Assembly: GCA_015039365.1 (NCBI GenBank)
Contig: WION01000119.1
Location: 80,670-144,669, forward strand
DNA from: Amanita rubescens
Lineage: Eukaryota; Basidiomycota; Agaricomycetes; Agaricales; Amanitaceae
Direction: 5' to 3'
DNA length: 64,000 bases
Shown: positions 1 through 64,000 of the stretch, one piece after another
Layout of the letters: the number at the start of each line of letters is the position of its first letter
Numbering within the stretch: the first letter of the stretch is position 1
Made by a program: the position numbers and the translations under genes
Notes under the pieces: model-generated
What the model was told of the DNA's origin: nothing
Seen by the model: only the letters and a program-made list of their open reading frames with translations
Databases searched by the model: none

Positions 1-2248
1 TCTCTTCCAACACACGTTCCGTAGCCTCCCTCAACCTCTGCCTCTCCTCCTTATCATCCTTCGCTTTTGCCTTCTTGTCCCCTCCCTTCCCTCTCGCACC
101 CCTCTCCACACCCACTTCCCACTCAACCCACGACTTGACAGCCCACCTCAACGTCCGTCCAATCCTCACAATATCCCATTCATGCCCCCTTGCCACACCC
201 CCGGTCTCCTTCAAAAACCCAACGGCATCCCCAAGCGGCGCAACACCCCCAGAACCGCCCACACTCGGCCACGCACGCTCCATCGCCTGCCACTCAACAT
301 CCACTCGCGCGGGCACACCACTCATAGTGTACCCGAAATTCGTCTCGCGGGATATATACGTCCGCGCGAGGCGCGAGATGAGCGAGCGGCGGAGGGCAGT
401 ACGTAACGTACGATGAGCGCCGAGACACGTGTGGATCGTGAATAGAGTAGGAGAGGTAGGATGGAGTGGTTGGGGGTAGTCTGCCTGTCCATGACTTCCT
501 GATGAGGGCGGAGCTGGGACGGAGCTTGAGCCTGCACTCGCGCTCTGTTGCGTCGAAGACGATGGATGAGAGAGGGACGGGTGGAAGGACTGTAAGTGGA
601 CTGAGATGGAGGGCAGAACCGGTGAGACAAAGCTCGCCATAGGTGACGTAGGCATAGTTAACGGTACCTGCGGCGGTGGAAGAGATAGAAGTGGTGGGAT
701 GGGTGTCGCAGGTTGCGTTGGGACTGGAGAACTCGTCATAAAAGAGAAACGGTCCGTTGCTGGGCCTGGTTGAACCTGTTGCCCTTGTACGTAGGCTTGC
801 TGGCGGCCTAGCAAAGGCTGCGGGTGCAACTGGGGAGACGGCTGATGCTCGAGTGGAGCTGCTGTCAAAGGTTCGGCCGGTGGAGGGAGCTCAGAGTGGA
901 ACAAGGGCGGCGGTGCGGACATATCTGGCGTCGTCTTTGGAGGTCCTAACCACACCTTGAGGATAAGTTTGGACAGAGTTGCATAAGGGCCCGTGAGAAG
1001 TTGACCCAAAAACGTCGTTATCCTCTCTTCTGTTTCACGCTTCCAGTCGAGCGATGCGCTGCTCGTGGAGGGCTGCGATTGAGATCGGTCTGTTGACGAA
1101 GCATTGTGCCTCGAAACGACAGATAGCCTGGATAAGGGCGTAGCACAAAATGCAGTAGCTCGAAACAGAGTAGGAATGATATCCTGCAGATGTTGCGGCG
1201 AGAGCATCTTGTCTTGGGAGAATAGATGAGTTAGATAAAGATGTATCGCTATTTCCGCAGGGTGTTTGAGGTGCGCCAGTCCAATTGCTGGTGCAGATGT
1301 AGTTGCAGAAGCGATTGTTGAAGTCGACGTCGTGCGCCTATGCGCCTGAGTAGACCGGGCGGATGGCGCTCCGGTTGTCGTTATCGAAGGCGTGGACGGT
1401 TGAGCCTGACCAAGTTCTTCTGGCTCCTCGCTTGCGGGATCATACCCTTTTGTCCTAGGCAGCTGGACAGCCCTATCCACTAGCGTGGCATAGAACGTGA
1501 TAACAGCATCTAGCTCTTCATCGGGGATCCTAGCCACGTTTTCGGATTTGTCGAGTATTTTCGAGATAGATTCTGCACAGAGAGTGATGCACCGTTCCCG
1601 ATCGTTTCTTTCGTTGCGTTCATCTATAAGCGAGCTGGATCGGGGAGGAGGGCTGATACCCTCCTGCACGTTTATCGCGCGTGCTTCGAGGATAAGGAGG
1701 CCATCGAATGAGGTTTGAATCCAAAACTTCAACAGTTCAAGGACGGCTTCCTCGATCCCTAGGGTATCTGTGCCATACCCTGTCATCCCCCTGAGAGCCT
1801 TCAGCCTCGGCTCCCAAGTCTCTGCGGCCCACTCTTTGCACATTGTAAAGAGTGAGAATAACGTCAACCTATCTGCGGTCGTCAGTTCCTCTCTTTGCTC
1901 GTTCTCGAAGTACGAGCCCATAAGATCGTATCCTGCAGCTTGTATGGCCGTTGGTCTGTCTGGATCGCACAAAGAGAGCCAGATGGGTACAAAGAAAGAT
2001 CGTTTAGGAAGCGGTGAAGCTGTTGGGAGGACCGAAGCGAGATGACGGGCATAGACCAGAGAGGGGACAGCTGGGGGCATCAAGGATGAGATGAGGTCAT
2101 AGATCTCGAGACTAGGCTGCGACGTGTGTAGGCTAGAGGACGACGAGGGCTCCGAGACGCGGGGTGCAGTACTCGGTGCAGCTGACGGTACGGAAGTTCG
2201 TTTGCGCCAGAAAAAGGCGGTGTTGGTTCGAGCGCGCGGGATCGACAT
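1..2248 (-). CDS. Large hypothetical protein, N-terminal part (possibly tuberin/TSC2-like), runs off the left edge
   Basis: The minus strand is open for 749 codons from the ATG at 2248 to base 1 with no stop and no intron needed, so the gene continues beyond the window. The first 40 residues are Ser/Pro-rich. Residues about 45-220 look helical (EIYDLISSLMPPAVPSLVY; SLFTMCKEWAAETWEPRLKA). A long Pro/Ser/Gln-rich linker lies roughly at residues 440-600. A basic helical stretch follows (RTLRTALRRSLISRLARTY), then a Lys/Glu-rich coiled-coil-like tail at the window edge. The helical-repeat plan and the WEPRLKAL...G region recall N-termini of fungal tuberin (TSC2, the Rheb GAP subunit), but the diagnostic GAP domain would lie outside the window. 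The reading frame is well supported; the identity is inference only. Confidence 0.7.
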   Translation of the reverse strand, partial: MSIPRARTNTAFFWRKRTSVPSAAPSTAPRVSEPSSSSSLHTSQPSLEIYDLISSLMPPAVPSLVYARHLASVLPTASPLPKRSFFVPIWLSLCDPDRPTAIQAAGYDLMGSYFENEQREELTTADRLTLFSLFTMCKEWAAETWEPRLKALRGMTGYGTDTLGIEEAVLELLKFWIQTSFDGLLILEARAINVQEGISPPPRSSSLIDERNERNDRERCITLCAESISKILDKSENVARIPDEELDAVITFYATLVDRAVQLPRTKGYDPASEEPEELGQAQPSTPSITTTGAPSARSTQAHRRTTSTSTIASATTSAPAIGLAHLKHPAEIAIHLYLTHLFSQDKMLSPQHLQDIIPTLFRATAFCATPLSRLSVVSRHNASSTDRSQSQPSTSSASLDWKRETEERITTFLGQLLTGPYATLSKLILKVWLGPPKTTPDMSAPPPLFHSELPPPAEPLTAAPLEHQPSPQLHPQPLLGRQQAYVQGQQVQPGPATDRFSFMTSSPVPTQPATPIPPLLSLPPPQVPLTMPTSPMASFVSPVLPSISVHLQSFHPSLSHPSSSTQQSASAGSSSVPAPPSSGSHGQADYPQPLHPTSPTLFTIHTCLGAHRTLRTALRRSLISRLARTYISRETNFGYTMSGVPARVDVEWQAMERAWPSVGGSGGVAPLGDAVGFLKETGGVARGHEWDIVRIGRTLRWAVKSWVEWEVGVERGARGKGGDKKAKAKDDKEERQRLREATERVLEE

Positions 2249-2443
2249 CGTCGTCGTCGCGCAAAACGACGAGCTTGCTTGATTACCTCATCACACATGA
2301 CTAATTTAGCAATTTCATCGTACGTAACGCTACGATACTAATCCTAACACCAGCTGGGCATACGTCGTGTCTCGCCATTAAGAGGAAAAATGCATCACGG
2401 TCTCGCGTCTCGCCATTCTCGAGTCTGGTTGCTAATGCATAAG

Positions 2444-3165
2444 CGAGTAATGGACCAAGTGTGCCAGCGCAGGGTAGCGGATGTCGAGTCCGAAGAGCAC
2501 TTGAGCGGGAGTTACGTCGGGTGCAAGTGGGATAACGAAAGTGAGGATGAGACCGGAGACAATCATTAATGCCTGTTGTAGCATATATGTTCTTGGTCGC
2601 TTGTGTCGTAGTTGGTGATGTCAGAACGGATGGACAGTCCACAATGGAAGGTGGGGTCAGGGCCTGATGGGTGATACGGAGCGTTGGAACTGCCGTTGTT
2701 GGTGGTATGCTGGTGATGGTGGTAGAAGGGGATGTGGATGCAGGTGGTGATGCGCATAGTCGCGAGACATTGCTATTGTGGCTACCTACCACTCTGGAAT
2801 GGATGTGGTGGCAGGTAGACCGGATAAGGAGAGGAAGGTGGCCTGGCGAGGAAGAGCCGGGACGAGGATACCGAAAATATAGTGTTGACCGTGATCTGTA
2901 CCTTGTCCGCGGTTTCTTCTCGCCTTTGCATAGCCCGGATGTCTAGGTCGGCTGAATGCTTCTGTGGATCTCGATAAATGCGCGAAATTCCTAAATTAAA
3001 TGAAAAGACAAACATTCGCCATCTGGATAGCGACCACTCTCCAACTTCTTGCCAGTTCTTTTCCTCAGACGACGCAGCCTCCTCCTTAACATGTTCAGAA
3101 TACATACAGGACGAGCTGTCACTTTCTCCTGTGCCAATGTCAGGTTTCTGCGTTTCATTAATCAT
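2444..3165 (-). other. Possible spliced hypothetical gene with one membrane segment
   Basis: On the minus strand an ATG at 3165 opens about 90 acidic then basic codons ending ...RAMQRREETADK at a good donor (AAG|GTACAG near 2900). A second coding-like stretch at about 2580-2444 contains a hydrophobic segment (LMIVSGLILTFVIPLA) and ends in TAG after HLVHYSLMH. The two could be exons of one short membrane protein, but I could not close the reading frame between them. No family recognised. Confidence 0.25.
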
Positions 3166-4424
3166 ACAAACTCTCCTCTCTATAAAACGGTATTAAGGCA
3201 CCGTTTTCGATCAACGACCGGCACTCACCAGCATATTTGCAAACTTCTTCATCATACCGTCCACGTAAATCGTACTTGCCTGTCGTCGCTACTCTCCCAT
3301 TCTTGCCCATTTTCGCCAAACCCCCAAGCTCAACAAACTATTTCTGAAACGGTGGCGTCGAAATGACATCTGTAACACCATATTTTGCCGCTGCTGATCA
3401 ATCTGCGAGGCCTTCTCGTCAAATTCGTCCCGCAATACCACCTCGACTAGTTCGGGTCCTCCCCTCTATGTTCCGCGCTTTGTGAAGCCACACCCGTGAC
3501 AGTCAAAAGATGCATCCCCACGAAATTAGACGTGTGTATCTCTGTGAATTCGATGAGAAATAGAAGAGCCACAGGATTTGAGTAGCGTTTCCTATGATTC
3601 TCCAGGTTCTGGTGTAGGAGAAGGTAATGGGAGGTCAACCGCGGTCATTTCAGCATTTTTTTTTCCGTCATCTCATCATATTATTCCGTAAATGAAGAAG
3701 AACGGTTGACGTGACTGCTCTTGCCATTTTTTCCTTCGCTTCTTTGTTCCTGTTATGCTTTGCGCACTCCAATGACACCCGGTAAATGACATCTGCTGGG
3801 TTTAGGGGATATATGCGCTTGCTTTTGCCTATGGGATGTTTCTTGTCCGAGGTGGTGCTCACTGGGAGAGGCTGGACGAGGTACTTGAAAAAGCGAGCGG
3901 AGGGATGATGAAGCGCTGGAGATGGGCGTAGTTTGGGCGTAGCGGAGTTGCCGTAGCAGTCCAGGTACTACAACGGCGGAGGGTTCTGCTGTAAGATGGT
4001 GTCGGGCTCTCATTTCCAATGCCGCTGAAACTGTAGGTGCGGGAACGGGTGCAAGCGGGGCCAGCCTGTACAGATGACCTGGGTCAAGGCTCGTGAGTCT
4101 GACGCGCATCCTAGCGGCATCGGAGGAGGAATCCGGATTCCGCATGAGGATTGGCCAGCGCTCAGGCTGAGCACAGCTGACGAGAACTCTAGGGAGAGGT
4201 AGCTGAAAGAGAAGAATCCACTGCTTGATTCATAGTGGAAAGAGGCCGGTGGGCGAGGACATTTTGCCAGGCGAGACAGCGAAGGGCGATGTAAAGACGG
4301 TTTCCTTGCTTGACAATGCAGAAGCGAAAAAGTGAACAATACGCCACTGATGTTCCGGAAGCGACATCGATAGAAGTCCATAATGAATCGTCTTGCGGCC
4401 CTTCGGCCTTCACTTTCCTGAACC
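3166..4424. other. Stretch without a convincing gene
   Basis: Open frames on the minus strand (for example 4145-3753, Ala/Pro/Ser-rich) show no recognisable domain or splice-site support. I see nothing else I can defend here. The right edge coincides with the start of duplicated block A. Confidence 0.4.
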
Positions 4425-4887
4425 TTCCATCGCCAGTTGAGCGCTCTGAGTTTGTTCTCGGCATGCATCCAACAGCTCTACATCTCCGAGTCCCTTGACC
4501 CTCCTAGGCTCACCCTGAATCCTTGACCATAATCGCTTTCAAGACCAACTGATGGCACCCCTCGGATGATGGCACCGTGACTAGCGAGTCGCAGCAATTG
4601 TGATGCCGTGATTCTACTATGGCCGCTACAGCATTGCTTACTATACTCGAGTCTAGGATAAGTATGGGCCAGGTATGATGAACCACTGTCGCTAGGCTAG
4701 CTTGCTCACCGAAGCAGGAGTCTGGCCGAAAGCCCAAGTTTACCACGAGGTTCCATGCGACATGTGACATGTTACAGAGTCACTTCTTTCTTCTTGACCA
4801 CCATATACTAATAGCTCAGGCACATCGTGACAAGACATCATTTTCAAGTACAATTCTCAATTCCATATATCATAGACATTGATTGCC

Positions 4888-7800
4888 ATGTCGGCAGAGG
4901 ATCCACCTCAGGTAGTGAATACTGGTATCTTTGCTGGATACCAGAATGTTGTTGTTATGGATAGTCAATATAAAGAGGTATTGCATTTCAGCATTTGGTG
5001 ACGTGGATTTTGTCAATAATGATGACTCATAGATCAACTACTATCTTGCAGACTATTCCAATATTGATCTACCTCCTTTACCTCCTATCAAACATTCTAG
5101 TACTTTCTTTACAGGCCAAGATAAGTACTTGCAGAAGCTGAAGGATTACTTTGCCCCCAATATGGGAGGCCAAAGAAATTTTGTCCTTTTGCATGGTTTA
5201 GGTGGCATTGGAAAGACACAGATTTGCCTTAAATTCATTGAAGAAAACCCTGATTTGTGAGTAGTTTACACATTAGTATAGTAATTCAATATAACAGACC
5301 TATTCAAGGTTCTCTGACATATTCTGGATTGATTCTTCTTCACAGAAAAGTATTGAATTTGCACTCACACAGATATCTTTAACCTACAGTACTTCACTAA
5401 ATGGTAGACCCTCACCCAGATCTGCTCTTGATTGGATCTCCCAAACACCCAACTTTTTGATGGTGTATGATGGAGCAGATGAACATTACTCAGTAGTTGA
5501 GAACTTCCTCCCACCAGGAAATGGAGGAAATGTTCTGATAACAAGTAGGAATATTGGATTGAAGAGGTTGAGCAACAACTCAACAGAGATTCATGGCATG
5601 GAAGATAAAGATGCTATGTCCTTGCTTTTGAAGTCAGCCATGCTTGATGACACAGACAATGATATCTATAATCTGGCCCAGCAGCTTGTTTTGCAATTGG
5701 ATGGAATCCCTCTTGCCATTGACCAAGCAGGAGCATACATGCATTTCTGTGAGTGCAGCATTGATAGCTATTTGGGGTTGTATGCAAGATACAAGAATGA
5801 GTTAATGAGGGATACACCAGGATTTAAGGGTGCTTCAGATTATGGGACATCTACATATGGGACATGGGACATTTCTATGAAAAACATGGAGATTATGACT
5901 GCAAGCAAAGTTGGGGGAGAAGCTGAGGCAGCACACAGTGCAATCAGGCTATTAAGGATTTTTGCCTTTTTGAATCATGAGAACATACCTGAAGAATTAT
6001 TCAAGAATGCTGCAAAAAATTACATACAGAGAAATGTTGAAGTAAAAAAGTCTGATTTTTTGTTATCAATAAGCCAACTGAGCAATCAGACTTTATTCCT
6101 AAGTGAAGATGGGGAATGGGATAGAATGCAGTTTCTGAATGGAATAAAAGTTTTACACTCTTTTTCTTTGGTCAAAACTGTTAACCACTTGTATTCAATG
6201 CACATTCTGGTTAACACCTGGAGTAGGAGTTGTGTGCCAAAAACAGATGTTGAGAAATACTATTGCAGTGCAAGAGCACTGCTATCCTGTTCAATAGTCT
6301 TCAACTGGGAAATTGACAACTATGAATTCTGCAAATTACTTGCTCCACACATTAGGTCAAATTGCTTCCATGGATTGGAATTAAAATTGAACAGCAAGTA
6401 CTATGATGATGAATATGAGCAATTTGCACTAGTATTCCATCACATTGGGAGCTGGGATGAGCAGGAAAAATTGTTACATGTTATAATTCATCAAAGAACA
6501 ACAAAGCTTGGATCAGATGACCCATCCACTCTCACCAGCATGGACAATTTGGCATCAACATACAGGAATCAGGGAAGGTGGGATGAGGCAGGGAAGCTTC
6601 AAATGGATGTGATGAATTCAAGAAAAACAAAGCTTGGATCAGACCACCCAGACACTCTCACCAGCATGGCCAATTTGGCATCAACATACAGGAATCAGGG
6701 AAGGTGGGATGAAGCAGAGAAGCTTGAGATGGATGTGATGAATGCATTCAAAACAAAATTTGGATCAGACCACACATCCACTCTCACCAGCATGGCAAAT
6801 TTGGCATCAACATACTGGAATCAGGGAAGGTGGGATGAAGCAGAGAAGCTTGACATGGATGTGATGAATGCAAGAAAAACAAAGCTTGGATCAGACCACC
6901 CAGACACTCTCACCAGCATGGCCAATTTGGCATCAACATACTGTAATCAGGGAAGGTGGGATGAAGCAGAGAAGCTTCAGATGGGTGTGATGAATGCAAG
7001 AAAAACAAAGCTTGGATCAGACCACCCAGACACTCTCACCAGCATGGCAAATTTAGCATCAACATACAGGAATCAGGGAAGGTGGGATGAGGGAGAGGAG
7101 CTTGATATGGATGTGGTGGATGCATTCAAAACAAAGCTTGGATCAGACCACCCAGACACTCTCACCAGCATGGCCAATTTGGCATCAACGTACTGGAGTC
7201 AGGGAAGGTGGGATGAGGCAGAGAAGCTTGAGATGGATGTGATGAATACAACAAAAACAAAGCTTGGATCAGACCACCCAGACACTCTCACCAGCATGGC
7301 CAATTTGGCATCAACATACTGGAATCAGGGAAGGTGGGATGAGGCAGAGAAGCTTGAGATGAATGTGATGAATGCAAGAAAAACAAAGCTTGGATCAGAC
7401 CACCCAGACACTCTCACCAGCATGGCCAATTTGGCATCAACATACTGGAATCAGGGAAGGTGGGATGAAGCAGAAAAGCTTCAGATGGATGTGATGAATG
7501 CAAGAAAAACAAAATTTGGATCAGACCACCCAGACACTCTCACCAACATGGCCAATTTGGCATCAACATACTGGAGTCAGGGAAGGTGGGATGAAGCAGA
7601 GAAGCTTGAGATGAATGTGATGAATGCAAGAAAAACAAAGCTTGGATCAGACCACCCATCCACTCTCACCAACATGGCCAATTTGGCATCAAGATACAAG
7701 AATCAGGGAAGGTGGGATGAGGCAGAGAAGCTTGAGATGGATGTGATGAATGCAAGAAAAACAAGGCTTGGATCAGACCACCCAGACACTCTCACCAGCA

Positions 7801-9412
7801 TGGCCAATTTGGCATCAACATATTGGAGTCAGGGAAGGTGGGATGAGGCAGAGAAGCTTGAGATGGATGTGATGAATGCAAGAAAAACAAAGCTTGGATC
7901 AGACCACCCAGACACTCTCATCAGCATGGCCAATTTGGCATCAACATACTGGAATCAGGGAAGGTGGGATGAAGCACAGAAGCTTCAGATGGATGTGATG
8001 AATGTAAGAAAAGCACAGCTTGGATCAGACCACCCAGACACTCTCACCAGCATGGCCAATTTGGCATCAACATACTGGAGTCAGGGAAGGTGTGATGAGG
8101 CAGAGAAGCTTCAGATGGATGTGATGAATTCAAGAAAAACAAAGCTTGGATCAGACCACCCAGACACTCTCACCGGCATGGCCAATTTGGCATCAACATA
8201 CTGGAATCAGGGAAGGTGGGATGAAGCAGAGAAGCTTCAGATGGATGTGATGAACACAAGAAAAACAAAGCTTGGATCAGACCACCCAGACACTCTCACC
8301 AGCATGGCCAATTTGGCATCAACATACTGGAATCAGGGAAGGTGGGATGAGGCAGAGAAGCTTCAGATGGATGTGATGAATGCAAGAAAAACAAAGCTTG
8401 GATCAGACCACCCAGACACTCTCACCAGCATGGCCAATTTGGCATCAATGTACTGGAGTCAGGGAAGGTGGGATGAGGCAGAGAAGCTTGAGATGGATGT
8501 GATGAATGCAACAAAAACAAAGCTTGGATCAGACCACCCAGACACTCTCACCAGCATGGCCAATTTGGCATCAACATACTGGAGTCAGGGAAGGTGGGAT
8601 GAAGCAGAGAAGCTTCAGATGGATGTGATGAATGTATTCAAAACAGAGCTTGGATCAGACCACCCAGACACTCTCACCAGCATGGCCAATTTGGCATCAA
8701 CATACAGGAATCAGGAAAGGTGGGATGAGGCAGAGAAGCTTGAGATGGATGTGATGAATACATTCAAAACAAAGCTTGGATCAGACCACCCAGACACTCT
8801 CACCAGCATGGCCAATTTGGCAGTGACATATATGGATCAAGGAGGGCCAAATGAGGCAGAGACACTGGAGTTGGATATGATAAGTGCCCCAAAAGTGAAG
8901 TCTGAATCAGACCATCTGGAAGCAACTGTCACTACTAATACATGTATCACTAACCAACCCTCTTCCAATAAGGATCTTCAGACAGTTCAGCAAGATGATA
9001 GCCAACCTGAAAATATGGTAAGTTAAGTAAGCTGACCTTGGCTTTTGTCTTATCACTTCTTTTGCTTAGCCAATCAAGCCCCTCAACCAGCTAGAGATCC
9101 AACAAGCTGAAGAGCAAGAGCCCATAGTAGGTGACATGGACATTTGCCTAACTTTTGCTAGATCTGGCTTTTGCATAGATCTCCAGTACCCATGACTATT
9201 TCAAGGAGGTTCCACATCAGGTGCAAGAGCAGAGTCAGGATGTGGTGCCCATGGTATTCTACCCTTGCACACCAATTCCCACTTTACATCTAATGTGTTC
9301 TTTGATGTAGCCTTCCAGTTCTGGTGAACAACAACTTGAGCACATTGCAATGCAAACTAAGAATCAGTTTATTGAGGGACTCAAGGGCATATGGAGAAAA
9401 CTGAAGTGTTGA
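4888..9412 (+). CDS. NB-ARC / tetratricopeptide-repeat (NLR-like) protein, six exons
   Basis: Predicted STAND-type NTPase of the fungal NLR class, likely a cytosolic sensor. Exons 4888-4977, 5033-5256, 5309-9017, 9070-9126, 9179-9253 and 9311-9412 join in frame to about 1418 residues; all introns are GT..AG. The N-terminus is a short hydrophobic motif (NTGIFAGYQNVVVMDSQYKE). Next come Walker A (HGLGGIGKT), Walker B (FLMVYDGAD), a sensor-like GNVLITSRN and a GxP-type motif (LDGIPLAIDQAG). A winged-helix-like region and an MHILV motif (MHD position) precede 19 TPR-like repeats of 42 residues. Three tiny 3' exons encode a Gln/Glu-rich tail ending GLKGIWRKLKC. Opening the frame at an internal ATG (5457) would lose Walker A, so 4888 is preferred; the paralogue at 44309 has the matching start. 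No conventional effector domain is visible; ligand unknown. Confidence 0.85.
6495..8888 (+). repeat. Nineteen tandem 126-bp units encoding 42-residue TPR-like repeats
   Basis: Each unit encodes a block of the type KTKLGSDHPDTLTSMANLAS followed by TYxxQGRWDEAEKL and xMDVMNx. This is the TPR_10/TPR_12 signature seen in kinesin-light-chain-like repeats. Most units differ at only a few codons: the residue after TY (W, R, C, K), S/N next to it, E/Q in the xMDVMN block, and the first two residues of each unit (RK, FK, TK). The last unit is degenerate. Near identity at the DNA level implies recent unit amplification or gene conversion. Confidence 0.9.
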
Positions 9413-10182
9413 GTACTGTACACCTAGCTTAGCTATTTTCAATATGAGAGCACAATACCTAGACACCTCAAAACTTCGGCCTCAGAATCAGTGCCTCAAC
9501 CACCACCAGCCTCTTCCCATGCTATCGGAGCATGATCTCTACAGCTAACAAATACATATATGTATCTCCAGCCTATTTCAGGGACCGTCGCGTCCAATAA
9601 GATCAGCATTTCCTCGTATGTGGTTCCATGAACATCCTTGAACCGATAAGTAGTATGACCCCTTTCGAGACGGAAACAAGCCAATTCACCTTAAAGTCAA
9701 TATACAAAACAGGATACTGTCGAAAGTGCTTCGAAACGAGCTCGCCATGGTCAGTAATGGCCGTCCCTGCAAACTGGCTGGTAGTTATACATATCTCCGG
9801 TGTTTGCCAGACCACGTTTCAGAGGTTGCTGCGGCAGGAACTCCCTGAAAGGCTCTGCATTAGCAAAATGCAGATATTCGATCAGAAATAAAACTCAAAC
9901 CGAATCATTGAGAGTATATAGCTCTTTCCACAACGTTTCGGGCGCAGAACGAGGTGGTGACTTCCGCGGTCGTGTAGGAAGGCCTCAATGGCGAGGGATA
10001 TCCATAAATGTGGCATTTTCATGGTCAAATGTAGCAAAAGAGCTAGGGCCTGAGTAGACCCCCTCTTGGACTACGACGCGTCGGACATCTCCTTTACTGA
10101 CGTTGAAATCGCGGCGCGGTGGCGGTGACACGGTCACGCCAAAGGTGACGCGATCCGTTGAAGGTCAACCTCCCAGTAAACC
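9413..10182. other. Intergenic stretch, nothing recognised
   Basis: Downstream of the NLR gene. Short open frames only, without splice or domain support. Base composition shifts from A+T-rich to balanced at about 9470, near the end of duplicated block A. Confidence 0.4.
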
Positions 10183-11520
10183 ATGTCTTCCCCTGTTGAA
10201 GTTGAAGTTGCCGAAGGTCATGTTGCGTTAGTTCTTCTGCAGGGCAGAAATTCGGTCTTCTATCTCGAAATCCCATTGGATATCATCAATAATTTATGTT
10301 TGAAGCCCCTCAAGTATCTCCTCTACCTTGGTTGGTGCATCCTCGGCGCTGAAGGCGTACTGGCTCTTGAACCTGACGGTGATGAGATTGATACCGATGA
10401 AGACCTGGATGAAGATGTATACCACTATGTTACATATGATGAGCTAGGTATGTTTCTTTCATAATGCCATTGTTGTCATGCACACGCACGACACTTATGA
10501 CATTCTATCTGTTCAACGAAGATCTCGCCAGTATTGTCGACCCCGAGGTCATTAAGACCAGGACGAACGTGCCTTCAGAAACTACGGAAATGCGTAACGA
10601 ATTTTCCACCGATTTGCTGGAGCGTGATGTTTGTTGCGTGTGGACAGGAACTGATCCGTTTATTGGAGATGGTTTTCATATCATTCCATATAAGCGTGGT
10701 TCCGAAGTATGTTTCATAATCTTCTGCTGGGAATATGTCTCATCGTCCGGCTACTATTTCAGTGGCTTCAGCAGATCATAGAGAATCGACCGAAAGACGA
10801 CGAGAATGTGAAGGAACTGAATGAGATTAATGATATTCGCAACGGCGTCTTCGCGAACTCTGGCATACATCGCGCATTCGATCGGCGCCGTGCAGCCATT
10901 CTCAAAGTTTGTCATATTTGTCCGCCTGCTTGTCTTGTCCTATGTCCCACCAATCCTCACAGACTCCAAACTCTATTCTTCAAACTGAAGACGTTCCTCC
11001 ACGCCACCTCCGAGAACATATCTCAGAAAAAGTCAGTTATCCGCCCCGTTGCCGTTACACGCTGCAATGGCTGGTAACCCCGAACGCAAACACGATGTCC
11101 TCTATTCCAAACAATAGCGATGCCGCTTTCAGGAAACGTACACCGAAGCGGGACTACCCATCGGGCGTTTTACTCCACTACATCTACGGTGCTGCAGCCA
11201 TCAAAAACTGGGGGCGTGGTACGGATGTCCTTCTGAAAGTCGCAAAACCTGCTTGTCCACGGGTACCTGTCCGAGCACAAGCAGGACCACAGAGAACAAT
11301 AAACAACAGGACCACTGCAATTAGGAAGCGTGAGGCGGCCGATCGTCGTAGAGCTGGAGCTTTGGTGGAATCGGAGGACCAGGAGACATGGGATGAATAT
11401 GACATGATGCTATTTCTTCGGGCAAACACCAAGGCTGCAAAAGAACGCCGTCTTAAGAAAGCCAGCGAGGATGCTGGTCGTATTGAGCGGTGGAGGGGAG
11501 GTGTGTCGCAGGGGGTCTGA
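10183..11520 (+). CDS. HNH-nuclease-domain protein of an Agaricomycete-expanded family
   Basis: Four exons (10183-10447, 10522-10706, 10763-10906, 10963-11520) join in frame to 383 residues. The N-terminal 85 residues form a beta-rich module (VALVLLQGRNSVFYLEIPLD; LKYLLYLGWCILGAEG) followed by an acidic stretch. The HNH core lies at residues about 120-205: LLERDVCCVWTG, then HIIPYKRG (first His), NDIRNGVF (Asn) and IHRAFDRR (last His). This order is that of HNH_2-type endonuclease folds. A conserved C-terminal region (RYTLQWLVTPN; LLHYIYGAAAIKNWG) ends in a Lys/Arg/Glu-rich helix. The family is abundant in mushroom genomes; its substrate is not established to my knowledge. All three introns are 56-74 bp with good consensus sites. 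Confidence 0.8.
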
Positions 11521-12085
11521 TTGTACTAGTAGTAACGGTCCCATCACTGCTCTTGAAGGAACAGCTGACTCGTTAAAGCATTGAAGGCAGATTCTACCCG
11601 TTGCAGCCGAGATTCTTTTTTCTAGTAGACTGGCAGGACGGATGACGAAACGTTCGCAGGGCTTCGCAATTGTATTCTACGTAGTGGTTATCAGCATTTC
11701 AGCGCTGACATTTCGCGAAGAATGTACTTAACACCTAACCATTTCTCACACGGATTGGCAATACTTACCGCCGAGAAGAATAAAGATGTCAGGGAAAATC
11801 TAAGATTTGATCTATTATAGCATTGGATGGATGTCTTATTTACATAATGACCGTCGTCGGTAAAGTGTATTGGAACCAGAAGCTGCATTCTTTCGCGACG
11901 CCACGCCCAATCTCCGGCTTAGAGATGATAGTCGGGTTAAATGCCAGCATCTTGGTACATGCGGTTGATGCTGGCAATACCAGGTCAGGTTCATTGCGTA
12001 TATACGGCCCAAGTCACTAATCGCGCTTCTTGCGAATGTTGTCGTACGACAAGTTGAAGCGGGATGTCATCGTTAAGGCCTATAG
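11521..12085. other. Intergenic stretch, weak coding signal only
   Basis: A short open frame at 11823-12020 on the plus strand (SGLEMIVGLNASILVHAVDA) might be an upstream exon of the decayed gene that follows, but I cannot connect it by consensus splice sites. Confidence 0.3.
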
Positions 12086-13033
12086 AAACCTTCGGTCAGA
12101 ATCCCCTTCACTATATATGCGCATCGCGATGACGAGTTTGCTTTATTTTTCCCAGAGTTGCCCGAATCTTCAGTCCTCGTCGTCCAGTACACGATCCCTT
12201 CACCGCTTGAATACGGACGCAGAACAAAACTTATTGACGCCCCTCCAAAGGAACATAGACTGGAGGAAGCGGAAGTGTAGTGCAAAAGCCAGAATGGCTA
12301 AAAAATGGGTTCAACGTGACTGGGACGCAAAAGACCTTAGATATTGAGGTGAGTGCGGATAATTATGGCTCTGAACGTATATTCATGTTGTCTGCATCAA
12401 GGAATGTCCAATTTTAACGCCGACGCTCAACGCTGCCCTACCCTCTGTCCCCGTCCCATCGAACCAGTGTGCACTGTGCATACGTCAACTGGATCAGAAC
12501 TATGCACACATATCGCGGGGGCGCTTCGCTTACAATCTGTGATTGGTTATTATTCGGCATAAAGACGAAGAAAGCGTAGTTGGAAACTGGAAAGGGGGAC
12601 AAGACAGCTTTGCAGACGAGGGCGAATTGCTTCGGATACGGATGCCGACATTCAAGCAGACATAATTTGGTGAAGATGAAACAGACAACGAAGAGGACCT
12701 GGATAAAAAATACCCGGAACATCTTCAGGATTGCTTCTTTGAAGCTGCGTTTGCTTCTCAAAATGACCAACTACTAGAAGAGGCGTCCAAATCAGCGGCC
12801 AAAGCTTGTGTAAGACTAAACCATCGAAAAAGAAAAAACGGAAAACACAATCCAGACATCGTCCTCGGGTGCGTTTCTTTTCATAACCTCTGCCAATGCT
12901 AACCTTATGTTGTTCTTGAAGATCACACTCTTGTCGACGTCACGACTTTCAGGAGAGGGCAATAGTGAATTATGACTCTCGCAGGGATGACTCGTCTCAT
13001 CGATATCGTTTGAGCGCCGAGTCGTCGATGTAA
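12086..13033 (+). pseudogene. Decayed or heavily spliced hypothetical gene
   Basis: A string of coding-like blocks on the plus strand, in order: HRDDEFALFFPELPESSVLV (about 12115-12175), KPEWLKNGFNVTGTQKTLDI, CPILTPTLNAALPSVPVPSN with CALCIRQLDQNYAHISRG, then EDLDKKYPEHLQDCFFEAAF and a basic tail. Some junctions have good introns (GTGAGT..CAAG at about 12351-12401; GTGCGT..TGAAG with a CTAAC branch site near 12868-12921). Others require 1-2 base shifts (near 12275 and 12670), which suggests decay. The model would end at TAA 13031-13033, overlapping the 3' end of the minus-strand F-box gene by 37 bp. No family recognised. Confidence 0.35.
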
Positions 13034-14370
13034 ATTTCAACGCCAGATCTTCGAATCGCTTTCAAGGCATCGTAAGGGATGGTTCTGCGGTGAAGGGGGA
13101 TAGTATGACGATTTAAGCAGAAAGTGCACCAGCCCAACTGGAGTACCAATCTCTCGAGTGGTACAACGTCACAATTGGCAAGGACCAATCTAGATTCTTT
13201 GCCCCGAACTTCCAAGAGATGTGATAGAAACTCATCGATCCTGCCGCCAGTGTGACCAGGGCAATATTTAATCTTCAACACCCGCAATTTGGGCAGGTAG
13301 ATGTGGTTCCCGGATTCTGCAATGCGCCCGATAAACCGAGGGGTTTTGATTGTATCTTTGTAGTTCCAGGAGTAGTTCCAGGAGTGCTTGATGACGAGCT
13401 CCTCCACATGGACCAGCATCTTCAACATCTCGGACATCACGATGATTTCACCAAATTCGAGTGTCAATCGGCGAATGTAGCACGATGAACGATTGACCAA
13501 AGATAATATCTCTCTGTTATAACTCTCCTGATCGTTCTCCGCCACGTCGTAAATATCTAGATGTTCCAGTAAGGGTGCAGTGAACCATGAGAATACGATA
13601 GGATGGAGAAGCGTGGTTTCGAAAGATTGAAGGCGAGCAAGGCGCACGGCTCGAATGTTAGGAGGGGTGGCGTCGCTTATAAGGCAGAGCGTCAGCGTCT
13701 CGAGATTTTGTAACTGGATGAGGAATGCCTGCAGATCGCCACTATAGATTGAGTTGGTTGTTGAATCTATGCTGAGCTTCGTCAATTGTGCCCAGGGGAA
13801 ATTCCATCCTCTTATCTCTACCGGATCGGTCAGCTTGAGTTCGGTGAGCCGAGGCGCGACTTCAATGATGTCCGGGTGCAAGTTCCGCATTGCCAGCGTG
13901 TCCATATAAATGCTCAGATAAGAGAGAATCGGAACTTTCGCCCGGAAAAAATCCAGCTCTGACTGGGAAATTACGCTCAGAGTTAATTTATTCCACCGGT
14001 ACGAGCATGATATCAGTGTTCCGAGTACCATTGTAGGAAGAGGTGCATTCAGGTACGTATCATGACAGAGGGAGATGGATATGGTGAGAGGCAGCTGTCC
14101 TGATCGTTCGAGGTAGATGATCGTACGACGGTTCATTTCTGCGAGATAAGCAGCGCTGGTCCGTGTGCGGCGGCGGAGGGAAAGAGAGATCCACAGAGGT
14201 GGGTAGGATATAAATGCGTCTCGCCATCGTTTGCAAACTTGCCCAACAGCCCACGGAAAATCTTGGGTGGTTGGATTGTGCAACAAATTGAGAGAGACAG
14301 GATGATGACGGCAAAGGGAATGAAATATTTCGCAGAGAATTTCGGTGGGTATTCCTGTTTCTGCGCTCAT
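12997..14370 (-). CDS. F-box domain protein, single exon
   Basis: One uninterrupted 457-codon frame. The N-terminal F-box reads IPTEILCEIFHSLC...VGQVCKRWRDAFISYPPLW, the form common in large Agaricomycete F-box families. The rest is a Leu-rich, LRR-like region of irregular repeats (LTELKLTDPVEIRGW; LETLTLCLISDA; LEHLDIYDVAEND) expected to select the substrate. The predicted role is substrate adaptor of an SCF (Skp1-cullin-F-box) ubiquitin ligase; the target is unknown. It starts at the only good ATG near the F-box. Its 3' end converges on the plus-strand coding signal ending at 13033. The left end of the inverted duplication begins about 260 bp upstream of its start. Confidence 0.8.
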   Translation of the reverse strand: MSAETGIPTEILCEIFHSLCRHHPVSLNLLHNPTTQDFPWAVGQVCKRWRDAFISYPPLWISLSLRRRTRTSAAYLAEMNRRTIIYLERSGQLPLTISISLCHDTYLNAPLPTMVLGTLISCSYRWNKLTLSVISQSELDFFRAKVPILSYLSIYMDTLAMRNLHPDIIEVAPRLTELKLTDPVEIRGWNFPWAQLTKLSIDSTTNSIYSGDLQAFLIQLQNLETLTLCLISDATPPNIRAVRLARLQSFETTLLHPIVFSWFTAPLLEHLDIYDVAENDQESYNREILSLVNRSSCYIRRLTLEFGEIIVMSEMLKMLVHVEELVIKHSWNYSWNYKDTIKTPRFIGRIAESGNHIYLPKLRVLKIKYCPGHTGGRIDEFLSHLLEVRGKESRLVLANCDVVPLERLVLQLGWCTFCLNRHTIPLHRRTIPYDALKAIRRSGVEIYIDDSALKRYR

Positions 14371-15690
14371 CTCGTCGCGCAGAACGATAATTTCAGAGAT
14401 CTAGAAAGTTTGCCGGAAAGAGAGTTTGAGCAATGCGAGGAGGATACGGAAAGGTAATTGATTGGGAGTCCCTCTCGGATAGGGCGTCTAGAGTCGAATC
14501 AGCCTGCGACTTCAAACCTAGTAACGCTGTTTTTAGTCAAATCCGTGTTAGAGACAAGAAAGCATTTAGTACCATATCAGCGATGGAGAGCAAGCCCTGG
14601 CGTGACAGGAATGTCACAGTCTCGCGCGACGTCATCTCTGTAGAAGGCCGCTCTAGCTCAGAGCCGCATCACTCAATCCCGGTGAGCATGTCCTCCCACC
14701 TCGACCATTCCACCACAACATCGCTCTCTATGTGACTTGTGTGGCCCAACTGACTGCCCGCCCACGTCAAAAAATTTACCACTCAGCGCTTTGTTCATAC
14801 CACGCATCGGCGATGTCATTTTTGGCAACTTGCTCTCTGGCGGTTCCCCCTCTGGCAAGGAACACTCACAAGACTGAATTGCCTATAGTAATGAGTATGT
14901 TCTTGCACCACTTTCAAAGTCTCACTGCTCATGCCATTCACCATCCAGCCAACACGATAATTTTGCACTCCACCGCTCACCGATTCCCGGCGCTGCGCCG
15001 CTCGCCACCCCCTTGCCCAGCACCATCGCTATGTCATCAACAACCGGCGCATTCCTCCACTACATGGTAGTACCCGCCGTTCATGCCAATTGCTCTTCTG
15101 TCTGCTCGGATCGTACTCGCTAGGGTGCCCTTTTATTTCCCAGGGTCTTATATGCACATCCCTGTCCTTGGTCCTTTTGAAATGCCTGCATCTCGGGACA
15201 GGGAGTTTGGATGGGAGTAGATTATATTCGTTTTAGTGAGCCGGATATTCTGTGGTCTTGTTCACGTATAACAATTTTGAAAGCATACAGAATCATGAAA
15301 CGAGGCCCATATCATTTCAGTGCATAGCCTGTATCGCCATTCGCTGCAAGAAACCTGAATCGTCGCGTCTTGGTGCGTATACAACTCGTAACTGTGACAT
15401 CCTCATTTACGGATGTCTATAACATCACCCTATCCTGCTGATCAATTCCTCGTTTGAAAGCGACGCTTACTTTGGACAGTGAAGCAAACGGCATTCGATG
15501 AGCTTCAACTATCAGTACACTGAGGCCAGATGGATGACGAACGTCTCGTTTCCTTGCGTGGTTCGGTTCGCGTGACGCATATGCCTACTCCACGCCACTT
15601 AGTAAGAACATTTTGTTTCGGCAAAGGTCAATACGCAGGCTGCGATAATTGGGTGATGATTAACAAATACAACAGTAGCCATCGAATAGA

Positions 15691-16250
15691 TCACTGACAT
15701 AAAATTAAATCATCTTCTTGATGGCGCTCGTACGTTTCGTTTGATGTTTCAGACATGCGGGATAGTACTACGCTGGCGACCCACAAGCTTTCCCGCCGCC
15801 TAGCCTGCTCCCTTCCTTCTCGCTCGAAGCTCAGGTAACGGTATCTGCAATGATCGTCCAGCATTCCCCGCATGATCTTGAGCTACGTGGATGGAGAATG
15901 GGTCCTTAGTTAGCTGCGAATACGCAATGATCGCCATCGGAGACGGTAAGCGTTGGGCGCCGGCTGGATAAGTAAAACTTTTCTCGACTATTTTGCCTAA
16001 CGTTTCGGTTCTAGCCAAGCGTACACTTGCATAAATCATAGAACACCTTCATTAACAGGCTCAGAACGGGCCCAGAACGGCGCGAGAGAATATGCCACCA
16101 GAGGATAGTACCAAGCTGGGTATTATAGTCTGGGTCCCGGCATGGCCCATAGTGGGATCAGGGGAAAGTGGGGTATGACGAATGCGCAATACTGGGGGGG
16201 GGGTCGACATTGCTACCAAATCAGGGCGGTCAGACTCGACAGAGGGCAAA
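15691..16250 (-). pseudogene. Remnant of a hypothetical coding region (left-arm copy)
   Basis: Minus-strand blocks (ARRRESLWVASVVLSRMSET with SNETYERHQE; further upstream HTPLSPDPTMGHAGTQTIIP) match blocks in the right arm at 28826-29340. This copy carries small deletions that break the frame where the right copy stays open. No family recognised; probably a gene fragment carried inside the duplicated segment. Confidence 0.35.
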
Positions 16251-17208
16251 GAGGATAGATGCGTACCGCCAACCTCCGAGCGTTGGCACTGTGCAGGACA
16301 TTTTCCAACTCATATATTGGCCAAAGGACAGATCACCAATGTTGATCGCGATCACGACTGTGTCGGACAACCACCATTAGCAAAATCCCATCCGAGTGGG
16401 TAGAATAGGCCCGCGTTTCTCATACGACCGGCGCTGCAAAGCAGGTTAGTAGGGACGCTGAATTGAAGATGGCGATCCAGACTGTACGTCATATGTCAGC
16501 TTTGGCACAAAGTATTTTTTTCCGTTTAGTCTTGGACACAACTTCCTTGATGCTGCCTGATTGAGAGACAGACGACGGGGATGAAAGCAATGGAGGCGAT
16601 GAAACACGTGGCCTGAGGAAGTCACTCCGAAGGCATACCCCCCTCGTTTTCCAATCCACTGGCACGCTCGGAATCAGCCTGCCACGTATTGCTTGGAATA
16701 CGCTTTGCAGCGAAGAATGGTGGCATGGTTTGCAGCAAGTCAGAGGTTTCGGACGAAACCTTCGACATTGCTAAATGAAGTAATTGACCAAATACGTACA
16801 ACTTGGCTTAGGTTCCAGGGGTCCCTGCCTCGTGCTTGTTCTTCCGCCAAACGCACCAGCCATTCCCATCGCAGTGCTCTCAACTGAACACGTCAGTGTT
16901 TCATTTTCATGCCGTTGTCCGGGCTGACCACCCTCATTTCAGAGCCTGACACGCCATCTCAGCGCTGCCCAGTGCCGAATTACCTAGACTGCACGTACCA
17001 CTGGTGAGCTGCAGAAACTGCTGTTACTTCACGACTCATGGCAGTGCCACCGTTCCCTAGTAGTACCAGCTGGTTCCTCAATCAAGTTGAACTCGGAGTC
17101 TCGGACCCGCTTTCTAGATTCACATCACTTTCCCCTGTCTTGTCTACTTCTCTCCTGAGCTTGTTATTACTTCTGCACCATACTACAATAAACATTCCAC
17201 CACAAAGC

Positions 17209-20200
17209 ACTGGTGATGGAAGATACTCATACAACTAGCATGCTTCTATCAAGTAGGCAAATATATGCATTTCTATCTCATCCCAAAATTTGACTAGTGT
17301 ATTTGGATATAGATGACTCAGAGAAACATGTCAAAATGCTCAAAGATCAATACCTATGTCCCCATTTTCGTATCCTTATCATAGGAAGGGCCAATGCTGG
17401 CAAAACAACTGTCCTTGAGAAGATTTGTGGTGTAGCAAGGGGAGCAAAGCCTATCATATATGACAAGGATGGTAAGCCTGCCTCAAATTTCTGCATTTAA
17501 ATTCTTAGTTCTTTGTAGGTAAAGAGCTTTTACCCACTGGGTCTCATTTGATTTCATCAGTTGAGGTAAGTTGACTTGTGACATCTCAACATACTTTATT
17601 CATATCCAGTTACATATCACCAGAGAGGCCTTCATGATATTGAGCATCAAATTACATTTGATGGAAGTAATTTTATCTTCCATGACTCTCAAGGTTTTGA
17701 ATCTGGTGCAACTGAGGAATTGGAGATTGTTTGGGATTTCATTGAAAAGAGGTCTGGAGAAACTGAGATAAAGAATCAGTTGCATGCAATTTGGTATATG
17801 TATTCCTTGTGCTTTTAACATCACATGCCTGATCTAGCTTATTGTACATGTAGGTACTGCATCCCCATGGATGGCCCTCGTCCCATTCTACCTGCAGAGC
17901 TTGCATTTTTTACAAAAGGGACTGGCAAAGGTAAATATTTATTGCTCAAATTGGCTTCTACCTGCCCCAAAATCTATGATGCCTGTGTTAACAAATTCAT
18001 ATAACCTTGCAGTTCCTTTGGTGGTTGTGTTTACCAAATTTGATGGTCAAATCATTAATGAATATGTTACCTTAATGAATCCATACATTGAAGATAAGTG
18101 GGAAATGGCTAGGAACAATGCTGAACATACTTTTCAAGAGGTTTACCTTCCCAAAGTCTTAGATGCCAAATATCCTCCTAAGGCATATGTGCGATTGGAA
18201 GGTGAGAAGGCAAACATTCCATCTCTCTAGTAACATAAATAATATTGCTTGAAAAATAGACATGGATTTACCAGAGAAGCACTGTCCTGAATTAGCTCAA
18301 CAGACTGCTGATGCAATTGATGATGAAAGCTTACATCATTTGTTTGTCTCAACACAGAAGAATAACCTTGATCTCTGTGTTAAGGCTGCATTTCAGTGAG
18401 GTTCATATTAAAGCATTTCTTTTCATGCACTGACCATTCTCAGAGCCATCATCAATAAGAGTAATTTCACATGGGAAGACACTGCTATTGTTGTTCTTAG
18501 CAAATTTCCACATTACTGGGTATGCATAGTTTGTTAAATATCTGCACAGCAATGTAGAAAGAATTGAATTGGGAACAGTTCCGCAGGCAGGCAGGTGTCC
18601 AATTTTATATGACATGCTAAACATTCACAAAATATGCAACAGCATGCAAGTAACACTGTGATTTATTTGCATGTGCCCTAATTAGCCTTGTGCTAGATGT
18701 CTGCTACAGAAATGAAAGAAATTCAGGTGTATTCTATCACATACCATTTGTACAAAGTTTAATGATTGGATGGCAGTGGGTGAGCAAAATTCAACCACTC
18801 ATGTAGATACATATGGTGCCTTGTCTCATGACCATCAGTTTGTGAGTGATGCTTCACTTGGTTATGTAAATGTCTTGTCCCATCATCAACAGGAAGTGAG
18901 TGTACCACTTAATTCCTGACAGGGAGTCCCATGGCTCATGATGTGACCAACAGACAGTGAGTAAATCTACCCATTTAAACAATGTTGTCCTGCTACATTC
19001 TATAATTAAAAGGCAGTCAGTGTCACAATATTTTCCTGACCTTGGGACTCACACTGCATCACATTCTATCACATCAAGAAAGTGAGTGACATTAACATTT
19101 TTTTAATGTCTACCCTGATCCAATAAGCAACAGAATGTTTGTGACATTATACTTACATATATTTGAACAAATCTTGTTTAATTACATCTTAACAATAGCG
19201 AGTAAGTGACAGTGTCCATCCAACTACTGATATTCATTCTAAGTCACTCAATACAGGTAGTGAGTGAAGACCTACATTGTCTTCTGGGCAGTCTCTTCAC
19301 ACTGAGTACATGAACAATAGAAAGTGAGTGGTGCACTGTTCACTCCTATGCTAGGATCATTAATTATGTCCTTATGTCACAGTCAGTAAGTAATCCCATC
19401 ATGCACTTTGGCAGGCATCTTATAACAGCTTGTGGTAATATGAACAACAGTATGTGAGTGAACTTGCACCTTTGTCTAAAACAAACTCTCAGGAAATATT
19501 AATTATGCAATCAGTCTGTGGGTAACATTGGGCATTTGTCTGAAAGAAAGCTTCATCACCCCTTCTTCCTACAATGGACAGAATGCAAGTGACATTTATT
19601 TCTCTAGAAGGCAACCTCAACACATGATAATTAATAGCGTGTGATTAACATTGCACTATTTTCTGAAAGCAATCTTATGACATTTGTTCCTATGTCTACA
19701 GAGTGTGGGTGATATAAACAGCAATCATCACAGCTCATTTCTTATGGTCAACAGCATGTCAGTGGCATTACATGTTTTTCTGATACTTAACCTCCTTCCT
19801 ATGGTTAACAGGCAGTGAGTGACATTTAACAGTTGTCTGGAACAAATATTCATTGTATTTCTTTATGACCAACAGTTTGTCAGTTATGTTACACAATTTT
19901 CTGCAATCCAGTCTCATCACTGGTTTTCTATCACCAACAGGCAGTGAGTGAATATTTTGAAATTTTGATGGCAGTCTCATCACACAATTTCACATCCCCG
20001 ATAGTTTGTGAGTGATATTTCATATTTTCTGAAAGGTGATGACATATTACAACTGTTATCTCCAACAGGGAGTTCAGTCTGCACAGTTTTTTGGATGGTT
20101 GTCACACTTATCACATTGTTTTCTATTGCCTTCAGTATGTAAGTGAACATATTGCTAGTAAGAGGTGATTTCACCACATCCTTTACCACCACCAGTTTGT

Positions 20201-21605
20201 CAGTGATGCTATACATTTTTCTGGAAAATTGTTTCATCACCTTGTCCTACAATCAACAGAGTGTGAGTGACAATGAGCATCTTCCAGAAAAGTAGTCTCA
20301 GAATGCAACAAACAGGGAGTGAGTATCATCATGTGAAATTCTCAAGGGAGTCTTATCACCTAGCAATCACATGATCACTTCTTCTATGATCAACAGGCTG
20401 TAAGGGAATTACACATTTCTAAAAAGCAATTTTATTACATATTTTTCTTTGACAAATAGCATCATGTCAGTGCACTTGCATGATTTTCCTCAACTTAGGA
20501 AGCCTCATCATGTGTTTTTTCTTGGCCAACAGGAAGTGGGTTCAGTGTATTGGCTGCTGCATTTCTCTGAAATATGGCATATTCTCCTATTTCCAACAGG
20601 TGATTCTGCACTTTGAATGGCAGACTGGTTTATCACATCTTCTTCTAGCATGACATACTGCAAGTGTGTGACATTACACTTCTCATAAATTCAATTTCAT
20701 AGCACATTCTCATCCCCAACAGCATGTATGCAATATTTTACCTTTGTTCTACAGTTGATTACATTTTGTCCATCTCCAACAGCAAGTAAGTGATGTTTAA
20801 AGGGAAGGAAGTCACATCACATCTTGTACAATTCACAGTTTGTGAGTGATATTGTGCAATTTTCAGTGTGGAGATTCCCATGATCAATAGGGAGTGAGTG
20901 GGACCAAACATCTTAAGCTATGGAAACCCATGGCATTTCTAATGACAACAGAAAGTGATAAGCCTCATTACATTCCAATCCATCAATGCTTGATGTATGT
21001 ATCATTTGAATGTAACAGGAAGTGAGCAGCATGATACAATTGTCTTTCTGTGCTTTCCCCCCTTTTTACTGCTGCCCATAGATTGTGAGATTGCATTTTA
21101 GTTTGTCTAATTCCTAAACTTTTGTGTCTTCCCAGGTGAGTGATATCAACATAGGATTTATTAATACTGTGACATATATGCTAGTTTGTAAGTCCACTTC
21201 TGCATTTGAAACCTGATTCTTTCTTATAATATCAAAGGGACCACTTTTATCTTTGTTTGGAGATGTTTCAAACAATTTTTCAATAACTGTATGCATTACT
21301 CTTGCCCATGTGATAAATAACTGATATCAGCCAATTTGAAGCCCACAGCCTGCCAAGTTTTAATTTGTAAAAGTTGCTTCTCTTCACTAACTCTCTTCAT
21401 GCTAATGCATTCAAGCAATGAATATTATTGCTAAGCTATCATTTTGGATTGGCAAACCATTCCGGGAATCAATCATGGAGGCTTTCAACAAATTTAAGAG
21501 AGAGGACTATGTGCAGAAACTGAAAATGGCCATTACTTTGCAGGCCATAAATTTGAGCAAGGAAGACCTAGTTGTATTTATGTGCCAGTATGTGGCCCAC
21601 ATTTG
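17209..21605 (+). CDS. P-loop GTPase (AIG1/GIMAP-like G domain) gene leading into a micro-exon array, left copy
   Basis: G-domain exons: 17209-17471, 17519-17565, 17624-17793, 17854-17930, 18013-18201, 18260-18395 and 18444-18519. Motifs: G1 GRANAGKT, G3 HDSQG, G4 TKFD. A conserved segment (YCIPMDGPRPILPAELAFFT) and VYLPKVLDAKYPPKAYVRLE follow, then a hydrophobic stretch (DTAIVVLSKFPHYW). Next is the micro-exon array (18643-21084). Conserved downstream blocks contain GPLLSLFGDVSNNFSITVCI (about 21237) and a last exon (21418-21605) ending LSKEDLVVFMCQYVAHI. The frame is broken near 17270: relative to the right arm one base is lost and one gained, leaving an in-frame TGA unless an extra intron is used. 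Frame closure around 18579-18780 and 21135-21237 is unresolved. Probably a damaged or alternative copy of the right-arm gene. Confidence 0.6.
18643..21084 (+). other. Array of about 38 putative 3-nt micro-exons, left arm
   Basis: About every 64 bp (range about 50-90) the same signal recurs: a 3' splice site (mostly CAACAG, also AATAG, TCAG, CATCAAG), then three bases, then a 5' splice site (GTGAGTG, GTAAGT, GTCAGT, GTGGGT). Triplets in order begin CAT, TGG, TTT, GAA, ACA, GCA, AAA, AAT, CGA, GTA, AAA, TCA, TAT, TCT and end CAA, TTT, GGA, AAA, GAA, ATT. One unit has six bases (CATCAT, near 20460). Two units near 20600-20660 are damaged. None of the triplets is a stop codon. First examples: CAT 18643-18645, TGG 18777-18779, TTT 18839-18841, GAA 18893-18895, ACA 18954-18956; last ATT 21082-21084. 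DNA between sites is poorly conserved from unit to unit. Confidence 0.8.
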
Positions 21606-21895
21606 ATGGTAAGTCCTTCAGTTTCAATTCATAAAACACCCATGCACATTTGAGGCAGGATGTCATTCCACACTCCAAGTTGGCAGTGCTTCCACATGAA
21701 ACTTATTTTGATTTACCTGGATATACATAGTTCATCTTTTGTCACTACTGTTTTCCTCCAGTGTACTTATAATGCCCCCAGTTTCTTACTTCTGCTGTCC
21801 AAATTTCTTCCATAGAAGTATCTTTAGTATGCAGAATCTGATCATATCATGATGGAATGTTTCTGTAGTAGTGTAGCCAAGTCATGGGCTGCATG

Positions 21896-22864
21896 ACACA
21901 GTTTCAACAAGAGGTTTTAAAAAATTGTTCCCTTGGGAACATGTGTTACAAACTCATTAATCTCAACCTAAGTTGCAATGGCAACTCTAGTCACAATTTA
22001 CAAGTCTAAGTCAAACAGCAGTTGAGACTACAAGTTGAATACTAAGTTAAGTGTTAACTTAGTATCAGTGAGGACAATTGTGGTTGAGTGAGTAGAACAA
22101 GTGAGATTGGCAATGTAGAACAGCTAAGCCAAACTCAAGGTTTGGCTCTAGTAATACATGCCTTTATATACATGTTAAAACAAAGGTGTACTGTAAGAAG
22201 CAATAAGGGAAGTACATATTGTAATTAGAACAAGGAAATACTTGTAAGTAGAACAACACATATTGGACAAAGGGATGGTATTGATAAAGAAATGGACTTG
22301 TCCATATGAATCAAGCATAAGGGACACAATGAGTAAGGTAGACATAAAGAAAATTAACATGTCTGACTAATCATGTATGCATAATGCAGGAGTCTGTACT
22401 GTGTTGCAACAACATGTGCAACACAGCCTATGGCAAAAGCCTAGAATTAGAAATTGTACTGTGATGAGTGGAAATGCAGGAGTCATGAGGGCCACATCTC
22501 ATGTTGGTTGCACTGGGAAGACCCACAAACTCAACAAAAGACATGCACATACCCAAACTTGGCAAATCTGGGCCGCGACTTTGTGCAGCAGGTCCGAGGC
22601 AATTTTAGTACAACCATCAACAACTTGCCTGTTTACATTGCATTGGCATATGGGATAGGTGCAGTACACACCTAGGTGGGCATCTTATATAGCAATTGCA
22701 GACTGGAATTCATTGATCAAATCCTACAATAATGATTGGTAGTGTATCACTGTGTGATCCTTTGTTACAACTCTTTAAATGGTAGATAAGTCCTGATAAT
22801 GTTTTATATAGTAATTGCAGAGTGGGATTTGTTGATCAGAACTATCTAGTTATACCAAACCCCA
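21896..22864. other. Spacer between the inverted arms
   Basis: This 0.97-kb A+T-rich stretch is unique within the inverted duplication. It holds a short hairpin (22039-22065), an open frame at 22454-22675 (MYCDEWKCRSHEGHISC...NLPVYIALAYGIGAVHT) with no recognised family, and a duplicated motif ATTGCAGA.TGG.ATT at about 22694 and 22816. No transposase or integrase signature is visible. Confidence 0.5.
22039..22065. repeat. Perfect 12-bp hairpin near the symmetry centre
   Basis: ATACTAAGTTAA and TTAACTTAGTAT flank a GTG loop. It lies in the spacer, about 340 bp left of the geometric centre of the two arms. Confidence 0.6.
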
Positions 22865-23143
22865 GCTGAAATCCTGATGCATGCCTTGGCTACAATACTA
22901 CATAAAGAGTCCATGATCATGGTATAATCTGAGTCTGCATACTTTGATGGAAGAAGTTTTGACAGCAAAAGTAAGAAACTTAAGTACAATGGATGAAAAC
23001 AGTAGTGGAAAAAGATGGAGCATATCCAGGTAAATTAAAATGAGTTTCATGTACTGTGGAAGCACTGCCAACTTGGAGTGTGGAATGACATCCTGCCTCA
23101 AATGTGCATGGGTGTTTTATGAATTGAAACTGAGGACTTACCA

Positions 23144-26100
23144 TCAAATGTGGGTCACATGCTGGCACATAAATACAACTAAGTCTTCTTTGCTCAAATC
23201 TATGGCCTGCAAAGTAATGGCCATTTTCAGTTTCTGCACATAGCCCTCTCTCTTAAATTTGTCAAAAGCCTCCATGACTGATTCCCGGAATGGTTTGCCA
23301 ATCCAAAATGATAGCTTAGCAATAATATTCATTGCTTGAATGCATTAGCATGAAGAGAGTTAGTGAAGAGAAGCAACTTTTACAAATTAAAACTTGGCAG
23401 GCTGTGGGCTTCAAATTGTGCTGATATCAGTTATTTATCAGATGGGAAAGAGTAATGCATACAGTTATTGAAAATTTGTGTGGAACATCTCCAAACAAAG
23501 ATAAAAGTGGACCCTTTTATTTTATAAAAATCAGATTTCAAATGCAGAAGTGGACTTCTGACTTACAAACTAGCATATATATGTCACAGTATTAATAAAT
23601 CTCATGCTGATATCACTCACCTGGGAAGACACAAAAGCTCAGGAATTAGACAAACTGAAAAGCAATCTTACAATCTATGGGTAGCAGTAAAAATGGGGAA
23701 AGCACAGAAAGACACTTGTATGCTGCTCACTTCCTGTTACATTCAAATAATACATCAAGCATTGATGGATTGGAATATAATGAGGCTCATGCTCAAAAGT
23801 TTTAGTGCCACTCACTTTCTGTTGTCATTAGAAGTATCATGAATTTTGGTAGCATAAAGATGTTCAGTCTCACTCACTCCCTGTTGGTCATGGGAATCCC
23901 CATACATAAAATTGCACAATATCACTCACAAACTTTCAATTGTATAAGATGTGACTCAGATGTGACTTCCTTCCCTTAAATATCACTTACTTCCTGTTGG
24001 AGATGGACAGAATGTAATTAACTTTACAACAAAGGTAAAATATCACACACATGCTGTTGATGATGAGAATGTGCCATAAAATTGAATTTTATGAGATGTG
24101 CAATGCCACGCACTCGCTGTTGGGCATGCTAGGAGAAGATGTGATGAACAAGTCTGCCATTCAAAGTGCAGGATGACACTCACTCCCTATTGATTATGAA
24201 ACAGATATAATGTGACTCCTGTTCACAAATGTGTTACAATATAACCCACTACCTTTTGAAGACCGGAAATGATGTGATAAGACTGCCTTTTAATAATAAG
24301 GCTACTCACTGGCTGTTGTGCATTGCAGAATATACCATGAGGTTGCTTTTCAGAATGATGTGCATTGCCACCCACAAACTGTTGGTGAAGGAAAAGAAAT
24401 ATATTAGGGTTTGAAGAAATTGTGTCACATGTATACAATGTGACTCACATTTCCATTCTGTTGGTTAGGAAAAATGTCAAAAGACTACACCTCAGGGGAT
24501 TGTAATCTTATTCCACTCACTGCTGGCTGTTGGTCATAGGAAAATATGCCATAAGACTGTATTTCAGAGAAATGCACAATACACAGAACTCACTTCCTGT
24601 TGGCCAAGAAAATAACACATGGTGAGGCTTCCTTGAAGAAAATCATGCAAGTACACTAACTCCATGCTATTTGTCAAAGAAAGATTGTATGTAATAAATT
24701 TGGTTTTTAGAAAATGTATTGAATTCCCTTACTGCCTGTTGGTCATAGAAGAAGTTATCACATGATTGCTAGGTGATAAGACACCCTTGAGAATTTTGCA
24801 TGATGATACTCACTCCCTGTTTATTACATTCTGAGATTGCTTTTCTGGAAGATGCTCGTTGCCACCCACACGCTGTTGATTGTAGGGCAAGGTGATGAAA
24901 CAGTTTTCCAGAAAAATGTATAGCATCACTAACAAACTGGTAGCAGCAAAGGATGTGGTAAAGTCACCTCTTACTAGCAATATGTTCACTTACATACTGT
25001 AGGCAGTAGAAAACAATGTGATAAGTGTGAAGACCAGAAAACTGTGCAGACTCACTCCCTATTGATGATAACAGAGTAATATGTGATCAGGCTACCTTTC
25101 AGAAAATATGAAATGTCACTCACAAACTATTGGGGATGTGAAATTGTGTGATGAGACTGTGATTAAAAACTTCAAAACTGTTCACTCACTGCCTGTTGGT
25201 GATAGAAAAACCAGTGATGAAACTGAATTGCAGAAAATTGTAACTGACAAACTGTTGGCCACAGAGAAATACAATGAATATTTGTTCCAGACAACTGTTA
25301 AATGTCACTCACATACTGTTAACCAAAGGAAGAATATAAGTATCAGAAAAATCTGTAGTAATGTCACTGACATGCTGTTGACCATATAAATTGAGCTGTG
25401 ATGATAGCAATCAGAGAAATGTCTATATCACTCACATCCTGTTAGATGCAGAAACAAATGTCATAAGATTGCTTTCAGAAAATAGTGCAATGTCAATCAC
25501 TTCCTATTTGTCATGGAAAATTGTCATGATGTGATGAGGTTGCCTTCTAGAGAGATAAATGTCACTTGCATGCTATCCATTGTGAGGAGAAGGGGTGATG
25601 AAGCTTTCTTTCAGACAAATGTCTAATGTTACCCACAGACTGATTATGTGATAGATATTTCCTTGGAGTTTGTTTCAGAAAAAGGTGCAAGTTCACTCAC
25701 ATACTGTTGTTCATATGACCACAAGCTGTTATAAGATACCTGCCAAAGTGGATTACTTACTGACTGTGTGACATAAGGACATGATAAATCCTAGCATAGG
25801 AGTGGACAGTACTGTCACTCCACTCACTTTCTTTTGTTCATGTAGTCAGTGTGAAGAGACTACCAAGACAATGTAGGTCTTCACTCACCGCCTGTTTTAT
25901 TGAGTGCTTAGAATGAATATCAGTAGTTGGATGGACACTGTCACTTACTCGCTATTGTTAAGATGTAATTAAACAAGATTTGTTCAAATATAAGTATAAT
26001 GTCACAAACATTCTGTTGCTTATTGGATCAGGGTAGACATTAAAAAAATGTTAATGTCACTCACTTTCTTGATGTGATAGAATGTGATGCAGTGTGAGTC

Positions 26101-27932
26101 CCAAGGTCAGGAAAATATTGTGACACTGACTGCCTTTTAATTATAGAATGTAGCAGGACAACATTGTTTAAATGGGTAGATTTACTCACTGTCTGTTGGT
26201 CACATCATGAGCCATGGGACTCCCTGTCAGGAATTAAGTGGTACACTCACTTCCTGTTGATGATGGGACAAGACATTTACATAACCAAGTGAAGCATCAC
26301 TCACAAACTGATGGTCATGAGACAAGGCACCATATGTATGTATCTACATGAGTGGTTGAATTTTGCTCACCCACTGCCATCCAATCATTAAACTTTGTAC
26401 AAATGGTATGTGATAGAATACACCTGAATTTCTTTCATTTCTGTAGCAGACATCTAGCACAAGGCTAATTAGGGCACATGCAAATAAATCACAGTGTTAC
26501 TTGCATGCTGTTGCATATTTTGTGAATATTTAGCATGTCATATAAAATTGGACACCTGCCTGCCTGCGGAACTGTTCCCAGTTCAATTCCTTCCACATTG
26601 CTGTGCAGATATTTAACAAACTATGCATACCCAGTAATGTGGAAATTTGCTAAGAACAACAATAGCAGTGTCTTCCCATGTGAAATTACTCTTATTGATG
26701 ACTGCTCTGAGAATGGTCAGTGCATGAAAAGAAATGCTTTAATATGAACCTTACTGAAATGCAGCTTTAACACAGAGATCAAGGTTATTCTTCTGTGTTG
26801 AGACAAACAAATGATGTAAGCTTTCATCATCAATTGCATCAGCAGTCTGTTGAGCTAATTCAGGACAGTGCTTCTCTGGTAAATCCATGTCTATTTTTCA
26901 AGCAATATTATTGATGTTACTAGAGAGATGGAATGCTTGCCTTCTCACCTTCCAATCGCACATATGCCTTAGGAGGATATTTGGCATCTAAGACTTTGGG
27001 AAGGTAAACCTCTTGAAAAGTGTGTTCAGCATTGTTCCTAGCCATTTCCCACTTATCTTCAATGTATGGATCCATTAAGGTAACATATTCATTAATGATT
27101 TGACCATCAAATTTGGTAAACACAACCACCAAAGGAACTGCAAGGTTATATGAATTTGTTAACACACTGGCATCATAGATTTTGGGGCAGGTAGAAGCCA
27201 ATTTGAGCAATAAATATTTACCTTTGCCAGTCCCTTTTGTAAAAAATGCAAGCTCTGCAGGTAGAATGGGACGAGGGCCATCCATGGGGATGCAGTACCT
27301 ACATGTACAATAAGCCAGATCAGGAATGTGATGTTAAAAGCACAAGGAATATACCAAATTGCATGCAACTGATTCTTTATCTCAGTTTCTCCAGACCTCT
27401 TTTCAATGAAGTCCCAAACAATCTCCAATTCCTCAGTTGAACCGGATTCAAAACCTTGAGAGTCATGGAAGATAAAATTACTTCCATCAAATGTGATTTG
27501 ATGCTCAATATCATGAAGGCCTCTCTGGTGATATGTAACCGGATATGAATAAAGTATGTTGAGATGTTACAAGTCAACTTACCTCAATTGATGAAATCAA
27601 ATGAGACCCAGTGGGTAAAAGCTCTTTACCTACAAAGAACTAAGAATTTAAAAGCAGAAATTTGAGGCAGGCCCACCATCCTTGTCATATATGATAGGCT
27701 TTGTTCCCCTTGCTACACCACAAATCTTCTCAAGGATGGTTGTTTTGCCAGCATTGGCCCTTCCTATGACAAGGATACGAAAATGGGGACATAAGTATTG
27801 ATCTTTGAGCATTCTGACATGTTTCTCTGAGTCATCTATATCCAAATACACAGTCAAATTTTGGGGAGGGAGTAGAAATGCATATATTTGCCTACTTGAT
27901 AGAAGCATGCTAGTTGTATGAGTATCTTCCAT
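23144..27932 (-). CDS. P-loop GTPase gene leading into a micro-exon array, right copy
   Basis: The first exon (27932-27677) is open from ATG, unlike the left copy: MEDTHTTSMLLSSRQ, then YLDIDDSEKHVRMLKDQYLC and G1 GRANAGKT. Exon 2 is 27629-27583. The following exons mirror the left arm with G3 DSQG, G4 TKFD and VYLPKVLDAKYPPKAYVRLE. The first donor is GTGGGC where the left copy has GTAAGC, so splicing may be weaker. After the G domain comes the micro-exon array (26507-23672), then conserved blocks with PLLSLFGDVPHKFSITVCIT and a last exon (23332-23144) differing from the left copy at six mostly conservative residues. The family is the AIG1/GIMAP-like GTPases common in Agaricomycetes; the function is not established. 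The hydrophobic C-terminal blocks suggest membrane association (inference). Confidence 0.7.
23672..26507 (-). other. Array of about 44 putative micro-exons (3, 6 or 9 nt), right arm
   Basis: On the plus strand the signal reads as CACTCAC-NNN-CTGTTG and variants, the reverse complement of CAACAG|NNN|GTGAGTG. Forty-one units have exactly three bases, two have six (CATGGA, CCAGCA) and one has nine (AATGGAAAT). Read in gene order, about 26 triplets are identical to the left arm; most others differ by a codon change, with the length kept. First triplet CAT at 26507-26505, last ATT at 23674-23672. At the last unit the left donor is GTGAG and the right is GTAAG: different bases, both functional donors. 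Confidence 0.8.
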
Positions 27933-28825
27933 CACAAGTGCTTTGTGGTAGAATGTTTATTGTTGTCCGAGACTCCGAGTTCAACTTGATCGAGGAACCA
28001 GCTGGTGCTAGGGAACAGTGAATGGTGGCCACTGGCACTGCCACCATCAGTCGTGAAGTAACAGCAGCTTCTGGAGCTCACCAGTAGTACGTGCAGTCTC
28101 TGTAATTTGATACTGGGCAGTGCTGAGATGGCGTGTCGGGCTCTGAAATGAGGGTGGGAGTCAGCCCAGACAGCGGCATGCAAATGAAACACTGACGTGT
28201 TCAGTTGAGAGCACTGCGATAGGAATGATGGCTGGTGCGTTTGGCGGAAGAACAAGCACGACGCAGGGACCCCTGGAACCTAAGCCAAGTTGTACGTATT
28301 TGGTCTATTACTTCATTTAGCAATGTCGAAGGTTTCGTCCGAACCTCTGACTTGCTGCAAACTATGCCACCATTCTTCGCTGCAAAGGCAATACGCAGGC
28401 TGATTCCGAGCGTGGATTGGAAAACGAGGGGGTATGCCTTCGGAGTGACTTCCTCAGGCCGTGTTTCATGATTCGTCTTCGCTGCTTTCATCCTATTCGT
28501 CGTCTGTGGACATATGACGTACAGTATGGATGCCCATCTTCAATGTTCTTTGAATCAGCATCCCTAGTACTAACCTGCTTTGCAGCGGCGCCGGTCGTAC
28601 GAGAAACGACATGTAAAACTTCATACTTACGATCCCGGGCCTATTCTACCCGCTCAGTTAAGATTTTGTTATTGGTAGCTCTCCGACACAGTCGCGATCG
28701 CTGGTGATCCAGCTAATATTAATGTACGAGTTGGAAAACGTCCTGCATCGTACCAATGCTCAGAGGTTTGCGGTACGCATATATCTTCGCCCCCTGTCCA
28801 ATCTGACCACCCCGATGCAGTAGCA

Positions 28826-29340
28826 ATGTCGACTCGTCATGTCCCACTTTCCCCCAATTCCACAATGAGCCAAGCCGGGACTCAGACTATAATACCCAGT
28901 TTGATATCCTCCAGTGGCAGATTCTCTCGCGCCATTCTGAGCTTATCCCACGTGTATCGATCAGGGCATTCTATGACTTATGCAAACGTACGCTTGGCTA
29001 GAACCGAAACGTAGGCAAAATAGTCGAGAACAATCAGCGCCCAACGCTTATCATCTCCGACGGTGCGATGGTGACATTGCATATTCGCATTCGCAGCTGA
29101 CTGAGGGCCCTTCACATAGCTCAAGATCATGCGGGGAATACTGCGCGATCATTGGAGATATCGTCACTTGAGCTTCGAGCGAGAAGGAAGGCAGCAGAGC
29201 AGGCTAGGCGGCGGGAAAGCTTGTGGGTCGCCAGCGTAGTACTATCCCACATGTCTCAAACATCTAACGAAACGTACGAGCGCCATCAAGAAATGATTTA
29301 TGTCAGTGATCTACTCGATGGCTACTGTTGTATTTATTAA
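28826..29340 (+). pseudogene. Remnant of a hypothetical coding region (right-arm copy)
   Basis: Blocks MSTRHVPLSPNSTMSQAGTQ and LELRARRKAAEQARRRESLW followed by YERHQEMIYVSDLLDGYCCI are open in this arm and match the broken minus-strand copy at 15691-16250. I do not recognise the family and cannot link the blocks into one frame, so it is listed as a remnant. Confidence 0.35.
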
Positions 29341-30735
29341 TCATCATGCATCACCCACTCATCGCAGCCTGCGTATTGACCTTTGCCGAAACAAGATGTT
29401 CTTACTAAGTGGCGTGGAGTAGGCATATGCATCACGCGAACCGAACCACACAAGGAAACGAGACGTTCGTCATCCATCTGGCCTCAGTGTACTGATAGTT
29501 GAAGCTCATCGAATGCCGTTTGCTTCGCTGTCCAAAGCAAGCGCCGCTTTCAAACAGGGAATCGATCAGCAGGATAGGGCGATGTTATAGACATCCGTAA
29601 ATGAGGATGTCACAGTTACGAGTTGTATTCGCACCAAGATGCGACGATTCAGGTTTCTTGCAGCGAATGGCGATACAGGCTATGCACTGAAATGATATGG
29701 GCCTGCCGCTTCGTTTCATGATTCTGTATGCTTTCAAAATTGTTATACGTAAACAACATAGAATATCCGGCTCACGAAAACTACTCCCATCCAAACTCCT
29801 GTCCCGAGATCCAGGCATTTCAAAAAGACCAAGGACAGGGATGTGCATACAAGACCCTGGGAAATAAAAGGGGACCCTGGCGAGTACGATCCGAGCAGAC
29901 AGAAGAGCAATTGGCACGAACGGGTACTAGCATGTGGTGGAGGAATGCGCCGGTTGTTGATGACATAGCAATGGTGCTGGGCAAGGGGGTGGCGAGCGGC
30001 GCAGCGCCGGGCATCGGTGAGCGGTGGAGTGCAAAATTATCGTGTTGGCTGGATGGTGAATGGCATGAGCAGTGAAACTTTGAAAGTGGTGTAAGAACAT
30101 ACTCATTACTATAGGCAATTAAGTCTTGTGAGTGTTCCTTGCCAGAGGGGGAGCCGCCAGAGCGCAAGTTGCCAAAAATGACATCGCCGACGCGTGAACC
30201 GCTGAAGTGGTATGAACAAAGCGCTGAGTGGTAAATTTTTTGACGTGGGCAGTCAGTTGGGCCACACAAGTCACGTAGAGAGCGATGTTGTGGTGGATGT
30301 GTGGGATATGATCAGTAAAACTTTGAAAGAGGTGGCTCACTGGGATTGAGTGCGGCTCTGAGCGACGTCGCACTTGCGTTGTTTGGCCAAATTGAAAGCG
30401 GAAATGGCCGAAAACTCCAGGGAGGTGCCACTAACGGTGAGGCAAGAGTTAGTTCCGCGTTTGAATTCACCCGTAACTCAATGATGGAACATATCAAAGT
30501 CCTTCGATGACGCGATATTCGTGCCCCCCACCTCCCTGTATATGGAGGAAGGCTCAGTCATCCCATGTACTCCGCCGGCATGCCTTCATATCTATCGTTC
30601 TCCGTCTGATTCCCTCACATTCACCTCCTTTGGGAGGAGACTCTAATATTATCACGTTATGTGGTGTAGCGTTGATGGGAATAATTTAATTTCCATTTTA
30701 GGCCTACTTTAGTAACCTGCAATCGCGAAAATCAG

Positions 30736-32066
30736 ATGATTCATCACTGCCAATCTGCAGCCAACATGCACGTAGCTAGCGACTCCAAATTTCCCCCAGA
30801 GCTTCTCGACGAATTAATCGATCAACTCGACGAGACATCGACATTACTTTCCTGCGGCCTCGTCTCTAAACGTGCCCTTGTCAGAACCCGGCATCGTCTA
30901 ATTTCCACCCTCGAGTTCCGGTCGGACAAGGATTTTGAACAGTTCTTGAACCTTGCCGGTGCGCCATGGACCAGCTTTACGTCCGCTGTCGAAGAGATAC
31001 ACCTCCAAGACTTGTTCTGTCGAAATTACGACTATGGCAATGAGAGAGACCCTAAAACAATCGCATCAAACCTCTGTAATGTTAAGACACTGAGCATATT
31101 CATACATTCGCTCTGGAAATATGGATGGAAACAAGTACCGCGCTTCGTCCTAGATGTGATCTTCGAATTGAAGATACACGATTTGCAGTTGGACGGCGTG
31201 GGCATGACGAAAGCCGAAGATGTGGTGGCGTTGTTCCGCCGGCTTTCACCAACTCTGAAAACGCTTGCCTTCCGGAGGCTGCGGTTTAAAGAAATAGAAC
31301 ATTCGGGCTTCTCGCGTCATCTATCCATATTTCGTCGTCCCCTCCACTTCAGAATACTCGACAACATCTCCCTCGCGTTTTTTAAACATGTACTTGATCC
31401 ATTAGTTAACCCCGGCCTTGACGTTACCGTTCATACCTTCCATATACGGGACCCCGTTGCTCGGGCTGCGGATCCCTTGACCTGGCGATTTTTACAGCAC
31501 ATCGGTCATAGCGTCGAACAGCTTCTCATCACATTTATCAAGCCATATACTTTTGCCACGTTCGGTAAGCTCCCGCTTGTGTTCCAGATATATGACACCT
31601 TAGCGAGTAAACCCTGACAGATGAATCAATCAAATATTTGGAGCCAACCCAAGTTCTGCAATGCATCAACCTTCGGACGCTGTTTATCGGATTTCCCAAT
31701 TTCGCCTACGCAAGTCTCGTATCGGCTATGTGGAAGATGTTGTCCGCTCTTCCTTCGCCAAACCTTCTAGAGGAATTTCAATTCAAGTTCATTCTATATG
31801 ACAGTTCAGTACACGAATACTTGTCCAAGTTGGGATTTTTCGAGTCCCCAAATTGCCTCGATAAATTCCGGAGTCTGTTCCCAAATCTGAAGCTGATCAA
31901 GATTATATTGGGTATTTACAATCCAGAAAATACTGATATGTTTTTTGACGCAGTGCGTCGGGTGAAGGGTTTAAAAGAGTTGGAAGAAATTGGTATTCTA
32001 AAACTTGTCACGTTCCACTTGAAAAATCACGTCGCATGTCATTCTGTCCTAGAGACCTGTAGGTAA
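30736..32066 (+). CDS. F-box-like protein, two exons
   Basis: Exons 30736-31564 and 31621-32066 join in phase 1 to 424 residues; the 56-bp intron has a GTAAGC donor and GACAG acceptor. A second in-frame ATG at 30766 gives an N-terminus closer to the F-box. The F-box-like core reads FPPELLDELIDQLDE...LLSCGLVSKRALVRTRHRL. A Leu-rich region follows with motifs such as IHDLQLDGVGM, LKTLAFRRLRF and LRTLFIGFPN. It is a typical substrate adaptor of an SCF ubiquitin ligase in mushroom genomes; the target is unknown. It sits just outside the right end of the inverted duplication and is a different subfamily from the F-box gene outside the left end. Confidence 0.75.
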
Positions 32067-32750
32067 TTTAAATTTTTACTAAGATATAGATTGTATATGT
32101 AGAATACACCCTGTCAGACAGAATGACATCGCTTTGCGCGGGACTGACTGTAGGGTCGAGGTCCCACGGAGAGCGGGCGCACGCCGCACCGTACTCTCTG
32201 CCCGAGGACAAGACGTCGACGATGTTCGCTGTGGAATTTGGAAGCAAGCCGTCTAATCAAGCAAGGTGCAACGTTAGAGTCCAAGAGCTACATGATGGCC
32301 AGAGGTATAGCAAAAGCGATATCTTGAATGATTCGATAAACAAGAGAAAGTCGTCCATTGAATAGGTGTTGCGGGCAAATGTCGTCCGAGTCTTCTTAAG
32401 GATAAAGCAGAGGATACGGCCATAGGTGAGATTCCTGTTCGTCGGTTGCGGAAAGCATGGTCTGTAAAAGGAAATAGAAGCGGCAGCGGCTGAGCGTAGA
32501 TGGTGGGAACGAGATCCGGAAGTTACCGACGAGAAATGGTACACATCGCGCCGGCCACGTCGTACGACATCGGACATGTTGGACTAAATGGTGATCCATA
32601 CGAGATTTTCAGAGTCTTACCATGACAAGTTGCATGTATGCATCTCTTGGGCGTTATGGTAGACTATTCGTGGATTTCCGTCATGGTTCGTATGGCCGCC
32701 GATTCCCCGCGTGGGTACGGTTCCACAGTGGAGTCCGGAACAACTCTTCC
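32067..32750. other. Intergenic stretch, nothing recognised
   Basis: No convincing coding or RNA signal. The last 130 bases continue the open frame of the peptidase upstream of the chosen ATG, but the conserved family start lies at 32751. Confidence 0.4.
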
Positions 32751-35148
32751 ATGTACTACAACCAACTATCAGCCCTTCCCCAGCCTACATCGGCCCAATT
32801 CCTGTCACAATCGTCTCTACGCATCGTGTTCAGTGTCCGGGATCATGAACGAAATGTGAAACGCGTTGTCACCAAATCCGTGGCATTACTTCCTCCGACA
32901 ATCTCGACCGCACTTGAAGATGTGCCGAATGATATCGTCTTGTCGCTCGTATCCCCATCCCGATCTTTCCGGGCTATTCTCCGGGACGCTTCAAAGACCG
33001 GGGGCTCTGGTCGATTTGTAGAGATCTGGAACAACGACCGGTTGGTAGCGTGTAAGGATGTGACTCGTGCACATGGCCAGTTTTACTCAGACGGTGCGTT
33101 TTCTCCCTTTATTTGCCTATCGCTGCTCAGCGCGATGTAGAATTCATATCGTCAATCACATTTTCCCCGTCCGAAACTTCCCTACTCTACATCGCAGAGA
33201 AGAACCCACCATCTTCTTCAGATGATGCGTTTGCCAAATTCAGATACACGCCTTCGTTTGGTGAAGGTCTTCCAAGCTTCAAACGGCCCGGCGTGTTCAT
33301 ACTTCAGTGGTCAAGAGATGAAACCAAGCCGAAGCTATATCATCTATCGATTCCAACTGAGAACGTGGTTCACTTCGGCCAGGTCATATACCATACTGAT
33401 ACCGAACTCTATGCCACTGGGTATGAATCTTCGCCCGATGACCGCCTGTTAGGAATCAAATTTTGTTTTAATCGGCCCTTCGGTATCTGGCGAATAAGCG
33501 TTACCTCAGATACCAGCGATCTTGATGAATATTCCACGAGGGAATGCACGGCGGACAAGTTGACGCCATCGCATCTCTCATGTCGGTCTCCACGCATATT
33601 TGTTTCGTCCGCTGGCACGAAACTGGTTTATCTATCGAGCGAGACAGGGGGGCCACATGCGTCTACAAATTCTTTGAACGCTTTCGACCTTCCTTTATTA
33701 TCCGATTCCCCATCGGCCCAATCTAAGACTCTAGTCCCAATCATACAAGACGCTGATCCCAAATCGTTCCCTGGCTTATACCCACCCTGGACTTTATCCT
33801 CATCATTCACTGTCAATCACCCCAACTGGAACGCACCAAAGATCGTAGTTTCGTCGACATGGAGATCCCGAAATACAATTCTACTTATAGATACCCAAAC
33901 AGGCCAGATCATCGACCTCACACCTGTAGACGAATCGAACTGGAGCTGGACACTCTTAACAACTGATGACCAAGACAGGATCGTTTGCGTACGAAGCGCC
34001 CCCAACGTGCCGCACCAAGTTTTACTGGGTACCATCTCTGCTACATGTTCCGTAGACTGGCGGGTTATACACGAGCCAACGCTCACCGAGGAGCTTAGAA
34101 TTGCATTGTTATCCATCGAGACGAAGATCATACCTACTCCCAACCGGGGCCCTGTAGAAACGGTCGTCATCCGCTCAAATTTTCCGAGCCAGGCGAGTCG
34201 ATGTATTCTCGCCCCACACGGTGGTCCGCACAGCGGTACCACGACGGAATTCAACCCGATTACGTCGGCGTTCGCTCTGGAAGGGTGTAAGTTACCATTA
34301 ATTCCTTGCACGTTCAATAATAATCATCGTTGATTCCCAAGACACCGTTGCTCTACCCAACTACACCGGTTCAATAGGGTATGGCCAATCCGCTATTCTC
34401 CGCTTGATTGGAAAGTGCGGTTCACTGGACGTTCAAGACTGCATTCAGACCTTGCATCATTTGGTTGAACTCGGTTACGCCCAGTTGGGCCGAGGAAAGG
34501 TGTTTTTCTTTGGTGGAAGCCACGGTGGATTTTTAGGCGCACACTGTATGCAACTTTTCGTTCTATCATTACGAAGGATAGATATACTGACAGGAATTTA
34601 TATATATAGTGATTGGCCAGTTCCCGGATATATTCACAGCAGCCGCTCTCCGTAACCCCGTCATTTCAGTTGGCGAAATATTGACCAGTGATATCCCTGA
34701 CTGGGGTTACGCTGAATTTGGCCTTCAATACCCAGTCCCAATTGCTTCTTCTCCTCCTACTGTTTCATATTCCTCCTCACAAAGTGACGGCGTCATTTCT
34801 TCAGAGAACGCAACCGCAACTCAGCTAGGCATGGTTCCTGAAGTATACCAAAAGCTATATAATGCCTCACCGCTGCGCTTCGCTGATAAAGTCACGGCAG
34901 ACGTTCTCCTCCTCATCGGGAAGGACGATCTTCGCGTCGCCCCTACTACTCAAGGATACGGATATTACCATACTCTTAAAGCTCTTCGGAATGGAAGAGG
35001 AACAGCCAAAGGGGGAAGTCGAGTGGATATGCTCGTGTTCGATGGCGAGTCTCATCCTCTGAATGGAGTAGAGTGTGAAAGAGTGTGTTGGGAAGCTTCG
35101 AGAGCCTGGTTTTTAGAGTCCACTGGGGAAAAATGGGATAGTGAATAG
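32751..35148 (+). CDS. Acylaminoacyl-peptidase-like serine peptidase (prolyl oligopeptidase family S9)
   Basis: Exons 32751-33093, 33141-34286, 34342-34545 and 34610-35148 join in frame to 743 residues. The N-terminal two-thirds is the expected beta-propeller region (residues about 20-470). The alpha/beta-hydrolase domain begins at LAPHGGPHSG and EGYTVALPNYTGSIGYGQ. The triad is visible: nucleophile Ser in FFGGSHGGFLGAH, Asp in LLIGKDDLRV, His in DGESHPLNG. This matches acylamino-acid-releasing enzyme, which removes N-acylated residues from short peptides in the cytosol. The start was chosen at MYYNQLSALPQP, which aligns with the usual family N-terminus; an in-frame ATG at 32622 would add 43 residues without family resemblance. 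Introns are 47-64 bp; the exon 2/3 junction restores the family motif. No defect seen. Confidence 0.85.
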
Positions 35149-36545
35149 GTACTAGTCACGTAAAAGAGAGGAGGCAACTTGCTGGTGTGCACCTTGGGCC
35201 ACCTGCCTTGAACGGCAAAGATTTTAAGGAGGATGAGTGGCACCGTCAACATCGCTCGGTTGGACTATGGAGACGACTCGGCTGATGAAATGCGACCCAA
35301 CTTTCTTTCAGCCGTGCGCCCTCCAAGCAAATCCGTGCATCAGTGACTGAAGGCGGTGTATGGGGTTCACGGTCGTTTTGATTTTTTTTTTTGTTTCAAA
35401 GATCCATCTGTGAAAATACATGATTGTGCCTAGTACTAGTAGATTCACAGCCTACAGGTGTGCCTCTTCACTACGGTCGCGATCGACTAATGGGATGCCT
35501 AGGGACTTGCCGATAGTAGAACGATCCCGCATCTTACGGGTAGTGGACCTTGGGATACTCCGCCAATTATCTCAATATTTGTGGGTTCCATCGCCAAAAA
35601 TGGGTGATTTGTGAAACCGACCAACAAGGAGTGAGTACATAGGCGTTAGGCAAATTTAAGCATAATGATAAGTTTGAATTTCATCAAAACAGGGTTGGCG
35701 TGCGCAGTGTTTTCTTTAACTTGTAATACAATTCTTTTCCTCTTCGTATTGGCTACGGAATTTGTTCATGAAAATACAACATGCAAATATACCCAAAAAA
35801 GGGAAACTGAACGAAAAGAGGTGAGGGTTAATATTTATTATAAGAAATTGGTAAAGATCGACGGACAGGTAATGGACCCTGCCGAGCGAATGTCAAGCAA
35901 AGGAGCAGAGGCACACATCCTGTGACAAAGGCTTCAAGAAGGACCTGATGCACGTGTCGTAGCGCCACGCTCCCGTGATCCAAGCCTTTTGTTCGGCTAG
36001 CGCGCGCGGCACCGTCGCGATTTATTGGCAATAGTTTATTGCTTCCCCCCTTACCCCCCGTCCTCCCGTCCTCCCGTCATAACTATTCTTGGCTACTTTC
36101 TTACGTTTGTGGCCCTCGGTTCGTGCTAATCAACGTGAGTTGAAATGGCAGCTGGACAACGAAAAATCCAAGGCTAGGCACAAACTTCAAGCACCGGCGT
36201 TTTGGGCATCCCCTGATTCCCGAATACGAGTGGTGAGCGGTGAGGGCAACTTAACGTAACATTTTCAACTACGTAACGTGTAGGTTTTGAATGATGGAGC
36301 CAAGACAGAAGATCGAGTGACTTGGTGGAATGTACCACAGGGCGGATCTCGTGCGCAAACAACGGAGCTTCCTGACTTGTCGAGTACGAGGTCAAGAAAC
36401 GATATCAAGGCGTTCCTGTGTCCAATACGAGTCGTGAGCGGCTAGGGCGGCAAGATACAGAAACATACACGCTGGGGGTATTTAACCTGGCGCGTACGAA
36501 GCCAACCTCAGACTCACGTCCTCAGATACAAGTCTTACGATCGAA
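35149..36545. other. Intergenic stretch with the upstream region of the small secreted-protein gene
   Basis: No coding region I can support; an 86-codon frame at 35665-35925 is isolated and without homology. A short C-rich tract with three CCTCCCGTC-like repeats lies at about 36056-36078. A TATTTAA element at 36479-36485, about 60 bp before the ATG at 36546, is a possible core promoter element. Confidence 0.4.
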
Positions 36546-37070
36546 ATGCACTTCTCTTCGCTCATCCTCGCTCTCACCGCTGTTTCTGCTGCCTCGGCGG
36601 CCACAGTGGCTAAGAGAAGCTTTTTCTATCCGACTTTCCTGAACCTCAATGGTGCCACTGAGGCTTCGGACTATCTCACTTACGTTCTTGTCCCAACTAT
36701 CTATGGTAAGGTGCTGGCTGTATATTCTTTCGCTCGACGCTTATTCGTGATTGTAGATTGTTTCACGGCTTGCAATGGTGTCTCCGGCTGCAAATTTGTC
36801 AACAGTAAGCCAATTCCTAACTGCAAAGATGTACGACGCTGAGCTTCTTTTAGCTTACCACGATGTCAATGGCAAGGTCAGCTGTCTTTTACTTTTTTGT
36901 TCAAGTGGATGGGTTCTAACGGATTTGCACAGAATGGCAGCCCCGATCTTACTTGCTCTATGTACAAGTCATGCCACTATTCTAACACTGCTATCAACAA
37001 AGGTGGTCAGACTCAACCCTCTGGACTTCTTGACTATATCACCGAGAGCGACGGCTGGTGCAAGTATTAG
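36546..37070 (+). CDS. Small secreted cysteine-containing protein
   Basis: Four exons (36546-36705, 36757-36804, 36854-36876, 36933-37070) join in frame to 122 residues. The first 18 residues form a clear signal peptide (MHFSSLILALTAVSAASA), followed by a possible KR processing site. The mature part has six cysteines and the motif CKFVNTYHDVNGKNGSPDLT, shared with a family of small secreted proteins I know from Agaricomycetes; their biochemical role is not established. The third exon is only 23 nt. The protein ends SDGWCKY. Context gives no further clue. Confidence 0.75.
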
Positions 37071-38599
37071 ATGAGATCGGAGGTGTCATGATGTTGTGTA
37101 GTGTTACGTACTTTGTACGTTCGTGAATCCGCTGTTGCCAATGACTTTGAATGTGTCCCAGTAAAACGGAGTGTTTTTTATGGCAGGACGTTGGACTTTG
37201 TGCCATGTTCGTACACGGTCTCAAAATCATGACTAAGGTGGCTAGCGCTATAGTATCCTATTCCACATCCGATGTTTCTTGTATATATCATGCAAAAACT
37301 AAATAACATTCCTGTTATCCGAGCCCAGATGTGGAATGCTTTGCTGCTGTTCTCTTTAGCTATAGAATCAGCTTTGAAACCTGCATTCGTTTTACGATGT
37401 CCGACGTTGCTAGGGAGACTGGTTGACGTACCTGATGACTATGCCTACCCACTCAGAGATGTCTCCTAGCCCCATTCTCTGAAATTGTCGAAAACGGAGC
37501 CGAATTGAACGCTGAGAAAGGAGGGCAATGGCAAGTCCTTTCTAATCCCTTTCTCAGTTGAATTGTGGTTGAAAGGGAGAACCCACCGGCCGAGTTATTC
37601 TTGACGTCATCGCTCAGCATAGAGGATAGAAGCGAAGCCAGCGGACATGCATGCTACAGGCTCGCAGCTCGTTTTCTACCGATCAATAGTCTCCGAAGAC
37701 CGGGGCGAAGAATGCGAAGACGACCTCAGCAGGGCTGCTACCGAAGCTCGCCTTCGCGCCCAGGCCTTCTCGAGAGGGCGTAGTGTCCTTATCTGCATGC
37801 TCATCCAACATATCTAGTGTTTACCTACAACGGTTAACAATTTTATCAGACTGAAGATGGGGAGTCGATGGAACAACTCGAACACCTTGCTGTTTCATGG
37901 GTTCAGTCTAAGCCACATGCTTTCGGTCTGAATCGTTGCTCCTTCCGAACCATAGAACAAGGGCCGACACTCGTGCCCTGAATATTTAATAGAAGAGCCA
38001 GTCGTCTTGGGTAGATGCTTGACGTACCTTATGGTCATGCCCATTCAAACATCTCCTCAACTCCTAACCCCGACCCTCTAGGAAGCTAGGTGGCACAACA
38101 GTCTAACTCGTTACTGCTTTTGGGTGCAGGTGCCGGCGCAGTGGTGCGCCGCTGTGTCCAAGTCACCTACAAGGATGTGAAAGACTGCACCCTTGATGTC
38201 CTGTGGCAATGGTGCCATTGTCGGTCCTCTGAGTGACGGACTTTACCACGAAGTAGAGCATAGAGACGGCACGGAAGGGTAGAGCCGATGACGTGTCAGG
38301 GCAGCTCAGCTGGTGCGGCTGGAGGATATGGCTTGTGCGGGTGGTGAAATTGGGCGGTACGTTGCAGAAAATGCGCAGGGGGCAGTGGATTTGTAGCCGG
38401 CAGTGGAGGTGGATCATTGAAGAGCACGCACTACACCATAGTATTAGTACCAATCACCGTATCTCTCGTTTTCCGTCCTGTGTTAGCCTCACGGCCTACA
38501 TAGCACAACCTTCGCCTGTAGTAAAGCCGCAGCTCCTGTCGATACGATGAGATTGAGGCGCTGGAAAGTCAGAGAGAGCGAGATGATCACGTAGTAGGT
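37071..38599. other. Intergenic stretch with a degenerate internal duplication
   Basis: Two related segments (around 37400-37480 and 38010-38080) share TTGACGTACCTxATGxxxATGCC and CATCTCCT words, suggesting an old duplication. No gene can be supported; a frame near 38095 (AQQSNSLLLLGAGAGAV) is too short and lacks the cysteine pattern of a hydrophobin. Confidence 0.35.
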
Positions 38600-40973
38600 T
38601 CTTGAACTTTATAAAGTCTACCGGCGTGGACCCCAAAGACACCCACATCATGGACTGGTGGCAGTCGAAACGAGTCGAAATCCAGATTCCACATGATACT
38701 CCCTCCGAGTCCTCCTCCGGAGAACCTTCCACGTCTACCTTGATGCTTGATGTAACGTGCACACCTTCTCAACACTTCACGGGACGGATACTGACGACTA
38801 TCGTACTCTCTGGTGTTCCTGGGTCGTAGAAGCACCCTCCACAACTCTCGACCCATCTCTAGTCCCTGCACCTGTCCTAGATGCGGGGAACGATGCGACA
38901 CCCAATGATCAAGCCGAGGCTAACGGTGAAGGGGCCAGCCCAGCTGAAGGTGATGGGGAAGGGACAAGCCCAGCCACCTGATCCCGCGGTTTTGATATAT
39001 AAAACCTTGTTACATCAGTGCTATGCACGATACATAAAACCTGTTAATAACAGGCATGTCTGATACATAAAGCCATTGATACAACAGGCACACCTGGGAC
39101 TTTACCTTTCCCAAATTGGGTAGAAAAGCGCATCGCTCTGTCCGCGCACCTCTGCCATATTTGGTCATGGCTCAATTTGGTCATTCCTGGAATTGATATG
39201 TCATTTCATTTGTTTCAAGTTGAGACCCATGTATTGAAGCTGTTATTCTTGAAATGTATTGTGAGTTGCCTAATCAATGCCTAGACCTGGATATGTCAAA
39301 AGAAAAATTTTGACGACATAACAACTTGGTCACGTGATCAGATCAAATCAATCATTAGTGGTGTTTGAGCCGTTCCAGGCATTGTTTATTGCGTCAACAG
39401 ACTCTTCGGAAATGTTCAACGCCTGGTCACTGGGCGTCGGCCCTCGGGTGAGCCAAAAAAACATTTCGGCGACATATCAACGGTCACGTGATACAACGCC
39501 GAAACATCGCGCGCGCAAAATTATTATGTTCTAGGTCAAGATACTTAGGCTTCCCCTTACAATATATGTAGAGATAATGTCATATACAATAGTTGTGGTT
39601 CGATTGGAAGAACAAAAACAACAAGAGAAGATTGTATCCAGTCTGAATCCTTGTGATAGACATATTTGTTAATGCAACTTTTGTTGCCATTCCCTACTTT
39701 CGTCTGACCGTTACTCAGAATGTCCTGTGCATGCCTTATAACAATCTCATATCATTTATACTATGTATTTATTTAATTTGTAATATTGAGCGATCCGTTT
39801 TTGTGGGCGGAACAAGCAGGACAGGCCAAACGATCTTTTGGCGTGGTCACGTGATTACCGTTATTTTTCAGGAATCCCGCAGATAGGGCCAAAGATGGCT
39901 CATGACAATCACATATCGATGTAAATAAGTAAATATACGAGTTATCAACATTCAGTGATATATATTAGTGGGCAGAACGAGCAATACGGGCAAATGCGAT
40001 GTTTTCGGCGCGGATCACATGACACTCGTCATTTTCAGCAAATAATGGTTTTATACGTGAGATGTGACGATTAGGCTTTGTTTAATCCATTTCCTATCAG
40101 GGTTCAATGTAGCAGTTTGGCCAGAAATGAGAACAGCTGAATTTGGTACACGAAAATGCAATGCTATATATGGAAAGCGACGCCTGGCGCGCGCGCCCTG
40201 CGGCCAGCGGGAGCATATATTCCCACAATCAAGTGGCCGTGGAGGCGAAATGCCCAAGTAGTATTGAGCTTCCCACGCCTGTTATATCAGCAGTTATGTA
40301 TCAGACGTTGTGCTAATGTAACAGGCACTTTATGTATCAGGATGGCCATATGGCCTGGCCCAGCTGAAGCTAACGACGAAGGGACCAGCCCAGCCCAGCC
40401 GAATAAATCCAACCCGATGGGAATGGTACCCCCCGCAATCGAACCCGAGGAAGATATCCCTCGAGGAGAAACCGTCAAAATATATTTTGCAGGCGACACT
40501 GGTTATCGCGCCGTTGTAGACGGCGAAGACGAAGACAAGTTCCCTCATTGTCCCGCCTTCAGAGAGATCGGAGAAGTTTTTAGTGGTTTTGATTTTGCCA
40601 TGATACCGATTGGGTGGGTAGACCGTAGCTGGTCCCTTTCGTTTCTTCCAACCTTGAACTAACGCCTTGGGTGAACTGTAGGGCGTATCGGCCCAGACAG
40701 GTCATGTCACCTATCCATTGCGCTCCTCAAGACAGCGTTCGTCTCTTTAAGGACATACGCGCACGTAAAGCGCTCGGCATGCACTGGGGGTAAGTTTACA
40801 TTCCTCTCTTTTTTAGTTTTCGTCGACTTTTAACGCCTTGCAACAGAACGTGGATCTTGACAACCGAACCCGTCGACGAACCACCCAGACTTTCGCGTGC
40901 TGAATGCACCAAGCTCGGTATCCCTCATCGCGACTTTGACATTTGCCATATCGGCGAAACGTGGTTTTTCTGA
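38600..40973 (+). pseudogene. N-acyl-phosphatidylethanolamine-hydrolysing phospholipase D-like (metallo-beta-lactamase fold), interrupted
   Basis: Part 1 (38600-38981) encodes KSTGVDPKDTHIMDWWQSKR and VTCTPSQHFTGR, then shifts frame near 38785 before DDYRTLWCSWVVEA. Part 2 (40363-40613, 40682-40789, 40847-40973) encodes VKIYFAGDTGYRAV, GFDFAMIPIGAYRPRQVMSP, IHCAPQDSVRLFKDIRARKA and LGMHWGTWILTTEPVDEPP, ending ETWFF. These are hallmarks of NAPE-PLD, a zinc hydrolase releasing N-acylethanolamines; the QHFTGR His and the AGDTG Asp are metal-ligand positions. A 1.35-kb element separates the parts. The expected N-terminal HxHxDH metal site is absent upstream. With the frame shift, insertion and missing N-terminus, a pseudogene is most likely. 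Confidence 0.75.
38990..40341. mobile_element. Non-coding terminal-inverted-repeat (MITE/foldback-like) element
   Basis: It lies inside the NAPE-PLD pseudogene. The left end (38990-39095) and the reverse complement of the right end (40275-40341) share an ordered series of words: GATACATAAA, CCTGTTA, TCTGATACATAA and AACAGGC. The interior has no coding frame but contains diverged repeats of about 170 bp, for example GTGGGCGGAACAAGCAGGAC near 39806 and GTGGGCAGAACGAGCAATAC near 39969. Three CACGTG hexamers (39331, 39485, 39848) and a CACATG variant near 40014 sit at equivalent places in these repeats. No exact target-site duplication could be fixed. Confidence 0.55.
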
Positions 40974-41304
40974 TGCATCCAATTTATTGTAATTTTAAGG
41001 AAATGAGTTAGTCTCTTATACCCTAATCAATTACTGGTAACTCGATCGCGGGCTTTACTGTGATGAATGCCACCAGCTTGGTCGCTTATACCTGATGTGT
41101 TGTACTCTTGTAGGTAGTAATGACCCGATGCTTCTGATGCCCTGCAACATGCCAATCATGATTACAATATCCGAGTCACTGATGAAATGAGTCAAAGTTA
41201 CTCGTTGGGGACGAGACGATGAGGAAACATAGGGCACTGAATCGGGAAACGGAGAGGAAATTAGCTTTCAGGAAGGACAGGGAATTCTCATATGACACGC
41301 CATC
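40974..41304. other. Short intergenic stretch before the LINE insertion
   Basis: Nothing recognised apart from the left target-site duplication that starts at its right edge. Confidence 0.4.
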
Positions 41305-41317
41305 GATGTCGTTCAGG
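41305..41317. repeat. Left target-site duplication of the ORF1-only LINE
   Basis: GATGTCGTTCAGG matches GACGTCGTTCAGG at 43158-43170 at 12 of 13 positions and directly borders the element on both sides. Confidence 0.7.
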
Positions 41318-43157
41318 CATCGCTTCTTGATCTCATACCACCACCTTCCTCTTTTGGAACATGGCTCAACGTCGCGGTAGACGTGGTGGTTCTCTTCCTC
41401 CTTTCTCCCGGGGGGGGCGTGGCCGTGGTGCTGCGCCTCCTTCCGATTCCCAAGAAGCTCAACATGCTATGGATACTGATGGGGATGGCCCTCCCCCGTC
41501 GTCACACTCTTCGCAGTGGGCATCTACCCAAGGCGATGAGTTCCCCGAGGCCCCTCAGCCTTTCTCCTACGTCCAAGAGGCGTGTCTTGATTTCCGTACC
41601 GCCATCGATGGCATCCGCGCCGCCGATCTCTCCGATTCTGTCCGTCAGTCCCTTTATGAGGTTATCGAACCCTTCGCCCTGGCAATAGGTGTGGAATCTT
41701 TTGTCATTGGGGGTCGAAAGGTTACTGTAACCCGAGCCGCGGGCACCCACTTTGAGGAGCTCCCTCCCCAGGGGGCCTCAACCTCTGCCCCACCTGCCCC
41801 CCCTGCCACGTCAGAACCGCCCCAACCCACGGGGACCACGGGTATTCGGCCGACTGTCGCCGCTGCCCCCCTTACCATTCGGATCAACAAGAGACAGCTT
41901 CTCGGCCGCCCTCCCCCCCCGCCTCCCGTCAGGCGATCCTACGCTAGCGCTGTTGGGGCCCCCCCAGCCAAGCCTACTCTTCCTGCTCCTTCAAGGCAAA
42001 CCACCAATATCAAGTCCTGCACTCGTCAGGGTACCAAGGCTTCGGCTTTGGTGCTCCGCTTTAGGCCCAGCCCGACTGGCGGGCCCGTCATTCCCCCTCT
42101 CCCTGCCGTTCAGAATATACTGGTTGGTATATCCCCACCGCCCGTCCATGTGGGCTTTACGTTGCGTGGCGATCTCTTGGTGCGTTTCCCCCAAGCGATA
42201 GGCCCAGAGCTCAAGAAGGAGGTCGTTTCCCTCCTTTCCACTTTGCATGCTGGAGGTGTCGAACTCCTCAGCCGGGATACCACATCCCTTATCAAGTTCA
42301 TGCATGTCCCCACACGTCGCCTGGATGGTGCTCCCGCCACTGCCGACTGGCTCCATTCTACTGTCGCTGCCCACCCCCGTTGGAAGGGGGTGCATTTTGT
42401 CCAGAAAGCCCACTTTGTTGTCCCTACGGGCAAGACGATCGGTTTCACCGCCACCGTTGTGGTTGAGGTTGCTGACGATCGTGCATCATCGGTTGCACGT
42501 CGTCTTCTCCAGTCCGACGTTGTCTTTGACGGCGTCCCCTGTCGTGCCCGCCCTTGGGTTTTACGCAAGGCCTCTCGCCAGTGTGGCATCTGCCTACGGT
42601 GGGGCCATACCGCCCATGTCTGCTCGTCGCGCCTCGCTTGGTGCGCTCTCTGCGCCAACCCGCATAGTTCGGCCGTCCACTCGCAAGCTGTCCGCCAGGA
42701 CTCCTCCTCCGACCGTATTAAGTGTGTCAACTGCCTTGGGCCCCATCCCGCCATCTCCCGGGATTGCCCCTTTTTCGTCTCTAGATTTGATGAACAAGCG
42801 CTTGCTCGCCTGCAAGCTGATCGCCTCAAACGGGTCCGCCAGGCTCGCTCTAGGCGCACAGAAAAGAAAGTTAACGCGAAATTCGCCGCCCGTTACGACG
42901 ACCTGGATTAGCCCAGGTCCCTCTTCCTTCCAAGGCCCAACGCTCCTCCCTCTTCTGTATGGTTGGACCAAGCGATCACTATGTGCGGTTGCCCTATGCG
43001 CCGACGTCGAGTTTAGTTTGAGTATTTACTTACGGGTTCTTTTCCTTACCACTTCCCTGAACGGAAGGTTTTTTCCCAGAGCATCTGTGTAGTGTACTTG
43101 GCAATACACGACTGTCCTTCCCCGCAAGGGGTGGGATATCTTCAAAAAAAAAAAAAA
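41318..43157 (+). mobile_element. ORF1-only LINE-type retrotransposon copy (half-LINE) with poly(A)
   Basis: The 1,840-bp element starts 43 bp before the ORF1 ATG and ends in A14 (43144-43157). Near-perfect 13-bp duplications flank it, so this is the complete integrated unit. Only ORF1 is present: between its stop at 42911 and the poly(A) tail there are 232 bp of 3' UTR and no endonuclease or reverse transcriptase. A CCCCGCAAGGGG hairpin lies just before the tail. It resembles mammalian half-LINEs in plan (inference); it may be an internally deleted LINE or an independent non-autonomous family. Confidence 0.75.
41361..42911 (+). CDS. LINE ORF1 protein (gag-like, zinc knuckles)
   Basis: An intact frame of 516 codons. 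The N-terminus is Arg/Gly-rich (MAQRRGRRGGSLPPFSRGGR), followed by a Pro/Ser-rich linker and a central region (residues about 230-400) expected to form the RNA-binding fold (VHVGFTLRGDLLVRFPQAIG). C-terminal zinc knuckles are visible: CGICLRWGHTAHVC fits CX2CX4HX4C, followed by CALCANPHSSAVH and CVNCLGPHPAISRDC. The protein ends in a basic helix. In LINEs such ORF1 proteins bind element RNA to form the RNP needed for retrotransposition. G+C-rich third positions contrast with the A+T-rich DNA nearby. Long antisense frames within it are overlap artefacts. Confidence 0.8.
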   Translation: MAQRRGRRGGSLPPFSRGGRGRGAAPPSDSQEAQHAMDTDGDGPPPSSHSSQWASTQGDEFPEAPQPFSYVQEACLDFRTAIDGIRAADLSDSVRQSLYEVIEPFALAIGVESFVIGGRKVTVTRAAGTHFEELPPQGASTSAPPAPPATSEPPQPTGTTGIRPTVAAAPLTIRINKRQLLGRPPPPPPVRRSYASAVGAPPAKPTLPAPSRQTTNIKSCTRQGTKASALVLRFRPSPTGGPVIPPLPAVQNILVGISPPPVHVGFTLRGDLLVRFPQAIGPELKKEVVSLLSTLHAGGVELLSRDTTSLIKFMHVPTRRLDGAPATADWLHSTVAAHPRWKGVHFVQKAHFVVPTGKTIGFTATVVVEVADDRASSVARRLLQSDVVFDGVPCRARPWVLRKASRQCGICLRWGHTAHVCSSRLAWCALCANPHSSAVHSQAVRQDSSSDRIKCVNCLGPHPAISRDCPFFVSRFDEQALARLQADRLKRVRQARSRRTEKKVNAKFAARYDDLD

Positions 43158-43170
43158 GACGTCGTTCAGG
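43158..43170. repeat. Right target-site duplication of the ORF1-only LINE
   Basis: GACGTCGTTCAGG directly follows the poly(A) tail; see 41305-41317. Confidence 0.7.
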
Positions 43171-43790
43171 TGGGATTTGCACTTTTACCAATCTTAATCA
43201 ATTCCAGGGCGTTCTGCGAGGATTGATGCATTCAATGAGCCCCTGCAAATAATTATTCAGGCATCTGACATATCCGTGTTGAGTACACAGCTGTCGCACC
43301 AGGCTGGCGTCTCGAACTGGACTTAAGCAATGCATAACACCGTAAGTAAGAACAACACAAGTAGTACTTCTTTGAAAGGAAAGGGCCACAAATCTAATGC
43401 GTATGCGTCATCTGAAAAGTTCCATTATTGTCTAACACACTCTGAAGAAGGATTCGGCGCTAACCATTATCTTTGTTTCGACGCATTACCATCACAAGCG
43501 CTCAGTGACGCGCTTGACGCCAGAAATGTCCGATATAGCCGGCGAGGCACGTATGTATAGGATACCCTTAATTGGTACCAGACCCCGGATCGCCTTCAAG
43601 CTAGCGAGATGGTGCCGGGTTTTCTCGGTGATGCCTGAAGTGCTGGCGCTGCAGAGGGAACCGGGCGATCAGGCGGGTAGATTGTCCTTGATGGGAGAAA
43701 CAGCAAAAGAGTGGAGGCCGGGTAAAGGTTTCAAGTCGAAGGCATTTTGTAAAAAGATGGGCGGGAATCCAGGAAAGAAATAATACAGTC
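43171..43790. other. Intergenic stretch, nothing recognised
   Basis: Short frames without support; it ends at the start of duplicated block B. Confidence 0.4.
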
Positions 43791-46700
43791 AACCTTCCAT
43801 CGCTAGTTGAGCGCTAAGGCCTGAGGCCTGACAGTCAACGCACCTCTGAGTTTGCTCTCCACGTGCATCCAACAGGTCTACATCTCCGAGACGCCTGACC
43901 ATCTCATTAATGTTCACCATCAATCCTTCACATGGTCGCTTTCAAGACCGACTGGTGGGAGGCGATATTGAAGACGGCGCGAGCACTGGCGAGAGTTGCA
44001 GCACTGGAAGTGTGATGCCGTGACATGGCCACACTCCTGCAGGCCAAAATACCGAGTCTAAGATAAGTATTCAAGTGACATGGGACGACCAAACGCTCTT
44101 GCTCACCGAAGCACCTTTCATGTCGATTGTTTGTTGTTTATCTACTGAGTCTATGCCGAGCTTTTTCCACGAAGTTCCATGTGACATGTGACATGTTACA
44201 TCACATCTTTTCTTCTTGACCATCATATAGTTACATCATCCTCATTTTGGTCTATTCCAAGCATATTTCCCAATTCCATATATAATTCTTTCATAGACCA
44301 TCATCACCATGTCAGATCCACCTCAGGTAGTAAATACTGGTGTATTTGCTGGATGCTGGAACTTTTATATTAGGAATGCCCAATTTATAGAGGTATTGAA
44401 TTTCAGCATTTTTTCACCTAGATCTTGTCAATAATGAAGACTCATAGATCAACTACTATCTTGAAGACCCCTCCAATGTTGATCTACTTCCTTTACCCCC
44501 TATCAAACATTCTAGTACTTTATTTACAGGCCAAGATAAGTACTTGAAGAAGCTGAAGGATCACTTTCCCTCTAATATTGGAGGCCAAAGAAATTTTGTC
44601 CTTTTGCATGGTTTAGGTGGCATTGGCAAGACTCAGATTTGCCTGAAATTCATTGAAGAAAATCCTGATTTGTGAGCATTTACTCATTAGTATAGTAATT
44701 CAAGATAACTGACTATTCAAGGTTCTCTGACATATTCTGGATTGATGCTTCTTCAGAGGAAAGTGTTGAATTTGTACTCACACAAATGTCCTCAACCTAC
44801 AGTACTTCACCAGATGGTAGACCCTCAGCCAGATCTGCTCTTGATTGGATTTCTCAAAGGCCCAACTTTTTGATGGTGTATGATGGAGCAGATGGACATT
44901 ACTCAGTAGTTGAGAACTTCCTTCCACCAGGAAATGGAGGAAATGTTATGATGACAAGTAGGAATATTGGGTTGAAGAGGCTTGCATTGAGCAAGAACTC
45001 AATGGAGATTCATGAAATGGAAGATGAAGATGCTATTTCCTTGCTTTTGAAGGCAGCCATGCTTCATGACACAGATGATGATATTGATAGTCTGGCCCAG
45101 CAGCTTGTGTTGCAATTGGACAGAATCCCTCTTGCCATTGACCAAGCAGGGGCATATATGCTTTCCTGTGGTTGCAGTATTGATGGTTATGTGGAATTGT
45201 ACACAGGATACAAGAACAAGTTAATGAGGGATCCAGGATTTAAGGGTGCCTCAGATTATGGAACATCTACATATGGGACATGGGACATTTCCATGAAAAA
45301 AATGGAGGATATAGCTGCAAAGGATAACTCAGAGGAATCTCTTGGAGCACAAAGTGCCATCAAGCTCTTGAAGATCTTTGCTTTCTTAGATCATGCTAAT
45401 ATACCACAAGAATTATTCAAAAGTGCTGCTGAGAACTACACAAAAAGACACATTGAGGATGATGTGTATCTTCCATCATCTTTGATCCTGCTGGATGATG
45501 CAACTGTATTCATGGGAAAAGATGGGGAGTGGGACATAATGAAGTTTCTATATGGCATCCAGGTTTTACTTTCATTCTCATTTTTGAGATGTCATAACCA
45601 CTGGTATTCCATGCACCTACTAGTAAATGCCTGGAGTAGGAACTGCATACCAAAAACAGAAGTAACTGATTACTATTACAGAGCAAGAGCACTGTTGTCC
45701 TGTTCAATCACTCTTGACTGGGATGCTGATAATTATGAATTCTGTCAATCACTGGCACCACACATTAGGTCAAACATGTTGCATGGATTGGAATTGAATT
45801 TGAACAGCAAGTACTATGATGATGAATATATAAGATTTGCACTTGTATTTCATAATACTGGGAGCTGGGATGAGGAAGAACAATTGTTACATGTTTCAGT
45901 TGATCAAAGAAAGACAAGACTTGGATTGGACCACTTGCACACTCTTACCAGCATGGCTGAATTGGCATCAACATACTTGAATCAGGGAAGGTGGGATGAG
46001 GCAGAGAAACTTGAGATGGATGTAATGAATGCATACAAAATAAAGCTTGGATCAGACCACAAAGACACTCTCACCATCATGGGCAATTTAGCATCAACAT
46101 ACAGGTACCAGGGAAGGTGGGATGAGGCAGAGAAGCTTGAGATGGATGTAATAAATGGATTCAAAACAAAGCTTGGTTCAGGCCACTCATACACTCTCAC
46201 CAGCATGTCCAATTTGGCAGCAACATACAGGAATCAGGGAAGATGGGATGAGGCAGAGAAGCTTCAGATGGATGCGATGAATGGATTGAAAACAAAGCTT
46301 GGATCAGACCACCCAAGCACTCTCACCAGCATGGGCCATTTGGCAGACACATACAGGGTTCAGGGAAGGTTGAATGAGGCAGAAAAGCTTCAGATGGATG
46401 TGATGAATGCAACAGAGCAAAGCTGGGATCAGACCACCCAGGCAGTCTCAGGAGCATGGCTAATTTGGCAGCAACACACTGTGATCAGGGAAGGTGGGAT
46501 GAGGCAGAGAAGCTTCAGATGGATGTGATGAATGCAAGGAAAACCAAGTTTGGATCAGACCACCCAGAAACTCTTGGTAGCATGGGCCATTTGGCAGCAA
46601 CATACAGGAGTCAGGGAAGATGGGATGAGGCAGAGAAACTTCAGATTATTGTGTTGAATGCAACAAAAACAAAGTTTGGATCTGACCACCCAGACACTCT

Positions 46701-47935
46701 TACCACCATGGCCCAATTGGCAGCAACATACTGCAATCAGGGAAGGTGGGATGAGGCAGAGAAGCTTTGGATGGATGTGATGAATGCATTGAAAACAAAG
46801 CTTGGATCAGACCACCCTAACACCCTCACCAGCATGGGCCATTTGGCAGCAACATACAGGAGCCAGGGAAGATGGGATGAGGCAGAAAAGCTTCAGATGG
46901 ATGTGATGAATGCATTCAAAACAAAGCTTGGATCAGACCACCGATCCACTCTTGGCAGCATGGGCATTTTGGCAGCAACATACTGTAATCAGGGAAGGTG
47001 GGATGAGGCAGAGAAGCTTCAGATAGATGTGATGAATGGATTCAAAACAAAGCTTGGATTGGACCATCCATCCACTCTCAGGAGCATGGCTAATTTGGCA
47101 GCAACATACAGGAGTCAAAGAAGGTGGGATGAGGCAGAGAAGCTTCAGATGGATGTGGTGAATGCATTGAAAGCAAAGCTTGGATCAGACCACCTAGAGA
47201 CCCTCACCAGTATGTCCAATTTGGCATCAACATACAGGAATCAGGGAAGATGGGATGAGGCAGAGAAGCTTCAGATAGATGTGATGAATGGATTCAAAAC
47301 AAAGCTTGGATCAGACCACCAATCCACTCTTGGCAGCATGAAGCTGCTGACAGAGATGATGAATGCAAGAAAAGATAGGCTTGGGTTCAGCCACCCAGAT
47401 ACTCTTCCCAATATGATATCCAACTTGGAAGCAACATGTAGGAATGAAGGAAGGTTGAATGAAGCAGAGGAACTGGAGTTGGATTTGATAAATGCCAAAA
47501 CAGTGAAGCCTAAATCAGACCATCTCAATGCAACTCTTGCTAGTACTGCTAACCAACCCTCTTCCAATCAAGTTCTTCAGACAGCTCAGCATGATCATAA
47601 TCAATCTGAAAGCTTGGTAAATTAAGCAAGCTGACCTTGGCTTTATATCTAACCACTTCTTTGCTTAGCCAAAGCCCCTTGACCAGCTAGAGATCCAGGA
47701 AGTTGAAGTGCAAGTCTCCATAGTAAGTGACATGCACATTGACTTAAATTTTAATTGTCATACTAAATCTGGATTTTGCACAGATATCTGATGGATTTGG
47801 TGAACAACAACTTGAAGACCTTGCAATACAACCTAAGAATAAGTTTATTCAGGGACTCAAAGGCATATGGGGAAATCTGAAGTGTTGCTGAGTATGCATA
47901 ACTTAGTATTTTTTAACAGTATGGCAGTGTATCTA
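43791..47935 (+). repeat. Segmental duplication, copy B (pairs with 4425-9460)
   Basis: Starts with CAACCTTCCATCGCTAGTTG, matching 4424 onward, and follows copy A through promoter, exons and introns to just past the stop codon. It is shorter mainly because it carries fewer TPR units and lacks one small 3' exon. Confidence 0.75.
44309..47891 (+). pseudogene. NB-ARC/TPR (NLR-like) paralogue with a frameshift in the repeat region
   Basis: Exons 44309-44392, 44448-44671, 44722-47616, 47669-47722 and 47784-47891 mirror the gene at 4888. Motifs are kept: N-terminal NTGVFAGCWNFYIRNAQFIE, Walker A HGLGGIGKT, Walker B FLMVYDGAD, GNVMMTSRN, IPLAIDQAG and MHLLV. In the fifth TPR unit (about 46412-46418) one base is missing relative to its neighbours, so the frame runs to a stop at 46526-46528, giving a truncated product with about four repeats. 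The remaining eight or so repeats stay open in the other frame to 47625. About 13 units are present, more diverged than in copy A; unit 12 is truncated. One 25-codon 3' exon of copy A is absent. The shift could be genuine or a consensus error. Confidence 0.75.
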
Positions 47936-48555
47936 GTACACATACATACATATGATATGGAAATGCCTAAAAGTGCAAAAGTGAATGTACAACTTTTCAA
48001 CCATGCAGTTCTGGAAACCATGTGCCCACTGATACATAAGTCACTTCACTAACATCAGTACCCTCTCTAAGTCACAATCATAATGTAATGCCTCATAATG
48101 CAGTTTTCTATCTTGTTTCTTTCATTTCTTTATGTAAATACTATATATACAGATTTGAAATTATTGTCCAGTAGATTATTCAGTGTACCCTCATATAGCA
48201 AGTTCGTAATATATGATTCCTCTTAATTTGTACATTGATTGGAATGTAAAATGCATGGTGCAAATTAATCTCAGGGGTGTTACAAATATGGTACCAACTC
48301 CTACATTATGGTTACATGACATGTCGGACATGCTTACTTTTTCAATGTATATGCCTACCCCTTGCATTGCCCCCATTATGTTCACTACATACAGACTACC
48401 TTGTTCCCTTTGCTATACCCAAAGTTCCACTTCCCCTATGCCCAACTCCTTGTCCACACACATATGATCCCTTGTGCTCCCTTGTTTCATCTATATATGC
48501 TATCACCCTTGTTCTACTCATGATACAGCTGTGTTTCCTCATATGTATTTAAGCC
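47936..48555. other. A+T-rich intergenic stretch, nothing recognised
   Basis: No supportable coding or RNA feature. It ends at the Gypsy insertion site. Confidence 0.4.
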
Positions 48556-48560
48556 ATTGT

Positions 48561-48797
48561 TGTAACGACCTTGTTTATAGGTGTTAGGATGAGAGGTTGA
48601 TGAATCGGATGGAAGCGAGGATTAAGTCAGCAGTCCGCGGAATAGTGATGGCGCAGCCACAGAGAAAGGTATATAAGGGTTGAGGGTTAGATACGTTCCT
48701 TAGTCTTACGATTGTTTCTGTTGTCCATAGAACCAATCTAGTTCTCATCCCCCATTTCCGAGTGTCTTAGTGGTTGTGTGTGGATAACCTCCTAACA
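48561..48797 (+). repeat. 5' LTR
   Basis: 237 bp, TGTAACGACC to CCTCCTAACA. It contains the element's promoter (TATA-like at 48670) and the probable RNA start near 48701. Confidence 0.95.
48670..48676 (+). promoter_or_regulatory. TATA-box of the retrotransposon promoter
   Basis: TATATAAG lies about 30 bp upstream of TAGTCTTACGATT (48701-48713), the sequence complementary to the primer-binding site. That spacing supports transcription starting at or near 48701. Confidence 0.6.
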
Positions 48798-48798
48798 T

Positions 48799-48811
48799 AA
48801 TCGTAAGACTA
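48799..48811 (+). promoter_or_regulatory. Primer-binding site complementary to the element's own RNA 5' end
   Basis: AATCGTAAGACTA, one base after the LTR, is the exact reverse complement (13 of 13) of LTR bases 48701-48713. This is the arrangement known from Tf1/sushi-type chromoviruses, where the RNA 5' end folds back, is cleaved and primes minus-strand synthesis instead of a tRNA. Confidence 0.8.
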
Positions 48812-49141
48812 CTTTACACTACCACACTCGCCTGCTCGTCGTCGTCCACGACGGACAGATACGAAATTCGACGACTGCTGCGCTTGATAGCGCTAGTAGC
48901 CTACTCCAGATACCTATACCTCCTCACGCTGCACATCGCGCGTATCCACCATCGCTTGATAAACCCGGACTCGAGGGTTAACGAGACAGGGCTAGGACTC
49001 CTCTAAACTCAGAGTTGGAGACCTGGTAAAACTACGATACGTTCGAGTTTAGGCGTACCTATTCGATCCATAGGAGAAAACGAGCTAGAACCAAACACAC
49101 AGTATCCAGAACTCCCTGTGTCCCTGTGAAGATAAGAAGAG

Positions 49142-50467
49142 ATGCCTTACACACCGACGGAAGCGTTGATAGGAGCGTGCATAGGGTTATTGGCAGCGCT
49201 GATAGGATCGCTCGCCCCGGCCGCAGTACGAACGCTCTGGGAGGCGTTAACCCCAGGAGCCCAACGAAATGCGGGACACGGAGTGGCCAGAGCGATAGGA
49301 GAGATAAGGGAGGCGTTCAGAGAACCGCCCAAACCGCCCAGACCTCAGATGAAGATCGATCTACCAGAAGCATATGAAGGCAAACCAGAAAAAATAGCGC
49401 ACTGGTTAAGATCGATGAAGGCGTACTTTTCATTGACGGAAGTACTCAACAACAGTCAAATGATTGCGGTCGCCCTCCAAAGAATAAAGGGAGGAACGGC
49501 AAACCGAGCGGAGAACTGGGCGGGAGTCAAGTTACAGGAATTCATGGATTTCGCAGACGAAGTACAAAGTACACCACGAGCGAACGAATACACATGGGCG
49601 CAATTAAGGACGGGAGTAGAAGCAAGGGAAGCAGTGATAGGAGTGGTGTCACCGATGGGAGAAGTAATGATAGCCCCAATAGCGGCGGAACTCGGAATAG
49701 CAGCGGTCACGCACGCGCCACCATTTGATAGCTGGCACGACTTCGAGCGGAAAGCGCTGGCCTTCTTCATGACGACGGAAACAAGGGACGAAGCGATCAG
49801 ACATCTAAGGGAGTTGAAACAGGGGAAGCGACCGGTAGAAGATTACATCATCGACTTCAAGAGTTGGGCTCAACTCACGGACTTTAACGAAATAGCCCTA
49901 ATTGCCCAATTCAAAGGAGGATTGAACCCACCGTTGGGAATAAAGATAGTAGAGAATGGAGCACCGGGAGACGGAGCGACAGCGGGAGATCTACAGTTAT
50001 GGTATGAAAGAGCAACGGCGTTGGATAAGGCGTGGAGAGACGGACAAAAACTTTATGGAGTAATGCGGACAGATAGACCGGTATTCCGACCGCGATACAC
50101 GGGGAACCCTGTACCGGCGCCACAACACACGCCACCAACAGCGCCACAAACTACGGCTCCCACACCACAAATACAACGACCCCAACCTGTGGCGTCAGGG
50201 TCAGGGACAGATCCGAACGCGATGATGATCGATAGAAGGAGAGGACCAGGGAGGTGTTTCAACTGCGGAAAGATAGGGCACCTGTCAAGGGACTGTTGGG
50301 CACCAAGGAAAAAGAGAGAAGAGGTGAGGGAAATGACGTGGCAGGAAAGGATCGGAAAGGCAACGGAGCAAGAGAAAGTGGAAATAGCGGCATTGATGGG
50401 ATTCCAAACGGAACAAACCGACCAAACGACGAGAGCGGAAGGGGCGGATTTTCCAAACAACCAGTGA
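49142..50467 (+). CDS. gag: Gag polyprotein of the Gypsy element
   Basis: Frame of 441 codons. Residues about 60-300 form the capsid-like region (LPEAYEGKPEKIAHWLRSMK; DFERKALAFFMTTETRDEAI; LRELKQGKRPVEDYIIDFKS), typical of the retrotrans_gag family. A Pro/Thr-rich linker follows, then one zinc knuckle, CFNCGKIGHLSRDC (CX2CX4HX4C), for RNA binding. The protein assembles the virus-like particle. Its 3' end overlaps the pol frame by about 214 bp. Confidence 0.9.
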   Translation: MPYTPTEALIGACIGLLAALIGSLAPAAVRTLWEALTPGAQRNAGHGVARAIGEIREAFREPPKPPRPQMKIDLPEAYEGKPEKIAHWLRSMKAYFSLTEVLNNSQMIAVALQRIKGGTANRAENWAGVKLQEFMDFADEVQSTPRANEYTWAQLRTGVEAREAVIGVVSPMGEVMIAPIAAELGIAAVTHAPPFDSWHDFERKALAFFMTTETRDEAIRHLRELKQGKRPVEDYIIDFKSWAQLTDFNEIALIAQFKGGLNPPLGIKIVENGAPGDGATAGDLQLWYERATALDKAWRDGQKLYGVMRTDRPVFRPRYTGNPVPAPQHTPPTAPQTTAPTPQIQRPQPVASGSGTDPNAMMIDRRRGPGRCFNCGKIGHLSRDCWAPRKKREEVREMTWQERIGKATEQEKVEIAALMGFQTEQTDQTTRAEGADFPNNQ

Positions 50468-53400
50468 AAGCGCCTCCTAAGGCACTGGTTGAAGAATGTG
50501 TTACTAAGCCACTCGATGTAATATATACGGATTCAAAATTAAATATTGATGACATCCTATATGAATTGAGAGGACATGAACACAAATGGAGGAATGAACC
50601 CGTAAGAGCGACGAACAGAAAATTGAAAACGTGGCAAGGGCCGTGGATGGTGAGAAGGATGTGGGACCAAGATGAAAAAATAGCGATAGAAAGTCTGAAA
50701 CAATGGGTGCATCGAACCCGGAGTGACGAAGCGAACGGAGAAACGGTAAAGGCTATAAATGAGATGACGGAAGAAGGAGCGTTGTGGTGTCTTGACAATT
50801 TAAAAATGAAACCGAGGTACATACGAGGGAAGGGAAAAAATCAGATGGTAATAGAAGGGGTGATGACTACGCTGGATACACACGAACGGAACAGAGTTGA
50901 CATTCTTATCGATTCGGGATGCACTGGGTCTTGTATAAATCAAAGTTTTGTAAAGAAACACAAAATCAATACACGACAACTAGACCGACCCATCCCCGTC
51001 TTCAACGCTGACGGCACACCCAACTTAGGGGGAACGTTAAAAGAGGTGGTACAGTTGAAACTACGGATAGGGACGCACGAAGAGGTGTTCGAATTCGGCG
51101 TTTCAACGCTTGGAAAAACCGACGTATTCTTAGGACACGATTGGTTGAGATATCACAATCCTAGCGTGAACTGGAAGGAAAACTCACTCCGGATGGTAAA
51201 TTGCCCAGGCCATTGCTACGTGGCCGAGGACGATTACGATACTGAAGGTGAGGAGGCCGGCGAAGATAAGGCGATCGGTGGACATGAATGGGAAGAGGGA
51301 GATAGATTGTTGGCAGTAATGAGAGACGAAGATGAAGGAGTGTGGGTGAGAGCGCATGAAACCACGGCAACCAAAATAGCAGCGGCGAATCAAAAAAGTC
51401 GCACATGGGAAGAAATGATCCCCGCCCACTATTTGAGTCACCGAAAGGTTTTTGAAAAGAAGATGTTTGACGAACTACCGACGCGCGGTCCTTGGGATCA
51501 CGCCATTGAATTAATACCAGGATCCAAACCGTTAGACTGCAAAATATACCCACTCAATCGACATGAACAGGAACAGTTGGACGAATTCTTGAAAGAGAAT
51601 TTAGACACGGGACGAATCAGATCGAGCAAATCTCCAATGGCGTCACCCTTCTTCTTTATAAAGAAAAAAGATGGGAAGCTGAGACCAGTACAGGACTACC
51701 GGAAATTAAACGAGATGACAATAAAAAACCGTTACCCACTCCCGTTGATTTCGGAATTAATCGATCGTCTCAGTCATGCCAAGATATTCTCGAAAATGGA
51801 TATACGATGGGGATATAATAACGTGAGGATAAAGGAGGGAGACGAGTGGAAGGCAGCGTTCAGGACAAATAGAGGATTGTTCGAACCATTAGTAATGTTC
51901 TTCGGATTAACGAATTCACCGGCGACATTCCAAACTATGATGAATGACATGTTCAGGGAAGAGATAGCGGAAGGATGGGTGGTGATTTACATGGACGATA
52001 TACTTGTATTTTCAGATAACAAGGAAGCGCACCAACGACATGTTGAACGAATCCTAGAAAAACTGGAACACCACAAGTTATCGTTAAAAGCAGATAAATG
52101 TTGGTTCGATCAAGACACGATTGAATTCTTAGGACTGGTTATATCACACGATTCGATACGTATGGATAAAGCGAAAGTGAAGGCAATACTTGATTGGCCA
52201 CGACCCAAGAACAAAAGAGAATTACAACAGTTTCTGGGTTTTGTCAACTTCTATCGACGATTTGTACGAGGATTCGCGAAAATAGCCAAAGCCCTTACGA
52301 AGTTGACAGGGAAAGAAGAATGGATGTGGACGGTGTTACAGGAAGAGGCGTTTCAAGGGCTAAAGATGAGAATAGGGGAGGAAGTGGTATTGGCAATACC
52401 GGCTGATAAGGGGCAATACCGAGTGGAAACGGATGCGTCGGACTTCGCAATGGGAGCGGTGCTATCTCAACAGCAGTCGGACGGAACTTGGAGACCAGTC
52501 GCGTTTATTTCGAAGTCGCTAAACCCAACGGAAAGAAATTATGAAGTTTACGACAAGGAATTGTTGGCGATAATGCACGCATTGTATGAATGGTCGCACT
52601 ACCTAAAGGGGACAGAGGAAGTAATTGAGATATTAACGGATCATCAAAATCTCACCTACTTCCGTAAATCTCAAAATATAAATCGACGACAAGCACGATG
52701 GGTATTGGACTTGCAAGAATACAATTTTACGTTGAAACATCGACCGGGCAAGGCCAACGCGAAGGCAGACGCGTTATCTAGGAGAGCGGACTTTGATAAA
52801 GGGGAAACAGACAATGAAGGAACGATAGTGTTAAAAGAGGAGATGTTTATACGAGCGATAAATGAGAATGGAGGACTACCGGAAATAGAAAAACAAATAA
52901 AAAAGATAACAAAACGACAATGGGAGGAGAAAGTAAAAAAGGCAATAGAACAGAGAGAAGAAGGATGGAAAATACAGGAGAACGGGATGGTGACATGGCG
53001 AGAACGGGTGTACGTACCAGTAGTGAAAAAATTACGAGAGGAAGTAATGGCCGTGCATCACTCTTGGGGACATTCAGGAGTTGATAAAACAGTCGAATTA
53101 ATATTACGAAACTATTGGTGGCCGGGATTGAGAAAGGATGTAGAAGGATATGTGAAGGGGTGTCGGATCTGCCAAACGGTTAAACCGGATCGACAAAAGA
53201 GGGCAGCCCCGTTGAATCCAAACGAAGTTCCGCAAGGACCATGGCAAATAATATCGGTGGATATGATTGGTCCCTTGCCGGAATCGAAAGGATACGACGC
53301 GGTCTTAGTAGTAGTTGACAGATTCACGAAGAAAGCCTACTTCCTACCTACCAATACTACGTTGACAAGTAAAGGAACGGCGGTATTATTTAGGGATCAT

Positions 53401-54567
53401 GTATTCAGGGAACACGGAATACCGGAAAAGGTGATCAGCGATCGAGGACCCCAATTCGTGTCGAAATTCATGAAAGAGTTGTATGAAGTGCTGAAAATAA
53501 AAGCAAACCCTTCGACGGCATACCACCCACAAACAGACGGTCAGACCGAAAGGGTGAATCAAGAGGTGAAAGAATTCCTCACCATGTTCGTGAATCATCA
53601 ACAAGATAATTGGAGCGATTGGTTGGCAGTAGCACAATTCTGTCATAACGACCGAATCCATTCGGCGACGGGATTTTCTCCTTTCTTTTTGAACAACGGA
53701 CGACACCCCCGGAAAGGATTAGAACCGGCAGTAGAGCGAAAGGTATTGGCGGTGGACGAGTGGATAGAACGGTTGACAGAGGCGTGGGGAAAAGCGAAGG
53801 ACGGATTGAAGAAGGCGGCGGAGGTGATGAAAAAACAATATGATGTTAAGAAACAACCTTCTCGCGAATATAAAGTAGGGGAGAAGGTGTATCTTAGCAC
53901 ACAAAACCTCCCGACATTACGAGTGACTAAGAAGCTGGGAGGGAAATTTGTAGGGCCGTACGTAGTTGCCGGGAAAGTAGGAGTATCGGCCTATCGTCTT
54001 AGAATACCAACGTCATGGAAAATATACAACGTATTCAATGAAGTATGGCTGAAACCTTACTCGCCGGCCCAGTTTCCCCAACAACAGAGGGAAGAGAAAG
54101 AGTGGGATAAAAGACGAAAGGAGGAGGAAGATATGAAAAAAGATACGGAGTTCGAGGTGGAGGAAATAATTGATAGTCGACAGAGGAAGAATGGAGGACG
54201 GTTGGAGTATTTGGTGAAGTGGAAAGGGTATCCTCATGAAGAAGCAACTTGGGAACCTTCGGATAATCTCGAACATGCAAGTAAAAAAGTCGCCCAGTTT
54301 CATAAAAAGAAACCGAGTGCTCCCAGAGAGATGCCGAAAGGAGAGTCATTGAAGTTTCGGGCGTATCAAAACTATACAATGACAAGCGCGCCCAAACGGT
54401 TATTTGGATGGGAAGATGGGAAGTTCGATAAGGATTATTTGGAAAATATGCAACGAAGATGGGCAAATTGGAGACGTGATCGAAGTGAAGTGGATTGGGA
54501 AGACGAAGTAGACGACGGAGAGGACTTAGATTCTCGGGACGAGAATCTTGAAGAGAAGGCGATGTAA
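50254..54567 (+). CDS. pol: Pol polyprotein with chromodomain (protease, RT, RNase H, integrase)
   Basis: An intact frame of 1437 codons, in the -1 frame relative to gag. Order of motifs: aspartic protease (VDILIDSGCTGSCIN); reverse transcriptase with the catalytic box VVIYMDDILVFS; RNase H (TDASDFAMGAVLSQ; EVYDKELLAIMHAL); integrase HHCC zinc finger (HHSWGHSG...CRICQT); DDE residues in ISVDMIGPLP, VISDRGPQFVS and YHPQTDGQTERVNQE; a GPY/F-like module (GGKFVGPYVVAGKVGVSAYR). The chromodomain reads EVEEIIDSRQRKNGG...YLVKWKGYPHEEATWEPSDN; such domains steer integration toward particular histone marks. The first Met lies inside gag, so expression may use frameshifting or reinitiation. The stop TAA (54565-54567) lies inside the first bases of the 3' LTR. 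Confidence 0.92.
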   Translation: MFQLRKDRAPVKGLLGTKEKERRGEGNDVAGKDRKGNGARESGNSGIDGIPNGTNRPNDESGRGGFSKQPVKAPPKALVEECVTKPLDVIYTDSKLNIDDILYELRGHEHKWRNEPVRATNRKLKTWQGPWMVRRMWDQDEKIAIESLKQWVHRTRSDEANGETVKAINEMTEEGALWCLDNLKMKPRYIRGKGKNQMVIEGVMTTLDTHERNRVDILIDSGCTGSCINQSFVKKHKINTRQLDRPIPVFNADGTPNLGGTLKEVVQLKLRIGTHEEVFEFGVSTLGKTDVFLGHDWLRYHNPSVNWKENSLRMVNCPGHCYVAEDDYDTEGEEAGEDKAIGGHEWEEGDRLLAVMRDEDEGVWVRAHETTATKIAAANQKSRTWEEMIPAHYLSHRKVFEKKMFDELPTRGPWDHAIELIPGSKPLDCKIYPLNRHEQEQLDEFLKENLDTGRIRSSKSPMASPFFFIKKKDGKLRPVQDYRKLNEMTIKNRYPLPLISELIDRLSHAKIFSKMDIRWGYNNVRIKEGDEWKAAFRTNRGLFEPLVMFFGLTNSPATFQTMMNDMFREEIAEGWVVIYMDDILVFSDNKEAHQRHVERILEKLEHHKLSLKADKCWFDQDTIEFLGLVISHDSIRMDKAKVKAILDWPRPKNKRELQQFLGFVNFYRRFVRGFAKIAKALTKLTGKEEWMWTVLQEEAFQGLKMRIGEEVVLAIPADKGQYRVETDASDFAMGAVLSQQQSDGTWRPVAFISKSLNPTERNYEVYDKELLAIMHALYEWSHYLKGTEEVIEILTDHQNLTYFRKSQNINRRQARWVLDLQEYNFTLKHRPGKANAKADALSRRADFDKGETDNEGTIVLKEEMFIRAINENGGLPEIEKQIKKITKRQWEEKVKKAIEQREEGWKIQENGMVTWRERVYVPVVKKLREEVMAVHHSWGHSGVDKTVELILRNYWWPGLRKDVEGYVKGCRICQTVKPDRQKRAAPLNPNEVPQGPWQIISVDMIGPLPESKGYDAVLVVVDRFTKKAYFLPTNTTLTSKGTAVLFRDHVFREHGIPEKVISDRGPQFVSKFMKELYEVLKIKANPSTAYHPQTDGQTERVNQEVKEFLTMFVNHQQDNWSDWLAVAQFCHNDRIHSATGFSPFFLNNGRHPRKGLEPAVERKVLAVDEWIERLTEAWGKAKDGLKKAAEVMKKQYDVKKQPSREYKVGEKVYLSTQNLPTLRVTKKLGGKFVGPYVVAGKVGVSAYRLRIPTSWKIYNVFNEVWLKPYSPAQFPQQQREEKEWDKRRKEEEDMKKDTEFEVEEIIDSRQRKNGGRLEYLVKWKGYPHEEATWEPSDNLEHASKKVAQFHKKKPSAPREMPKGESLKFRAYQNYTMTSAPKRLFGWEDGKFDKDYLENMQRRWANWRRDRSEVDWEDEVDDGEDLDSRDENLEEKAM
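54549..54562 (+). promoter_or_regulatory. Polypurine tract for plus-strand priming
   Basis: A purine-rich run (GAAGAGAAGGCGA) directly precedes the 3' LTR and is also coding sequence for the last residues of Pol. Confidence 0.6.
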
Positions 54568-54799
54568 CGACCTTGTTTATAGGTGTTAGGATGAGAGGTT
54601 GATGAATCGGATGGAAGCGAGGATTAAGTCAGCAGTCCGCGGAATAGTGATGGCGCAGCCACAGAGAAAGGTATATAAGGGTTGAGGGTTAGATACGTTC
54701 CTTAGTCTTACGATTGTTTCTGTTGTCCATAGAACCAATCTAGTTCTCATCCCCCATTTCCGAGTGTCTTAGTGGTTGTGTGTGGATAACCTCCTAACA
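54563..54799 (+). repeat. 3' LTR
   Basis: 237 bp, identical to the 5' LTR by eye; followed by the ATTGT target-site duplication. Confidence 0.95.
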
Positions 54800-54804
54800 A
54801 TTGT

Positions 54805-56317
54805 ACTTGTAGAGTCAAACCCTAAGTTCGACTTAGTTGTCCAATACAAATTCTCTAGTTTGTTAACTCAACATCACTTCATCTTGCCTAAAGAATGTTG
54901 TTCATACTCCATTCATTATCAATCTCAAGTATAAGACTTCTTCTAGTTGTCTTATTACTTAGCTTATCCATTCACCTATTGTTTGACTTGTCCATTGGAC
55001 TTACTAGTCTACTTTGTCAAGTGCCCTTAGCATGGATGCATCATATGTGGAGATCAATCATATGTGGAGATCAACATGATCATAACAAGAGGAGTTAGAA
55101 ATATAAAGAGCAATGAATGCAAGAGGCTCTAGTAAGAGTTTCTGTAATGGTCAAGTCTGGGCCAAGGGCTTAGGTGGTGAGCAAGGCCAGGCAGGGATGA
55201 AGATCATTGCTGAGGGCCAGGGCTGAGTGAGTAGCAGTTGAGTGAGCAAGCCAAGCATGGGGTTGTAGAGACTTAGGTGCAAGGATCGACAATCAAGGGT
55301 GAGACTCAGGGACATGGTGATAGGCAATGATGGTCCTGTGAGATTGCAAAAGATGATCTACATATGTATGTACATCAGGGTCATGCTATTTATTCTATGG
55401 ATTTAAACAGCATACATAATGCAATGGAAATAGAATGGAACTCATTCAAACATCATGGAATGGGGTAGAATGGAATAGAAGTTGAAACATATGTAGGTAA
55501 AAATAAAATAGGGGGACAGCATATGTGGGTAGGACACTGCAGTGAGTAGCCTGATGCAGACAAAGGTTGTAACAGTTTCTTCACAGGTTGAACAGGCATG
55601 AGCTGTCTCCTCTTCCATTGTCTGCATCCAATCTGTTATCATGCTACATATACTACATTGGTATATTCCAGTTGAAATTAAGCAGCATGCGTTGTTACTT
55701 GGCCTTTGGTTTTCTACTCAGTGATTGTTTTTACATATACATAAGTTTTGAGAGGATTGTAACTGTTGGCATCAAATGGTATAGGCCCCCAAGTAAAATG
55801 TTGAGGTACAAGTCTATGCAAGAAATGCCTTGGGTTGTCCCTTGCATTCTCAAGAAAGATCCTTCTCTATGCTGGGCAAAATTGAATGCCAAATTTCCCA
55901 TTATACATATGTATCATCATTCATTTCTTTCAATAATTCATCATAATGTTCTCTGTTTTCTTTCCAAATGGCATGCATAATACGAAGAGCTGCATCATAA
56001 GCACAACTACTCTGGTGCTATGCTGTTCCACTGAGAACTTAACTAAAGTTTCAACATCAATACTCACATCATCATATTTTTAGCATTTGCATGAGTCTTG
56101 AATATTTTTTCCTTGTGTACTTTTTGAGGGGTTATTTCTTTATGTTGAGTTTTGACAAGAGGAGTGGATGTTTCTCTTGAAATTTGAAATTTGATACTTG
56201 GATACTGTATTTCCCAGGGCACATCATCAACAATGAGATCTAGCATAGGATCTTTTTTATTCCACTTTATTACAAGGGTGGATAGTGCTGGGTAGATCAT
56301 GTGACCTTGAAAAGAAG
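54805..56317. other. A+T-rich stretch with weak open frames only
   Basis: No feature I can support. Short direct duplication near 55040-55070 (ATCATATGTGGAGATCAA twice). Confidence 0.4.
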
Positions 56318-56391
56318 TGGCCTGACTGGGGATTGAACCCAAGACCTCCTTGAACATATACCAGATGTGCTAACCACTGAGCAACCAGGCC
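56318..56391 (-). tRNA. tRNA-like sequence, apparent anticodon GGT (Thr); possibly a SINE head
   Basis: The minus strand folds as a cloverleaf: acceptor GGCCTGG with TCAGGCC (one G-T pair) plus discriminator A; A-box TTGCTCAGTGGTTAG; a 7-base anticodon loop CTGGTAT with T33 and A37; B-box GGTTCAATCCC in a 5-bp T-arm. Weak points are a 4-bp anticodon stem, a poorly paired D-stem and a 10-base variable loop. GGT is not the usual eukaryotic Thr wobble anticodon (AGT is), so a pseudo-tRNA or the head of a tRNA-derived SINE is at least as likely as a working tRNA gene. Confidence 0.45.
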
Positions 56392-56678
56392 TTAGTTCAT
56401 TCGTGGACTTATAGTCCATATATACATATGTTGGGCTAGGCAAGCATGGCCTTTCCTTGCAGATAGTGTTGCTGTGACCCAGTTAACCAGAACCAGTTTT
56501 TATCACTTACACTGCTAAACTGGACTTCCAGTCACTAAAACCCAGTAATATTACTAGGCTTAAAATGTGGGGGGCACCAGTTCAGGGGCAGCTGCATTTC
56601 TCATTGGGGATGATGATCACTAGCAACTAATACTATCTTACAAATATGCTGATGTGGAAATGACCCTTGTCAAACCTA

Positions 56679-57098
56679 CTACTCAACAGGGCAATCTTTG
56701 TGCACTCTCATGTTGTTGAGAGGATTGTTAGTTATTCCAACATTTGGAAAGGTGCGCTGTAAAGTGAGTTCACATGAGTTCACATTAGGAGGGAAAAAAC
56801 TTGTGAGGCTTGCCCCAGCAAAATCAACGAAGGCACGGCCAGCTTTGTCATCATACCTGGCCTTGTCTCTGCCACGATGTATGGCAATATCAATGTGTAA
56901 GTCAGCACTGACTATCATAAAGCTTATACATGCTTCAGCACCTGGGGGCGACCCCAGATAAAAGTACTCACTTGATTGCATGGTTGAAGTATCTTTGCAC
57001 GTTTCCCTTGCTGTCAACCTCGCCACGGAACTGAAGCATCTTAGTGGTTGAAATAACTTTGTTGGCCCCTGCATTATTGATTTTACAGAAGATTGCAT
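56679..57098 (-). other. Hypothetical coding block downstream of the protease
   Basis: Minus-strand frame with SFMIVSADLHIDIAIHRGRD and KARYDDKAGRAFVDFAGASL. A second coding-like block in another frame (NNAGANKVISTTKMLQFRGE, ending FNHAIK before TGA at 56968-56970) precedes it. A GTGAGT..CCCCCAG intron (about 56973-56940) could connect them. No family recognised; it may be an extension of, or a fusion with, the protease 3' end. Confidence 0.3.
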
Positions 57099-57099
57099 G

Positions 57100-59234
57100 G
57101 CAGGGTGAACTTATAGTGGTCACCCTTGCCCAAGCGGATTCCAAACGAAGACATGCAGGAGTATGGATGCACCCACGAGCAAATGCATTCGCTGTCCCCT
57201 TAGCTTGGAAGCACAGGTCAGGATATCTAAAAATTCTACAGGGAATAACTCACGAATACCCCCCAATTTGCTCTTGATGCTGAGAGCCTTGATTGTTGTG
57301 GCCATGTCTGCTGGAGACATATTTCCATTCATCGAAAGGATGGTAGCAATGATCCCTGTAACGTGAGGTGTGGCCTATGATGAGAATATCAGCCTCACAG
57401 AGAATGTCATGACTAAGCTTTACCCTACCATCGAGGTGCCATCAAAGGCAATATATCCCTGGTTCATGCGTCTCAACTAGGATGATCTAGCATAAGTGAG
57501 GGAAGCACAAACATTTACACCGCGATTAAGATTCGTCGGGCCATCTCCAGTTGCACAACTGAAAATGTGAGATCCGGGAGCAAAGAAATCAACGTTAGAA
57601 CCTGTTTGAAACCGATCTGGTTTGCTAGGCCCAGGCTGTAGATTTCCGCAGGGAGACGTACCGAAGTTGGAAAAATCGCACATCTTGTCATTAATGTCAC
57701 ACGCTCCAACGGTGATGGCTTTAGGGGCACTGGCGGGGCTATAATCTTTTGCATCTTTTCCGGCGTTTCCTGCACCTGTCTGCAACATAGTGAGGTGTAG
57801 CCGACGTAAAAAATTGTTGACCCGTACGACGAAATGTATTCCCAGAGTCGCTACGGCCTAAAGTAAAATCCGGAAGCTAGTACTACGTGAACATACGAGA
57901 ACACAGGCAACAAACTCACCCCGTCAATGGCATAATTTATAACCGGGTTTTTATCAGTCACCAGGCTCATGTTCACAATAGATGGGCGACCAGATGACCG
58001 AGCTTGGCTTGCAGCCCATACCAATCCGTTCATGCTGACAAAGGTCCAAGTTGATCAGTCGACCCGTTATTTATAGGTATTATTACCACTCACATCGTAA
58101 TTGTCGTGCCAGAACTAAAACTTCAATCAGCATCACTGGTGGTTGAAGAAACAATTCACAGACCCGTTATCACCAAGAACTTTAACAGCGATCAAATTGG
58201 CATCCTATTACCACGTGTGAGCTGCTAACTAGCGTGAAACCAATCGAAAGTGCCGCCTTGCCTTGGCAACACCCCACCGAGCTCCACCAGCAATCCCACT
58301 GCTAATTTTTAGCAATATTTAAACACATGCCCATTGATTCTGACTCACGCAACATGAGTTCCATGCCCACGCACATCTTGTCCCTGATAGAAGATGAATG
58401 AGCCTTTCTGAGCACTAGAAGATAGTAACAAATATACATTGGTTCCGACTTGAAAGGGCGAAGATTAAAAAACGGAGTTATAGATGAACTAAGACATCAA
58501 GGCTCACTAAATGTTTTGCCCCAACGCGCGCGCCCACCAAAGTCAGACTGAAAAATAGGTCATCCACAAGGCCATCTCTGATTAAAAGGAATATTCTCAC
58601 ATGCGCAGTGAAGATTCCTTCGGGCGAATAAAAATAAGTATGAGCTAGTGCGAAATGTAGTAATCCTTACCAGAATCTGGTGGGAACAATCTGGTTGAGC
58701 ACTGCACTATACGCTGATTCAACACCAATGTGACCCACCGAGAATATATATATCAACACCACGACCAGTTTCGCTGTCCATGTCGTACGTATAGTCGTAG
58801 GTAATGTTGTTGACATCCTTCTTGGACAAAGTCCCATTGATGCGAGCAAGTCCCCAGGGAGCTGTATCCCTATAGTACAAGAGAGTCAGATGGTCCCCAA
58901 GTTAACGAAGGCACCAGAGAATAAGTACTGAGTAGCGATCATGCATGTTGTAACCTCAGCATCTTCGACAACATGTTCAACGTTGGAGTGTTGCTTGAGT
59001 GCTTCCACGACCGCAGCACTGAATTTACCTATATAGATGACACGTAAGTAAGCAAGAGATTTGCGGAATCGACGGAGGAAGGTGACACAAACCGGCATAA
59101 GCGTTCAGGAAACCGGTATCGATGATATCCCAGGTATGTGTCACAACATGGCCATCTGGGTAATTGTGGGTGAAGCGTCCGATATGGTCTGTCATGTTGA
59201 CCTCATTCTTCAATTTTACCAAGTATCGATCCAT
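57100..59234 (-). pseudogene. Subtilisin-family (S8, proteinase K-like) protease with disrupted catalytic Asp box
   Basis: Blocks in minus-strand order: inhibitor_I9 propeptide (DRYLVKLKNEVNMTDHIGRF; FSAAVVEALKQHSNVEHVVE), start of the mature enzyme (DTAPWGLARINGTLSKKDVN; GRGVDIYIL), SDFGGRARWG, catalytic His box GQDVRGHGTHVA, NLIAVKVLGDNG, NGLVWAASQARSSGRPSIVN, the oxyanion-side block (DAKDYSPASAPKAITVGACD), catalytic Ser box DGTSM|ATPHVTG split by an intron, and NGNMSPADMATTIKALSIKS. Introns are short and mostly consensus. The stretch after VDIYIL, where the catalytic Asp (DTG) belongs, is replaced by a sequence with stops in the running frame, and SDFGGRARWG can be joined only by skipping it. 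No signal peptide lies upstream of 59234, where a tandem repeat begins. Probably inactive. Confidence 0.65.
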
Positions 59235-59269
59235 GTTGGAAGGATGAGGATGATTTCAGTTGGAGAAAT

Positions 59270-59780
59270 TGCTCAACTGCAGATTTATATTCGCCATCAT
59301 CTTCTGACTGGATCGAAAGAAGTTTCTATCAGGCATCTGCACCCTTAGATCCGTATCCTTCACATTTGGTGAAGGATAGTGGAGCAGCGTTCCAATTAGG
59401 ACCAGCCAACAAACGTGCTTTGTTGCAGCATACCTGACTGTTGACCGGTGACCGAAGATGCCCGATAGGCTCCTCCCGTGATCTCTGTAATCTCATATCC
59501 AGATATTCGGGTCGATTCCCGGGCCAACTGCAGATTTATATTCGCCATCTGCTGACTGGATCAAAAGAGGTTTCTATCAGGATGGTGGAGCAGCGTTATA
59601 ATTAGGACCAGCGAACGAACATGCTTTGTTGCGGCATACCTGACTGTCTGATAGGCTTCTCCGGTGAGCTGATCTCAAACTCCCAATTCCTGTAATCTCA
59701 TATCCAGACCTTGGGGCTGATTCCCGGGCCACAACTGCAGCTGACTGGAATCGAAAGAAGTTTCCGAGACCTGAAAGGCT
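59270..59780. repeat. Short diverged tandem repeats upstream of the protease
   Basis: CTGCAGATTTATATTCGCCA occurs at 59278 and 59529 with following words TGACTGGATC.AAAGA and GTTTCTATCAGG; TGCTTTGTTGC.GCATACCT recurs at 59416 and 59619. A third partial copy lies near 59740. Unit length is about 200-250 bp. The array occupies the place where a signal-peptide exon would be expected. Confidence 0.6.
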
Positions 59781-61233
59781 TGGCACGGCATCTTCCGCAT
59801 TAAGAGACCCAAGCTATAAGGTTACTTAGAGGTGTGGGCCACCGCTTTGCGTGGCATGGTCCGAGGCCATGCGTGATAAGGGAATGAGCAGATCGTATGA
59901 ATAAGGCTAGTCTCTTCGGTGGTTGCACGCGGCAAATCTGTCTCGCGCTTTGCCGGGGCACTTTGTGGGCGTGAAGGGAAAAATGTCTCGCGTATGGCCG
60001 GGGCCTTCGTCGGAAGATGCCGCGCGTAGCGTATGCCGATCGCTAATTTCCTAATTGGGGGGGCAACTGTCCCGGACCTAGCCTTCAGGCCTCGGAAAAT
60101 GCGCTACACCTATAGTTAGACAGCCCAAGCTCCCAAGCTCAGCCCAAGCTATGTATAGCATTTTCCAGATACGGCGGCGAGACCTGAGGCGAGACGAGAC
60201 CCTTTCAGTTTCGAACACCACTCGAGGTATGCGCAGATCTGGTCGTGTTCGCTGCGCCTAATGAGCACTGTCGGAAAGGGCTGTCCAAGTGTGATGCATG
60301 TGACGCGTTGACGTCGCACAGAGTTCTCAGCGTCTTAAGTTTTAACGTAGGGTGAACTACTGAGTACATCTGCTAGCTTACCAAGACGAACGTATTATCG
60401 ATATTAGCATCGAATCCACTATTCCGAACTACCGCTATATGCCCTCCAGGAACGGGAGACAGCCATGCAGTGGCTCCAAACTTTGTAATATTTTAACAGC
60501 TCGAGCGTAAAATAGAAGGCAGTCGATATCAGTAAGGGGCCACGAGGAAGGGTCGACATGCTACTGGTAACGCTCAGCAGTTGGAAGGTGCGTGAATGGA
60601 TACGTACCGACAGATAAAAGTAAGACAAGAAGATCATTCGTAGGGCCATGGTTCAATAATTTACTTCATATTTCGAGCCATGAAGGTATATCGGCAGCGC
60701 CTGCGTCTCGTCCTGGCTCCAGGAAAAAAAAATTCTCCCCTGCTGCCGCGGCATTAGCGCCCAAACTGAAGATGAAGTCCGACAGACGCATATAGACCAA
60801 CCAACAATATGCTCATTTGAATCCCGAGGGAAGCGGCGCAGCGTGCACCAAGTCGTTTTGTCCTTTCGCCTTAATAACCTATTCTCAAGTTTTGAAATCA
60901 ATAAAGAATGGAGGAAGAAACGAGGGAACTCATAATTCAGGTCCTCAAGTCCTCTTTGGCGGTCGACGCTTGCGACGGACTCTGCCGCCAGCATGGCGCC
61001 ATGCATTGTCAATGTATGAGCTCATGTTGAACGAACTCACGAGTCGCGGACCGTGGTGCCTATCGGGCGTTCAGGCATTCAGCGCTTCAGCAAGAATTTT
61101 GGCCTTAGCGTGAAGGTGATGACGCAATTGCCAATGACTACGTGGCGCGCGAAAGCGGCCACGACGACTCGTGGTACAACGGCCATGTGCATGATCACTC
61201 CTTTACATAATACATATACGGTAAGTCATACCC
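59781..61233. other. Intergenic stretch, one weak coding tail
   Basis: No complete gene. A plus-strand block near 61114-61207 (NDYVARESGHDDSWYNGHVH) looks coding-like and ends at a stop just before the phosphomannomutase 3' end, but I found no start or exons to join to it. Confidence 0.3.
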
Positions 61234-62314
61234 CTAGTTTTGTACATCCAGGAAATACTCTTTTAAAATACGTATCGTATCTGTCGGACTAGTAACTGCA
61301 TGGCCTATGGTTCGTGGGTCGTCGTAGATCTCATGATCATTACCGCCCTACAACAATTTTAAAAACAAAGTTTTGTAATCAGCGGAAACTAACCTCGTAT
61401 GTCTTATCTCCAAAGAAGTGAATCTCTTCAAATCCTTCGTTTTCGACATGTTTAAGTGCGTACGTCTTGTCCCACCCATTTGGAAACACGTCAAACGAAA
61501 TTTGACCACCAATCGCGAACGTCAAGCCGTAATCTGGGAATTTCTCTTTAAGAACTTTGACAAAGGCAGCTCTGACACCGTGTTCCTGAGGCAAGCATCA
61601 GCATCGCGGAGTACATATTGAAAGCATTTCTTACATTGTCATAAGCCAGAAAATCAAGTCGTTCCTTGATGCTACACCATAATAGACTTTAGATCAACGT
61701 AAAACAAAATGCTCCACTAGACTTACGTGGCATTGCGACCTATGGGACTGACGTTGATCATCCCGTTCCGAAACTCTATAAACGTTCCTCTGCAACTTTA
61801 AGCATATCGCATAGGATGTATGCTTTAGCATGCAAATACCTCTTAATTGGTATATCCAAATCCGCGATATAGTGCAGTATAAACTTGACTAGCTCTTTAT
61901 ACCTATCCTCGCCGACGAACTTGATAAAAGACTGAGATTCCAATTTCTGACCAAGCTTATATGCCGTCAACCCGTTTTCCGCAAACGCGTAGTCAAAATC
62001 CTGGATGGCTAGCAGAAGTTACCAGATCTGCAGTTTATCAACGAGAATCTGAATGATGAACCGCACCATCGTTACCCCCTACTGACAGTTGTTCCAAGAT
62101 TTTGACCATATCTGACCCTCCAACAAACCCGATCACAAACTTTTTGCGTAGAGCGCGCAAAGTGTAGATCATCTCCTGAGATGCCTCCTAGGTAGGGTGT
62201 AAGCATAGTTCGACCTGAATGGTAACGGGATCTGACCTGGCGCGCTGGTGTAAGAGTGCCGTCAACATCGAAGAGAAGGAGCTTTCTGATGGGTCTGTCT
62301 GCGAAGGCCGCCAT
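61234..62314 (-). CDS. SEC53: Phosphomannomutase (eukaryotic PMM / Sec53 type)
   Basis: Interconverts mannose-6-phosphate and mannose-1-phosphate, feeding GDP-mannose for glycosylation; cytosolic. Seven exons (62314-62237, 62187-62076, 62008-61840, 61789-61727, 61671-61635, 61585-61394, 61347-61234) join in frame to 254 residues, the length of yeast Sec53. The HAD-type nucleophile motif is intact ([14 protein letters not shown]). Cap-domain and substrate motifs [67 protein letters not shown] and [20 protein letters not shown] follow. The start was set at the only ATG near the conserved N-terminus. It is divergent from the gene at 62704 across a 389-bp shared upstream region. A housekeeping gene; no defect seen. 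Confidence 0.95.
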
Positions 62315-62703
62315 GCGGAAATGGGGGTCGTTCAACTTTAGGAGGAAGAGGCCAGGCTATATTTGGCAGTGTTGCAAATAGAGGCAAATAAAGGTAAGGG
62401 CTACCGTCACACCAGCATGACGGCGCCATTGGAATTGACGAAGAGGCTGGATCTCCCTGATGATACCAGCGAACAGGTATATTTTTCTCCTTTTTAGAAA
62501 TTATTTTCATCATTGATGCGTTGGTGGTAGGACCTAAGCACAGCGTTACTTGCTCTCGTTACTTCGGCAGTGAAAGATGAAAGCCCTCGCCTGCCACTGA
62601 GCGAAGTATCTCGTTTAATCCACGATTGCGATGGATCCTCTTTGCTTGTCCGTTAACATGCTAGGGCCAGTGTACGTCTTGCTCAAGTGTGACTTAGAGC
62701 CCA
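62315..62703. promoter_or_regulatory. Shared upstream region between divergent genes
   Basis: 389 bp separate the start codons of the phosphomannomutase (minus) and the Ybp2-like gene (plus), so both promoters must lie here or overlap the genes. No TATA box stands out. Confidence 0.4.
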
Positions 62704-64000
62704 TTGGATGCATTATCCGTGCTCCTCCCATCCAAAGACTCTGCCGCCAGGGACATCATCACGTTGCTTAGCGAACATGGTTCAGCAAAAGAGGTCATAA
62801 TATCTGCTCAGGAAGCGCTGGAGCGGTTGGAAAATACTGAAATTCAGTGCGACGATACCTACCTATCTCCTTTTGACCAGCTGATAATCCTGATCCATGT
62901 ATATGCTTCGGGTAAGCATTCAAAAACGCTATATATCCACGATTGTTTATGAAATGGAATTCAGCTATACCCCGCCTCAAGCTGCGGCGGAAGACGGTAT
63001 CTGAAACGTTGCGGCCCTTCGTCACAGATATTACTAAAGTGACTTGCGCTCACGGCGAAGCTTGCTCCATTGATCAAGGTCGTTCTCTCATCCAACGCAT
63101 ATGCAAATTGGTTCGGGCAGTAACCTCATGGGCCGAAGCTGTAACTGGTAGTAGTGAAGAACGTTCATCGTGCAACGTGAGCCATCTTTCCTCGGTCCAG
63201 CATTTCAAACGAGTTAATCTGCAACAGGTACTTTTGATGGATCTACTAACAAACGTACTTGTGATCTGTGTGTCTTCTATCCACTCGTGTGTGGCGCAGC
63301 GCACTTTCGCTATTTATTATCCACGACTTAATGTGAATCCGAATCTCGATGCAAATTGGGAGTCAGGCGAGCAAGTAATGCAATATGCAATCGTGAGTAT
63401 GTGCCTAGCTGCGGACGATCCTGTTAATAAAAAGTGTCAGCAAAGCGCTAGTGTATTGGGATACACGTTAAAGGCATTGATCTCCAAGCCGTCCATTGGG
63501 AACCTCATTCTCCTGGCGCACATGGACGCCAAGACATTACCTAAATCAGGCTCTCTACTCGACAATCTGTTACCCGCTATTCTATTGGCATTTCAGTCAG
63601 GCGTTGCGCTGGACGAATGCTTGGCTCTATTGTTAAATGTGCTCCATAATCTACAAGAGTCGACAGTATCACCTGAGATCGTTGTACCCCTTTGCACAAT
63701 TGTATCCTCTATCGCCAGCACACACGCAGATCCGATGGTTAGGCACCAAGCCTTCCGCGTTCTAGCTCTTCTACTATCCCATTCTCCACCAGCGTTGCGT
63801 ATGGAGGCCTTGAAAGAGTTGACGACGGATCAGCGATTGCCACAGATGCGAACAGCTGCTGTGGGACTTGTAAAAGAAGCTGTGCTAGAAGGCTTGGGAT
63901 CGACCTCTCAGAACATGTTTGCATCTCGCCTCTTCATACAGACGTTTGGACCGATACTATATCGCCCTGACCCTCCCGACTATCTTTCCAAAGACTACAA
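62704..64000 (+). CDS. Ybp2/glomulin (ALF4)-like protein, N-terminal part, runs off the right edge
   Basis: Exon 1 62704-62911 (MDALSVLLPSKDSAARDIIT...) joins exon 2 from 62965, which remains open to the window end. A 51-bp in-frame stretch (63177-63227, GTGAGC..CAACAG) may be a further intron. The protein is an all-helical repeat type (VLGYTLKALISKPSIGNLIL; RHQAFRVLALLLSHSPPALR; LPQMRTAAVGLVKEAVLEGL). The conserved FGPILYRPDPPDYLSKDY near the window edge recalls the family containing yeast Ybp1/Ybp2 and glomulin/Alf4 (kinetochore, oxidative-stress or cullin-RING regulation, depending on the member). About 415 codons are visible; the usual family length is 550-700. Confidence 0.7.

Follow-up and report, generated by a model that had tools for sequence, protein, structure and literature searches.

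Truffles of the genus Tuber are ascomycetes, whereas the genome studied here features Basidiomycota-type mating domains, with matches to Mating_N (PF12731) above the cut-off at three places; MATalpha (PF04769) gave no match, which does not prove its absence. For Tuber melanosporum, alternatively spliced codon-sized (3-bp) microexons were described in NACHT-ankyrin (nank) genes by Iotti et al. 2012, as cited in PMC3689799, PMC4986451, and PMC10197012. As far as these citing articles describe the truffle genes, the arrays presented here resemble them in comprising tens of 3-bp exons within genes of an expanded fungal family, and differ from them in the host gene, being of the NACHT-ANK type in the truffle and encoding a GTPase here. 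The truffle genes are thus a precedent, on the part of the literature available, for what an initial reading of this DNA from its sequence alone (referred to below as the sequence-only reading) had regarded as an array without known parallel. Arrays of single-codon exons described for GTPase genes or for a basidiomycete were not found in the open-licence literature, and the arrays presented below would extend the precedent to another gene family and, probably, to a basidiomycete.

Schistosome micro-exon genes are comparable in containing many short, frame-neutral exons and in encoding variable proteins; their exons are longer than one codon, however, and the genes are unrelated. Fungal introner-like elements, as far as they are covered by PMC4457414, likewise provide many near-identical introns within one genome, a situation observed here in a single array (locus L041) only, whereas the introns of this study were seen within a single segment of a single gene family and are spaced by one codon. 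Recursive splice sites and RS-exons, in the part of PMC6224609 consulted, are resembled by a conserved AG/GT site near the end of the arrays (the slash marks the splice point); the array units, in contrast, hold a codon that should remain in the message.

The analyzed stretch of DNA (hereafter the window) is 64 kb long and contains two GTPase gene copies, A on the + strand and B on the − strand, which are mutually inverted and could be aligned along the whole gene. Their features, in window positions, are the following:

17216-17252, 17298-17471, 17519-17565, 17624-17793, 17854-17930, 18013-18201, 18260-18395, and 18444-18519, + strand: ordinary exons 1–8 of gene A, hand-chosen
18643..21188, + strand: array A, for which the splice-chain search predicts about 37 micro-exons, mostly single codons (35), the others being a 6-nt exon and one or two zero-length ones
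20592..20612, + strand: fused zero-length unit in array A, with six units at this place in copy B and a one-codon unit in the A-type copy on contig C67
21114..21155, + strand: CCAG/GTGAGTGA site, conserved in 8 of 8 genes, which follows a pyrimidine tract and precedes LSFW by 300 nt
21416..21606, + strand: last exon of gene A, with the conserved reading (A)MNIIAKLSFWIGKPF... up to the stop
23144..23334, − strand: last exon of gene B, reading (A)MNIIAKLSFWIGKPFRESVMEAF...
23567..26507, − strand: array B, with 49 codons in 45 micro-exons as predicted by splice-chain search; apart from 42 exons of 3 nt, two have 6 nt and one has 9 nt
26631..27932, − strand: GTPase exons of gene B, an inverted copy of those of gene A

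Exons 1–8 of gene A (17216..18519), which are eight in number and not seven as originally counted, yield an open frame of 302 aa ending with KFPHYW in phase 0. The head encoded by these exons is a putative P-loop GTPase domain, residues 37–122 matching the Pfam family MMR_HSR1 (PF01926) with E=2.9e-4 and 21.4 bits, slightly short of the curated cut-off of 21.9. A sequence search against the PDB returned weak matches to EngA/Der GTPases, plus noise, and an Rfam search of the 64-kb window gave no match.

The splice-chain search, a dynamic programming approach, placed 38 exons on its best path through array A, or 37 when the last exon of the gene starts at 21416. Besides 35 exons of 3 nt, the path of 38 includes a 6-nt exon (CATCAT, 20460) and two of zero length (20600 and 21136); extra candidates outside the best path are GGA at 20069, with gttcag as its donor, and TTT at 21185. 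The chain of acceptor-NNN-donor units noticed in the sequence-only reading is real, and its estimate of about 38 micro-exons agrees with the number found, but only 35 of these are single codons, and the described gap of exactly three bases does not apply to the exon of 6 nt and the one or two of zero length. The observation that no triplet of array A is a stop was reproduced along the splice-chain path. The extent of the phenomenon had been underestimated, as both the inverted copy B and the genome-wide family had gone unnoticed. Copy A, featuring one fused zero-length unit and one damaged unit, seems less intact.

To what degree the units stand out from the background was evaluated by motif counts. 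Within the window, [CT]AG-NNN-GT[AGC]AGT occurred 21 times on the + strand, exclusively between 18 and 21 kb, with a further 23 sites on the − strand, all located between 23 and 26 kb. Across the genome (75.7 Mb), 2614 sites of the strict motif AACAG-NNN-GTGAGTGA were detected compared to 7 in the reversed control, and with a gap of 4–5 nt the numbers dropped to 11 sites and 6 in the control. When all lengths from 0 to 59 were permitted in 12 fetched loci and the window, the distance between a strong acceptor and a strong donor was 3 nt in 147 cases, 6 nt in one, and 9 nt in one, with none else below 23. A weight matrix, for which these sequences had also served as the training set, recognized 567 sites with a score ≥6 vs. 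7 in letter-shuffled sequence, and for four arrays the splice-chain search gave no result with either the opposite strand or the shuffled letters. In ten arrays searched with lengths of 0–12 allowed, every length except 3 being penalized alike, 482 exons of 3 nt were obtained, accompanied by seven of 6, three of 9, and three of 12 nt as well as five of 0 nt, one of 2, and one of 4; the 12-nt exons put at the array start in eight chains probably arose as artefacts because the first intron is long. The first chains of A and B, the C3 chain, and the paralog chains bear no evidence on exon length, because their search was restricted to multiples of 3 (and 0).

The 612 array introns have a median length of 61 nt, GTGAGT as the donor in 351 cases, CAG (487), TAG (99), or AAG (26) as the acceptor, and a CTNAY branch-like site at −38 to −10 in 391 cases (shuffled mean 171), these counts not being independent because the introns are mutually related. 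Introns of different arrays were 62–74% identical in six array pairs, compared to 53% for shuffled introns.

The triplets are under codon-like constraint. Not one stop codon was found among the 987 codons at 38 places (several being near-identical copies), and a TAA or TGA triplet occurred only once genome-wide (a TGA) within the 2614 strict-motif sites, vs. approximately 150 expected from base make-up, TAG being left out of this count. Near the start of the chain, WF was encoded in 32 of 40 chains and WFE in 28 of 40. For ten paralogs picked for carrying W-F, pairwise comparison of the next two codons (E and Q) gave 252 of 270 identical nucleotides (E 135/135, Q 117/135; the figure of 522/540 would include the selected W and F), while the interiors of the intervening introns were identical at 4123 of 5195 positions and non-corresponding introns at 74%.

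The third bases of 604 array codons were A (0.487), T (0.424), G (0.088), and C (0.002, i.e., about one codon), compared to 0.17 for C and 0.198 for G in the ordinary exons of the same gene (358 codons). This bias is not accounted for by coding alone. As a codon ending in AG would create a second acceptor beside the donor, part of the G shortage, but not that of C, may be explained. Regarding the protein segment predicted from the array (the arm), helical periodicity was clearly above that of shuffles in one of nine arms only, and a Pfam scan of three arms returned a single weak hit, DUF7347 (E=0.008), below the cut-off. The last exon before the array has 93 matching places in the genome, a few of which extend slightly beyond the exon end, and an uninterrupted copy of an arm was not found among them; matches on C777 and C50, which cover the query for the most part but have 54% identity and contain two stops, were considered as such and taken as chance extension.

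For array B, the splice-chain search resulted in the same exon set when all lengths of 0–12 were allowed, the final exon (TTT, 23569) being the least certain one. The predicted message of gene B would contain the array codons in the order HWFETAKNRAKSYSHEDHYFAFGYFRGAHGEPANGNFPVGRHEFGKEI, followed by VT or F and then by the last exon. The counterpart of gene B on contig C67 yielded the same 45-exon chain. The two copies differ at 3 of 147 codon bases, which changes two amino acids, and at 6 of 405 bases of the splice sites; in the intron interiors, 86 of 2469 bases were changed and 21 gaps occurred in addition. In this pair, exons are kept and introns drift. The A-type copy on C67, which is not part of the 987-codon count, contains a TGA triplet within a good splice context and is probably a decaying copy.

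To evaluate the prevalence of such genes, the 146 residues preceding the array were compared with the genome and matched at least 202 places (150 of 447 candidates scored). The chain was followed in 38 fetched loci and the two window genes, which represent 38 distinct places because two of the loci (L049 and L054) are identical to the window genes. All 38 GTPase places followed, several of them near-identical, featured a micro-exon chain, these places not being a random sample because they were chosen by the strict motif or as best matches to a window gene. An independent scan of 30 loci detected at least 8 units on the strand of the gene and at most one on the opposite strand. In eight near-whole arrays outside the window (L033–L037 and L039–L041), chains of 33 to 75 exons started at the GTPase exon, and the C3 chain comprised 88 exons. 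The arrays examined adjoin GTPase exons, exceptions being a short array in L038 and a second array on C3 without GTPase exons directly before it. For contigs C1 to C3, all strict-motif sites were available for comparison, and none was located near the GTPase match at 571942 on C1; likewise, none of the 14 NACHT matches on C2 was within 30 kb of such a site. Since 125 of the 604 single-codon exons in 12 arrays meet the strict motif, the genome-wide total can be roughly extrapolated to about 12,600 units, presuming an equal strict-motif share elsewhere and counting both haplotypes where both were assembled.

Comparison of the arrays also revealed how they change. The number of units alters in frame-keeping steps, as seen for the six units of B occupying the place of the one fused, codon-less unit of A. 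Codons of A and B are identical in units 0 to 8. In units 9 to 36, 17 of 84 codon bases differ compared to 141 of 1080 bases in the flanks (20+20 bases), three codons have no base in common, and the amino acid is altered in 8 of the 9 changed codons; one codon swap, GCA vs. TAT, lies inside an otherwise near-identical stretch. Locus L041 is peculiar in its introns, which are mostly 53 nt long, about 93% identical in the later part of the array, and 77% identical over all 72 units, mean intron identity in the other 11 arrays being 59–76%. The 92 unit pairs of L041 with an identical downstream intron have the same codon in 18 cases and codons differing at one base in 20, at two in 33, and at three in 21; no such pairs were found in the other 11 of the 12 arrays. 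As the introns of L041 are near-identical while the codons differ, codons and introns turn over separately. A three-unit block of L041 is repeated together with its codons (LQK), so unit duplication happens too.

The join between the array and the last exon was analyzed in the eight genes reaching the end. In all of them, the bases before LSFW encode a conserved in-frame hydrophobic stretch, represented by (A)MNIIAK in A and B, AIIIIVK in L035, and AITIIAK in L039 and C8, with TTCAAG, TTACAG, or TTTAAG as the acceptor ahead of it; at the alternative phase-0 acceptor (AAG/CTA in A), AG is present in 6 of 8 genes only. These data suggest that the last exon of gene A, which reads LSFWIGKPFRES... 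until the stop, starts at 21416 (phase 1), the alternative being the acceptor at 21436 (phase 0). The assumption that both exons flanking the array are in phase 0 was dropped after this check. In 8 of 8 genes, the conserved start of the last exon requires 3n+1 bases upstream, whereas the chains total 3n, and a last join leading to the conserved reading would, judged from the sequence, need either a 4-nt exon at the AG/GT site or another acceptor. This site, of the form CAG or TAG/GTRAGT, was found 265–307 nt before LSFW in 8 of 8 genes. Using a weak donor, it could form an exon of 4 nt (GTGA or GTAA), which would encode V and, together with two following bases, T; the frame is open in each gene tested when read in this way. 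It could also be of zero length and thus represent a recursive splice site or ratchet point, and the chain score favors zero length over the 4-nt reading where the site is used at all.

Considering all results, the array very probably represents coding sequence divided into single-codon exons, which ordinary splicing would join in order. One-codon micro-exons, proposed in the sequence-only reading, are strongly supported at the sequence level by the absence of stops from 987 codons, the motifs kept among paralogs, and the exons kept between B and C67. Points against this explanation are the mismatch between chain totals of 3n and a last exon calling for 3n+1, the TGA triplets of the A-type C67 copy and of one strict-motif site, the fused and the damaged unit of copy A, the failure to find an uninterrupted arm, helical periodicity in one of nine arms only, and the third-base bias. 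That the codons are real but optional, the array serving as an alternative-splicing store for many arm variants per gene, would add to this explanation and is a serious possibility short of being probable: nearly all micro-exons are of length 3n, so that most subsets would keep the frame, skipping would excuse the TGA in the C67 copy, and the codon-sized microexons of Tuber are stated to be alternatively spliced in the citing articles (PMC3689799, PMC4986451, PMC10197012); however, the order and identity of the B codons are conserved on C67, which fits constitutive inclusion too. Removal of one large intron in steps, with the units as ratchet points and no codon in the mRNA, had also been proposed, and zero-length AG/GT sites do occur, with a candidate close to the end of the array in each of the eight genes. 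Ratchet sites are of zero length, though, whereas each array unit would leave a triplet behind, and with stop triplets nearly absent and the triplets acting like codons and being conserved as amino acids, this mode of removal is very unlikely.

A tandem satellite with chance splice-like motifs and no splicing function is favored by the relatedness of introns from different arrays (62–74% vs. 53% for shuffled ones), but is very improbable, since indels hit introns and not triplets, most variation of donors and acceptors is between forms that can be used (although the chain search demands AG as well as GT or GCAAG), the splice sites of the B copies are less changed than their intron interiors, and the arrays are found inside one gene family. 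It is likewise unlikely, to a lesser degree, that an introner burst inserted near-identical introns at each codon boundary of a continuous stretch, in place of duplications of codon plus intron. Among the 92 identical-intron pairs of L041, 18 sharing the codon and 54 differing at two or three bases point in this direction; from such a burst, however, other phases and spacings would be expected, whereas the units are almost invariably spaced by one codon, codon use is unlike that of ordinary exons, and codon and intron variants move together in the LQK block.

Fungal introns of about 60 nt are recognized as introns and not across exons. If the array is coding sequence in single-codon exons, each unit would consist of one codon (rarely two or three) and an intron of mostly 50–80 nt with ordinary signals, i.e., a GTGAGT-type donor, often a CTNAY branch-like site, and a CAG or TAG acceptor. 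Serial, intron-defined splicing would then place the codons after the GTPase head and before the conserved last exon, the introns presumably being removed one after another, because neighboring spliceosomes could hardly sit side by side with gaps of three bases. Translation of such a message would give a GTPase with an arm of about 30–90 residues, variable in sequence and often beginning with [EHD]-W-F-E-Q. More tentatively, and on balance rather doubtful, the arrays may constitute a codon-cassette system, in which each amino acid of the arm resides on its own unit and single codons are replaced with the flanking introns untouched, possibly via very short gene-conversion tracts between conserved splice sites. 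Such a system would imply a nearly closed codon alphabet, with about one codon for several amino acids and almost no stops, and an arm evolving by amino-acid shuffling instead of point mutation.

If confirmed by transcripts, these genes would represent an extreme case of gene splitting, for which the truffle provides the one precedent reported, as far as described in the articles citing it. Spliced as read here, each message would include dozens of consecutive 3-nt exons and would test the spliceosome on introns three bases apart. Gene finders and RNA-seq aligners are expected to miss such exons, and the arm may consequently lack annotation. For the family itself, the arrays would mean a variable region that is built and rearranged at single-amino-acid resolution, and the size of the GTPase family, together with the variability of the arm, would suit a role in intracellular recognition.

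Within the 12 arrays used for the codon statistics (604 single-codon exons), C was almost never present at the third base of the micro-exon codons and G was rare at this position, and CTT accounted for 50 of the 53 leucine codons. In the A-type copy of the GTPase gene at locus L073 (C67:57251), a TGA stop triplet was identified in good splice context, the matching unit being CAA in gene A and GAA in gene B of the window.

The inverted A/B gene pair, located at positions 17216-28000 of the window, was again detected on contigs C67, C289, and C328 of the same genome, with a spacing of approximately 8.5 to 11.5 kb, and one further copy was present on C689.

Two arrays were found apart from an adjoining GTPase head:

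L032 1307-3636 (C3:133306-135635): second array of this locus, 36 units
About C1:764.5-764.8 kb, minus strand: short array of locus L038, 5-6 units

The L032 second array lies 3' of a GTPase last exon, and GTPase exons were absent immediately upstream of it. For the short array, which is perhaps a remnant, a GTPase exon was not found within the 10 kb fetched.

Further putative genes and elements were recognized in the window:

5457-9026: STAND-like gene 1, 126-bp (42-aa) repeats, 18.5 copies, 93% match
44786-47625: STAND-like gene 2, 126-bp (42-aa) repeats, 11 copies, 83% match
49142-54567: putative LTR retrotransposon

Both STAND-like genes putatively resemble NB-ARC-TPR (STAND) proteins. The retrotransposon was proposed from its translation, featuring Gag-pol-like reading frames and a chromodomain-like end.

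Between the array and the last exon, an AG|GTRAGT site following a pyrimidine tract was kept in all eight genes compared:

Window 21114-21155: conserved site in gene A
Corresponding place: gene B, L035, L037, L039, L040, C8, and C3

This conserved site would represent either a zero-length splice site or a 4-nt exon.
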